From Siphonodentalium dalli (taxonomy: Eukaryota; Mollusca; Scaphopoda; Gadilida; Siphonodentaliidae): 64,000 nt of DNA. Numbering within the stretch: the first letter of the stretch is position 1; every line of letters starts with the position of its first letter. The stretch is taken from the NCBI GenBank assembly GCA_032622095.1, contig CP136063.1, positions 31,312,987 to 31,376,986 on the forward strand, given 5' to 3'. This document shows positions 1 to 64,000 of this stretch, piece by piece. The position numbers and the translations under genes are program-made. Under the pieces are notes generated by a model. The model did no database searches, was not told where the DNA came from, and saw only the letters and a program-made list of their open reading frames with translations.

Positions 1-27
1 AAATTGTTTCATTGTAGAGTTAATGAG

Positions 28-150
28 TTTATTTGATGTTTAGTTCTGGCAAAATTACACAATACAATTTCCGGGTTCTCTTTACAGTAGCCACTATTGT
101 TCGTTAGCTAAACAAATGCACCCTTTTATAACAAAATATTCGAAATATCA
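28..150 (+). repeat. TTAA-type MITE, right-arm fragment
   Basis: This stretch matches the right half of the MITE that is complete at 55759-56290 and 23388-24020. It shares the order 'TTTATTTG', 'ACAATACAATTT', 'CCACTATTGTTCGTTAGCT' and 'AAAATATTCGAAAT'. Neither terminus is present, so it is a relic. Confidence 0.7.
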
Positions 151-168
151 CACGGCACAATGGTTTTA

Positions 169-583
169 ACGATCCTACGACCAATTTCACGATTATGTGG
201 CGGGACAACCACGATACAGTTTAACGAAGTCGGTAGCCGAGAGGTAGCGTATTGGTCTCTCGTGCTATCGGGCCGGGGATCGCAACCTGATCAGGGTAGT
301 CTGACAAAAATCAGAACTCGGTCAGATACCAAGTTTGTCAGGCTGAAAAGTCTCATTCGAGAGTCTCATTGTCGTGGGTGCAGTACGCTGTCCGATTGGG
401 TGCGGACATTAATGGCCGACCCGTGTACACGCCTCGGTGTGTGCACGTTAAAGAACGCTACTGGAGTCACCACAGGGTTATAAAGTTACTCGGCCGTGGC
501 AGCACCTGGACCAGTGCGTTTACAACCAGAATTGGTTCCTGTCCTGTAATATCTACAGATACAGATAAAACGATTCTACGACC
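169..583 (+). mobile_element. tRNA-derived SINE-like unit
   Basis: A pol III A-box-like word (TAGCCGAGAGG, 234-244) fits TRGYNNARNNG. A B-box-like word (GGATCGCAACC, 277-287) follows at 32-bp spacing with one deviation from consensus. The body contains 'GTGCACGTTAAAGAACG' (437-453), a motif I associate with aquatic-invertebrate SINEs. The unit lies between ACGATCCTACGACC (169-182) and ACGATTCTACGACC (570-583), which could be a target-site duplication with one mismatch. The A box is about 50 bp inside the left repeat, farther than usual, so the true 5' edge may be nearer 226. ORFs across it are incidental. Confidence 0.5.
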
Positions 584-600
584 TTATACTACGTGAATTG

Positions 601-905
601 ATGCACCTGACAGCTCTTGATATCCTAATGAGACACTTTGATAACGAAATGAGACGAAAGATAATATATGACAATTCGTGCAAATTACACTTATACGCGC
701 TGCTACCTGAATCGGCCAGATTTGAACATGCAAAGTTTTCTGTCGACCGATTGCATTTCCGGTGCTCATTTTGAAAAGGATATATGAGAACTTACAAAGC
801 TGACGCCACTATTATAGAGACATGTGTTAAAACAGCAATGCAGCTGGTGGAACAGGTCAATAGCGGTCTTAGGCGCATACAAACTCAACTGGCGTACATA
901 TATGC
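601..905 (+). pseudogene. Transposase fragment, KDZ-like family (forward copy)
   Basis: In the frame starting at 601 the translation contains TALDILMRHF, IIYDNSCKLHLYA and FSVDRLHFR, then a stop. About 75 codons later, after frameshifts, VEQVNSGLRRIQTQLAY appears (about 843-899). The order YDNxCxLH ... VDRxHxR ... (N)SQVxEQAN ... RIQTQL is that of a transposase-like protein common in fish and marine invertebrates. I associate it with the Kyakuja-Dileera-Zisupton (KDZ) group, from memory. The copy is broken by a stop after HFRCSF and by lost sequence. It lies tail-to-tail with a second fragment on the other strand. Confidence 0.55.
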
Positions 906-921
906 AAGAGTGAACTACTAC

Positions 922-1430
922 TATGGTAACTTTTTTATCGATGCACCCTTCCTCCTGTTTCGAAGCGCAAGAAATACGGCTGCGTGTACCATTAAATTGT
1001 TAGGTGGCATGTATATTAGTTGAGTTTGTATACGTCTCAGTCCGCTGTTGGCTTGTTCGACCACTTGACTGTTGATAGAGCGAACTGATGTGTCAGATTT
1101 ATATGTTTCCATATCGTAGCCAAGTGAGCACCCAATATGGCCACGCAAATGAAGACGGTCGACAAAAAATCTGCAATGACGAAATCTTGGCGGCTCAAAA
1201 ATTATCGTATATGATTGTCTTTGGAATTTTTGAAAACCTTCTCATTAAAATGTCAAAGGCTGTCTGAGGTGATTCACATGCCATCATGACCTGGAATCCA
1301 AGACAAATGCCATGTGGGCAGAACACTGAAAATAATCCTGGTGTCAGTTTGTTGTGGCTTTCTGTGAGCTTTCTACATCCAGTTGTCACAGTCTCGCCTC
1401 GTGTTCCCACATTATATTGTCCGGACCCTC
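922..1430 (-). pseudogene. Transposase fragment, KDZ-like family (reverse copy)
   Basis: Read on the minus strand from about 1430, this gives NKLTPGLFSVFCPHGIC, then AFDILMRRF and TIIYDNF followed by a stop. After a small deletion and frame change it continues with FFVDRLHLRGHIGCSLGY, INSQVVEQANSGLRRIQTQL and a C-terminal LALRNRRK. It covers more of the protein than the forward copy at 601-905. The deletion removes the Cys/His stretch that follows YDN. The two fragments converge at about 905-922 and form an imperfect inverted pair rather than one gene. The KDZ-like assignment rests on motif memory only. Confidence 0.6.
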
Positions 1431-2008
1431 TAATAAGCGGAAATGCCGGGGAAAATGCTGGTATCCAGAGGTCTTCTGCCCGGAACAGGAACGCAGAGAC
1501 CAGCCGTAGCTTGAAGAAGGGGCCTCCAAAAAGAAAAACACCAGCCAAACGGAGGAGGGACGCCGCCAGACGGGCCAAATGGAAGAAGAAGATGGGGGTG
1601 ACAGTTGATCTGCCGGTCACCCCTCCCCGTGTGGTTCAGCCGACGTCCGCTGTCACAGCCGGTAGGTTGGAGTTGTCTGAGAGACGCACAGACGACCCGA
1701 CCTGTTCGGAGACAGACGACATCAGACCAGCTAGCAGGGACTCCGTGGATCTGCCGGAGGTCCCTGTTGTCGTCATCGAGGCGAGCGGAGAAAGGGAGCA
1801 GGAAACCACCCCTGCTGTTCCTGCCGCCAGCTTCGATGTAGAGTTGGACAGCTTGCCACCACGGACACCGGAGTTCCATCTCATACCGGTATCCCCCAGC
1901 TCTACCACCAGCAACAACAACATCAGTACAGAAACCACCAGCTTTGTGGAAGAAATTATTGCGGAAAAGGGCGATGGAGGAGCACAAACAACAACTGAGA
2001 CAGAATGA
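1430..2008 (+). CDS. Lys/Arg- and Pro-rich ORF, module A
   Basis: The open frame runs back to an ATG at 1286, but 1286-1430 is antisense to the transposase fragment, so only about 1430-2008 looks like this module. It has a basic N-part (KKGPPKRKTPAKRRRDAARR, then AKWKKKMG), then VTVDLPVTPPRVVQP and a Ser/Thr/Pro- and acid-rich tail. About 290 bp (1500-1790) is nearly repeated at 3108-3400. The basic 'RRDAxRxAxWK' core recurs in the middle module as RDAERLAAWK. I do not recognise the protein. Basic, proline-rich ORFs of this kind occur in retroelement gag/ORF1 proteins, which is only an inference here. The 3' tail at 2175-2280 would belong to its transcript. Confidence 0.4.
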   Translation, partial: LISGNAGENAGIQRSSARNRNAETSRSLKKGPPKRKTPAKRRRDAARRAKWKKKMGVTVDLPVTPPRVVQPTSAVTAGRLELSERRTDDPTCSETDDIRPASRDSVDLPEVPVVVIEASGEREQETTPAVPAASFDVELDSLPPRTPEFHLIPVSPSSTTSNNNISTETTSFVEEIIAEKGDGGAQTTTETE

Positions 2009-2174
2009 GCAATATAGGAAAGACCAAGAAGAAAGAATTCAACTCCTCACACGACAACATCAACAGAGATCTCTTCCATCTCCAGAATCATCAACAGAGA
2101 AGCCTAATCCGAAAAAGAAGAGAAAGAAGAAAAAGTAGAAAATATCACCAAATTGCTATTTTTCCCTTCAGTTT

Positions 2175-2284
2175 GATCTAAATAAAGGCAAAAATATGAG
2201 GGATTAAGGAAAGGGCCTCTCGGCCCTTTCGACAATCCCGGGGCTAGCCACCACAAACCACTCGCCTAAAAAAAATAATAAATA
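2175..2284 (+). other. 3' tail with AATAAA and nested hairpin, copy A
   Basis: AATAAA lies at 2181-2186. About 14 bp later is a nested stem: outer GGGATT (2200-2205) pairs with AATCCC (2234-2239), and inner AAAGGGCC (2210-2217) pairs with GGCCCTTT (2222-2229) around a TCTC loop. A 'GGGGCTAGCCACC' segment and an A-run follow, then ACGGTATCAG. The whole block is repeated at 3795-3905, so it is probably the common 3'-UTR and end of the repeated module. Confidence 0.55.
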
Positions 2285-2289
2285 CGGTA

Positions 2290-3131
2290 TCAGCACACAC
2301 TCACAAGATTCGTCGGACCTCCAGAGAGCTTGGATCGCCACCTCTCAGGATGACTACGCCACCGCTTATCCCAACTGGTGTAACTACAATGCTGGACTCC
2401 ATGCATGTCACGCCTTGTGTGAGCTGGTCACTCCACGCTCACAAAGGCGGATACCAGTTGATTCTGGATTTCCAGTCCGGCCCGGCACAGCCCTTTTCAG
2501 GGCTCCCTACCGGGAATGGACCGGATAATACCAGATCAACACGGAAACTTCGACAAAAGATAAAGAAGAAGAAAAAGAAGAAATCACCATCAAGAAAAAA
2601 AGAGATGCCGAGAGACTAGCCGCATGGAAAGCCATTACACCAGCCAGCTCCTACCATGCAGTCGAGGTCCCGGCCCAGTCTGTCCAGGAGATGGAATCGC
2701 CACCACCATCGCCGCCATGGCCAGACATGGACTTCAACCCGAAGACTCCGGAATACACTGAGCCGGAGCCTTCAACTACCAATCCTACAACACCGGCCAC
2801 CGAACAAGCAACAGATGTCACCAACCTATGGATTGAAAACAACAGAAAAGAAGCTGCAAAATTAATCGCCGACTCAGAAGAAGAAATGAAGAAAGCAAAA
2901 GAGACTAGAATGAAAGTAATGTCAGCCTTAGATGATTTAGATCCACCGAAAAGTAAAAACATCAACAGCCTCAACAATCGATTTTCACCGAAGATATCAA
3001 GAAAGGGTGAAGGGACTCGCACAATGCAGTCCGAACATCCTACCCGGCCTTCGATCGGAAACTACTCGACTATGACTACTACGGTATCAGAACGCCGAAA
3101 CCAGCCGTGGTTTGAAGAAGGGGCCTCCTAA
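2290..3131 (+). CDS. Lys-rich/Pro-rich ORF, module B (broken)
   Basis: A first open frame (about 2290-2524) reads DDYATAYPNWCNYNAG and CHALCELVTPRS before a stop. A second frame runs to 3131. It contains KKKRDAERLAAWK, a Pro-rich stretch, the first in-frame ATG at 2691, and a charged helix-like part (ADSEEEMKKAKETRMKVM). The basic core resembles modules A and C, so the three appear to be diverged tandem copies. The frame runs into the start of module C at 3081 with no 3' tail of its own, which suggests truncation by the downstream copy. Function unknown. Confidence 0.3.
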
Positions 3132-3179
3132 GAAGAAGACACCAGCCAAGAGGAGAAGGGACGTCGCCAGACGGGCTAA

Positions 3180-3767
3180 ATGGAAGAAGAAGGTGGTGTG
3201 ACTGTTGATCGGCCGGTCACCCCTCCCCGTGTGGTCCAGCCGACGTTCACTGTCACAGCCGGTAGGCCGGAGTTGTCTGAGAGACGCCCAGACGACCCGA
3301 CCTGCCCGGAGACAGGCGACATCAGACCAGCCAGCAGGGACTTCGTGGATCTGCCGGAGGTCCCTGCTGTCGTCACCATCCAGGCTCCCCCTGCGGACTC
3401 GGTAATGGAGATCGAACCATCACCACCGATGACACCAAGGTACGAAGAGCAGCCGGTTTCACCAACCCCCAGGGAGAGGGAGTCAAAGAGATACAGATTC
3501 GTCCGCCTGCACTGTGACCTCGTTGACAGACTCCAACAGGCCAGAGGAAACTACAAATTCACACAAGCAGACAAAGCCCTCATCCTTGACAAAAAGATCT
3601 ACGAGGGTACAGATGCGGCCGATCCAGCTGACAGGAAGATCAAATACTCCGTCCGAAACGAGGCTGGGATAAAAGAAACTCATGTCTACCATCCACCCAC
3701 TCCTTCGGAACCAGCAGCACGTCCATCAGAGACATGGAAACAACAAAGAAAGAAGAAATCACATTGA
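3180..3767 (+). CDS. ORF module C, 195 aa, unknown
   Basis: The ATG at 3180 is the first in this frame. It opens inside the region that in module A encodes AKWKKKMG, because a small indel has shifted the frame. Residues 1-65 repeat module A (VTPPRVVQP, SERRPDDPTCPETGDIRPAS). The rest is distinct: a basic/aromatic part (RYRFVRLHCDLVDRLQQARG) and KFTQADKALILDKKIYEGTD, then a short basic C-terminus (KQQRKKKSH). No transmembrane segment or catalytic motif is visible and I do not recognise a domain. It is followed by the shared hairpin tail. A TE-encoded protein is likeliest; a member of a host tandem family is possible. Confidence 0.4.
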   Translation: MEEEGGVTVDRPVTPPRVVQPTFTVTAGRPELSERRPDDPTCPETGDIRPASRDFVDLPEVPAVVTIQAPPADSVMEIEPSPPMTPRYEEQPVSPTPRERESKRYRFVRLHCDLVDRLQQARGNYKFTQADKALILDKKIYEGTDAADPADRKIKYSVRNEAGIKETHVYHPPTPSEPAARPSETWKQQRKKKSH

Positions 3768-3794
3768 ACATGTTAAAATCTGTGTTTTTTCTTT

Positions 3795-3905
3795 TTGATC
3801 TGAATAAAGGCAACAACATGAGGGATTAAGGAAAGGGACTATCGGCCCTTTCGACAATCCCGGGGCCAGCCACCCCAAACCACTCACTAAAAAAAACGGT
3901 ATCAG
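3795..3905 (+). other. 3' tail with AATAAA and nested hairpin, copy B
   Basis: This is the second copy of the tail at 2175-2284. AATAAA is at 3803-3808. Outer stem GGGATT/AATCCC lies at 3832-3837 and 3866-3871. The inner stem AAAGGG/CCCTTT is kept at six pairs, while the two pairs next to the loop are lost (CC to AC). An A-run and ACGGTATCAG (3896-3905) follow. Confidence 0.55.
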
Positions 3906-3913
3906 TTTCCAAA

Positions 3914-4186
3914 ATGCCTTTACGCAAACGTGAGATAAATCGTGCTCTCGAGAAGGGCAAAGATGCTGTGGACAAACTTCTTGCCGTGATTATACCAGCA
4001 GCTTTTGTTTACACATCGAAAAATCGATTACATATCACATATGGCCATGATGCATTCGACAACGTTTTGCGTCACAGTTCCGAAAAGATTTTTTCGGAGT
4101 TAGAGAATGTGCCTACCGGCGATTCAACACAACAATCAACACACACGAAATGCACGTTACCGACGTATAAAGATGTGGAAGAATAA
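3914..4186 (+). CDS. Short hypothetical ORF, 90 aa
   Basis: The ATG at 3914 lies nine bases after the ACGGTATCAG that follows tail copy B, so it could be the first codon of another unit. The N-terminus is basic (MPLRKREINRALEKGKDAVD), a hydrophobic stretch (LLAVIIPAAFVY) follows, and the C-terminus is acidic. No family recognised. It may be chance coding. Confidence 0.25.
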   Translation: MPLRKREINRALEKGKDAVDKLLAVIIPAAFVYTSKNRLHITYGHDAFDNVLRHSSEKIFSELENVPTGDSTQQSTHTKCTLPTYKDVEE

Positions 4187-4250
4187 TTATCATTAAATAA
4201 TGTATAAAGAAAGTTGTTCTTCTCAATCAACAACAGATTACCGACATGCG

Positions 4251-4336
4251 TCCCGGATTGTTTTATTTGTTTTATTATATTATTTTGAGAAATAGTTTGA
4301 AATAATATAATAAAATAACAAAATAATGATCCCGGA
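4251..4336. repeat. AT-rich hairpin between TCCCGG boxes
   Basis: An A/T-rich imperfect inverted repeat (left about 4266-4286, right about 4300-4324, unique loop GAGAAATAGTTTG) sits between TCCCGGA/T boxes at 4251 and 4330. It would fold into a long weak stem. It may be the end of the preceding repeated unit. Confidence 0.45.
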
Positions 4337-4839
4337 CACCGTCAAGTCGATCTCTAGCTTCCTACATGTTGGCCACATATATACAGCCCTGAATTATTGG
4401 CTAAAGCGCGGCGATCCAATTTGGGCGTAATTTTAACTGGAGCGCTCGAATGGGTAACTGGATACTGTCCGCAGCTGAGTAAAGTGCCACCGCTGGTATG
4501 AGTGATTCATTGTACACAAGGCGCGTAACGCTCGATTGGGCGCTTTTGGGAAATTTACATACCTCAATTTCTTGAACTCAAAAGCGAGAATAAACCAAGA
4601 ACACCAGGAAGAGTTGAAAATCTTGCTCACCGTCTATGAAATGTAGGGAACACATTCTGCTGGAACTAACAGGCCTCCACATATCACCTTTTTACTGTTA
4701 GACTTTCTACTGACTTTGTGGAGTTTGTCAAACCTCAACCTGCTACTTGGATCTTTTCTTTCAGTGGGGAATACAAGCAACAAAAACATCTACTTGGTAC
4801 TCCATCGCCCTCAATGTGCTGAGGATTATGTGGAGGTTA
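4337..4839. other. No gene recognised
   Basis: AT-rich unique-looking sequence. The minus-strand ORF at 4433-4630 has no recognisable domain and I treat it as chance. Confidence 0.5.
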
Positions 4840-4962
4840 CATACATGTACATGTATATTTGTCGAAACCATTCTTGCATTTATGAATTTCACAGATTTTC
4901 TCCTTCCATTTATCCAAATGGTACGTGCCACACCCTTTAATTGCACATATTCTCACAGTCAT
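4840..4962 (-). CDS. Possible first exon with a zinc-binding module
   Basis: On the minus strand an ATG at 4962 opens MTVRICAIKGCGTYHLDKWK, then C-E-I-H and C-T-C. The spacing CxxxxGC ... W ... CxxH ... CxC resembles N-terminal zinc-binding (THAP-like) modules of transposon-derived invertebrate proteins, from memory. The frame ends shortly after at TAA (4837-4839). Just before this is a plausible 5' splice site (GTATGT on the minus strand, about 4839-4844), so it reads naturally as exon 1. The longer frame extending to 5295 upstream of this ATG is hydrophobic, T-rich and probably not coding. No downstream exon is evident. Confidence 0.35.
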
Positions 4963-5567
4963 ATTAGTACTGTCATGAAAAGAGAAAGAAGGGGTATGCA
5001 TAACTGCCATAAGAACAAAGAAACCGAGACTGGTAGTGGAATATAATAACAGTGAAGAAATTCTGGGGCAACTGCCAAACAGGTGATTTGATAGAAGTAC
5101 AATGAATATCTCTGGCATTAACTGGAAAACTGGAAAACAGGCAAAAGCAAATAGAAGACCAATGAAGAAACTCACAAGTAACTGAAAAAAATGCATAAAA
5201 TTGAATAGAAAAGTTGAACTGAAATTCAGAAGAATAAAAAATTCTGTCCTGCTCCTGAAAAGTGAAGCAACCTTGGGAGCATATATACATTGCATAAGGA
5301 TAATGTATAAAATTTATTATTTATGATTAAAAATTATTTTATATGGTATCATCCATATGCATGAAATTTGTTGGTGTAAATTTATCAAGCTTTATATGAT
5401 TTATATTTTAAAAGTGCAATAATGGCTAAAATAAGCTAAGAGAAAACATTGATATTTTCATGGTATATTCAAATGAGAGGCACTATAAAGGTTACCTCAC
5501 CGTTTAGTGCACAATGAGCTCAAGATTCCCTTCCCTGTAGTGCTCCAACAACTTGAGCATGTATTAA
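4963..5567. other. No gene recognised
   Basis: AT-rich intergenic sequence. Long minus-strand frames here encode Phe/Leu-rich low-complexity peptides from T-rich DNA and show no motif. Confidence 0.5.
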
Positions 5568-5626
5568 ATCATGGCATGAATCTCTACTAGACGGGCGTCA
5601 GCCAGAGTAGAGATTCATGGCATGAT
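5568..5626. repeat. Solo hairpin related to foldback ends
   Basis: A 21-bp stem (5568-5588 with 5606-5626, one mismatch) closes a 17-nt loop containing CGGGCGTCAGC. The same stem words (AATCTCTACT / AGTAGAGATT) and the loop core in reverse orientation form the ends of the foldback element at 11516-12620. The hairpin is bracketed by GAGCATGTAT at 5555-5564 and 5630-5639, which looks like a 10-bp target duplication. Confidence 0.6.
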
Positions 5627-5639
5627 CAAGAGCATGTAT

Positions 5640-6489
5640 ATACATTGCCTGATCTCAGGAATATTTTATATGGGTTTATACTATTCAATAAGAAAATAGA
5701 TCCACTTTCTGGCTTGCCCAACCTTTATACATATGTTCACTGTGTTAGTTGGATTCTCGGTAGGCAGAACTTCCTTCTCGGGGAGCTGGCCATATGTACC
5801 ACAGCAGTAATCCAAGTGAAATTCAAAATTATGGCAGAAATCCCACCCGCAATCCAAATTAAATTGAAATTTTGGGTAGATAATTCACCCCCATTTTCAA
5901 TTTAGGAAAAACTTCCCCTGTATGCAGCCAAATCCTTGATTAGACTTCTGCAATTTTAAATTTTAATTCTATGTTATGTTCCATTAAGATGGCTGTAACA
6001 ACAGCTATTTTAATGGTCATTGGACGTGAGAAGCATATATCAATGTTTTTTGTTTGACCCAATGCATATATAGTATTACCCCATTATTGTAAACAGAAAG
6101 TAGATATTTTGAAAATACTATGCACCAAAATTGGTGACAACAACAAACTACTATTACAGGGAGATGAAGATAAATATGAGCAATTGGAGTATAAGAATAC
6201 TTAAAATAGTAATTAGAATAATAGTTGCTAGTAAAAAATATTGTGAAAAAAAAGGCAATGATTAATAGAATACATTGAGTTGTTAGCTGCGAAAAGTCTC
6301 CGAATTAGCACATGTCTACATTCATATGAGGATCGGAAACGAGAACGAGGAAGTGAGGTTGCTAATGGTAGGCTAGAGTGTGAACTAAAGCATTATTTTA
6401 ATTAATGCTTAAATTTCCAGTTGAGGGGGGGGGGGGCTGATCTGACTGATTTCCTCTAGCGTCCAGTGCCACCCGTGGTTCTGCCCTCT
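5640..6489. other. No gene recognised
   Basis: AT-rich non-coding sequence with a G11 homopolymer near 6425 and short duplications around 5820-5900. The 86-aa ORF at 5645-5905 has no recognisable domain. Confidence 0.5.
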
Positions 6490-7400
6490 GCCCATCTGTA
6501 AATATTTTTATTTTTATTTATTTATTTATTATAGTGACATTATGTATATAAATATAACATCCGGCCCATAGGGCCTATAAGTCACTTTGAATACGATAAA
6601 CAATTAATTATTTGTGCACATGTGTGGATTTTGAAAGTTTCGATTGTCTTATGTCATAAGCCTCTGAAATAAATTTAGCACTATATACAGGGAACTTGTT
6701 TATACAGTGAACCATAACATCGACGTCGGTTTCTAGATGGTGTATATCACCAACACGCGTCATTAGCGTACTGCGGGCATCTTCGTAAACACGACAACGG
6801 ACAAAGAAGTGTAACTCATTTTCAACGTCTCCCGTATCACATATCATGCACACGCGTTCGGCTACTTCCTCACCACGAAATCGTCCAGTTTCGATCCTCA
6901 GAGGCAATATACCACAGCGGAATTGTCCCAGCAATGATCTCTGACGTCTCGTTAAAACGGGCGAAGAAACATAGCTTTCTAACATGAGTTCATTCTTTAA
7001 TATAATGTACGTTCGCAGCTTTCTCAGTCTGGTAATGTCGGTTAGCCATTGGTTCTGCGATATTTCATTGAGTTGAGATGTCAATATATCTAAGTCACAC
7101 GTTTTCAAATAGTCAAAAACTTCTTCTAAATAAGTGTACGTTAAGCTAGTTTTAATATTGAATAGTGTCAGTGATGCTAACACAATTTTGGCACAGACAG
7201 CTGACGTAACACTAAATTTTGTTAAATAAATAAATAATAAGGAAGCTGGCTGTCCTGGCTTCAATTTCAAACAAACTTTGAAACTACTTTTTAAATATTT
7301 ATTAAAATAATCACACGTTTGCTTCTTCAAGATTATGGACCATATGGGCACATATTGTACCTTATTTTAGCAGCTAAATAATAGTGCAATTCACCAACGT
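6490..7400 (-). mobile_element. 5'-truncated LINE, RT C-terminal domain
   Basis: A minus-strand frame (7351-6608; its first codon is GTG, not a true start) encodes about 247 aa matching the region after the reverse transcriptase in non-LTR elements. Visible parts are QRSLLGQFRCGILPLRI, then C168-x2-C171-x9-H181-x4-C186 (CMICDTG ... HFFVRC). This Cys/His cluster is the usual C-terminal zinc-knuckle-like motif of LINE pol proteins. RT motifs are absent, so the copy is 5'-truncated near 7400, as expected from incomplete reverse transcription. The 3' end carries a TTTATT/AATAAA-type repeat at about 6500-6535. The frame is open but there is no sign of function. Confidence 0.75.
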
Positions 7401-10104
7401 GATCACCTATCATTATTAATTACAGGATGATCTCAGGTTTATATCCGTTGTCCGTGTTGACAATGATTGAATCACTGACGAAGCCAAAATCATCAGATCA
7501 CTGATAACCAGTAGATCCGCATCACCGACGAAGCAAAAAAAAGAGGTTATTTTCTACAATTTAAATATTAAAAGATTCATATAAGCTGAGTCATGATACA
7601 TAGTTTATGTTTATATAACATTGCTTCTTTCTTTAATTTGAAGCTAACCTCGTTAACACGCAGGGTAATGATCACAGAAGTTGGTAATGATCGTTAATCG
7701 TATTTGTTTTCATTTCATTTCAGTTTTGGACATGCTGAAGTTCAGTTTGTTTATCTCACTTGACCCCTGACCTGAAAATTTCCGCGCATGCGTACTTGAA
7801 ACATCTACTTGGCTTATTAGATGAAAGGGTGTGCTAACTGTTCAACGCATTAGCTATACAAAATTATATGCAGGTGTAAGCATATGTGACTATGTGTTGT
7901 ACTGACGTTCTTTTGAGATCCCTGTTATTGGCGACCTATTATTTTATTATACAAGAACAATTTATTTCATTCTGGGTTATAATGGACATTGCTCACGTTC
8001 TTCAGTTCATTTACAATCGATCATCCATTGTATCTTTATTTTACGTTGCTTGTATTTGTGGGTTTCGTCGGTGGATTTATTTGCCAAGCATCCAGTATAT
8101 TTGTACGGTATATCAACAGGTTTGGACATTTTTTTATCCATATTTTATAAACATGTTTCCACCATCAGCTGACCATCGTCAGGTCTGGCAAATATGAAAA
8201 TACAGCTACAATAGCTGTATTCAGCTAACCTAGCTGTATTCAGCTATATACTATACTTTCAAACCGGCTGTTTTTCGATATAAATAAACTAGAAGCGCTA
8301 ATTTGCGCATCGAAATTAGGCTACCACCACAGGGGTTTGACAAAATGATAGTAAATAAAAAATATAATATATATATAGATATATAAGTAATAAATAAAGA
8401 ATAGGGGCGCAACTAGGGGATTAGCGATTGACGTCATTTTTTTTTATTTTTAGTATCACGAAAATTAGAAACATGAAAAAACGTTTCGCTCGTGGCGCTC
8501 TCCATATTCATTGCTATTATGACTGTTATACATCAACGTGATCGCTGTGATTTACATTTAGCATGGCATTGGCAATATCACCTTATGTTCTCTTTATATC
8601 ACCAGGTTTCATTTCCGAACCGTCCGCTGATTTCCGTCGTAATTAGTTGGCGGTGTCGGGCAAAATTGTACACAGATAATAAAAGGGCCGAGGAATCTCT
8701 GCCGTTTGCATCATGTTGTCCGAATATTTACAGGGCATGTTAATGTTAATAACGATGTAGCTAACTAGCTATTGCAATATGTAATTTCCGCTTTAAATTG
8801 ATTACTTCTGTGTTATCACATATATTTCATTATGAAAAAATATGACTTAAACACACATATTTGTGAGCATATAATTCAATACCCAACTTTTTCCGTCTGT
8901 GACAACTGACAAATAAAAACCAGCAATCGACTGTTTTTGATATGTCTGTTGCAATCATACACCTACTTCCTATGTTCAAATCAGATATTTAAGTGCAATG
9001 ACGTTTATTTGAGTTTTAATTATTTTTACCGCTGTGTATAATTTTAACGACGCACGTTTTAAAATATCCTACTCCGTATTATAAATGCCTTGTTGTTCAC
9101 CAATTGCCTTTATTGTGAATTTTTAATATTTACTTTGGATATGCATGTCAATGAATGTCTCTGCGTTTCACTCAAGTTTCTGGAAACTAACTTCAGAAAA
9201 ATCGGGAAGGGGAAATCATACTGACAAAATCTCAGCAATCATGGAACGTATTAAATAAACAATGTATAACGCTTTCGTTAAATCTTGTAAAATAGTTCAT
9301 GGGAGATCTGATGCATGCATTTTCTTTGCTTGTGTGTTATTGGCGGATGGTACACAATTATCTTCGTGCTTTAAGAATTAATAATACGAGTCGTTCGGAA
9401 CTAAATTACTTTGTAACACAGCACTGTTATATCGGGATGAGAAAACGAGCAACTGTGTCACTAACATATCAAAGATTTAGGTCGAAATATTCGGATCACT
9501 GCTGCAAACAACTTCGCACAAGAGTTGATCAAGTTTCACTGGACACCGTACCCAGCAGCGTGTCACAGACGGCAGCCAACTCTTCGAAAATGAAACTTGC
9601 CGTTGCGGTGATATAAAGAGAAAATAGGTGATGTAGTCAATGCGAAGTTATATTTCAGCCACATGCGGTCATATTGATGTATAATAGGCATAATAGCAAT
9701 CTGTCTGAAGATCGCTACAATCGATAACGTTTTGGCTTTCCTAATTTCGAGGCAAAAATGTTATAAATAAACAATTGTAGGTCAAATCACTAATCCCCTT
9801 GATTCATTCCTATACTTTTAATATGATAAGAACGTACTACGTTATTCGAAAACTTACTCCATCCAAGGCCATGATATGTAAATATACAATTAGATTAGAT
9901 GAATAATAATTGTACCCGCACAGGTTGATACTTTGAAGTATATTCTCAAATCGCATGTGCCGGTTTAAATCAGGTTTCAATGGTACCGTGTATTTATATT
10001 TCACGGACATGTACCGGTATATAACAAATTAACAATTGAATGTACCGGTATGTTCCACGCACTGTTATTGAAAGCATACATATCATTTGGACATTATTGG
10101 TTAA
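7401..10104. other. No gene recognised
   Basis: Unique-looking AT-rich DNA. It contains local CAGCTGTATT-type repeats (8205-8250), a TGACGTCA word at 8428-8435 and short ORFs (7886-8197, 8492-8743, 9299-9616) without recognisable domains or splice context. A host intron or intergenic DNA is likely. Confidence 0.5.
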
Positions 10105-10330
10105 GACATGGATGGCCTTCGTTATAGGTTATAATTTAGGAATACCAGTTACTAAATTATAATACCCTGACCCTGTATGTTGTAAAGAATATACTAATAT
10201 TATATTATAATAGTATAATAATACTACATGTATGATAGTATGAATGCCATATTATCCTCAAAACACACATTGTGTGAGTCGAGCGTTTGTTTATATACAG
10301 CACATAGAGAGTGAGCAATACGAACAACAC
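10105..10330. repeat. Dispersed repeat, copy 1
   Basis: Shares 'ATGGATGGCCTTCGTTATAG' (10107-10126), 'AAGAATATACTAAT', 'TGTGTGAGTC' and 'TTTGTTTATATACAGCAC' in the same order with 44161-44345. Boundaries and class are unknown. Part of the motif set may recur near 61020-61060. Confidence 0.6.
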
Positions 10331-11515
10331 CGAGGAAATGTGTTTAAGAGACTTATTCGCAGTGACTCATTCAACACCGATATCTTGAAAGGTGAGGGTT
10401 AGCTAGCGCTATACTGATACATTATAAACAATTTGGTGGAATTTCTAACCAAAGTTCACTTAATGCATGGGGTATATCTGGCGATTAGTGTTTTGGTTAT
10501 CTCATACATACTGTTTGTTTACATAACACGGGGTTCATATACATGATTTAGAAATAGCATTTAATACAACTATTAGTTATTTAAGTCAGGCATTTAGGTT
10601 CATTGTACTTGTGTACATCTGGTGGGCTAAGTCCTCATTTTGGAAGATTCGTCAGGACTCTATATATCAGCCATTTATTAACTCTGAAATATGTTTGTAA
10701 AAGTAAAACATAAAGTGATCCAGACAGACGGATGGAAAAACAAACCAAAGCACTGCCACTGATGGTTATTTAAACCAAATATCCGGCTACCACCGTTGAC
10801 CAAAAAATCTTTACAAAATATGTACCATGCAAATTTCCATTGCGAGCTATTTCTGAATACTGAATAGAACCTGGTATAAAATTGTCTACTGTGAGGGTTT
10901 ACAAGCAGATAATTTAACCCATTCACAATACAAACCGTTCATAACACCATGCATACATGGCCTCAATAGCCCGAAGACGAGTGTGACTCGCCACACAGTA
11001 GTATTTCAACCAGGCTATACTCATGATTCATTCAATGAACTGGATATTGCATGTACACTTCTGCTACAGTGATTGGTACTTGATAGCATTATTTGTGCTA
11101 ATGATATGATATTATATGCATATCGCGATTCAATTTAGTCTTTTAGACTTGGAAAAATTATTGAAATTTCAGCACGCAGTGACGAATGGTGATCTCGTAT
11201 AATGATAATTTTGTTTCTCATTTATAATAGCATCCTATTCCATGCCTAAGCTAAAATAAACACTCTGTAACAAATGAATTTGGTACCCGGAGAAGTTCAA
11301 AAAAAAAGGGGCACACTATCAGTTCAGAATATGCATTGCATGTACGCAGCAAAACACATTTCAAATAACTTGAATTATAGGTATAAACGGACTGAAATGT
11401 AGAAATTACAGTAAGTTTGCACAACCTTCACCGGAGCAGCATGCAATTTGCCCAAAAGTTCCACAAATAGAGAGCGCCACTGTGTGGTAGGATTTACATG
11501 TCATCATAACATAAA
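10331..11515. other. No gene recognised
   Basis: AT-rich sequence. The minus-strand ORFs at 10678-10926 and 11406-11672 show no domain, and the latter overlaps the foldback element arm. Confidence 0.5.
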
Positions 11516-12620
11516 CTAGATCATGCCATGAATCTCTACTAATGCTGACGCCCGTAGAGATCATATTCCACCTGTACAATACCCGGGAACTTTTTTCAAG
11601 TTTTGACAGGCAACCGTATAAAGTCAAAAAAAATAACATGGGGAATGTACTTCTTTGTTCATACATGTACATACCTGTGGCTTAATGATTTATTCATCGG
11701 TACGTGAAGTTCCCAGCTCGATATTACAGAATTGCTTTCGCATTATGTCGCTTAGGCCAAAGAAAAAAGATTGTATGTTTCCGGTAACAGAGCGAAAAAA
11801 TTAGGGTAGGTACCGGTAGGTAGGGAAATTTTTGTTTTTAATTTTATTTCGATATTTTTTATCCAGCTGCAGAAATATTGAACTACATCGACCGAAGTGA
11901 CATAAAATGCCAACCCGTGTTGTGGGGAAAGTATTACTTGATCAACACAGTGGAAACTGGAAATATACATTAAGGTTGATAAAAAAATCAAATTTCATGC
12001 TTAGGTGTGTTTTTTATTATTCACATATGTACATGACATGTACATGTAGCACATTTTCATAAATTTGGCTATAAACTTGGTAGGAAATTGATGTCACTAA
12101 CTTTTTATAAGAATTTTACCAATAATACCACCATTATATATGCTGTACTGTACTTGTATTACGACGACTACATCCCATTGACTGGGGGTAGCCAGTACAT
12201 CCACCGAGCATGCCTGGTTTTTGGAGACAGTAGCTATACCCCTAACTGTTAACATATGTGGTGATATAACCTCTATATATTATTTTTAGGGTCTGTCGAT
12301 GTGCGGAAACATAGAATCTTTTTACTTTGGCCTTACGACAATAATTTTCATGACAGGGAATAAAATAAATATTTATCGCGGAATCGGGTCTCAAAAGTCA
12401 CGTAAATAATATAATCTCGAGCTTGGAACTTCACTTACCGATGAATAGATCATTAAGCAACAGGTATGAACAAAGTCAAAGAAGCACATTCCCCGCGTTA
12501 CTTTATAAGGTTCCCTGTCAAAACTTAAACAAAATTCCTGGAAATTGTAAAGGTGGAATATGTCTGATCTCTACGGCGTTCTAGCTTCAGTAGAGATTCA
12601 TGAATCATTGCATGATCTAG
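11516..12620. mobile_element. Foldback element, about 280-bp inverted arms
   Basis: The outer words CTAGATCATGCC (11516-) and GCATGATCTAG (-12620) begin two long inverted arms. The left arm, about 11516-11795, matches the reverse complement of about 12290-12620. It runs through 'TTTTGACAGG', 'TTAATGAT..ATTCATCGGTA', 'GTGAAGTTCC' and 'GGCCAAAG..AAAAGATT', with small indels. Each tip carries its own hairpin (ATCTCTAC ... GTAGAGAT, 8 bp). The central 500 bp has no coding potential I can see, so the element is non-autonomous. A solo tip occurs at 5568-5626. Confidence 0.8.
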
Positions 12621-14410
12621 ACATAAACAATCAGCATCCATCTTACTTCTTCTTACTTGTGTTGATACATGTACCGGGTATGTCATTTGGGACAAGTGTG
12701 TCTGACAGTCTCCGTGTATTTATGTATCCTATTTATGTTACTTTCACAAAACTAGCACTAGTAGTATTCACATGATTCAAATTAAACAAAGCGGGATGTA
12801 TATACAAATAGTACAACCCTTCAGTTGAATTCACGTTGTGACAAGTGTAAACTGGTAAATGTGATCACGATTGACGATATTCACCGGAAATCTGGCCATT
12901 AAATGATTAATTAGAATCAGATAATTTTGAACTAACGCCCGCTAAATCCACATTGAAAAGACGAAGTCAGAATAATTCCTCACGTCCAAGATGAAGCCTA
13001 ATTTCATTTCAATTTCAAGGATTTTAATTTTTGTTTTGAGAATTGTCCCAATCGACCTTGTCCTTCACCTTGTTGGAATAACCGGAAATGTGTTTAAGAT
13101 TTTTTTTCCGGTCTTCGCTAATGACAACTGTTGTTAAGCTTTGGAGTTGGAAAAGAGACTGTTGTCGTAGTGTTGAGAATTGATAAATAAGTGACTTCAC
13201 TTAGTCGCGGTGAATCCGCCATTTGGTCTCCGGAGGTCAAAGTTAACAAGTAGCATCTATTTTTAGCATACGGCTCCAGTCTGGGAATTCCCAAAATAAA
13301 ATAGCAACAGGTCGTTACCGAATCGCAGGTGCGAGAACTTCATAAAACTAATTAAACACTCACCCTGGATACATACAATACGTAGGTTTCGCACAGTAGA
13401 TGGATTGGATGTATCACGTATGTTTTTGGGTTATTTTTTTAACGCAAGAACTCGCTATTTATCAGTAACTTTACTTGTGGGAAGTTCGTTGACAAAACAA
13501 GGGCGTCTGAATGTCTGCATCGTCACCAGATCCTAACTCTATAGATGACATGGCCACAAAACAATTCTTAAACACGTAGTTGCACTCAGAATAAATGAAA
13601 TTAAGCCATAAAATGTTGATAAAAAATTCTCCCACTCAGCTGTCGAATGTAAACAAATGGATGCTTCTTCTCAACTTTGACCTTTTACCGGCTTTTACCG
13701 GTGGGTTGGATAAAAAGCTAGGAATCGGACCATATAGAACCATCGGCCATCTTGAAAATCGCGACCCAGCAAAAAGGCTTATTAGACGCATTTTTGCGAT
13801 TAAATTCATTCAGTTGATGGCACCTATGATCTAGTTATCTTGCCAAGTTAACTTTCAGTTAATCATTCATTGAAACATGAACGGCAATAACAAAGACTCA
13901 GAGTTTGAAAATGTCAGTTTCAAACACAAATTTGACCAACTTCTAAGTTCAAGTGACAAGTCAGACTCAAACAACGGAAGTCTCAAATCACAGTAAAAGA
14001 AGTGTTTTGGTGACATTTTTCGGTCCGAAACAATATATGAAGTACAATTTTTTATTTAGATCACTCACCTTCTATGTATATAGTGTTCATCTCATCCTTT
14101 TGTTGTGTGATAATAGGTAATTTGTTGTTGTTGTTAACTACTAACGCCGAGGTGGTGAGTTCTGTATTTGAACTACAAGGCTTAGCAACAACCATGTCTA
14201 TGCAACGTCAAATCTGATTGGTTAAGATAGACAATCTGACCAATAGGAACATCGTTTTTATTGCGCCTTTCATTTAAGAGAGCGCCACTTTACGTTACGT
14301 TAAGCGCGTGCTCTGATACTATTCTCAGGTAACGTGAACTATATATAGAACACAATAATACAGCTTCATAGGTATACGGATCTCATGCGCGTTACCGTCA
14401 TGAAAACTTT
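12621..14410. other. No gene recognised
   Basis: Mixed sequence slightly richer in GC near 13190-13330 and 13680-13770, which could be promoter-like, but no exon with a recognisable domain or clear splice pair was found. It contains (TTG)n at about 14120-14135. Confidence 0.4.
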
Positions 14411-14433
14411 CAGATTTCGCTTCGCGAAATCTG
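14411..14433. repeat. Perfect 10-bp stem, 3-nt loop
   Basis: CAGATTTCGC (14411-14420), TTC loop, GCGAAATCTG (14424-14433). It lies just outside a TATT-rich microsatellite (14440-14510) at the left of the Academ-like protein copy. A comparable tight hairpin (CCGCGGC-GAA-GCCGCGG) sits on its right side at 18394-18410. Confidence 0.7.
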
Positions 14434-14580
14434 ATTAAGTTTTCTATTACTATTTATTATTATTACTATTTATTATTATTTGTATATATTTATTATTATT
14501 TATTATCATTCTGACAAACTCCTGCATGTGCTACCACTAGCAACATAACAAACTTTTTTTGTATTTGAGATTTTGTTGAG

Positions 14581-17500
14581 CAACGGAATCGGTTGGTGGC
14601 TACCACTACGACGTCGTGAATATGGTATTATACCAGGCAGCGGATACGAGCAGAGGTTCCTTCGGCGTCGTCACAAGTATGGGTGCCCAGCATAGAGAAT
14701 CGGAAATCGCGTCTGAGAATAAAATACGTGTGAGCCCTAACATGGGAGGGAAAGAACCAGGCCCCGCACATTTGATTGGAAATGTGCGCATCAGTTGGTT
14801 CAACCAGTGTTCCCCAGAACATACATTATTGAGGTCGACTGACAAAAACTATGTCCTCTTGCGTACAATTCCAACGAAGATATTTGATGTAGAGTTTAGT
14901 AAATCTGTTCCTGGCTGGACTGTATATCACGCGAGTGTGACCAATCGAATTAACGTGACTAAGACTAACATTGGATACTGTCCAATGATTCCAGGCTCAG
15001 CAGCTGATTTCGATAAAATCTTTACCATGATGAAACAGTTTCAAAATTTGTTCAGGACTCTAGGGCAGAATTGGTCGTATGTTACATATGACGAAGCGAT
15101 ATACTGCAAGGCTCAGATGATTAAATGGAGAAATCCGGCTGAATTTAAGAACGACGAGTTTGAATTGGGAGGCATGTACAGAGCCATGAACTTCATGGGT
15201 GACATAGGCAAGATTATGCAGGAAAGTGGATTCGAGGACATTGTTATAGATGCTGGTGTACATGGTAACGCAACAGTCAATCGTATTTTGTGTGGAAAAT
15301 CGTATAACCGCGGCGTTCGCTTGCATAAATTGATGAACGAAGCATTCGGACAGTTGAGGTGGAAGGCATTTCTGGAATGGCTTAGCTGCAACGGAGAACA
15401 GATTGGGTCGCACATAATGGACAATATTGCTGCAAAGGCAGAAGCTGTGATGGACTTGTTCACCGAACTGAACGATGATAGCAGGCACAGCTTACAAAAA
15501 TGTGTCACTGAATTCCAGTCAGCTGTTCGTAAAGTTTGACGAGTTTCTAGACCATGGCAGAAAAGTGTCAAAAACATTTATGTTCTGGGACAACTATGTA
15601 TCTGATTTGTCACAACTGATGCTTGATTATATTGCTGCTAAGCGCGATGATAATAGATTGATGGAGATAGAGACATCAGCAGAAATGCTTCCTCTTGATT
15701 TCATGTGTAAACATGTGAACTACGCGCGATGGGGATTAGTCAATGTAGCGGAATCGAGGCTAATGTTCGAGAAGAAGCCTGAATTAGCATCCGCCGTTTT
15801 CCAAAAGAACACATCTGTTCACCACACTTGCAAGCCTTTCTCTGGCGTATGGCATGATATGGCAATTGAACAATCCACCAACAAGGACTGTGGCAAATAT
15901 CGAAGTTTGTGTTGTCACACCGCGGCTCTGAAAAGGTTCTATCCGACTGCGCATATAAAGGCATCAGTTGCGTTGCAGACATTTGAAATAAGTGGGCTAC
16001 ACGACGCGAATAAATATTCGTACAAGGAGGCATCCGCAAATCGTATGCTCGCCGACGAGAAAGCCGTCTCCCATATTGTGGCAACAGTATCTGATATCAT
16101 GGTCAATCCGTTCATTATTGAACAAGGGGCTTCGGAGAGCAATACCACACCACTCGTAAACATTGCTACATCTCGGGTTGCAACACATGATATCGAATCA
16201 CAGTTGTGTGATGTCCGGGTTGCGGGGAACCAACAACTTTCTCAGATTGTGACCAAACAGTTCGAAACCAACATAAATGGTGAAACACTGACTTCTTTGA
16301 CAAAATATCAACACCCAAATTAAAAACATTTAGTACTCTAAACAAGCCACTGGCGGCAAAAGAAAAAGATACTAATAAGTCTGTCGAAATTGACAGGCAG
16401 ATATTTAGCAAACTGGTTGTTGTTGCACAAAGCGGAGATGTCGATCTACCAGCTCTCCTGAAACATGAAATAGCATCGGTTCACTCCCCCTATTGAATTT
16501 GGATGGAACTATCAGAATAACAACGAAGAGTGTCATCATTGGATACATCGAGGGCCATATAACTATATATAAATTTGCCATCTTCTCTGATAACCACGAT
16601 GGGAATTATTGACTTCATGATGCTCCTACAGATGACAATGGCAAGTGCAACCGACTGTTCTACATTTGGTGGATATTCTGAGAAACTGCTGCATGCCGTT
16701 CTCAGTTTCCAGCTATACACAGTCAGACTCGATAAAGTCGGGCGAAAGAGCTAGATGCGGGGATATACGGATACACCTTTTCCAAAACAAAGACAGAAAT
16801 ATTTGTCCAATCCAAAAAAACAAAATAAATATGGTCAATTTCTTATTTGATGACTGGTCCCGGAAGATACCTTTGCTATTATCGAATGACCGGAAAGTTT
16901 TCCTTGCCGGTGGATTCCCAGATTCGAAAAAGGTTATGTTTTTATCAAAGGATGGGTGTGGTTGGTCAGAGTATCTTGAGTCGGACCACGAGGAGGCTGT
17001 TTCTAGGATGTTTGTACATCTGGGACATGCCACAAGTGAATTACACATAGAAGGATTCATTTTGTGGAGTGGAGATACCGACGTCCTGGCAATGTGTCCA
17101 ATGTATTGTGTACTACTGGGCATAAAAGAGCTATTCTTCCTCACTGGCGTTGGCAAACGGCGTCGATATATACCAGTTCATGATTGCGCGAGGGATTTGG
17201 ACAAGGACATGGCTATGGTTATGCCAGCTATCCATGCAATGAGTGGGTGCGACTCGACAAGCGCGTTCAATTCTATTGGGAAATTGAAATGGTTCCGAAC
17301 ATTGCAAGATCACTCAAAAATGTTCACAGCCTTCTTGGAGATGGAGAGGACCCGACTATCATTAAGGACCATGTGAAGGCAACATGTGTGTCTCCAGATT
17401 GTTTGGTTTATGCGAACCGTGAACTGACATCCCTTGATGATTTACGTTATAAATTGTACAGTAAAAAGAACACTAGGAGTGAAAAACTACCACCAACAAT

Positions 17501-17841
17501 TCATTCATTCAATTCATTCAATTTGCACCTGAAACGTTAACTACCAAGTTTATGTATGGACACATGCACTCTTCCCAATGCTGATGCTGCGATCACCACG
17601 ATTGAATGGGTGGGTTCTCAATTCTATTGAACAGCTTGTCCCGGAGATGATGTCTCTCCCACCAGCTCCGACTGCTGTCCTCGAACTTACAATATGTAGG
17701 TGTAAGTCAGACTACAGTGCAAGGCGGCGCCGTTGCAAGAAAGAGGGTGTCCTATGTACAAATGCATGCGGCTGTGACCAGGAACTATGTGATAACAACT
17801 GCATGAGCGACGAAGAAGTGAGCGATGACGAAACTCTGTAG
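14581..17841 (+). pseudogene. Academ-like transposon protein, copy 1
   Basis: Successive frames encode one long protein broken by shifts near 15525, stops near 16321 and 16495, and further shifts to 17540. The order is: a first block to about 15525 with WSYVTYDEAIYCKAQ and GVHGNATVNRILCGKSYNRG; a block with SKTFMFWDNYV and FSGVWHDMAIEQSTNKDC (to about 15900); KEASANRMLADEKAVS (about 16020-16070); then a degenerate TFGGYSEKLLHAV stretch. Next comes a FEN1/XPG-like acidic series: HEEAV (16987-17001), W-S-G-D-T-D (17074-17082) and H-A-M-S-G-C-D-S-T-S-A-F followed by I-G-K (about 17230-17290). The end is an eight-cysteine module (17695-17802). PIN-type nuclease plus Cys8 is what I recall for Academ transposons. 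The usual HEEAD Asp is Val here, so even the best block has lost a probable metal ligand. No ATG opens the first block and no TIRs were found. Confidence 0.65.
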
Positions 17842-18368
17842 GCTATATAGCATATTCTACGTTCCTCATACATGTACGTGGTCAACGTGACATGGTTGTG
17901 CTCAATTCTGAACACTTAGTGACACACTGAAGTAGCATTGTAATGTTATATAGTTATGTCAGGTCCAAACAGCGAACCTGAATATACTCGGATATAGAAC
18001 ACATGTTTTATCCTGATATCAAAAAAACTTCAAAACATAGACATAGAAATAAGATTTTCTTCACAGAAGCATATATTGCAGGATCAGAGTGAACACCCAC
18101 GTAAACTTGCTTAAATTCTAACATTAGTCACACATTTCTATTTGGCTCCAGTTAATAATAATAGTGTGTATTCTTTGACAATGATACTTCTAATTGTTTC
18201 GGATAACTAACATTAAAACTTGAACATACTTTCAGTTCAATGGATTGCACAGTTTATTTCCAGCAGTGATGAAAACTAACTTTTCACTAAAAAACACGCT
18301 TATTTTGCGATTTCAACAAATGTTGTGATTTAAATTTCCTATAATTCAGACAAATGATTAACTTTCTT
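17842..18368 (+). other. 3' flank of Academ-like copy 1
   Basis: Non-coding. The last 100 bp (about 18265-18368) resembles the inner edge of the right TIR of the 25791-31152 element (GATGAAAACTAACTTTT versus TGGCGAAAAATTAACTTTTT; GTTGTGATTTAAATTTCC versus GTTGTGAATGTAAATTCT). The element therefore extended this far before truncation at about 18368. Confidence 0.5.
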
Positions 18369-18393
18369 ATTATTTATTATGGCGCCCGCTCTC

Positions 18394-18410
18394 CCGCGGC
18401 GAAGCCGCGG
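18394..18410. repeat. Perfect 7-bp GC stem with GAA loop
   Basis: CCGCGGC-GAA-GCCGCGG within a short GC-rich island that follows a TTATTTATTAT tract at the truncated end of Academ-like copy 1. Confidence 0.7.
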
Positions 18411-19172
18411 AAAGCGAAGCGACCTAGGGTATTCGTATTCGAATATGAGATATACTAATCGACTTTTTCAGCCCGCTCTAAAAATAGATTAAATTACCTA
18501 AAGTAGAATAATTTATTCATCATTCAAAGGTCAGCGGAGTCCAAAAATGATTGTTGGCGACGACCGCCATTTTGTATTGATTAATGCCACCTCGAAATGT
18601 GTAATTGGGCAAAATGCTCCAGGGCAAAAATAAAAAAAAATTTGATCTAGCAACTGTTAGCTATACTTCATCATATGTAGGAACATCATGCTCCTAAAGC
18701 CAAATATATTTTCAAAACGTGAATGTAAATTGAACAAAAGCTCTGGTTAACAAAAAAGTTAAATTGCATGAAAATGTTTTGTTTACATATTTCATAAAAA
18801 TATTTACCCCGAAAGAGGAATCTAACGACATAGCTGGCTGTTTACATATTATCTTCAATTTTCTAACGATATTTCTGCCTAAAAGATTGATGAACTATTC
18901 TCAAAGTTCAAGGCCGACAAACGGAAACTTTAAGTTCCGATTGAAAGATCGCAGAGTCATTTTAAGATTGCTTCTTGGGAAACCAGTAAAGGCGTCATGA
19001 CACCAAGGCGTACATCATGACGTCACTACCTACACGGCGCAAAATTCGAGACAGGACTGCATCGATGGCCAGACAGCTGAGACTCGTACTACGTGGAAGG
19101 CTAAATATCCACATTTACGTTATATGTGATTATTTACATACATTGTATATATAATTTTCTTGTGTCCCATTA
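18411..19172. other. No gene recognised
   Basis: AT-rich non-coding sequence. The 78-aa ORF at 18764-19000 has no recognisable domain. Confidence 0.45.
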
Positions 19173-19174
19173 TA

Positions 19175-19879
19175 AGGGTGGATACACACATGCATGTAAT
19201 TTATGTATGTAAAATACATGTATTGTACATGGCCACACCAATATTTGACAACATTAATCACCTGCGCGCGACCGGTTCATTGTTAACAGGCCAGAAAAGT
19301 GAGTAGTGCTAAGCGAAGTCAAATTATCTTCTATCAGTATATTTAAGGCCAGTCCAAAACATGTCTTCTCTAATTAGTCAAATCTGTGTGATATCTGTCA
19401 TTTTATTAATGCACGAACACCAGAAGCCATACGTCTGGCATATACAGACTTGATGTAGAACATTTTCAACCATGATGCTTGTTTGGGTGGGGTATCGAAA
19501 GCTTCAAATCGCTAAGGGATTTAGTTGAATGTATCGGTCGGAATAATCTGGGCAAGAAGGTACAATATGATATGTTTTACTTAAATAGCTCAGAGTTAGC
19601 CACCCCGCCTGGTAGCTTTCGGGGTCATATATAGCCCCTGCATGCGTCGGGGAAATCCTAATCCACTACTGCTATACATTAGAGAGGACTGGTAATTATT
19701 TAAATAGAAAGTCGACTCAGTCCAAGATAACGGCTTGTCTACATTCCGACTTAATTGGAAGTAGAACTCAGTGCGTTTGATTGGCTTGTAAGTGGACACA
19801 TTACATCGTCTGTATGATCCATGTAAAACACCAAATACCCGATAATTACCGAGATTACATGCATGTGTGTATCCACCCT
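19175..19879. mobile_element. TA-flanked TIR element, 705 bp
   Basis: The two ends are perfect 26-bp inverted repeats beginning AGGGTGGATACACACATG (left 19175-19200, right complement ending 19879). Both are flanked by TA (19173-19174 and 19880-19881), consistent with a TA target duplication. There is no transposase, so it is non-autonomous. The minus-strand ORF at 19596-19895 runs across the right end and is not a gene. Confidence 0.75.
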
Positions 19880-19995
19880 TAGGGTTTATCATCAAATCCT
19901 TCTATACATATAACAATTCATCCGATAATCCCATGAACAGTAACAAGCGGGCACAAACTACGTTTACGTACATGATCATATTATTTGTATTGGCA

Positions 19996-20288
19996 GAAAT
20001 AATATTCCGACGCAATGTGCGTTGATATTCCATACTGTAGTTCGTTAATTCAATACAAGTTATGTTTTACTAACCCTCATACCATCAATAATTAGGCCCA
20101 TTTTTTTTTAGCCTGCATGTGATAAAAGTCGATTTTTCTCAAAACTGCAACACTTTTGGAGCATACATCTACCTTGACGCTAAAATAGATACATTGGGCG
20201 ATAACTAGGTTACCATGAATATTGTCTACCACGCCGGTTGAACTAACTCCTAAAATAGAGCTCTTTTCAGACTTGGCGTCTGGACTAT
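19996..20288 (+). repeat. Academ-end repeat, copy A
   Basis: A 293-bp unit starting GAAATAATATTCCGACGC. Its last 55 bp (CCGGTTGAAC ... TGGCGTCTGGACTA) is nearly identical to the terminus of the 25791-31152 element. More internal sequence is also alignable (GGTAGATGTA ... AAAGTGTTGCA in reverse). It is about 95% identical by eye to copy B at 20992-21283, in the same orientation. It is either a solo end or a short derivative. Confidence 0.75.
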
Positions 20289-20307
20289 AAGGAGGAAATT
20301 GGATTAC

Positions 20308-20377
20308 ATGGATGAGGAAAATAAAACTCTGGTGGATCGAATCAAAGATCTTGAAGCACGGGTGTTGGCATATAATT
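20308..20377 (+). CDS. Possible coiled-coil exon with splice donor
   Basis: The ATG at 20308 opens a 23-residue frame rich in Glu, Lys and Leu, containing ENKTLVDRIKDLEARVLAY with heptad-like spacing. It ends at a consensus 5' splice site (GTAAGT, 20378-20383) in phase 1. It begins 20 bp after the end of Academ-end repeat A. A pyrimidine-rich 3' splice site (TTCTTTCTGTTCCACAG) ends at 21678, but joining to it gives a stop within about a dozen codons. The exon's partner, if any, is unresolved. Confidence 0.3.
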
Positions 20378-20383
20378 GTAAGT

Positions 20384-20991
20384 ACAAACTGATATATGTG
20401 TGTTTTATAGGGCTGTATCTATTCATCATGAATTGAATATATGGTGATATACTTTCAAAAATATGCATATCGCAACATAACATGTGCATCGTTCTACGGG
20501 AAATCAATTAGTTTCTTAAGATGGGAATGCGTAAAAGATTGAAACCTGCAATGTTCTCCAAAGGTTGCATGGGCATCTCTATTATGTGTATTTTAGCTAA
20601 CTATTGAACTGCATTTTAATTGAAAATGAAGTCTATCTCCAGATATAAACATGTTGATTCTGATAATTCAGTGATAAATTATTTGAGAACATTATTTTAG
20701 TATATCGAGATAGATGTATCGTAAGTCATGTATCATGATTCATACTGTATCATGGCCGAGTGTATATTGTTACAGTCGATCCCACATGCTTCATTATTTT
20801 GTATATATAGTAGATCCTTTCTTATGATTTTGAGGTGAAACTAGAATATATATTCATGTATATTTCATGAATTATTGTCTTCAAAGTGTCATCACGAAAT
20901 GCAAACTCAACAAATTCATAACATATACATTTTTCAAATGGATACCAATTTCTGTGTTGTGAACAAAGCCATTGGGGGATTACATGTACAT
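20384..20991. other. No gene recognised
   Basis: AT-rich sequence following the possible donor site, between the two Academ-end repeats. No domain or clear repeat. Confidence 0.45.
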
Positions 20992-21283
20992 GAAATAATA
21001 TTCCGACGCAATGTGCGTTGATATTCCATACTGTAGTTCGTTATTTCAATAAAAGTTATGTTTTACTAACCCTCATACCATCAATAATTAGGCCCATTTT
21101 ATTTAGCATGCATGTGATAAAAGTCGATTTTTCTCAAAACTGCAACACTTTTGGAGCATACATCTACTCTGACGCTAAAATAGACACATTGGGCGATAAC
21201 TAAGTAACCATGAATATTTTCTACCGCGCCGGTTGAACTAACTCCTAAAATAGAGCTCTTTTCAGACTTGGCGTCTGGACTAT
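20992..21283 (+). repeat. Academ-end repeat, copy B
   Basis: The second, direct copy of the unit at 19996-20288, again ending TGGCGTCTGGACTAT. The sequences just outside copies A and B differ, so these look like separate insertions or a duplication that included only the unit. Confidence 0.75.
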
Positions 21284-22116
21284 TACGACAGCTACCCTAT
21301 TAGCTTAACTTACTGCCCCCATTTTCCACCCAAACGTAGTTAATTAATAGAACAAAAGTGTTATTGATTGTCGACTGATCAGTATATGGGATCTGAAGCA
21401 TATATTACACAACATTGCGCAAAAAAAAAATGCAGGGTTAAACATTATAAACTTTATATATCACCTCCGTTATTAACCCTTTCACGACCAGTGATGCGCT
21501 GGTGCAACTTTAAAGAGCATGTGCCAGACTAACAGCGCATTATCTATATGAGCCTTACTTACATATAGGACATGAGCGGTATACTCAGTTACATCGTTGT
21601 GTTTCCCCCACCATATTCGGTGCGTCATATGTACCGGTACTTATTATTTATCTTTAGTAATTTCTTTCTGTTCCACAGATCTACATATGCACTTCGAGTA
21701 CGTGCTCCAGTGATGAAGATTAACATTCCAGCTTGTAACCCAGATCCAAACCCAATATGAGACCACTTCGTTTAGTTTACAGGATTAGCTGCAGATCAAA
21801 TAAATCAAGATGTGATTATTCCTGGTACATGTACAAACATGTATACATATACTACATCTAATGTAACCATCCAATTCACCAAAAAAACAACTGAACGCTT
21901 GAAAACCTGCGAGCAATCAATAAAACGTGGTAACAGATGTAACTGCTCAACTGTTCTAGCACCGTAGAAACACACCCGACAACAGACACTAGCGAGAGGT
22001 CACGACATAGTGCAGAATGTGGGAAATACTGCAACATCCAATCATCTACATGTGTGATATCATATGCGGGTGAAGAAAGTGACACGGCACCCACACAGCC
22101 AATAGACACGGACGAG
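21284..22116. other. Upstream region of zinc-finger gene
   Basis: This contains the 3' splice-site-like TTCTTTCTGTTCCACAG (ending 21678). The zinc-finger reading frame is also open without an ATG from 21943. The stretch 22000-22100 is a diverged duplicate of 22120-22240 (GGGAAATAC ... CAATCATCTA ... CCCACACAGCC), so coding sequence may begin upstream of 22117 through a spliced exon. Confidence 0.4.
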
Positions 22117-23283
22117 ATGCCACGACAGAGTGAAGAGGGTGGGAAATACGGTAACAGTAACACCCAATCATCTATTCAGGGTGGCCATTCCGGTGTGGGA
22201 TCACATGCTGGTGGGGAATGCGACACGACACCCACACAGCCATGTGGAATGACTAAACACACGGTGATAGATAGTTCGTTTAAATGTAATGTTTGTGGCG
22301 ACGCGGCAACCACACAGCCATGTGGAATGACTAAACACACGACGATTGATAGTTCGTTTAAATGTAATGTTTGTAGTGCAGGATTCTCAGCACGTGGAGA
22401 CCTGACTCGGCACATGAGGATCCATACGGGTGAAACTTCATATAATTGTGATATTTGTGAGAAGAAATTCACTCGGAAGAGTAATCTGACTGACCATAAG
22501 AGGATCCATACGGGTGAAACGCCATACAAGTGTGATATTTGTCTGAAGGGATTCAACAGGAAGGGTTCTCTGGGTGTACATATGAGGATCCACACGGGTG
22601 AAACGCCATACAAGTGTGATATCTGTCAGAAAGGATTCACCATGGAGTATCGTCTGACTGTACATATGAGGGTCCATACGGGTGAAACGCCACATAAGTG
22701 TGTTATTTGTCAGAAGGAATTTGCCACGAAGGCTCCTCTGGTTGTACATATGAGGATCCACACGGGTGAAACACCATACAAGTGTGATATTTGTCAGAAG
22801 GGATTCACACAGAAGAGTCCTCTGGTTGCACATATGAGGATCCACACGGGTGAAACGCCATACAGGTGTGATATTTGTCAGAAGGGTTTCACACAGAAGA
22901 TTTATATTGCCGTACACAAGAGGATCCACACGGGGGAGATGCCATTTAAGTGTGATATTTGTGAGAAAAGATTTAATAAGCCAATACAACTAACCAGACA
23001 TGCGAAGAACCACACAGGAGAAACTCCATATGAGTGTGGCGTTTGCGAGAAAAGGTTCATCCATCAGAATATACTTACTCAACATATGAGGATCCACACA
23101 GGAGAAAAGCCGTTTAGGTGCGACATTTGTGAAAAGGGATTCACACAGCTGAGTTCTCGGAATAGTCACATGAGAGTACACGGTGGAGTTAAACGTTATC
23201 AATGTAGGCTGTGTGGCAAATCATACACTGCCTCCAGTAACCTGAAGTCCCACATGAGGAACCACACGGGAGAGAAACCATAG
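22117..23283 (+). CDS. C2H2 zinc-finger protein, 11 fingers
   Basis: From the first in-frame ATG (22117) the product is 388 aa. The N-terminal part is acidic and Thr/Gln-rich, with a duplicated [20 protein letters not shown] segment whose first copy is only half a finger. Eleven canonical C2H2 fingers follow (Cx2C-x12-Hx3H) joined by HTGETPY/HTGEKPF linkers. This implies a nuclear, sequence-specific DNA-binding protein; the target is unknown. Helix residues -1 to 6 are [70 protein letters not shown] and ASSNLKS. Finger 10 ends with a GGVKRY linker. There is no KRAB, BTB or SCAN domain. The frame is open upstream from 21943 without ATG, so an upstream exon is possible. The array ends abruptly at GEKP then TAG. 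Confidence 0.85.
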
Positions 23284-23390
23284 GCATGTGATGTGTGTGG
23301 AACGGGGTTCGCTCAGAAGACGGGTTTGACTAATCAGATGTGGATATTCAGCGGAGACACACATTACAAAGGCATTCGCTATCCTCATTA
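23284..23390 (+). pseudogene. Decayed 12th zinc finger after the stop
   Basis: In frame past TAG (23281-23283) the translation continues ACDVCGTGFAQKTGLTNQM. This is the first half of a C2H2 finger whose histidine positions are lost, followed by a degenerate linker (SGDTHYKG) and a TAA. The ancestral protein was therefore longer. The TTAA MITE begins exactly here (23388). Confidence 0.75.
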
Positions 23391-24020
23391 AAGATGGATT
23401 ATCTGTTTAAATAACAAATTTTAAATAGTTTCGTGGGTAAAAAATAATAAATATGAACTGAAGCCCCTGTCCGTGAAGGCGTCTATCCATTAATGTTGAT
23501 TGTATTTCGAATATTGTATTTGGCATGTTTACGTGTCTATTTTTAGAAAAGACCATTCGGTTGATACCATATAGCGATATATAGCATTAGGCTGTTCCTA
23601 TGGTTACGCATCGAATGTCAAATGTCCCAGATTAATAGGTTGTGTTGTTTTATTTCTTGGTTTATGTGTCTATTTTTAGAACATTCGGGTTATGTCATAC
23701 ATATATAGCGTATGGCTACGTATCGATCGAACAACATTGATTGTTTATATAGTGTTATTTCATAGTTATAAGCAACAATGGGTATAATTAACGTTTATTT
23801 GTGACAAAATAACGCAATACAATTTCTGGTCTTTGTTAAAAGTAACTACTATTGTTTGTTAGCTAAATAACCACACCTTTTTATACCATAAAATATTATA
23901 AATAAAATGAATATTAATCAATACAAACATTTCCGGACAAGAGTCTTTGATTCAGATCTAATATTTTATACCCCGGTAACTATATAATACATATTTACAA
24001 AGAAAACAATCCGTCTTTAA
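23388..24020. mobile_element. TTAA-flanked MITE, complete copy
   Basis: TTAA at both ends (23388-23391, 24017-24020), with termini starting AGATGGATTATCT and ending in AATCCGTCT. The arms are imperfect inverted repeats of about 140 bp that include CTGTCCG ... CTATC.ATTAAT and its complement. Non-coding. The TTAA flanks suggest a piggyBac-type transposase supplied in trans. Confidence 0.8.
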
Positions 24021-24368
24021 CCGAACTAGTACGTTGGCTAGAAACACCCCCATGCACCCCCACCAGATCCTCCGAAAGTGGTATCATTTTGTTCGTTAGA
24101 CCTTCCTGAATAAGATTGGACATGTTACCAAGAAGTCTGTAGGGATGGGAACCGGTTTCCCGCCATTTTTGAAAATGAACTTCGCGAAAAATTACCTTTT
24201 CTTATATCTCAGGTTCTGATGCACCTAGAAGCATTAATTTGGTGTCTATACCAAAGTTTTCAGGGACAAAGAATCCATTAAAGTTAATGGGAATTGCATT
24301 TGACCAACCGGAAACTGGTTTTCCGCCATTTTCCAAGATGGCCGCCAAAAATCCCAATTACTATAATT
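24021..24368. other. No gene; GCCATTTT-rich stretch
   Basis: Non-coding. It contains two ACCGG..(A)..GGTTTTCCGCCATTTT-like segments (about 24148-24170 and 24307-24333) in direct orientation. Confidence 0.45.
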
Positions 24369-25588
24369 GACCTTATTCACAGATCAAGGTAAATATGCTC
24401 ATTCAGGAGTTCTTGACATAGGAATTAGCGACCATAAAGTAACATATGCTGTTCGTAGAAAGTTAAAATATCAAGTTGGCAAACATAATGAAATGAGATT
24501 TAGATCTATGAAGATTATTCCTTCGAAGCTTTTCATGAAACCTTAAATAAGTTGGACTGGACTAAAGTAATTTGCTGTGACGATGTGGAGAAGGCATGGA
24601 TGTTGTTCAAATATTTGTTTATTTCTGCTATCGATATTGTAGCTCCCTATGCTGAGGTAAGAGCTAAGGCCCGAACTGAGCCATGGATGGATGGAGATAT
24701 TTTGCAGAATATTCGAGATAGGGATAAAGCTCTTCAAAATTTCCGTCGGACGCAAAATGGTATATTCTATGAAACTTATAAATTTTTGAGAAATAAGATT
24801 CAGTACCAAATAAGGAAAGTTGAAGCCACTTATTTTACTAATAAATTAAAGATGAACAAAAATAATTCTAAAGCTCTATGGAAGTCTCTTAAAGACCTTC
24901 GTGCCCCATCAAAGAAGGGGCGTGGTAGTTCAGGGAATGTTTCACTTAAAATTGGGGATGATATTATTTCAGATAAGAAATTGGTCGGTAACGAATTTAA
25001 TATTTTTTTTTTACTAATGTGGCTGCTGAACTTGTTGACAAATTACCTGCAGCCAAAGGGAAATATGGTAGTGCGTTTATTCACAAATATTATTCTGACA
25101 AAGGTGTAAAGCCTAATTCATTTAAACTTAGAGTAGTAGAGGAACAAGAAATTCTTGATATTCTGCTAAATATGGATCCATCCAAGGCTACATGGTTGGA
25201 TCTGATACCAGCAAGATTTCTTCGAGATGGCGCTTCAGTGATTTCTTTCCCCTTGACACACATTATAAATCTGACAATACACTACGGGATCATTCCAAAC
25301 GATTTGAAAGTTGCAAGAGTGGTTCCCATTTATAAGAAAAATGAAAAAAAAATTTATTATAGACCGGTCTCCATCCTAAATCTGGCTTCCAAAATCCTGG
25401 AGAAAATTGTTTAAAAACAAATGGAAGAATACCTAACACAGAATAATTTATTATATGAGCATCAATCGGGGTTCAGAGCTGGCTTCTCAACCGAATCTAC
25501 CCTTATTTCTCTCATCGACTTTAATGACACTGTGAACCATACTATCCTTTTGGACAAATTAAGTGCTCTAGGCAGTGATAATAACACC
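24369..25588 (+). pseudogene. CR1/L2-like LINE fragment (EN end to early RT)
   Basis: From 24369 the translation reads the C-terminal end of an APE-type endonuclease (SGVLDIGISDHKVTYAV, with the SDH motif). It continues through the linker (EPWMDGDILQNIRDRDKAL; YFTNKLKMNKNNSKALWKSL) into the RT fingers (SKATWLDLIPARFL; ARVVPIYKKNE; YYRPVSILNLASKILEKIV, then a stop). After the stop it continues EYLTQNNLLYEHQSGFRAGFSTESTL. Frame breaks occur near 24480, 25005 and at the TAA at 25412. Motif A is deleted (LIDFNDTVNHTILLDKL lacks the usual SKAFD). The copy is cut at 25588 by the TTAA MITE and its YADD half is not seen again in the window. Confidence 0.8.
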
Positions 25589-25790
25589 TTAAAGATGGAT
25601 TATCTCTTTAAATAACAAATTTTAAATAGTTGCGTGGGTATAAAATAATAGATATGAACTGAAGACCTATGTCCGGAAAAGCTTCTATCAATTAATATTG
25701 ATTTTATTTCGAATATTAAATCGGGCCCGTTTATGTTACTATTTTTAGAACCGACCATTCGGATGATACCATATTGCGATATAGAGCAAT
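25589..25790. mobile_element. TTAA MITE, left half, nested in LINE
   Basis: Starts with TTAAAGATGGATTATCTC inside the LINE frame and follows the 55759-56290 copy closely until ATAGAGCA (25788). There the TIR of the Academ-like element takes over. The right half is missing. Confidence 0.8.
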
Positions 25791-26755
25791 TAGTCCAGAC
25801 GCCAAGTCTGAAAAGGGCTCTATTTTAGGAGTTGGTTCAACCGGTCACCAAGAAAATTTCCACGTGTTGCCTGTTGTGGGGGACTACAGTGCGGTCCATG
25901 CAAGGGTGGATGTAATTTCTGAAAGTGTTGAAATTTTTTTCTATTCATGGTTTTTAATTGAATTAAGCCTAAAATTACCATAAACTGAAAACTTAAACTA
26001 CAGATCACAGTTTATGTCATTTTGGCATTATTTTCCTTCAAAGTCTTAGTAATAGATATATTATTCCACATCGCCACACAAGATTTTGGAAAATAAATAC
26101 TATTTTCGAAAAAAAATTATTTAATGGTTTTTTTTGGGCAAATATTTGCTTTCGTTTCAATTTATTTCTGAAACTGATGGCACACTGCTTGTAATCTCCC
26201 TAATGAATTCCTTGTGTCAAAGCATAATAAATTTCTACAATAAACTGGGAAGTCAAATTGCCAGATACAAACTTCAGATAGTGCCTCTAATGATTATTGA
26301 TTGTAAAAAATATAACCCTCCCCCCCTAAAATTAGAAAAATTGTCTTTTTTTGCAGTTTCGTTAAAAAGACGCTTGTTCTGTAATATTACAATGGAAATA
26401 CACCCGTACCCGATATTACCGTGTTCACAATGTCACCGGAAGGTCAAGTTAGTACCGAGGTGTAGCTTTAAACCAAACCTTTCGATTACATATACATATT
26501 AAAGACGGCATCTACATCCAATAAGCGAAATCAGACCACACGGATGTGATCAATTTATATTTAGTTGCATGACTTAAAACCCAAGTTTGAACAACTTTTG
26601 TATGTCTAGAAGTTCATACAGCAACTGAATAAAGTTAACTTTCATAGTTTCGTAAAGTAATATAATCCTGAATTATAGGAATTTACATGTACAACAAGCA
26701 CTTAACTGGCAATATTATTTTGTTGTGTGAAAAAGTTATTTTTCGCCATCATTCA
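25791..26755 (+). repeat. Left terminal inverted repeat, about 960 bp
   Basis: Matches the reverse complement of 30190-31152 along its whole length, with substitutions and small indels (my rough impression is 80-85%). It has no coding capacity. The ORF at 26134-26502 has its mirror on the minus strand at 30426-30662, as expected for an inverted repeat. Confidence 0.85.
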
Positions 26756-27044
26756 TCGTTATCCGCTTAAAATAACCATAAACCGAAAACTCGAACTAGC
26801 TATGACAAGTTATGGCTTTATGGCATTACTAATCATCATTATGTTAAAATAAAGATTCCATATGTCGTAGCTACAACACAAGCTCTAATACTCAATGAAG
26901 TGCATTTTTAGGGCTAAAATCAGCGTTCGATTGATTAATGTTTTCTAACTGATAGTGCCCGCTTTGTAATTTTCCGGAAAATTCCTGGTATCAAACCTTA
27001 ATAATTTGCTGCATTTAACTGGAGATTACAGTGACTCAATTGAA

Positions 27045-30000
27045 ATGGAGACGAGTCCTCTCAAATTAATACCCGTTGCCAAAAAGTGTAAACTTTCGTT
27101 GAATTTCAAACGGTGTTTAGTATGTCAGAAGTTAAAAGACGAGAACCTGCGAAAAGATTCCGATTCTTGTTTGGAATCGTTTTCAGTTGCTCTGGGTGTT
27201 CGTCGATCATCATATGAAGAATATGGAATTGACCTTAAAGATATCAACATAAGTTTGCATAAGAGTTGTTTCTCCAATCTCCAGTTTCACAAGTTCTTCG
27301 GATCTCAGATTAGTCAAACAGCCCACATCCACGACTGTTGATCAGAGAAATCCACAAGTTACAAGAGAATATTTCGACTTCAAAACTAGATGTCTTATAT
27401 GCTCAAAGTTGTCTCACTTGGGAGTAAAGACATTAGTTCGGGTCAGTACATTTACATCTTGCGAAACTACCGAACGATGTGCGAAGGAAAAGGAGGATGA
27501 CATGATGCAACGGCGTGTTTGGTTTGACTTTTCGAAGTTGATAGCACTTGAGGCAAGACATCACAGGTTGTGCCATAGTAAATATCTGCTGGAGACCACC
27601 ACCTCCAGTAACACGATTACCCCACATGGTGTTGCACTGGAACATTTGATGGGTGTATTCTCCCGGACTTTGAAAAAGGTGTCACATATTATATGGGTCA
27701 TCTACTATCAAAGTTCCTGGACATATTACGACAAATAGGCAAACCGAAGTGTAGCAAGGTCTACACTACACAGAAACTGAAGGAAAAGATTGAACTGAAT
27801 TACTCTGACAAAGTGTGTTTTATTGATGAATCACGGACTAAACCTGAACTCGCGATCAGTAAATCCCTTAATATACAGAATGCCATCAATGTCGCATCAA
27901 ACACCAGGGCTATCCTCAAGGAACTGCAGTTATCGTCCAGTACTACACATGTTTTGAACAAATTGAGAGAGACGGATTGACAGTGCCAACCAATATGACA
28001 TATGGGGCAGCGACGGCATCTGTAGGTGGATATAACCACGACGTGGTGAATATGGTGTTATATCAGGCAGCTGATCTCAGTAGGATTGCTTCGGTGTGAT
28101 TCCAAAGAAGGATGAACGCCAACCAGAAACCCATATTTCATTTGATAATACTATTCGTGTGTGTCCTAATCTCAGAGGGAAGCAACCGGGCCCAGTGCAT
28201 CTAACTGGAAAATGCGCATTCGTTGGTTCAACGTGTGTTCCAAAGAACATGCATACATGAGACAAAAGCTATGTTCTCTTACACACTACCGACTAAGTTA
28301 TTCGATGTACATTTTGAGAGAGGTAAATCGGGATATGTTCCTGGCTGGAGTGTATATCATGCTAGTGTCACTAATCGAATCAACGTGACGAAGACTAACA
28401 TTGGATGTTGTCCGATGGTTCCTGGTTCAGCGACTGATTTTGAAACAGTATATACAACGACGATACGATTTCAGAATTTGTTCAGGACTCTAGGACATAA
28501 TTGGTCTTATGTAGCATACGACGAAGCAACATACTGCAAGGCTCATATGATTGAATGGCGGAACCCTGATGAATTTGATAACGACGATGGTAGGGATGTA
28601 CAGAGCTATGAAGTGGCTTCGAAGACATTGTTATAGAAGCTGGGTGCATGGTGGCGCCACTTTAAACCGGATTGTATGCGGAAAATCGTATAACCGTGGA
28701 TTTCGTTTGCATAAGCTGATGAACAAACCATTTGGACAGTTGAGGTGGAAGTCGTTTTAGACTGGCTTAGTTGCAACGAAGAACACATTGAACCGCCGCA
28801 TCCAATTGACCATGATAATGTGTTGCATGAAATTGGGACACCAGCAGAAATGATTCCTCTGGATTTCATGTGTAAACATGTAAACTACGCCCTGTGGGGC
28901 CATAGTCAATGTAGCGGAGTCGAGACTAATGTTCGAGAAGAAACTGCATATAGCATTTGTCGTTTTTCCGAAAGACACATGCCAGTCTTTCTCTGAAGTT
29001 TGGCATGTTATGGCCATAAAACAATCCATAAATATGGACTGTGGTAAATATCGGGATTTGTGTTGCCAGTCTGCAGCTCTAAACCGGTTCTATATCACGC
29101 CCCATTCAAAATCCTCAGTTGCGTTGCAAACTTTGGAAATGAATGGAATGCATGACTCGAACAGAACTTCACAAAATAAACATGGTCAACTTCTTATCCA
29201 ATAATTGGTCCATAAAGATACCATTGTTATTGTCGCATGGCCAGCAAGTGTTTCTTGCGGGTGGATTTCCAGATTCAAAGAAAGTAATGTTTTTATCAAA
29301 GGATGGTTGCGGTTGGTCTGGGTATCTTGAGACCGAACGCGAATAAACTTGACTCAAGAATGTTCGTACACATGGGGCATGCAGTAAGTGAACTGCAAGT
29401 TGAAATATTCATTGTTTGGAGTGGTGACTCAGACGTTCTGGCGATGTGCCCAATGTTTTGTGTGCTACTGGGTATACGAGTTATTCTTCCTAACTGGTAA
29501 TGGCAAACGACGTCGATATATCCCAGTACATGATTTGCAAAGGTTGTGGGCAAGGACATGTCACTGATTATTCCAGCAGTTCATGAATTGAGCGGATGCG
29601 ATTCGACAAACGCATTCAGTTCTATTAGGAAATTGAAAGATCACCCAGAACTGATCCCGGCGTTTACGCAGACGGGGGAGGACCCGACTCGCATTCCGAA
29701 CCATATGAGGGAAATATTTGGGTCTCTTGTTTCTTTGGTTTATTCCAACCGTGATTCGACATCCCTGGATGACTTGCGCTACGAAGAACGTGAGAAGGGA
29801 CAAACTGCCACCGACCATGGACTCATTCAATCGCACCCAAAACGCGTTAACTATCGAACGTATATATGGACTCAATGTTGTTGCTGCCATTACCACGACC
29901 AAAATGGCTGGATACTTAATAATTATAATGGGCACATTGTTCCGGAGATGATGTCACTCGCTCCAGCTCCGACTGTCGTTCTCGAACTCAACATATGCAA

Positions 30001-30140
30001 GTGCAAGTCCGATTGCAGTACATGACGTTGCCGTTGTAGGAAAGAGGATGTTCAATGCACCGATGCATGTGGCTGCGATCAATAACTGTGTGACAATAAC
30101 TGTACGAGTGACGGAGAAGTGAGCGATGAGAACAGTTTAT
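27045..30140 (+). pseudogene. Academ-like transposon protein, copy 2
   Basis: The first in-frame ATG is at 27045. The N-terminal Cys/His region absent from copy 1 is present here: FKRCLVCQKLKDENLRK, SLHKSCFSNL, then after a shift FDFKTRCLICSK and LIALEARHHRLCHSKY. From about 28020 it parallels copy 1 (VGGYNHDVVNMVLYQAADLS, SVTNRINVTKTNIGCCPMVP, WSYVAYDEATYCKA, CGKSYNRGFRLHKLMN, VNYALWG). Two internal stretches are deleted relative to copy 1, near 28830 and near 29165. The nuclease-like series is present in broken frames (LDSRMFVHMGHA; WSGDSDVLAMCPM; LSGCDSTNAF). The Cys8 module (about 29990-30105) contains TGA and TAA stops. Many frameshifts make it non-functional as it stands. It lies centrally between the two TIRs, as expected for the element's own transposase. 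Confidence 0.7.
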
Positions 30141-30189
30141 AGCATACCCAACTAGTTTTATTTCGTACCAATTACTATTTGCACATGTT

Positions 30190-31152
30190 ATTTTACTTAG
30201 TGGCGAAAAATTAACTTTTTCCCAAAAAACAAAATGATTATATTGCCATTTCAGTGCTTGTTGTGAATGTAAATTCTTACAACTCAGGATTATATCACCT
30301 TACAAAACTATGGCAGTTAACTTTATCAGTTGCTGTATGAACTTTTAGACATTCAGAAGTGGTTCAAACTTGAGCTTTATGTCCTGCAACTAAATATAAT
30401 ATGATCACATCCGTATGGTCTGATTTCACTTATTGAATGATGGAGGCCGTCTTGAATATTTATATGCAATCACTAGGTTTAGCTTAAAGCTACAACTCGG
30501 TACTAATTTGACCCTCCGTTGACATTGTGACAACGGTAAGATCGGGTACTGGTGTATTTCCATTGTGATATTACATAACAAGCGTCTTATGATCAAAACT
30601 GCCAAAAATGACAATTTTCTAATTTTAGGGGGAGGTTTATATTTTTTACAAAAAATAGTCATTCAAGGCATTATCCAGAGTTTTTTTCTGGCAATTTGAC
30701 TGCCCAGTTCGTCGTAGAAAATTATTACGCTTTAACATTCCGATTTGACTAGCGAAATTACAAGCTGTGTGCTATCAGTTTCAGAAATAAATTGAAACGA
30801 AAGCAAATATTTGCCCAAAAAAACGCACTTAAATAATTTTTTTTCGAAAATAGTATTTATTTTCCAAAATCTTGTGTGGCGATGTGAAATAATATCTCTA
30901 TTTCTAACATTTTAAAGGGAAATAATGCCAATATGACATAAAGTGTCATCTGTAGTTTGAAATATCAGTTTATGGTTATTTTAAGCTTTATTCAATCAAA
31001 AACCATGAATAAAAAAAATTTGCAACACTTTCAGAAATTACATCCACCCTTACATCAACCACAATGTAGTTCCCCACAACAGGCAATAGGCGGAAATTTT
31101 CTTGGTGGCCGGTTGAACAGAATCTAAAAACAAAATCCTGGCGTCTGGACTA
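30190..31152 (-). repeat. Right terminal inverted repeat, about 960 bp
   Basis: Inverted partner of 25791-26755. The terminal 14 bp are identical to the left end. The segment equivalent to AAGTCTGAAAAGGGCTC of the left end is altered here (GGATTTTGTTTTTAG), so the arms have diverged most near the tips. Confidence 0.85.
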
Positions 31153-32360
31153 TAGGAGGTATTCGGTATTCCAAAAATACCGCTATTCGTATACCAACCT
31201 TCCAAAAAAATTATCATAAGAATAATATAAATGCGATGTTTGTCACAATAAATGCACGGTTTGACATACAGATCGTCGATCATCAATTTATATCATTTAA
31301 GATTCATTTTAGACATGGATATGATGACCGGCGTTCGTACGGCAATAGAGAATTTATCCATATGGCTGTTAACTGGTATTTCGTATTCCACCCTCTGTGT
31401 TAAGTGGTATTATTCCGTATTCCAGGGGGTGGTGTGAAGATTACAACTAATGTGGCAGTCATGAATTTTTTAATTATTAGAACTGTTTGGGATATATACA
31501 CCCCAACTTGAATCACCCTGTCTTCGCGCTCCTGTTGGTGGTGGCCTTATCAATCTATTGCTTCGTTGAACTTTTATTATTACAAATTTGAGGTAATAGT
31601 TCTTGATGCGTGTAATTTCGTTCCACTTTACAACAGCGGCACAATGATTCCTATTTTTTACCTACCGGCGCAGATCGGGGCCTCGTGCATGGATCAATGG
31701 CGACTTCCATCTTACGTTTTCATAGGATACAAATTGATCGGATTTTAGGTAAGTGAAACTAATTAGTAATCAATTGAAGTGATTTCTCATTATGAACAGA
31801 CTGTTACTAGTAACATACTTAATCGAACTACAATTAAAAGCGCACGACTTATCCATTTTATTCAAATGAAATTTGATAGTAAATCGGCCTAATTTTGTTT
31901 CCGTGAAATATTTCAGAAAATGGAATCCGTCATTGATAAATGAAAATTTTTTTGGTCAAAATAGTAACTTCTGACGGACTATGATTATATGGCATTTATG
32001 ATTCATATATAAAGGTAGCCCTACACAATATTCCCAACTGTGTTCCCAACTGCAAAAACGATTTTTAATGAATTATAAATTGGCCTAAATATTATTCTAC
32101 ATAAACAGGAAAACTATCCGGGAATGGCTATTTTCGTCTGCAAAATCAAATTCTGCCATAAATGCAGTGTATTATCGGTCGACATTAATATGACAGTAGT
32201 TGGAAAATAAAAAGGTCCCATTTATTGAAAATATACATGTAGCTTATAAGGAAATTGTCAGTTATGATCAGTTATACTTCATACCATTTATATTCTAACA
32301 AATGTCAACCTGATAGAATTCCCACAATCTCTTTAATATTGTCATGCCATGGCCAATTTA
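31153..32360. other. No gene recognised
   Basis: The right flank of the long-TIR element does not resume the MITE or LINE interrupted on the left. It has three GGTATT(C)CGTATTCCA-like words at 31159-31175, 31374-31390 and 31411-31425. Otherwise AT-rich and non-coding. Confidence 0.45.
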
Positions 32361-32361
32361 A

Positions 32362-33060
32362 CACTAAGTGAACGTTCAGATTACCACGATACAATCGTAA
32401 GTGGAAATATTTCCGTCGTAGGAAGCAACCGCTCAACTGTGCATGCTCACCTCAAAATCGTAGGTAAAAAATAATATCATGCACTGTTTTATTTAAAAGC
32501 GAAATTGTGGCGTATCCTTGGTTATCCTCATTTGCGACGTAATCACTAATCAGTCATGTGTATGTAAAAATTGTGGCCTGAAGGATCGCATGATAGTCAA
32601 TCACATGCTTTACAAAAAAACTGTGATTTCATCATGTACGACATCGTAATCGTGTGAACAAACTATCCACGATCTCGTCAATCCCGGTTCCTCCACGTAA
32701 GATTGTATCTTTCATCTGTACGTTCACTGAGTGAACATTCATGATTCATATGACTACGATTCAATTGTAAGTGGACAGATTCCCATCTTGGGTAATAACC
32801 GATAGTTGGACTGCGCATGCCCACGACATGATCACGAGTTATATCAATGCAGAATTGCAAAATTGTGACGTATCCTTGGTTACCTCCACTTGGTGAAATT
32901 TGCGTGTACGTAAAAATCGTACAAAGTAAATGGAAATATCATATGATAGTTAATCACGTGGTTAACCACCGATATTAAATATACTCATCTGCGATGACAT
33001 CGTAACAAACTATCCATGATTTTGTCAGGCCCGATTCCCCCACTTACGATTGAAGTATGG
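32362..33060. repeat. Two tandem MITE-like units, about 350 bp each
   Basis: Unit 1 (32362-32725) and unit 2 (32726-33060) share, in order, CAC-T-(A/G)-AGTGAAC, AATCGTAAGTGG / AATTGTAAGTGG, TGTG-CGTATCCTTGGTTA, and AACTATCCA-GAT. Each has inverted ends (ACAATCGTAAGTGG near the start; CC(A)CGTAAGATTGT or CCCACTTACGATTG at the end). They look like two adjacent copies of a short TIR element or a local duplication. Confidence 0.6.
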
Positions 33061-34814
33061 TCTTCTGACATCTGAATCGCCGAAAATGCTAATATTGTTG
33101 GAAGAATGAACTTTACACTTGGTTTTTGAATATGTTTGCAAATTATGAAATTACATGCATCCATATCACATACATGTACATATATATGCAGCATACATGT
33201 ACATGTATTTTTTCTTCAATTACAGAAATACCAGATTCATTAGCCATGGTGGATGCGGCATCATGCCCTCTCATCTTCAACATATGAAGATTGATTTCGC
33301 CCATGATTAGTCTAAGCATGGGTCCTGTCAAGCTAGACACGTGGCAATGAACAAATGACAGGTGAAATATTACTGGAAGTCTGTTCGCCAAAAATACCAG
33401 TGGTGAGTTTATAATCTATAGCTACCATGCAGATGAATATTTGTACATTGTCACCAATACATGTATATACCGCTATCCTCATAATTATGGACCTTAAAAT
33501 TGGGGGGGGGCCGAGAAAAAAACTGCAGACACAGGGTGGAAAAACTGTTTTCTTCGGTTTGGGTACCCCCCCCCCCCCCACAAAACAGCAAAAACAGTTT
33601 TTCCACTGACCATTTGCCCCCCCCCCCCCAGAAAAATCAAATCTACCCCAGCCAGACAACAACTTGGTTTGACCGGAAACCCAAAAAAACACCGGAGCAT
33701 ACAATTCACGAGAAGGTGCTTGGTAACTTAGTTTAGATTATTATGACTAAAATGGTCATTGTCTACCAGTAGAACGCAGATTTGTACCTCGTGATGTCAT
33801 GACATGTACAAACATGTATATTGGTGATCGCAACGCTATGTATGCACTTTAAAAAATGACAACTAGTCATTACCTCGACTTTGAAAAAGATGCAAATGAG
33901 ATGAGTGAGATACCAGCATTTAACTGTTTTCTGATACCATTGTAGGAGAAATTGTTTAATACATGGGATAGTTCTGCAGTAAAAATTTGCCAGATAAGCG
34001 ATCGCAGGGTAGAATTCTGCAATCGACTGGTAGACACTGACATAGTTGGCATTATTAAGAGGGTTAATGGGGTCAATATCACATGTAAACCAAGACAGTG
34101 GTTATCCAAAATTGTTTTATGTGGATTGTACTACTCATGTATATATGATTTGGATATTAAGGTTAATCCATATTCTATAAAATGAGAGAAAATTGAAGTT
34201 GTGAGTCTGAAAATACATATTTGGAAAAAAATTACATGCAAAGTTTTTCCGTCAACCCCCCCCCCCCTAAATGAATAAGGAAAAATTTTACACATTTTTA
34301 CGCCTAGGTACCCCCCACCCCCGGTACGTTGTGTCCCGCAGTTTTTGTCCGGGGGGATACCTGGTAATGATCGCAGTATATACGGGCAGTATATGATATC
34401 CACCACGGTATCAAGTCGATTACTGTTGTGGAGCACCATGCAGTTATGATACACCAACAAATATCACACAAAAAGTTGAAAATTAAAACAGCCACATGGA
34501 TCTTGTTCAATGAACTTATATATGCATGAATAAGATGAATCACTAAATTATCTTTTCATGCTTGTTTGTGTAATGCCAATCAATGCAGCCTGACAACATG
34601 GATGGGTGGAGTTTATAAATTGACCGCCGAAACAATGTTGGCAACTTCAAAGTTCATTATGTGCTACATTTAACCCCCGTATATACAATACAATTTTTCT
34701 ATCAGCGTTCCCATGTCCTATATTTGGAGTACTATATACATGTACATGTAACGAAGGCCATCCGTTCCACAGATATGAGGAAAAACACTGCATTTTATTT
34801 TCATGCATGCGAAA
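33061..34814. other. No gene; poly-C/poly-G tracts
   Basis: Contains C/G homopolymers at 33502-33510, 33567-33580, 33617-33630, 34257-34267 and 34310-34320, with GAAAAACTGTTTT-like words around them. Apparent ORFs across these (33333-33736) are glycine/proline runs from homopolymers and not genes. Confidence 0.5.
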
Positions 34815-34970
34815 CATGACAACATGCATATGGGGTGTAACATGACAACATGCATATGGGGTGTAACATGACAACATGCATATGGGGTGTAACATGACAA
34901 CATGCATATGGGGTGTAACATGACAACATGTATATGGGGTGTAACATGACAACATGCATATGGGGTGTAA
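34815..34970. repeat. 26-bp tandem repeat, six copies
   Basis: Six copies with a 26-bp period starting CATGACAACATGCATATGGG, at 34815, 34841, 34867, 34893, 34919 and 34945. One substitution in the fifth copy. Minus-strand ORFs here (HMHVVMLHPICMLSCY...) are artefacts of the repeat. Confidence 0.9.
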
Positions 34971-35302
34971 CTGCGGTATATGCAGCGTTGAAACTGTACT
35001 AGTAACCATAATGAGGTGTTGGAGGTTACTGTGCTTTATATCTTTAATACTGCAGTATTAACGGGGGGGGGCACTATACTAAGAGGTGGCCAATTACTTT
35101 GAGTATACATGTAGCCATACCTCACACATGGAACAGGGCTTGACTTATTCTTAGGTACATGGAAAAATAGGTACGCGGAGCAATACATAACACCTAGTCT
35201 GCTTAGTATATTTTACATAAATATTAACCGATTTTGTGCAGTGTTGAAGCGGTAACCTTTCTAGTACTGCTGTGTTAGAAGTTTCTGGTGTGAGACCACA
35301 CA
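34971..35302. other. No gene recognised
   Basis: AT-rich, with a G9 tract near 35054. At 35087-35104 a GTGGCCAATTACTTTGAG word resembles the end of the CAGTAATG MITE family. Confidence 0.4.
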
Positions 35303-35379
35303 AGCCATATTTCTGAATAAATCCTGAAAAATTACCCACAATCCTGAGGTTAAGTGGTCACTTACTTTGGGCATTACTG
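35303..35379. mobile_element. CAGTAATG MITE, one arm only
   Basis: Matches the right arm of the 44463-44683 copy (CAAGCCATATTTCTGA.TAAATCCTGAAAA), ends TTTGGGCATTACTG and is followed by TA. The opposite arm is absent. Confidence 0.65.
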
Positions 35380-35633
35380 TAATTCCCTGACATTCTCCCA
35401 ATATATGACTAAAAGAAAATTCACCCTTTTGATATCGTTTGACCATGAAATGACCCGAAAAAGATGTTTTATGAGATTTACGTTTGTTTTTTATTTAATT
35501 TTGTTTGTTCAAGTAACATATCAAATGAGTGAAATTTTATTTTAGTCTTTCATGTGGGTATCGTGAGTGGGGAGATATTTAAGGGGAGGTATCCTGTTAC
35601 AACGGTATATGCTACTAGTACATGTACATAAGT

Positions 35634-35782
35634 ATTAACTGTCATGTGGACTGTTTTTATGGAGATGTAACCGTGAGGTAAGTGGACATAACTTGTGTAA
35701 AACCCAAAGGGTTTTACATACAAGTTATGACCACTTACCTCATGGTTATATCTCCATTAAAATAGTCCACATGACAGTTAAT
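35634..35782. repeat. 149-bp near-perfect palindrome
   Basis: Arms of about 72 bp start ATTAACTGTCATGTGGACT and end in its complement. A very short loop lies within CCCAAAGGG (about 35703-35711). Only a few mismatches, so it is probably a young palindromic MITE. No clear target duplication. Confidence 0.8.
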
Positions 35783-37863
35783 CCTTATATTTATATACAT
35801 TTAGCGAAAAAGCCACTTTTGTAAATGTATTTAAATTGAATAGTGTATCGTCACAAAAACAGCCCAAAGTACCCAATAGCACCCTTGGCGAAAGTTAATA
35901 GGAACAATTTCTCTTCATATTGCAACCAGATGATGTATTAAGTCAATCCTGCGCGAGTCCAAATGCGCCCAAAACATTACGCGTTCGTTTTCCAAACACA
36001 ATGACGTATGGATGGTGTTGTGAGCTTGGTGTTATGAGCCGTTGCGCGTTCACCGAGAAATAACTGCAACTAGCCACGTGGGCGCCGACCAATCAGTATG
36101 CTGGATTTAGTGATGACAACACTTAGTATGTAAATATATGTATTTGTAGCTGATTCTGACCAACATGCAGCGTTTGAATGGATAACATTACTGTTATAAC
36201 TGCCCCCCCCCCCACCGGGTGATTAATTTGGAACGTACATCTTAATAATATGTACATGATTAGTCATTCCGCTTTTCTGATGTCATTACAAGCATTCAAA
36301 TCTTATTTTTCAGACAGGAGGAGCTGCCTGACTGTATTGAGACATACAAATTTCATTCAAGGCCTGATATCTGATAACCAATCATAGAAGCATGTTTCCT
36401 GAGTGTTTCTTGCAGATAATGATTATCCTTGATACCAATATTATTAATTCTGTCCAAGACTGGATGAGGAAGGATTTCAATTGTTATTCGGTGAACATGT
36501 AACGGATACATGTAATCGAGATGTTATCGGTATTCGTCCATGCATGACATAATGTGAGTTGTTGCTTTGTGACAGTCCTGGCTATATACATGTACCATAT
36601 GTATACCAATGGACGGTATGCACTGAATCCAGTACTGTGCAGCGAAGGGGAGGCTTTAATATATAACCAAATGATGACCAATGTCTTCATCAAAGGCAAA
36701 AATGACACATCCATTCCTTCCTTGATGGAGACCGATCAGTGACGTCTACATTTTATCAGACTTAGTGGTGAAAATCTTGGCAAGTGAAGTTAGTGAATTC
36801 AATTCTACAACATACATGTACCTGTATGCTTCTGTATGTACCTGTATGAGTCTCAGAAAATGTGCACTATGGCATCCAGTGTATGCATAACCTTTATTAT
36901 ACCGTACTTCATACTACATTGACCAGAATTTGGAGGTGTACCAGTTTCATATCTCTACACAAAGCACAATAGTACCCATGGATCAGTCTCAAGCCTTGTT
37001 TCTGAGCTTGTCTGAAGGATATGAACTTTTAAAGATATATTATGCACTTGTTCTGGTGCGTGAAACTGATCAGTTAGTACCAAGGCGCTATGCCAACTGG
37101 AAGAAGGTAGCATTCTACTAACATAGCCGAAAATCGAAAGCAAATCAACCGTATTACTCCATAGAAAACATTGTCTGAACTACGCTCAATTGTGAATATT
37201 TACTACTCGATTCGGGGCGCATCTATCGGCGATAATATAACGAAACCGAGTTCGCCTTTGATAGTTACTGCATTTAATTATGTATACGAATGATGGTGTG
37301 TGTTGTTAATTTGGATATAATATTTGTAAAAAGTACTACTTTGAACAAGATTATTCTCCATTTATATTTTATCACCCTATTGGAGTGTTTCACATCACTT
37401 TAAGTGACAAATTATTGCAGCATGTCAATATAATCAGATTCATGTACATGTACACATATACAGGCCTTAAAATCCATCACAGAATAAAAATATTCTGATG
37501 TTCCTTTATCTTTGTCAACCTGCTGAATCACCAAGTAATCTGTACAAGGAGCTTAATGTGGCTTAGACATGTACCATACATGTATATTTAAAGACAGATA
37601 ATCTGAGTTCACGCTCCTCAATTACCATTTCTTTGGCTTCAGGGGTAAAAATAATGTATTCGAGTTGAGGAACACACCCTTTAATGTTCTGAGTTATAAA
37701 ATATAATTTTTGAAATCTGTTATTTTTCACCACCTTGAATATTTCCCGGCCTAGCAAATATTCAATGAGTCGATTGACATAATCTTGATACCAAGTTGCG
37801 ATGAACAAAATGTTGATTTATAACACGTTTTGGAAAATGTTACACTAGAGTTGACAGTAGTTA
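35783..37863. other. No gene recognised
   Basis: AT-rich DNA with a C13 tract near 36207-36219. ORFs at 36554-36742 and 36930-37121 show no domain. Confidence 0.45.
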
Positions 37864-38047
37864 CAGTAATGCCCAAAGTAATTGACCACTTAAACACAGC
37901 AGAATTAAATGGCTTGTTGCCATTCATCGGAAAGCTCTTGGGGAGAGCTTTCCGATGAATGGCAACAAGTCATATTTCCGACTAAATCCTGAAAAATTAC
38001 CCATAATTCAGCTGTGGTTAATTGGTCGATTACTTTGGCCATTACTG
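37864..38047. mobile_element. CAGTAATG MITE, 184 bp, TA-flanked
   Basis: A palindromic element. The left end is CAGTAATGCCCAAAGTAATT, and the right end is the complement of a CAGTAATGGCCAAAGTAAT-like sequence. Both are flanked by TA (37862-37863, 38048-38049). The central inner hairpin is TTGCCATTCATCGGAAAGCT and its complement. The TA duplication and CAGT start are typical of Tc1/mariner-mobilised elements. Confidence 0.8.
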
Positions 38048-38049
38048 TA

Positions 38050-39831
38050 GCATTATGTTTTGGTAATTAATTGATTAAGAAATGTTATTCTTAGAATCTG
38101 ATGATATGGAGACCATGGAGAGATTGTTTACCTTTAATTTTCCATGTTGACTTTAAAGCATACTAGTAACATATGTTATGTTTATTTTATGTATCCCTGC
38201 ATAAAATGGGGTGATAAATTTATATTATACTCACATCTGGTCTTTCGATATTTTGTGAGTATTTATGTGAAAGAATGGCATTGCATGCTAGCAATTCTGA
38301 TAAACATCACTGTTAAAATGACATTACCAACCAGTGTTGAATAAGTCCAATAAGATGCCAAAGTTTAATAAAACTTAAACCTTCCATGACTGGAGATTCC
38401 TGAAATGTTGCTAAAACCCTGCGCCAATGCATTCTCTTATATTTGCGAGTCTCCAAAATAGAGCCTCACATATATAAGAGAATACATGGCCTAACAATAT
38501 TTACCTTGACCGTGTAATCCATTGCATTTGTTTATACATGTGATGCTCGCAATGTGAGACTTGTTTATTTTCAAGAATTCACTGGTACATGATCTTTAAT
38601 GGCTGTAATGCTGCACCAGCGCAGCTCCCATCATGAAAGGGTTAAACATTGCAAGGCCAAAGCATTTGAAAAATATTCTGAAAATAATATTTAGACTAAA
38701 ATATTTTTAACCCTCTACGCGATTACTAGTAGCAATGTTTGTTGACAAATCACTGTAACAGTTTTGTTTACATAGCGATGGTTCCAACAGGAGAAATTTC
38801 ATTATTGGAAAACTTTCAATAATTAATATAGGAACCAGTAATCATGTTTTTCTTAGTGGTGATGTTTTTACGAACTGTTGTATGTTATACAGTATGTTTG
38901 GCATATTTACTACTCACTGTGAGTGCCTTGGGTCCCATTAAAATGATTTGAAACACTCAATGAAATATCTGTGCACCAGTAGATTATTTTGTAGGGATTT
39001 TAGTATGATTAGAGTCAGAATCATGATTCTTAGTTTGAGTCTGGTAAAAAGCAGCTGATTTGATGTAGAAATGCTATAGTTTGATTCTTGCAAAATTTAA
39101 AGGCCTGTTTTACATTCGCTTCTATCCATCAAAGGTGCTCCAGACACTTCATACCGCTATACTTGTAGTAGTATGTACATGTACCTTTTTTTACAAACTT
39201 TTATGTTATTTTGCATGACTGCACTTAAAAGAACTCTAAAGCCGCTCATGCACTTAATTCATCAATTTAAAACAAGTACATGTACATGGAATTCTGCACT
39301 TTTATCCGCATTTTTATCACAAAAAGTCTGGGAGTACTAGTGCTATACTAACATGTAGACTATACTGTGAAAAAAACTTGATAAAGTCTTAATAAATTTA
39401 AGAGTTGTTTCCAGTAGACGACAGACCAAAGCTCTTTAAGTCCCATATCATGGGCCAAATTCATTCCATTTGTTGCATATATTCTGTTGACTATAAAAGG
39501 CGATGATCTCATAAATGGCCGGAATCAGTGTACCCTTTAATGCTTGTAATACATGCATGCACTAGTACCTGTTTAGACCCAAGTTTTCCCGGTATACAAC
39601 TTGTGGTATCGGTTGGGTTGATGCTGTTCTTGACCGAGTCCCATCCCGATGTTCTTCTATAATGGACTTTACGCCCAGAATTGTGGGCTGAAGTTATCTT
39701 GATTATAGCACTACCAGTATTTCTTCAGATTAGGTCAAATTGACGCTTTTTTATAAGAACATAGAGGGCAGCCTTTCCCATGCAAGCATGATGATTTCAA
39801 ACCCGCATATACTTAAAGTAATTGACCATCT
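38050..39831. other. No gene recognised
   Basis: AT-rich. It has a small inverted repeat (ATTCTCTTATAT at 38431-38442 with ATATAAGAGAAT at 38472-38483). An AAAGTAATTGACCAT word (39815-39829) resembling the CAGTAATG MITE arm directly abuts the LINE 3' end. Confidence 0.45.
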
Positions 39832-40128
39832 GATTGATTGTTTATTGCAAAGTCGTCAATTAAGGCGAAACATGCTATAACATATATACAATATTTACAA
39901 TATTTACAATAGGTCACAAAAAAACAATTGTTACACAATCATACATATATTAATATATAATATAATAAATGTATAGATATATCGTAATATGTATTATAAT
40001 ATCTTATATATATTATATTATAATTTAATCCTTTATAATATCATTATCATAATATTTTGCCTGAAATAATTATTCACGGATATAAATAATGCACTTAATC
40101 ACACGTTTTTCAATTTGGAATAATCGGC

Positions 40129-42546
40129 TCAGTCATATTTTAATTTTCTTGATGCCAATTTGATAAAAATACTAACTTTTTTCAGTAATAGTTGATTTTC
40201 CAAAGATAATAGTCTTTCGAATTTTTCTTTCGTGGGATTCTCCCAGTAATATTTCGGGATATAGTCTGCTCGAATTATCTGTAGTTCTTTGCAAATAATA
40301 ATAAAATGGTATTCATCACCCGTGCCATCACCGCAAATATCACAGGTTTTGTCACCATTATCCACAGATTTAGATTTCCATCTTGTATATTCGACAGGCA
40401 GTTTTATATTTGCGGTTCTAAATTTTAGCAAAATGTTTGCTAAGTGAGCCGGTAAGAAACTTAGATAGCGACCCATGCCCGGCCTCGTTTTAATACTCAT
40501 ATAAAAACGTGCTCTAGATGAGTTTGCATTCTGCATTTCAGTAAATAGTTCTGTTGTGTGTCGCTCAATAAGCTCTGATTTTATATTTCTAATTTCAGCC
40601 TTTGTTAAACCTGACTGATTTGTCCATGCTCTTTCTATGTTAAGTTCTTTCAGTGTTTTAGAAATAAAAAATAGCCATGGGCTATTGAAGGAGCCATCAG
40701 AATTGTGATCCAATTCTTTAACAAGAATATATATATTTTTTGCAAGTTCTGAGCCATCGTGTGATAGTAGTTTGGACCAGTAAGATAGTGCTCTGCACTT
40801 TATCTCAATGGACAGAGGGTGTCTGCCAAATTCACCGTAAACCATATAATTTGGTGTACTTGTTTTCAGATATCCTATAATTTTGCAGTATTTAAGATGA
40901 AGCGATTCAATAATTTTAGTTCTTTCGTGACACCAAATTTCACTCCCATATAATAGGATGGGTACTATCATGCAGTCAAATAGTTTTAACATAATATCGA
41001 TTGGAAGCTTGAGAGATCTCACTTTGTTTAGTAATCCATACATTGCTCTTGTGCCAATTGTAACTATTTTTTTCAAATTTTGGCAAAATCTTCCATTGTA
41101 AAAAAAGGTTACTCCCAAATACACAAATTCTTTAACTGTCTCGAGTTCTTGACCTCGATATCTGAACGTTGGAATTGGTTTGGGTAACTTATTACTAAAT
41201 ATTATGACTTTAGTTTTTTTTGTATTCACTTGTAACTTCCAAGCATCTGCATAATCTGCAAATGCTTGGAGAGAACGGTGCATATTTTCTTCTGTATCAG
41301 ACATTAATACTGTGTCATCTGCATAAAGAATACAAAACAATTTTATGTAACATCCCACATTATCAATATATAGTTCATCTAAATAACTCAAATTTTGTAT
41401 TGCACAATCATTCATAAAATCTTGGATGTCGTTAATGTACAAGGAAAATAAAAAAGGTGACATTATTTCCCCTTGAAAAAGTCCCACATTACTAACAAAA
41501 AAGTCTGAAATGTTGTGACTGTCTTTTACACATGTTTTTATCTTACCGTACATATTTCTAATGACATTAAGTATTTTTCCGTTGATATTGCATTGGGCTA
41601 ATTTCAGCCATATTGCATCCCTCCATATGGTATCAAAAGCTTTTCTAAAATCAATAAATGTGCAATATAATTTTTTCCCACTTTTTAGGTACAGGTTGAT
41701 TACACTGTGTAAAACAAATATGTTATCTACGGTTGAGTGGGATTTTCTAAATCCCGTCTGATTTTTTAAAATTAGTTCATGATCATCTGAAAAAGAAACC
41801 ATTCTATTGTTTAGAATGGCTGTAAATACTTTAGAAAGACAGCTTAAAAGTGTAATTCCCCGATATGAATCCGGCATAGTTCGGTCACCAGACTTTTTAT
41901 ATATAGGTTTTATCATCCCGACGGCCCATTCCCGGGGGTAGTTTCCAGATTCCAAGATTAAATTGAAAAGTAAGGAATAAATGGGCATCATTTTCTCAAC
42001 AGAAGCCTTCAGATATTCATTTAAAAGCCCGTCGTGACCAGCGGCTTTACTGTTTTTCAAATTGAAAATTACAGATTTAATTTCTTCTTCGGTTATAGCG
42101 TTATTTAGATAACTGTCATGGAGCGACGACTCATTTAATTCATCTATATAATTACCTAGATTATCAGATTCGTCTGAGTCGTTTAAGCTTTTAAAATAAT
42201 CAGAAAATATATCCAGATCTAAGTTCGTGGTGTTATTTTGAAATTTATTATTATTGGATAATTTATTTAGTTTATCCCAGAATGCTTTGCTGGAACTATT
42301 GCTGTAACTCTTCAGTTCAGAAATATCTGCATCTCGCTGATGTTTTATTTTCGAATCCATAGTTTTTCTATAAAGAGTTCCAGTGTTTTTCATATGTTGT
42401 TTGTTTGATAATGATTTTTCTCTATTATATAGTCGTTTTGCCTTGTGAAAAGCTTGTCTCTTTGACTTACATTCATCATCAAACCAAGTTTGATTTGGTG
42501 GTTTATGTATTGTTTTCCTGTGATTTGGATTGTAAGTTCCAAATGT
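40129..42546 (-). CDS. LINE reverse transcriptase with C-terminal knuckle
   Basis: The frame is open from the A7 shift (42548-42554) to 40129, about 805 aa. The first ATG is at 42393, but conserved LINE sequence precedes it (NQTWFDDECKSKRQAF), so it is not the natural start. Counting from that Met: AAGHDGLLNEYLKAS (117-131), SYRGITLLSCLSKVF (176-190), QTGFRKSHSTVDNIF (212-226), motif A FIDFRKAFDTIW (246-257), GLFQGEIMSPFLFSLYINDI (304-323), catalytic YADD (357-360) and LGV thumb-proximal motif (426-428). The C-terminal knuckle is C684-x2-C687-x8-H696-x4-C701. All key RT residues are present, so the domain could have been active recently. It reverse-transcribes its own RNA by target-primed synthesis. 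Confidence 0.9.
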   Translation of the reverse strand, partial: TFGTYNPNHRKTIHKPPNQTWFDDECKSKRQAFHKAKRLYNREKSLSNKQHMKNTGTLYRKTMDSKIKHQRDADISELKSYSNSSSKAFWDKLNKLSNNNKFQNNTTNLDLDIFSDYFKSLNDSDESDNLGNYIDELNESSLHDSYLNNAITEEEIKSVIFNLKNSKAAGHDGLLNEYLKASVEKMMPIYSLLFNLILESGNYPREWAVGMIKPIYKKSGDRTMPDSYRGITLLSCLSKVFTAILNNRMVSFSDDHELILKNQTGFRKSHSTVDNIFVLHSVINLYLKSGKKLYCTFIDFRKAFDTIWRDAIWLKLAQCNINGKILNVIRNMYGKIKTCVKDSHNISDFFVSNVGLFQGEIMSPFLFSLYINDIQDFMNDCAIQNLSYLDELYIDNVGCYIKLFCILYADDTVLMSDTEENMHRSLQAFADYADAWKLQVNTKKTKVIIFSNKLPKPIPTFRYRGQELETVKEFVYLGVTFFYNGRFCQNLKKIVTIGTRAMYGLLNKVRSLKLPIDIMLKLFDCMIVPILLYGSEIWCHERTKIIESLHLKYCKIIGYLKTSTPNYMVYGEFGRHPLSIEIKCRALSYWSKLLSHDGSELAKNIYILVKELDHNSDGSFNSPWLFFISKTLKELNIERAWTNQSGLTKAEIRNIKSELIERHTTELFTEMQNANSSRARFYMSIKTRPGMGRYLSFLPAHLANILLKFRTANIKLPVEYTRWKSKSVDNGDKTCDICGDGTGDEYHFIIICKELQIIRADYIPKYYWENPTKEKFERLLSLENQLLLKKVSIFIKLASRKLKYD

Positions 42547-42555
42547 GTTTTTTTG

Positions 42556-43927
42556 CGGAATCCAATAAAATACACGTTACATCCTCGCATATTTCATCCA
42601 CTATGGATTGATTACACGCAGACCCAGTTTCAGGTCGCCATTGTTCTAATTTTTCAATTACTTGATTAATTTTATTGTGATCAAGATTCACAGCGAAATC
42701 ATTTCTCTTGTCAGGATCCCATTTTTTTATTTTACGATTTGTTTCGGGATCCACATTTGTAGTTATGAGAGGACCATGGGCTCCCACATCGTGACGAGCG
42801 TCAAATTTCAATTCTAAATGGAGTGCGTTGTGTATATCTGAATATAGGGGAGAAAACTCGTTCACCCGAAAATTCTCTATTGTTCGCAATAGATTAATAT
42901 TGCCCAAAGCGTAATCAATTACACTCTTATCGGATGACGTAAGTTTACCATGGTCATTATCTTCCCCAAATCGTCCGTTAACAATAAATATAGATGTCGA
43001 TTCACAGAACTTAATCAATTTATACCCGTAGCTGTTACTTTTCCCCTTATCCTCGGAGCAGCGTTTATTTATGGGAATACAATTTGATTGAGATTCGAGG
43101 TGTATATAGTCAAAAAGTGATTGAGTATTCGTGGCGTCCGTAATGTGTTGTAAATCAGTGAAGTTAATTGAATTGTTAAGTTCGCACATGTTGTTTGAGC
43201 GAGCGTTCATATCTCCGCAAATCAGAAGCAGCTCGTCATCGCGACGCAAACGGCGTATATCAGTTTCTAACTCAATTGGCCAATCGTCGTTACAATACCT
43301 TGTGTTTGTCGGTGGAATATACACCGCACCTATAAGTAAGCTTCGTGAGTTCAATTCGCGATCCGAATCAACACGTACCCAGGCCGCATTTTTAGCTTCC
43401 GATTCAACTACTGTGATATATTTGAAAATCTGCGTGTTTGCGGCTATTAAAATACCACCACAACGTACACCGGTTCCAATGTGTTTTCCCTTGGTTACAC
43501 AAATTTCAAAATTCGGTATACTGATATCATCTTCTATGAAAGCTTTGGTTTCACCCAAGCATAAAATATCGTAGTTGTTTAACATATCCGCAAATTCACG
43601 ATACTGCAGTCTTTTTTCAAGGCCACATACGTTTAACGAAAGCAGTGTTAGAGTTTGACCAAATTCAATTTCATTGTTATCGGTTGATTGGGGGCGAGCA
43701 CTATTGCGCTCAAGATCAGATTCGAGATCATCCAATAGCGGGTCACAAAGAGAATTAATAATTGGGGTAGAATTTACGCCTGTCACCGCCTGGTCAGTGC
43801 GACCGCAGTTGATTGACGTATTGTTTGTATCAACATCACAGGTTCGCGGAGTTTCATTAGCTGGGTAGTTATCGGGCCCGCCCACATGCACTGTAGGGTC
43901 ACATATACCGTTACAAACACAATACAC
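42556..43927 (-). CDS. LINE APE-type endonuclease
   Basis: Counting from the GTG at 43927: LSLNVCGL (Asn99), LGETKA (Glu126), AVYIPPTN (Tyr203), ICGDMNAR (Asp239, Asn241), KSVIDYAL (Asp338) and LYSDIHNALH (His366/370). This is the order of the APE/exonuclease III fold used by LINEs to nick target DNA. The final motif is SDIH rather than the common SDH. The frame in this phase really ends at 42503 after crossing the A7 run, giving a 20-residue out-of-frame tail. No in-frame ATG occurs between the upstream stop and the Asn motif, so the true start is missing or lies in lost 5' sequence. The N-terminal 90 aa are low in recognisable features. Confidence 0.85.
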
Positions 43928-43985
43928 ATGGCAGGTAGTAAAACAATAATTAGTTGTACAACAATTTGTCTCTAATCAGGCTTCA

Positions 43986-44160
43986 TCCTTCATCCTTCAT
44001 CTCTAATGTGGTGTTACCTCAGTAATGCTGCTGTATTACACTGCAGTATTTCCAACACCATGGTAAGGTTACTGCTTGAACACAAAACAGTTGCACCATG
44101 ATGGATGCGGTATGCAATTAAAATGCAGTGATTTTCCTTATATCTTTGGAACTTAAAGGA
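43986..44160. other. Short gap, (TTCATCC) repeats
   Basis: Upstream flank of the LINE with CTTCATCCTTCATCCTTCAT near 43981-44000. No gene seen. Confidence 0.4.
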
Positions 44161-44345
44161 ATGGATGGCCTTCGTTATAGGTTATAATTTAAAAATAACA
44201 TTTGCAAAATGTTTCCCAAGAATATACTAATAGTATATGATAATGTTCATATGAATGCATTATTATCCACAAAACACACTTTGTGTGAGTCAATCGTTTG
44301 TTTATATACAGCACTTAAATAGTGAGCGATAAGCAAAACACTCAA
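44161..44345. repeat. Dispersed repeat, copy 2
   Basis: Same motif order as 10105-10330, beginning ATGGATGGCCTTCGTTATAG and ending near TATACAGCACTTAAATAGTG. Confidence 0.6.
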
Positions 44346-44462
44346 CATCATCATGATTGTTTAATTGGGTGATTCATGGTGACCCTTTGAACACTGAAAT
44401 CTGGATAGGTTATAATATAGAAGAGTAGCCAGACAGGACTCGGTCCAAAACAGTTTCATGTA

Positions 44463-44683
44463 CAGTAATGCTCCAAGTAATCGACTCCTTAACCACAGCA
44501 GAATTATGGCTAACTTTTCAGGATTTAGTCGGCAATATGGCTTGTTGCCATTCATCGGAAAGCTTTTGGGGAGAGCTTTCCGATGAATGACAACAAGCCA
44601 TATTTCTGACTAAATCCTGAAAAGTTATGAATAATTCTGCTGTGTTTAAGGAGTCAATTATACCGGTACTTAGGGCATTACTG
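44463..44683. mobile_element. CAGTAATG MITE, 221 bp, TA-flanked
   Basis: Second full copy of the family at 37864-38047. TA lies at 44461-44462 and 44684-44685. It retains the inner hairpin (CCATTCATCGGAAAGCTTTT) and an arm segment (AACTTTTCAGGATTTAGTC) that is shortened in the other copy. Confidence 0.8.
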
Positions 44684-44826
44684 TATTTGATATCCCAAGC
44701 TGTTGCATACCGAAAAGACTTGGGCTAGTACCTGAACAGTAAACATGCATTCTGCATGATTCATGAAACAGCTATTGAAACCATGCTGATGCTGTATATA
44801 CACAGAATGTCACAATTTTGTTTATA

Positions 44827-44932
44827 GGTTTGTTGATATGACAAAAGCGCTAGCGCACAAAGATAGAATAAACAGCACAGCCTAGAGTTCTATCTTTCCT
44901 CAATTGCACAAGTGCTGTATCAACAAATCCAT
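44827..44932. repeat. Imperfect hairpin, about 42-bp arms
   Basis: GGTTTGTTGATA ... AAAGATAGAA (44827-44868) pairs with TTCTATCTTT ... TATCAACAAATCC (44890-44932), with a mismatched middle. Non-coding; MITE-like. Confidence 0.6.
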
Positions 44933-45860
44933 TAATACAAGGGTCTTTCTTTGTTTATTACACACCACCTGTCGTAGAATCTGTGCATTTAAAAATACAG
45001 GCTTACAATGTTTATTGAGGCACATACAGGGCTTGGTTTGTCATGTGTGGTGATTTTTTTCCTATCATTTGAACTGGATACTCAAATAACAGAAATTGTT
45101 ATATTTTTTTTGCAACCGACATATTTGAGATAAATCTTTCTATAAACATGTTGAAAATCATGTGTCAGGCGTAATTATTAGCAATCAATATATTTTTGTT
45201 GCGTATATAGGTTTATACAATTTTAAGAGGCAGAACAAGATACAGGTAGTACCTGTCAGGTACTTTGTATAGTTTCACTTCGGGAATGTACACAGTATCT
45301 TGTTTGGACACTTGCAATTTTAGAAACACATAAATGTAACGAAAATAGTTGTTTGTATATATAAAGGTACGGGAGGCCATGGCGGTGGGTATGCTGTGAA
45401 AATATTTCCACCGGTCAAAAACCGCCACAAACAGAAAGAATATTAAAATGTGTACAAATGAGAAATATCGCATTAGTAACAGTATGTTATTGTCATATGT
45501 TTGACCATTGTAAACAAAAGCATAAACAGTTACTTTCCTGGTGTTTGTTATATTATGATGGTAAACATAAGGAGTGCCCTTTGTTGTTGAATTCCTAATA
45601 TGGAACTAATAAAGAGCGTTTATATCATTTGTGTGTGATTAGCCAGTAACACTGTGCTGTCTTCTGTAACACAATCATGCAGGCTCTTGCTTAGGTGAAA
45701 TATAGTACTAGTATGTTTTAATGATATGCTGTTTACGCCATGGCCATGGTATATATGAACGAAACTGTATGTTTTTCTGTTTACGGTGATTGAAACAAAT
45801 ATGAATATTTTCGACAACTATAAGGCCTCCCGTGCATTTTAAGTCACCTTATTGTCTCTA
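44933..45860. other. No gene recognised
   Basis: AT-rich non-coding DNA. Minus-strand ORFs at 45213-45473 and 45620-45817 have no recognisable domain. Confidence 0.45.
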
Positions 45861-45864
45861 TTAT

Positions 45865-46475
45865 ACATACATATATATATATATATATATCTCTCTTAAA
45901 ACACAATTGAAAAAATTCTATATTAATTTAAAATTAAATGTTTTCTTAATTAAGAATTGTTTTCTAATTATCTCTCCTAAATGGGGAAAATATTCCTACT
46001 TAAGAAAACTTGTTTTTCCTTACTTAGATTTATTTTCCTGCTTGAGAAAATGTCGTTCTAGAAAAAATTGGCGACACTTAAGATAAAATATCTTGACGAT
46101 ATTTCTTACTATAGAAAATATTATTTCTTGTTCTAGAATAATTGTGTAGCTTTCTTAAATTTCTAGCTATTCTCCCAAGATAATCGCAGTATCTTAAACT
46201 TATCTTATTTTAAGAAAAATTAACTTATGCGAGAAATACAATCTTTCCTACAATAAGAAGATAAAAAATCTATACTAAGATTTTTTTACTAGGATTTTCT
46301 TACTAAGATTACTGTGTTTTCTTAAAGAAATTTTCTCAGAAAAGAAATTTTCCCACCCTTTCATTTCTTGACCTAGAAAATATTTTGGTCTTATTTTTCT
46401 AGCTATTCTCCCAAGATAATTTCTCATTTCGAGTGTTTTTTTTTCCTGAATTGAGAAAATATTTTTGGCAGTGTG
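45865..46475. repeat. (TA)n plus TTCTTAAGAAAA-rich element
   Basis: A TA microsatellite (about 45868-45890) is followed by about 580 bp packed with variants of TTTTCT(A/T)..AGAAAA. CTAGCTATTCTCCCAAGATA occurs twice (46165-46184 and 46400-46419). The right edge, AAAATATTTTTGGCAGTG (46457-46474), looks like a Tc1-type terminus. I could not confirm the matching left end. Confidence 0.45.
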
Positions 46476-47071
46476 ATGACCAAATAATACTAGTGCTGCA
46501 GAGTGCTGGCTAACAAAATACCTTATATTAAAAAATAAACATGCCAGCCAGTTTATTTGGATCCAAAGAGTGATACTTATATACTATATAACTGTCATTG
46601 TCGGTATGGCTATAAGGTGTTCTGATATGATGGTTGGTGGCACCTTTTTGGGAACAACAGAAGTCATTAATTAGTAACTGGACTATTTATGTAAAAATTA
46701 AACACAATGTTGGCTTATTGGCACTATAAATATTACCTCACAATATCTGTGCATACTGTAGAATAAAACACTTTTGATTTCAAAGTGTATTTTTCGATGT
46801 CGAAAACAACATCATAACCGTTGATAGTTTTTCAATTGTTTGAACACTTGGAATCTACCAGAAACGGACGAATTTAAAACTCACCTTTGATTCTATTTGA
46901 TTTGGTCTTGAATAGATTTAAAATGATTTTGTTCTTATTTTAAGGGGTGGGTCCAAAAAAATCAGGCGGAAAAACATAATGTTTTTGCACAAAAAGGGTG
47001 GGTGGGTAGCAAAAGGGCTGTAAACAAAAAATTGGGCCATGTATGTGTAAATGTTTTCACCCCCCTGGTAT
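46476..47071. other. No gene recognised
   Basis: AT-rich non-coding DNA. No repeat or domain seen. Confidence 0.45.
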
Positions 47072-47763
47072 ATTTGTGACAAAATTGTACAATAAAATTT
47101 CTGGTCTCTGACAGTGATGAGGTTACGAAATATCTGCAGGAACCGTGCGTGCCCAGTGATACCAGTCCACTCACATACTGGTGACTTAATTGTACAAACT
47201 TTCCTGGGTTAAGCCTGCTAGCTGCTATTCGAAAGAATGATGATGGTCATGTGTAACCACCACATCAACTGAACAATTTGTGCTCTACATGTAGTTGTTG
47301 TTTTATTGCTTTGTTTACATTGCTTCACTGTGTTACATTAATTTGCTTTTATGTTTTATGTATATCAATAAAGTTCATCAAACACAAATGACTTTCCTCG
47401 ATGAAGCTCTTCCCGAATCCCGATTTTCATTAACCAAAAGTAATTGTAATTGTAATTGAACCAATGTAATTGTAATTAATTACATTTCATTTCCAATGTA
47501 ATTGTAATTGTAATTGACATATTTCAAGGTAATTGTAATTAATTACATTTCAATGTAATTGACCCAACCCTGGTCTCTGTTAACAGTAACCACTATTATT
47601 CGTTAGCTGAACAAACACACCTTTTTAGACCAGAAAATATTCGAAATAAAATTAATATTAATCGATAGAAGCATTTCCGGACAGGTGTCTTCGATTAAAA
47701 TCTAATATGTTATATCCCGGTAACTAAATAATACATGTTTACAAAGAGATAATCCACATTTAA
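47072..47763. mobile_element. TTAA MITE right half, split by an insertion
   Basis: 47072-47110 and 47580-47763 join to give the same right half as the MITE at 55759-56290, ending in TTAA (47760-47763). The 459 bp between them is a foreign LINE tail. The left half is absent. Confidence 0.8.
47111..47569 (+). mobile_element. 5'-truncated LINE tail, 10-bp target duplication
   Basis: The insert lies between two copies of CTGGTCTCTG (47101-47110 and 47570-47579), and removing it restores the MITE sequence exactly. It has an AATAAA (about 47370) and a 3' end of (TGTAAT)n-type repeats (47445-47560), as in some LINE families. Non-coding remnant of a 3' UTR. Confidence 0.75.
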
Positions 47764-49581
47764 GCTGTATTTGATTTAAACTTATTTTTATTAGTATTTT
47801 GCATAACTAATACATTACATACAAGGGATTGGAGGACAAGTTCTGTGAAACATAGATTGACATCCACTCCCTACAGATCATACATGAAACATAAATATAA
47901 CAATTTATTTTGGATTTATATCAGGTTTTGGTAGGTCGGGTAGAATATATATTTTTTGCGCGCGCGAGTATAACGGATATTACATGGGGAGTTAACTATT
48001 ATAAATCGGTGGTGTCGTGGGGTTAATGAGTCTAATTATACACACCTAGTATGATAACTGGCAGCATAGCATGTATATATATATATATCGTGGGGAAAGC
48101 GTTAGTTGTTGTGTTTGGGAAAATTAATGGTAAATAAAATGTGTACGTAGTAGAACATGGTATCGGGGCAGCAAGTACATTTTAATTGTGGTAGAGTACT
48201 GATTTTGGGAATTTACGGGAGCTCATTTGTTGCACGTCGCAAATCGTCCGGAAGTGTTTGTGAATTTTAACGCTGTATCTATTACTTTTAGAAGCGCTTT
48301 ATAGGATGCGACTCAAAAGGGATCTCATAACATCCTGTATACAACCTGTATGTACACAGCTGTAAATACACCACGGACAATGATACATTACCGTTCGGTT
48401 TATAATGGCTTTTGGCGCTTCACAACCAATTTACACCTTGATTATGTCACTTCAACTAGCGCGTTAAGATGTTCATAGTGGAATACATGTATATTAAACA
48501 GAATAATCATTTGATGGAACTGGTGACACTAGATAATTCATTTAAGGCGGGATTATTTTGTAAAACACTCGAGCACAATGCACTCTCATGTTTGTACAAC
48601 ATCCCTGCCTTTCATGAATTATTTTAGTTGAGTCTTTATTTGCTTTAACCAGCAACCCTACCACTTACAACGAATCGCCGTCGAAGAGGAATGATTTCCC
48701 CGACTTTAATATCGCTCTTTTCATAAGCGGATGTACGTTGGCGGCGTTGACTGTAGCATTGATTATGTACAGTATAGGGCATGATAATGCAGCATAGGAT
48801 TACTCAGTGAAGTGAAGAATTTATAACAATAACTGGCGTTTCTCGTACATTTATTTAATAAAAGTGGTTCTATCTTTAGTACAGTGTCACTCTTAAAATT
48901 ATTTGTTTCGCACAATGCATCCATATGCATCCGACTCATTGTTTTGCTAAACGTAAACAATTGCAATTGTTGAAAGATACGGATGGCGTTTGCGGTGGGT
49001 GTTGCAAACAATGATACATTACCGTTCGCCGCGATGTACAATGATACATTACCGTTCGCCGCGATGTACAATGATACATTACCGTTCGGTTTATAATGGC
49101 TTTTGGCGCTTCACAACCATAAGACAATCTTTAGCAATAAACATTCAAATGACGCTTCACTTCACGGATATTCGTAATTTTCTTGGAAGGTCTTGTCCCG
49201 TGTGACAATGGGCGCGTGTTCGGTGCATGTCTGGGCATTCAGATTGCGTTTGTAACCACGCAGCTATGTCTGTGAACGGTAACGCGCGTTACCGGTCGAG
49301 TAGTCTTTGGTAGATGCGTGTTGCACAACAGAGCTCTCAATTTAGGAGATGAACAAACAAATTCGACAGTCTGGATTGTCACATTCATGCGAATTACGAT
49401 TTGCGAAATCTGATAGTAAATCTGTGCTCCCTTGTATGTGTTTCATAGACACCTGGTAACGAGTCACAACGGTCAAGAAAGTTGCAACTCATGGGCACAT
49501 TTTTTCGAACGCCTGAACACACGGCCTATTCTCTGTTAGAACACATGCTTGTTGGTTACTCTCAACGACAAACTGATTGAA
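47764..49581. other. No gene; small duplications
   Basis: The 54-57 bp segment around CATTACCGTTCGGTTTATAA occurs at 48376-48432 and again at 49068-49121. The second copy is preceded by two 30-bp repeats starting AATGATACATTACCGTTCGC (49008-49067). It also contains (TA)n at 48073-48089. ORFs through the repeats are artefacts. Confidence 0.6.
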
Positions 49582-52500
49582 TAGTCTGGTCGATAAACTC
49601 AAATTTTAGGGTCAACCTAGAATAAATTTGAACTAAGTTGGTATATATATATCATTTTGAAGAGGAAGATATCCTCTATAACATATCCAAAATCGGCCAA
49701 AATCAGCTTTGAGCATTTTTTTGTAATTGAAGATGGCGACCAATATGGCTGCCATTTTCCGTTAAGTCAGTTTGTTGCAATTTGATGCAATTATAGAGAT
49801 AATATCTTGTCACGTGTATACATATGTATACATATTTGCAAAGCTAAGACATAACGCCACAAGAAAAGTTTCTGCTCTTTGGAACTGGTTGATAATTGTC
49901 ACTTTATTTTGTATTCAGCATGTTAACTGGCCATTAGGGAAATAAAATATGCCATAATTGGGGTGCCCACCCCATCAGATCATTCAAATAATCGAGTTAG
50001 AGAACGCGGTATGACATTTCACACAAAAAACACCATAGGGATTATAGTCATATTTCATAAAGAAATTGGAAGGACTGTGCAATTTAAGTGGTGCATTCTA
50101 TTTCTTATAGATATTGCGCTCAAAATGGCTGCCAAAATGGCGGCCAAAATATGAAAAGTGGTAAATATTGCACCAGCGTGCCGTGCAACCGCTTATATAA
50201 GCTGTGGTTGTTGAGTATATGTGACTATTCTGTCTTATATACAATGAATACTAACATTTCTGATGTACCTTGATTAATTTGTATTATTTCAACCACTGAA
50301 ATTACCATTTTTTCAGGTTTGCACCATTTTGCCAAGTAAAATGGAACTATCTTTGGTATCAAATGTGCTTTTTATTTTTGTCTATCTTAAATGTGTGATA
50401 CTGAGCTAGACACAATTACTCTAGATGGCTTGCAAAATGGCAACCAAATTTGGTAAAAAGTTGATTTGTCACATTAATTCAGAACATTATTTTAAGCTGT
50501 TCCGAAAAGGTTGCAAATTGTGCTCCCTTGGGGTTATTAAACATGCTACTTATTCAACTGACAATTAAATGCGATATTCTGCTTGTCCAAGTACATTATG
50601 AGGCATGACAAATCATTTTAAGGGATGCAGTATCGATTTTTGTCGAAAACTTCTTTTGGGATTCTGTATATGTATTTGAACGGAAATGGGCAGAACGTTG
50701 AAACTGAACTGAGTGGGATCCTATTATGTGTCTCCGCTGGCCCATTAGCATCAACATTTATTAACTTATAATTTATTGTCATGAAACCCGTTTCCTTCTT
50801 ATTGCACACCAAACGCAATTAAGGTGGAGACACTCTAATATGATCTCCCTATCGGTTAACATACCCTCGATTTATAGCGATAGGAAATCGATAGTCACCA
50901 AAGGTACACCAGTGCAGCTCACAGATGACCATGCAGTCACTCCATATATACACGAACACCACATACACGAACATATGACACACGCTATATACACATACAC
51001 CTCACTCACTATACAGCCACACACTGGCATGTACATACACCCAACGCATGGCCATATAGCCGTGAGTAAACATGCATGCACACCAGGTATACTCCTACAC
51101 CTTACCCATGATCATATATTCACGCCATGTATACATATACACTACCTTTATGAACATACAGTAACATCTTGTATACCTATTCGCCTCATCATTGGCAATA
51201 CAGTCATTCCATGTATATATATGCCACATAGTCATTCCCGGTATATATTTGCGCCACATGTTCTTGTGTACATATTTGCCTCATCGGGTGCCATACAGTC
51301 ACTCCATGTATATATATCTGCGACAACCATGGCCATATAGCCACTCAAGTTATACATATACACCCAACCCAAAACCACTTAGTACCGGTATATATAGTAT
51401 ACATATAAACCTCACCAATGGCATCACAGTCCTTCTAGATATACTAATGTCCCTCATAGACTCCAAACGTGCATATAGACCGCACCATGACAATTCAGCC
51501 TCTCGCTGTATACGCATAAACCACACTCATGATCATACAATCACTCATTGTATACCAAATCAGTGAATTCACCTCACCATTAATTGTACCACACTGACAC
51601 TCCCTATATACACATTGGCCACATCGTGGCCATATATATACAAGGGTTCGCATCTTTCAGGTAATAAGTGGAAACGTAATGCGATATTTGCTTAGTATGG
51701 TATATAGTCAGCGATCTGCAACTGATGATGATATTATCCAAACAGTCAGGCATCTTTTCAACTCATTGGGAGTATTTCCAAAAATGTCTCAACTCTACTT
51801 TTGGCATAAAATAAAATCTTGTTTTTGTGGGTACGTTCTAAAACTTTTCAAAATTCCACTAAACTGCTCCAGTACCCAGCTTCCACCTCCACATCCATGT
51901 CATTAAAACGGGGATCAATTTGTCTGCGAGAAATTGGGATCTTGGCCATTATATATTTAGCCTAAAATATTCTGTAATATGCCTAACAGACATACTCCCC
52001 TTTCTTTTGGCACCCATACATTCGTGAACCACCTTCATTGTGTGCGGAAATTATATGACGGGTAGGATGTATGTCATTATTTATTTCACTATACTTATGT
52101 TGACAAACGGAAAGTCAGTCAGTGCTCCATTCTGACTTGTTATTGTCATTCCGGAGACTTGCAAATACAGCTCAACCATTACAATTCAGCCATTCGCTGT
52201 ATTCTTACACATCCCATTCATGAGTAGCATTTAGCTATTCACTGTATACCGATACACACACCAATGACAATAGAGCCACATCGGATAAACATATACATCC
52301 CACCCATAACTATGTTGTCACTACATATACACAAGCCCGCCAATTGCCATCAAACTATACTTTAGATATGCATACACACTTCAACAGCATTGACCCTGCA
52401 GTCATACCATGTACACATATACACATTGCCCATAACCACACTATCACTCCATATTTATCCTTACACCCCATCCATTACCATACAGCCAATGCGTGCATAC

Positions 52501-55500
52501 ATATAGACCCACCCATGGCAATACAGCCACCAAATGTACATCTGTACACCTCACCCATGACCACACAGTCACTCCATGTGTACATACATGTTCACCTCAC
52601 ATATGACCACACAGTCACTCCCTGTGTACATACATGTTCACCTCACACATGACCGCACAGTCACTCCATGTGTACATACATGTTCACCTCACACGTGACC
52701 ACAGTCACTCCATGTGTACATACATGTTCACCTCACCCTTCACCACACAGTCACTCCCTGTGTAAATACATGACCACACAGTCACTCCATGTGTACATAC
52801 ATGTTCACCTCACCCATAACCACACAGTCACTCCCTATGTACATACATGTTCGCCTCACACATGACCACACAGTCACTCCCTGTGTACATACATGTTCAC
52901 ATCACACATGACCACACAGTCACTCCCTGTATACATACATGTTCACCTCACACATGACCATACAGTCACCCCTGTGTACATACATGTTCACCCAGTCACT
53001 CCCTGTATACATACATGTTCACCTCACCCATGACCACACAGACACTCCCTGTGTACATACATGTTCACCTCACACATGACCACACAGTCACTCCCTGTGT
53101 ACATACATGTTCAACTCACACAGTCACTCCCTGTGTACATACATGTTCACCTCACACATGACCAGTCACTCCCTGTATACATACATGTTCACCTCACACA
53201 TGACCAGTCACTCCCTGTATACATACATGGTCACCTCAAATATGACCACACAGTCACTCCCTATGTACATACATGTTCACCTCACACATGACCACACAGT
53301 CACTCCCTATGTACATAAATGTTCACCTCACACATGACCATACAGTCACTCCCTGTGGTGTATATACATATTCACCTCACACATGACCACACAGTCACTC
53401 CCTGTGTACATACATGTTGACTTCACACATAACCACACAACCACTCCATGTGTACATACATGTTCACCTCACCCATGACCACACAGTCACTCCCTGTGTA
53501 CATACATGTTCACACCACACAGTCACTCCCTGTATACATACATGTTCACCTCACACATGACCACACAGTCACTCCATGTATACATACATGTTCACCGCAC
53601 ACATGACAACACAGTCACTCCCTGTATACATACATGTTCAACTCACACGTGACCACACAGTCACTCCCTGTGTACACACATGTTCACCTCACACATGACC
53701 ACACAGCCACTCCCTGTATACATACATGTTCACCGCACACATGACAACACAGTCACTCCCTGTATACATACATGTTCACCTCACACATGACCAGTCACTC
53801 CCTGTATACATACATGTTCAACTCACACATGACCACACAGTCACTCCCTGTGTATATACATGTTCACCTCACACATGACCACAGTCACTCCCTGTGTACA
53901 TACATGTTCACCTCACATATGACCACACAATCACTCCCTGTGTACATACATGTTGACCTCACACGTGACCACACAGCCACTCCCTGTATACATACATGTT
54001 CACATCACACATGACCACACAGTCACTCCCTGTGTACATACATGTTCACCTCACCCATGACCACAGTCACTCCATGTGTACATACATGTTCACATCACAC
54101 ATGACCACACAGTCACTCCCTGTGTACATACATGTTCACATCACACATGACAACACAGTCACTCCCTGTGTACATACATGTTCACCTCACCCATGACCAC
54201 ACAGTCACTCCCTGTGTACATACATGTTCACCTCACACATGACCACACAGTCACTCCATGTGTACATACATGTTCACCTCACACATGACCATAGGCTACT
54301 TCTAATATACCAATGGACACCCCATACATGACCATATAGTCACACGTTGTATAAACATCCCTATCATTCGTGAATACAATAACAGTATACATACTCATCT
54401 CACATATAGCCATACACTCAACAGACACACAAACACTGTATTAAGTTGATCAATGTTGATTATAATGGGCCAGAGTAGCCACATACTAAGATCCATCTCA
54501 GTTCCGTTTCAACGTTCTGCCCATTTCAGTTCAAAAACATGGACAGAATCCCGAAAGAAGTTTTCGGCAAAGATTTCAGCAATTAACTTTTCATGCCTCT
54601 TAAGGTACCGGGACAACCAGATTAGAACATTAAGTTGACTAAGTAGCATGTTTAATAACAAAGTGAGTCACAATCTGCTACCTTTTCTGGACAGCAGTGA
54701 ATAATGTTCGGAATATATGTGACAAATCAACATTTTAACAAATTTGGTTGCCATTTTGCAAGCCATCTTCAGCAATGTTGTTAAAAATACCTAAGTGTGA
54801 CACAGTTAGCACATATCAAAACAATAAACACAGTTGATACCAACGATAGTCCATTTTACTTTTGAAAAATGGTTGAAACCTGAATAGTGATTTTTTGCCG
54901 ATTTTGCTGTCAAGTTTGTGACATAAAAATTCGATTAATTATGGTAATTTCGGTGGTTAAAATAGTAACAATTAACCAATATGCATCCGAAATATTAGTA
55001 TTCAATATATATAAGACAAAATAATCAATTGTGTGTGTAAACTACAACTTGTAAGCAGTTGCATAGTACGATGGGGCAATATTTACCATTTGTCATATAT
55101 TGGTTGCCATTTTGAGCCAAAGTGACAATTTTGGTAAATTTGAGCTGAAATATCAATAAAAAATAGAAAGCATCATTTACATTGCGCAATTCTTCCAATT
55201 TCCTGATGAAAATGACTAGAATCCCCATTGGCGATATTTTGTGATATGTTATACCGCGTTCTGTTAAATCGAATTTTTGAGTGATTGGAAGGGGCTGGGA
55301 CACCATGGGTGGCATATTTCATTGCTTCACATGTGATGTGTCATGCTAAATACAAAATAAAGTCACAATTCTCAACCAGATCAAAACAGCAGAAACTTAT
55401 CTTAAAAATACTAGTAAAAAACGTAAACAAAATTCACTTCTGGCCGCCATTTTGGCTGCCATCTTGGGCGAGGAATTCCAATTTTGGTACAGAAAGGTGG

Positions 55501-55751
55501 CGTTATGTTTAACTTCACAAATAGATATACATGTTTATATTTATGACAAGATTTTCTCACTATAATTGTATCAAACTAACTTAACGAAAATGGCAGCCAT
55601 CTTGGACGCCATATTGAATTACAAAAAAGTGTTCAAGGTGGATTTTAGCCGATTTTTTATATGTTATAGAGGACATATTCCTCTTCAAAATGGTATACAT
55701 ACCAACTTAGTTCAAATTTCTTCTAGGTCAAACCTTTTATCGACCAGACTA
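49582..55751. mobile_element. 6.2-kb foldback element with satellite core
   Basis: TAGTCTGGTCGATAAA at 49582 is mirrored by TTTATCGACCAGACTA ending at 55751. The left arm (49582-about 50760) matches the reverse complement of about 54450-55751 through GAACTAAGTTGGTAT, CCTCTATAACATAT, GAACGCGGTAT, AATTGGAAG, the ATGGC.(C)AAAATGG stretch, GGCTTGCAAAATGGCAACCA and TTTCAACGTTCTGCCCATTT. The arms are about 70-75% similar by eye, so they are old. The core (50761-54449) is non-coding and dominated by a 46-bp satellite and its degenerate flank. No transposase is present. Confidence 0.8.
50860..54300. repeat. 46-bp satellite array, degenerate then homogeneous
   Basis: From about 52561 to 54296 a 46-bp unit (CCACACAGTCACTCC..GTGT / ACATACATGTTCACCTCACA) repeats with substitutions and occasional deletions, some 35 copies. 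From 50860 to 52560 the same CA..CACTCC..TATATAC motif set is recognisable at irregular spacing, so the left part is an older, decayed portion. 46 is not a multiple of three. The ORFs that read SLPVYIHVHLTHDH are chance products. Confidence 0.9.
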
Positions 55752-55758
55752 TAAATGC

Positions 55759-56290
55759 TTAAAGATGGATTATCTCTATAAATAACAAATTTGAAATATT
55801 TGCGTGGGTATAAAATAATAGATATGAACTGAAATCCCCCTGTCCGGAAAAGCTTCTATCAATTAATATTGATTGTATTTCGAATATTAAATCGGGACCG
55901 TTTATGTGTCTATTTTAGATCAGACCATTTGGATGATACCATATTGCGATATAGAGCACTGGGCTCAGTGTTCCTGTGGCTGAGCACCGAAATTCAAATG
56001 TCCCAGATTGATGGTTTGTATTGCTTTGTTCCACAGATATAAGCCATAATGAGTATAATTTACGTTTATTTGTGACAAAAGTGTACAATAATAGTTTTGG
56101 TCTATGTTAACAATAACCACTATTGTTCATTAGCTGAAAAAACATACTTTTTTAGCCCAGAAACTATTCGAAATAAAATTAATATTAATCGATAGAAGCA
56201 TTTCCGGACAGGAGTCTTCGATTCAAATCTAATATTTTATACCCCGGCAACTATATAATACATGTTTACAAAGAGATAATCCACCTTTAA
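55759..56290. mobile_element. TTAA-flanked MITE, reference copy, 532 bp
   Basis: TTAA at 55759-55762 and 56287-56290. The ends are AGATGGATTATCTCT and its near-complement AGAGATAATCCACCT. The inverted arms run about 140 bp. Starts seven bases after the foldback element ends and stops seven bases before the minisatellite unit begins. Non-coding. Confidence 0.85.
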
Positions 56291-56296
56291 GAGCGG

Positions 56297-59178
56297 CATC
56301 AATACCGAGCGTCTCTACCTCACAAGGAAGCCATGCGATTTGTTGCTTTCTGTGCTGGAAACTAACTGCTAGCTTCGATTTCCCTACGCGAACCGCCTAT
56401 ACAGTAGAACCGCCTATACAGTATAACCGCCTATAGAACCGCCTATAGAACCGCCTATACAATAGAACCGCCTATAGAACCACCTATACAGTAGAACCGC
56501 CTATACAGTAGAACCGCCTATACAGTAGAACCGCCTATAGAACCGTCTATAGAACCGCCTATAGAACCGCCTATAGAACCGCCTATACAGTAGAACCGCC
56601 TATAGAACCGCCTATACAGTAGAACCGCATATAGAACCGCCTATACAGTAGAACCGCCTATAGAACCGCCTATAGAACCGCCTATACAGTAGAACCGCCT
56701 ATAGAACCGCCTATAGAACCGCCTATAGAACCGCCTATACAGTAGAACCGCCTATAGAACCGCCTATACAGTAGAACCGCCTATAGAACCGCCTATAGAA
56801 CCGCCTATAGAACCGCCTATACAGTAGAACCGCCTATAGAACCGCCTATAGAACCGCCTATACAGTAGAACCGCCTATACAGTAGAACCGCCTATACAGT
56901 AGAACCGCCTATACAGCAGAACCGCCTATAGAACCGCCTATACAGTAGAACCGCCTATAGAACCGCATATACAGTAGAACCGCCTATAGAACCGCCTATA
57001 GAACCGCCTATACAGTAGAACCGCCTATAGAACCGCCTATACAGTAGAACCGCCTATAGAACCGCCAATAGAACCGCCTATAGAACCGCCTATACAGTAG
57101 AACCGCCTATACAGTAGAACCGCCTATACAGTAGAACCGCCTATACAGCAGAACCGCCTATAGAACCGCCTATAGAACCGCCTATACAGTAGAACCGCCT
57201 ATAGAACCGCCTATAGAACCGCCTATACAGTAGAACCGCCTATAGAACCGCCTATAGAACCGCCTATAGAACCGCCTATACAGTAGAACCGCCTATAGAA
57301 CCGCCTATACAGTAGAACCGCCTATAGAACCGCCTATAGAACCGCCTATACAGCAGAACCGCCTATAGAACCGCCTATACAGTAGAACCGCCTATAGAAC
57401 CGCCTATACAGTAGAACCGCCTATACAGTAGAACCGCCTATAGAACCGCCTATACAGTAGAACCGCCTATAGAACCGCCTATAGAACCGCCTATACAGTA
57501 GAACCGCCTATAGAACCGCCTATACAGTAGAACCGCCTATAGAACCGCCTATAGAACCGCCTATACAGTAGAACCGCCTATAGAACCGCCTATAGAACCG
57601 CATATAGAACCGCCTATACAGTAGAACCGCCTATAGAACCGCCTATACAGTAGAACCGCCCATAGAACCGCCATCAATACCGAGCGTCTCTACATCACAA
57701 GGAAGCCATGCGATTTGTTGCTTTCTGTGCTGGAAACTAACTTCCCTACGCGAACCGCCTATACAGTAGAACCGCCTATAGAACCGCCTATAGAACCGCC
57801 TATACAATAGAACCGCCTATAGAACCGCCTATACAGTAGAACCGCCTATAGAACCGCCTATACAGTAGAACCGCCTATACAGTAGAACCGCCTATAGAAC
57901 CGCCTATAGAACCGCCTATAGAACCGCCTATACAGTAGAACCGCCTATAGAACCGCCTATAGAACCGCCTATACAGTAGAACCGCCTATATAACCGCCTA
58001 TAGAACCGCCTATACAGTAGAACCGCCCATAGAACCGCCTATAGAACCGCCTATAGAACCGCCTATACAGTAGAACCGCCTATAGAACCGCCTATACAGT
58101 AAAACCGCCTATAGAACCGCCTATACAGTAGAACCGCCTATAGAACCGCCTATAGAACCGCCTATAGAACCGCCTATACAGTAGAACCGCCTATACAGTA
58201 GAACCGCCTATAGAACCGCCTATAGAACCGCCTATAGAACCGCCTATACAGTAGAACCGCCTATAGAACCGCCTATAGAACCGCCTATACAGTAGAACCG
58301 CCTATACAGTAGAACCGCCTATACAGTAGAACCGCCTATACAGTAGAACCGCCTATACAGCAGAACCGCCTATAGAACCGCCTATAGAACCGCCTATACA
58401 GTAGAACCGCCTATAGAACCGCCTATAGAGTAGAACCGCCTATACAGTAGAACCGCCTATAGAACCGCCTATAGAACCGCCTATACAGTAGAACCGCCTA
58501 TACAGCAGAACCGCCTATAGAACCGCCTATACAGTAGAACCGCCTATAGAACCGCCTATACAGTAGAACCGCCTATAGAACCGCCTATAGAACCGCCTAT
58601 ACAGTAGAACCGCCTATAGAACCGCCTATACAGTAGAACCGCCTATAGAACCGCCTATAGAACCGCCTATAGAACCGCCTATAGAACCGCCTATACAGTA
58701 GAACCGCCTATAGAACCGCCTATACAGTAGAACCGCCTATAGAACCGCCTATAGAACCGCCTATACAGTAGAACCGCCTATACAGTAGAACCGCCTATAG
58801 AACCGCCTATACAGTAGAACCGCCTATACAGTAGAACCGCCTATAGAACCGCCTATAGAACCGCCTATACAGTAGAACCGCCTATACAGTAGAACCGCCT
58901 ATAGAACCGCCTATAGAACCGCCTATAGAACCGCCTATACAGTAGAACCGCCTATAGAACCGCCTATACAGTAGAACCGCCTATAGAACCGCCTATACAG
59001 TAGAACCGCCTATAGAACCGCCTATAGAACCGCCTATAGAACCGCCTATACAGTAGAACCGCCTATAGAACCGCCTATACAGCAGAACCGCCTATACAGC
59101 AGAACCGCCTATAGAACCGCCTATAGAACCGCCTATAGAACCGCCTATACAATAGAACCGCCTATAGAACCGCCTATA
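56297..59178. repeat. Binary minisatellite, 12- and 17-bp units
   Basis: Built from GAACCGCCTATA (12 bp) and GAACCGCCTATACAGTA (17 bp, the same plus CAGTA) in an irregular mixed order, with rare variants (CAGCA, CAATA, CATATA). A 90-110 bp leader starting ATCAATACCGAGCGTCTC precedes the array at 56298 and recurs at 57673, so the locus is a tandem duplication of leader plus array about 1.4 kb long. The second leader lacks 12 bp. No coding potential. Confidence 0.95.
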
Positions 59179-59331
59179 CACACTTAGAAATAACAAGCCA
59201 TATAGGTACTACGGTAGTGCCAATATGTCTGTTAGTACCAGACCAACGGGTACCGAGAATAATTTGGTTCTAAATATTGATATAGTACCACACATGTTGG
59301 TATTATCCACTCTCGGAACCCAAATGTTAGC

Positions 59332-59414
59332 CACGTGATGGCATCACGTGATAATTAATTTGGTACTAGCGCGATCTCGGTACCCAAGTTATACCCACGT
59401 GATGGCATCACGTG
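59332..59414. repeat. Two CACGTGATGGCATCACGTG palindromes, 64 bp apart
   Basis: Identical 19-bp palindromes at 59332-59350 and 59396-59414, each holding two CACGTG boxes. They are part of a 64-bp direct repeat that includes TTGGTACTAGC.CGATCTCG. Confidence 0.85.
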
Positions 59415-59419
59415 ATATA

Positions 59420-61229
59420 ATTCTTTTGGTACTAGCCGATCTCGATAAAATGGCGGCGTTCATCACTTCAAGTTGAGACGATTGAGTTTTTTCGAAGTAT
59501 ATAAACATGGACAAAGAGACAAACAAACCTCAGGCTTAGACATTTTATGTTGTTATCGGAGTCGGCTTACACGCATTAGTATTGTGCCAATTTCTAGTTA
59601 CGTTGTTCGCTCGCTGGGTGGATTTAAGATTAGGGAAGTAACTTCTCTGAAATTCATCAACATATTTTTTGTGTGTGAAATTTGACCTAACTGCTTCTCA
59701 ATAACCTGGGATATTGTCAGCACTCTGTGGATTATGGTTGTACATGGACGGGACAAGATGATATATAACCTCCGAAAAAATAACGGGCGTTTACATTATT
59801 GAAAGAGCAAATTTTCGGTGAACCGAACCAGACCGAATTGAAAAGTCATTTAGTGCAGTGGTGTTACATGCACAACACAAAAGTATTGTGAATTACCAAA
59901 GGCAGATACTTAAGTTTCACAACATTATAGTCCTGAATTAACCCACAAGCGTCAACCACTGGTGACTATGATTACGAGACATCCGATTCTGTAGAAATTA
60001 GTCAGAGTCATGACGTCACAGTTCAACAAGTTTGATGGGTATAATGTACAAGTACCTGTGCAAAGGACGACAGATAATATTCTTCAATTTTCATCGAAAC
60101 GTGATTTGAGAACCATGTCGCCATGACATATGTCGCCCAGTTACGGAGTCTGCCATTCTTTTGATCGAAACGCCTGTGATGCTGTGATACTGTTCTGATA
60201 TATTTATGGAATGGTGGATAATCTCGGAGATATGGATCCAATTCTGGGCTCCACGTTAAAACTGAATCAATCGCAATCGCAAGGTTTTAGTAACGTACTA
60301 CCGGTATGCTCTAATTGATCACCCCCCCCCACTTTAACAAGGTTGTAGGGCATTAATGACATCGGTTATACCATACCGCCGTTCAACCATGGTCAAGTGG
60401 TTGATATGTGGCAACCGCAGATAATCTTAGTCTTATAAATAATATTTTGCGACCACTGTACTTCACACTAATTTATCACATGGACACCTTGTAAACACCC
60501 AGTCCACATTTTCATCAGCGCCATGCACCGTATTAACTATACACAAAACAATATTTCAATTAATAATTTGTTTATGATTTAATTAACATTCAAAGTTGGT
60601 CACTGACCATCATTCGCAACTACTCGTAATATCGGTGGCCAATGTCGTTAAGGGGGAGGGGTCAATTAGAGCTTAGCTGTACGGTATACATACATGAACA
60701 TGTAGACCATTCCAATGTCCAGATGCTTCATGTTCTTATGAAAACAAGTCTGGCTACATGTGTGGTTATCATTCTGAGCGATTTGGCCATTTCCGCTTTG
60801 CTAGGAAATAACCTCATCCATACACTGTAACTGGAAACCATATTAGCGAAATTCTACATTATATGGCTCTGGTGATCAGGCAATGCCAAGTGTTGACTTA
60901 TTGACGCATAGATGCGAATGGAGAATAATTTATTAGCTATGGCTTTACCAAACTTTATCATATATTAAATACATTAAACTCTCTTTGTGTTACATGTATC
61001 TTAGTATTTGTTCATTTACTGATACAGCGCATTGGAAGTGTACGATAAACAAAACACTGAACACCAGGGCAATTTTTTTTTGAGAGTGATAATAATTCTG
61101 GTAACCCATTCAACATCTCCTTGTAGCGAGGACTAGTGAGCGCTACTAGTATAGCGGTATTTTTCAAACAACAGTTAATTAACCAAAGTTACCATAATGG
61201 TCTCCCCAATTTTGAGTATTTTGCTTATC
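59420..61229. other. No gene in left interior of the element
   Basis: AT-rich sequence with no recognisable domain. ORFs at 59473-59685, 60023-60241 and 60642-60830 look incidental. A C10 tract lies at 60321-60330. Confidence 0.45.
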
Positions 61230-62590
61230 GCACACTATTTACAAAGGTTTGGGAGTTTTCGCAAAGATTTGTTCCATTGGCTGTGAATGACCGATCGGCC
61301 TATTTTAGCATGTCCGGGCAATTATAGATTGATAGGTTGTTCACTCAGACCTGTTAAGATGTCTGATTTATAATGTTCACAGAAGCCCATTATCGGCAAA
61401 AAGCCTTTGCGACAAATCTCAAACATCTTTGCGATAAATCGCAGAATATAATCGCCCAGTACGTAGTCTGAGAGTTATCGTAAAGATCTTTGAGATTTAT
61501 CGTAAAGGTTTGTGTGTTATCACAAAAGTGTTTGTGATTTATCGCAAAGATTTGCTCCCTCATCACTCATGCATTTGGCTGTGAATGACTGATCGGTCTA
61601 TTTTAGTCCGACCGGGCATAGATTGATAGGTTCACTCAGACCTTAAGATTTCTGATATTCATAGAAGCCCATTAGTGCCAACAAAAAATCTTTGCGACAA
61701 ATCTCAAACATCTTTGCGATAGATAAAAAAATTTATTCACAGAGTACGTAGTCTGAGATTTATCGTAAAGATGTTCTGAGATTTATCGTAATGGTTTGCA
61801 TGTTATCACGAAGGTGTTTGTGATTTTTCGCACAGTTTTGCTTCTCTGAACATTCTTGAATCTGGCTGTGAATGACTGATCGGTCTATTTTAGCCCGACC
61901 GTTCAATTAGAAATTGATAGGTTGTTCACTGAGACCTGTTTAAGATGGCTGATTTATAATGTTTACACACAAATTAAGATATTTTTAGCACCAAAAAAGT
62001 TTGCCACAAATCTCAAACATGTTTGCGATAATTCGCAAAATTTAATCACCCAGTACGCAGTCTGAGAGTCCTCGTAAAGATGTCTGAGATTCATTGTAAA
62101 GGTTTGCGCGTTATCGCAAAGTGTTTGTAATTTTTCGCAATGTTTTGTGATTTATCGCGAAGGTTTGCTCGCCTTATACCACATGCATGCTTTCTGCCAA
62201 AGAACGATCGGTCTATTTTAGCCCAACCATGCTATTTAGATCGATTTGTGGTTTACCCAGACCTGTTGAAGTTGTCGGATTATATTTATATTTATACGAT
62301 TCAAGTCAATTAATGCCAATGCATGAAAATATATCTGCGATAAATCACAAACCATTGCGATTAATCGCAAACATTTTGTAATCAATCGAAAACCTTTACA
62401 CTAAATCTGATATATACCGGTACTTGTTGCAAAGTTTTTTGCGAATCGCAAAGGTTTGCGATTTATCGCAAGGTAGTTTTTTTTATTTATCGGGCTATTC
62501 TAGATCGATCGGTGTTTCATCCAGACCAGTTCCAAGATGTTTGATTTATGTTTACTTAATATTATTGCACACAAATTAAGAAATTATTTT
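61230..62590. repeat. Degenerate tandem repeat, about 310 bp, x4-5
   Basis: Units start near 61265, 61572, 61865, 62190 and (partial) 62490. They share TGATCGGTCTATTTTAG, GATTGATAGG, CAGACCTGTTAAGATG and a distal block with repeated TTTGCGATAAATC / GATTTATCGCAAA words on both strands. Later units are increasingly diverged. Confidence 0.75.
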
Positions 62591-63119
62591 TGGACATTCA
62601 GACCAATTTTACTACACATGCAGGGAACAGGGAATCCTGAAATCGAGATCTTAAACTTTGATTTAAGTACAAAATCACGATCAAGGTTCTATACTAATAA
62701 AAGTAATGCATGTATAATTCGGATTATTTCATTATCACTATGTAATGGAGTGGTTTTGTAGTTTATTCAATGTTTAAACGCCATAGCTTCATTCGGAATC
62801 TAAATTGCCACATTGTTAAATTTTCCGTCGGCCATGTTTCGTAATTTCGAGTGCTTGGTATCTGGGCAGGTTCTTTACTTAGTACCTATATGTTTGGTAC
62901 TCTGGAGTACCAAATTGCTAGGTACTATGCATAGTACCTAAATACTTCAGAGTACCTGTCTTTATATTCGGTACTTCATATAATATAATGGGTGTGTCAA
63001 GAAAGCGTGTATTTCTTGGTACCTCATGTCGTGTGCGTCATGAATTCGGTGACATAAAGGCAGAGTGGGTATTATATGGACAATGCCCGGATAGAATCTA
63101 AATATTTATAAGGTAAGTA
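62591..63119. other. No gene; scattered GGTAC words
   Basis: Non-coding. TAGTACC/GGTACT words (for example 62880-62945) foreshadow the palindromic array that follows. Confidence 0.5.
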
Positions 63120-63460
63120 CCTAAACATTTGGTACTCCAGAGTACCACTTTTGGTACTCCAGAGTACCACTTTTGGTACTCCAGAGTGCCACTTTTGGTA
63201 CTCCAGAGTACCTAAACTTTTGGTACTCCAGAGTACCTAAACTTTTGGTTCTCCAGAGTACCACTTTTGGTACTCCAGAGTGCCACTTTTGGTACTCCAG
63301 AGTACCTAAACTGTTGGTACTCCAGAGTACCTAAACTTTTGGTACTCCAGAGTACCACTTTTGGTACTCCAGAGTACCACTTTTGGTACTCCAGAGTACC
63401 TAAACTTTTGGTACTCCAGAGTACCTAAACTTTTGGTACCCCAGAGTACCAGACAGTTGG
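63120..63460. repeat. Palindromic GGTACTC-CA-GAGTACC array
   Basis: Fourteen recognisable copies of a 16-bp palindrome, spaced by ACTTTT (22-bp unit) or TAAACTTTT (25-bp unit). The order 22, 22, 25, 25 recurs three times, giving a 94-bp higher-order unit. A GTGCC variant marks the second copy in two of the three. Confidence 0.9.
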
Positions 63461-63528
63461 TACTCCCCCTGGGACAAAGCTTAGTACCTACGTAGGTACT
63501 ATGAAGTACCTATTTTTTTAAGAGTGTA

Positions 63529-63619
63529 CAGTAGAACCGCCTATACAGCAGAACCGCCTATACAATAGAACCGCCTATAGAACCGCCTATAGAACCGCCT
63601 ATAGAACCGCCTATACAGT
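63529..63619. repeat. Binary minisatellite, resumed
   Basis: Continues the 12/17-bp array of 56297-59178 after the inserted element (CAGTAGAACCGCCTATACAG ...). It ends where the pol fragment begins. Confidence 0.9.
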
Positions 63620-63621
63620 AT

Positions 63622-64000
63622 CTATAGGGTAACTATTCCCCGCTCTTTGGCAGAACCATCGGTCATGATCCAAAGCTGGTCGTTACGACGAGGTAACGCA
63701 ATCGATTTATTGTTGTCCAAATGCTTCCGAGCGGCAGATAAAGCGTGACATCTTTGGTCCGACCAAACAAGAGAGTTCCGAGACGAGCACCCCGCAACCA
63801 TATCAAATGGAGCTAAATCGGAGGCAAAACACGAGCTAATACCTTGTAAGGAGCTATGACTGACCACAATCCGCGAACACTGGCTGGTTGACTGCATGTC
63901 GACAGTATGGCGACTTTGCGAAAGCTTGCTTGCTGTTGGCTATCAGACCAATTCCAACCGAGAATAATGGTTCTGCGATGATTTATACTAGTAGTTGTTT
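63622..64000 (-). pseudogene. LTR-retrotransposon pol fragment (RT end/RNase H start)
   Basis: On the minus strand, one frame from the window edge reads TIILGWNWSDSQQQASFRKV and ATLSTC-like sequence (actually AILSTCSQPASVRGL). After a shift another frame reads FASDLAPFDMVAGC, SLVWSDQ, ALSAARKHLDNNKSIALP and LWIMTDGSAKERGI. This is the connection between the RT thumb and the first RNase H acidic motif (TDGS) of a Ty3/gypsy-type pol, from motif memory. It is truncated by the minisatellite at 63620 and continues beyond the window on the other side. Frame breaks mark it as defective. Confidence 0.65.

Follow-up and report, generated by a model that had tools for sequence, protein, structure and literature searches.

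We conclude that one element (copy A) in a 64,000-nucleotide stretch of the Siphonodentalium dalli genome (the window; Table 1) very probably represents a family, here family A, of non-autonomous DNA transposons of ~5.4 kb whose TIRs are long and imperfect and whose autonomous ancestor was probably of AcademX type. The gene lineage of this family was formerly under purifying selection, and the 15 copies that we compared show its gene already dead when the family began to spread. Because their own gene had broken by then, the copies were probably moved by the enzymes of better preserved relatives, presumably in trans by sister elements such as L025.

Table 1. Features of copy A and of sister-family remains in the window.
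Feature	Position	Strand	Basis or remark
Copy B (L025/L026 sister family): gene part with inner right end, left part missing	14580..18380	+	93.5% to L025
Remainder of copy B right end, tip at 20287	19982..20287	+	~1.6 kb other DNA separates it from 18380
Second right-end fragment of sister family, same tip	20992..21282	+
5' flank of copy A, dispersed repeat	25589..25788	+	same repeat family hosts copy L007 and its TGA duplication
Copy A (= L001), whole element, 5362 bp	25791..31152	+	arms, tips, recurrence in genome
Left tip TAGTCCAGACGCCA	25791..25804	+	tip search of window
Left TIR arm	25791..26748	+	self-alignment of copy A
Diverged second copy (direct, 62.5%) of arm segment 25967-26248	26765..27022	+	alignment
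Fossil gene in shifting frames	27045..30142	+	14 frameshifts vs L026 1049-aa ORF, majority of 15 copies
N-terminal Cys/His clusters (CLVC..., CLIC...)	27045..27600	+	read in translations
Junction, ~440 bp absent relative to L025	27947..27948	+
Conserved part, putative transposase (YDEA..., CGKSYNRG.RLHKLM, DFMCKHVNYA..)	28010..29170	+	role inferred
Junction, ~230 bp absent relative to L025	28812..28813	+
Junction, ~860 bp absent relative to L025, including first half of putative nuclease	29170..29171	+
Putative PIN/FEN-like nuclease remains (WSGDSD, SGCDST...IRK)	29170..29640	+
Cys-rich end CxCxxxCxxxxCxCxxxxxxCxxxCxC plus two Cys, two stops	29993..30103	+
Right TIR arm	30201..31152	-	self-alignment of copy A; 86% to left arm
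Right tip TAGTCCAGACGCCA	31139..31152	-	tip search of window

Long inverted arms around a fossil gene

The original prediction described a transposon with TIRs of about 960 bp, with matching tips and inverted arms of nearly 1 kb, and it held on each of these points: the same tip stands at both ends, the arms form a single unbroken alignment (922 columns, 86%, 12 gaps; 966 columns tip to tip at 84.7% under looser scoring), and the genome yielded further copies, 3-bp target-site duplications (TSDs) and one empty site, as described below. Since the alignment is continuous, the arms are not alignable merely in short patches. Two extra occurrences of the tip were found in the window, at 20287 and 21282.

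Between the arms, the parts of the gene are spread over different frames (Cys/His pieces, WSGDSD, SGCDST...IRK and CKCKSDC..RCRCRKEDVQCTDACGC). The decayed gene that had been predicted is thus recognisable by its Cys/His clusters, GDSD, GCD and Cys-rich end, but its HEEAD site is destroyed in copy A, which reads LETERE followed by a frameshift; the site reads HEEAV in copy B (14580-17841) and HEEAD in L026.

Copies at independent sites

The 2.2-Gb host genome holds more copies with the same unit and the same arms, and the 15 A-family copies compared were 96-99% alike (29 of the 364 first-look candidates were scored in the genome scan). An exact 3-bp TSD flanked 15 of the 18 distinct two-tipped copies, the three without it being the window copy (AAT/TAG), L016 and L017; excluded from this count were L009 and L014 (left tip mutated or one end absent), L019 and L022 (duplicates) and L023 (left tip missing), while for L021, which has two right tips, the inner one was used. 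At its mutated tip, L009 showed no matching 3-mer. For the 12 TSD-positive copies among L001-L015, readings of 2, 4 or 5 bp fitted none (0/12), and the 3-mers of different copies agreed in 14 of 156 comparisons. A TA dinucleotide TSD for the window copy was rejected on the 2-bp result in these other copies. For copy L007 the genome contains a clean empty site, which aligns over 200 columns without a gap at 97.5%. Inverted repeats with fixed tips, a TSD of constant length (lacking in the window copy) and an empty site, the marks of cut-and-paste transposition, were therefore all found. A dead A copy has moved recently, since L018 and L020 are 99.0% alike yet occupy different sites with different TSDs. 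The genome-wide search proposed in the original prediction did recover copies with the same tips and their own 3-bp TSDs; the intact copies it sought did not appear, the gene being a fossil in all 15 A copies compared.

The gene died before the family multiplied

Relative to copy B, we counted 12 majority frameshifts in family A, of which five occur in all 15 copies, five in 14, one in 13 and one in nine. Changes among the 15 copies are distributed evenly over codon positions (112:96:97), and N/S among them is 0.86 of the site expectation. The deeper comparisons gave a different picture, with dN/dS of 0.15 for L036 vs the A majority, 0.14 vs L032 and 0.15 vs L033; between close sisters there is little sign of constraint (L036 vs L025, 0.64; vs L027, 0.55; vs L030, 0.37). 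The recurrence of the same old lesions in the 15 copies dates the breakage of the gene to before the expansion of the family. Together, the shared lesions, the even codon positions and the dN/dS of 0.15 indicate a period of selection on the gene, its later breakage and then multiplication of the dead element. Common lesions and no coding constraint during spread, by which we define a non-autonomous element, were found across the 15 copies.

Two other accounts of the copies have to be weighed against this sequence of events. That an autonomous Academ element merely decayed at this locus, as the original prediction implied, would suit the long gene remains with their recognisable parts, but 11 of the 12 majority frameshifts are already common to 13-15 of the 15 copies (the twelfth to nine), and copies so alike differ by changes spread evenly over codon positions, which makes a local decay very unlikely. 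We consider it extremely improbable that segmental duplication of a single dead locus produced the copies: the pairs L018/L019 and L021/L022 were indeed duplicated together with their near surroundings, and the copies do cluster on C3, but the distinct two-tipped copies mostly carry TSDs of their own, L007 has its empty site, and the flanks of L001-L015 are common only in patches resembling dispersed repeats (among the 40 longest matches listed).

A sister family and the origin of the long arms

The sister element L025 (6402 bp) resembles A in its tips, is flanked by a 3-bp duplication (CAA/CAA) and, as the one complete sister element checked, is without long TIRs. Another sister, L036, has open frames of 180, 391 and 1049 aa; even in the best relative the frame is open in three long pieces, and we saw no autonomous gene that was fully intact. 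L032 is 83-88% alike to A from position 2164 onward and retains 830 bp of the nuclease region missing in A.

Left arms of A are 97.0% alike between copies and right arms 97.3%, vs 85.1% for left against right within a copy (12 copies; L006, L014 and L015 of the 15 were left out). Over most of their length, both arms align with the left end of L025. We therefore propose that the long arms probably arose when an inverted copy of a left end took the place of the right end; the arms would then have diverged to ~85% before the family spread. However, it is the right end of sister copies that corresponds to the outermost 54 bp of the A left arm, and inner bits of both arms (A 878-954 and 4389-4497) likewise align with the L025 right end. 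The arms are thus mosaics, and judging from these matches an end swap alone is too simple an account. A sister without long TIRs suggests that their late gain is possible.

A putative nuclease and a Cys-rich end

In the 1049-aa ORF of L026 the FEN-like acidic motifs are complete and ordered, reading GIID..VVCDSY..SIKSGERARRG..HEEAD..GDTD..GCDSTS..IGK, and the Cys-rich end is present for the most part. We take the FEN1 counterparts of these motifs to be D34, D86/KSGE, E158-E160, D179-D181 and D233/GIGPK (sequences checked, residue roles presumed). Against FEN1/XPG/EXO1, then, the motif order of L026 parallels FEN1, but the profile similarity is not significant: hmmsearch and local hhalign both place the relative's GCD...IGK on FEN1 GSDY...GIGPK, neither significantly (11 of 300 column shuffles reached the hhalign score, and the hmmsearch rank was 38 of 3001 in a list from which L026, the query element L036 and, as a reverse-frame hit, the L031 plus-strand frames had been dropped), and a global-mode hhalign run placed the FEN match elsewhere. 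Other FEN profile tests were also not significant (in one of them, 989 of 2002 sequences received a score). The FEN1/XPG-like label of the original prediction therefore has the ordered motif series in its favour, while the profile searches did not reach significance. Its eight-cysteine end fared similarly, the pattern being present in the window copy and L026 but scoring with Pfam TCR/CXC far below the cut-off (E 2.1 in the window copy, E 3 in L025); for P0002, whose frame stops inside the Cys part, Pfam TCR gave nothing.

Pfam, NCBIfam and PDB sequence matches for the A and sister proteins were absent or below cut-off; weak sub-cut-off hits, such as L1R_F9L (E 0.005) and TARP, were discarded as mutually incoherent. 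Cnidarians and molluscs commonly have unnamed proteins that include HALTGCDTTS-like and TPKH-like stretches; we treated this as no more than a lead, and a literature search for one such motif gave no match. Searches found no relatives in viral contigs, prokaryote genomes, phages or plasmids, and no RNA families in the element.

Probable mobilisation in trans and clustering in the genome

A sister transposase would recognise the tip and subterminal sequence common to both families and excise the dead element by cutting at each end, and the excised A would be inserted at a target opened by staggered cuts 3 bp apart. During transposition, strand ends would be trimmed or resolved by the putative FEN-like part, and DNA binding would fall to the Cys/His and Cys-rich parts. 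Family A documents cleanly, in nature, how a large transposon kept moving after the death of its gene: the lesions, the pattern over codon positions, the divergence of the arms and the target duplications all point the same way. Since its ends are common with those of better preserved sisters, trans-mobilisation by a poorly studied superfamily becomes directly testable.

The 24-bp left end of A gave 146 genome matches in all, the 69 exact ones being a complete class, with 57 in C3:11.1-59.5 Mb and nine in C1:256.6-272.4 Mb. Thus 66 of 69 exact left tips fall, unexpectedly, within ~3% of the genome (blocks drawn after the data were seen, and including segmental duplicates, so that a binomial figure for them is descriptive only). 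The 31 one-mismatch matches listed, a listing that stops after C3:50.7 Mb and is not counted above, lie in the C3 block (28) and in or near the C1 block (three). The dispersed repeat of the flank has 5501 genome matches, and the first 100, those listed, span C1:1.9-71 Mb. Tentatively, the two blocks may form a distinct compartment (non-recombining, sex-linked, introgressed or germline-limited) to which the group, dead and better preserved members alike, is almost exclusively confined. Such confinement could be the sign of an unusual region in the genome of the host.

Comparison with Academ and other systems

AcademX, the nuclease lineage of the Academ superfamily, is described with XPG and Cys8 parts, to which the FEN-like motif series and the Cys-rich end of L026 may correspond. 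Family A differs from AcademX in its ~960-bp TIRs and in a gene that is dead in the copies compared. Our comparison with Academ is by description: the 3-bp TSD lies inside the 3-4 bp given for AcademX in PMC10045372, and elements of 5.4-6.4 kb are near the mean of 5565 bp for curated bivalve Academ elements in PMC10294476. AcademH, as described in PMC10045372, encodes a helicase and makes TSDs of 9-10 bp, vs 3 bp here; it would share a superfamily with A if the Academ assignment is correct. Pfam detected no helicase in three L036 frames, two L025 frames and the window pieces scanned.

The Academ group named in the original prediction accordingly agrees with published descriptions in TSD and length, and we regard placement in AcademX as likely. 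A TIR transposon of another superfamily, for example an undescribed sister lineage with FEN-like and CXC-like parts, is a serious but rather unlikely alternative; it would accord with the lack of any above-cut-off match to the families searched and with the non-significant FEN profile tests, but the TSD, element length, ordered FEN-like motifs and Cys-rich end jointly fit the AcademX description. Among the papers listed in our literature searches, none linked Academ to a CXC or PIN part.

MITE-like and Ds-like derivatives have internal deletions, keep their ends and spread in trans. Family A, as a probable AcademX derivative, is likewise internally deleted with its ends kept and was presumably spread in trans; unlike them, it keeps a ~3.1-kb fossil gene and long arms, at 5.4 kb vs a few hundred bp.

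Structure and target sites of the A family

Copy A, the window member of a ~5.4-kb transposon family that we call the A family, had been predicted to carry inverted arms of about 960 bp, and these were borne out: the two arms align in one piece (922 columns, 86% identity), with collinear seed blocks, and under looser scoring the alignment reaches 966 columns and extends to the outermost tips. When we searched the 2.2 Gb genome (9 contigs; the window lies in C3) with the A unit, scoring 29 of 364 first-look candidates, the entire 5362-bp unit was found repeatedly, and the 15 loci compared are 95.9–99.1% identical in pairs, gaps excluded. Frames of C2H2 zinc-finger and LINE type within the window point to an animal host. 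Eight further stretches were fetched (L016–L023), among which L018/L019 and L021/L022 are copy pairs within duplicated stretches; L021 lies beside a further related tip, an arrangement that suggests a nested insertion.

Features of the window and their coordinates
Feature	Positions	Description
Copy A	25791-31152	Tips TAGTCCAGACGCCA at both ends
Arms of copy A	25791-26748; 30201-31152	Inverted
Direct repeat	25967-26248; 26765-27022	Left-arm segment and diverged repeat (62.5%) immediately inside the arm
Further tips	20287; 21282	TAGTCCAGACGCCA, minus strand
Copy B	14580-18380; 19982-20287	L025-family member
Intervening DNA	18381-19981	~1.6 kb, interrupts copy B right end
Repeated piece	19996-20287; 20992-21282	292 bp, identical inner break point
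Zinc-finger frame	21943-23283	446 aa, numerous C2H2 fingers
Putative LINE	40129-43975	Two neighbouring minus-strand frames (815 and 490 aa) that resemble a nearly intact LINE; one carries the reverse-transcriptase motif YADD
Tandem arrays (two long)	52535-54291; 56425-59178	Units 46 bp and 12 bp AACCGCCTATAG

Both tips are present in 13 of the 15 loci, and the flanking 3-mers are identical at 12 of these 13; readings of 2, 4 or 5 bp fit none of the 12, and 3-mers match in 14 of 156 between-copy comparisons. Further duplications flank L018, L020 and L021 (TAC, AAT and AGG), while comparison of flanking 3-mers found none of 3 bp at L016 and L017; L019 and L022 (duplicates of L018 and L021) and L023 (no left tip) were not counted. 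The target duplications sought together with the tips are thus found, on recount, at 15 of 18 distinct two-tipped copies, the window copy being among the three that have none. An empty site was identified for locus L007: once the element and one TGA are taken out, the joined flanks align without gaps to window 25589-25788 (200 columns, 97.5%).

Relatives and loss of the gene

Used as a genome query (40 of 144 candidates scored), copy B recovered relatives L025–L035; it is 93.5% identical to L025 and a member of that family. L025 spans 6402 bp, with left tip TAGTCCAGACGCT, a right tip one base different elsewhere, and CAA on both sides; no inverted repeat was detected within it at E 1e-4. Its left end matches most of both A arms (65% and 64%) and its right end their inner bits, and the A left arm matches the right ends of sister copies in its outermost 54 bp. 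L026/L036 holds a 1049-aa frame preceded by frames of 180 and 391 aa; in the search for element ends its right end was not found. L032, on contig C1, shares 83–88% identity with the A family between position 2164 and the right tip. It retains the 830 bp of the nuclease region missing from A; its left part has no match to A.

Across the three stretches tested, the majority of the 15 A copies shows 12 frameshifts relative to the copy B frames, of which five are shared by every one of the 15 copies, five more by 14, one by 13 and one by 9. Compared with L025, the window copy lacks ~440, 230 and 860 bp, and genome-match lengths suggest that the remaining A copies lack them too. Changes among the A copies fall almost evenly on codon positions 1:2:3 (112:96:97), with N/S at 0.86 of the site expectation, whereas the A majority differs from the L026/L036 frame at 94:74:228, with dN/dS 0.15. 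Values for L036 against L032 (0.14) and L033 (0.15) are similarly low; those against L025 (0.64), L027 (0.55) and L030 (0.37) are higher, and these close sisters are decaying too. Selection therefore preserved the frame as the A, L026, L032 and L033 lineages diverged, and acted little, if at all, once the A family was spreading. In the copies compared, the gene was already dead prior to spread. The arms, 97% identical between copies but 85% between left and right within one copy (n=12 copies), are consistent with an old lesion.

Genomic placement

A whole-genome scan with the 24-bp left end (≤2 mismatches) gave 146 matches, against 0 for the reversed-pattern control. The 69 exact matches, a complete class that we tallied by hand, include 57 in C3:11.1-59.5 Mb and 9 in C1:256.6-272.4 Mb, with the other three in C2, at C3:296.6 Mb and in C6. 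The two blocks, whose limits were set after seeing the data, hold 66 of the 69 in ~3% of the genome; by size, the C3 block would hold 1.5 rather than 57. Target shortage does not account for this confinement, since a dispersed repeat adjoining the window copy has 5501 matches, the 100 listed spanning C1:1.9-71 Mb; segmental duplication accounts for part of it.

Putative nuclease and cysteine-rich parts

Between about residues 640 and 885 the L026 frame reads GIIDFMM ... VVCDSYTQPDSIKSGERARRG ... ESDHEEAD ... WSGDTD ... ALSGCDSTSAFSSIGK, which is the order in which the FEN1/EXO1 active-site motifs occur; its Cys-rich end follows this series. With a seven-sequence FEN/EXO1 profile, hmmsearch ranked P0001 18th of 2002 and the L026 region 38th of 3001. 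Local hhalign against FEN gave E 0.04-0.06, with column shuffles equally good in 5/200 and 11/300. The alignment of GCD..IGK on GSDY..GIGPK, by hmmsearch and two local hhalign runs, is no more than suggestive; hhalign under other settings and a global run both place the match elsewhere, and control regions of the protein score 17.9 and 12.7 against 19.9. Pfam TCR matches to the Cys-rich end lie far below cut-off (E 2.1 in the window copy, E 3 in L025) and cover identical model positions in both; remaining Pfam, NCBIfam and PDB sequence matches were absent or below cut-off.

Mechanism and classification

The A family has TIRs and 3-bp duplications, and long frames survive in a sister group whose tips resemble its own; the transposase of one such sister would act on the ends shared with the A family. 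The most economical guess is that the FEN-like part may trim or resolve strands at these ends.

The original prediction of an Academ-group element is partly supported: duplication and length make AcademX the best fit, and the nuclease and Cys8 parts of AcademX are likely, though unproven, in this family. AcademH is disfavoured because of the 3-bp duplication and the absence of a Pfam helicase from the pieces scanned. That duplication lies inside the 3-4 bp range given for AcademX in PMC10045372, and the length of the A family is close to the 5565-bp mean stated for bivalve Academ elements in PMC10294476.
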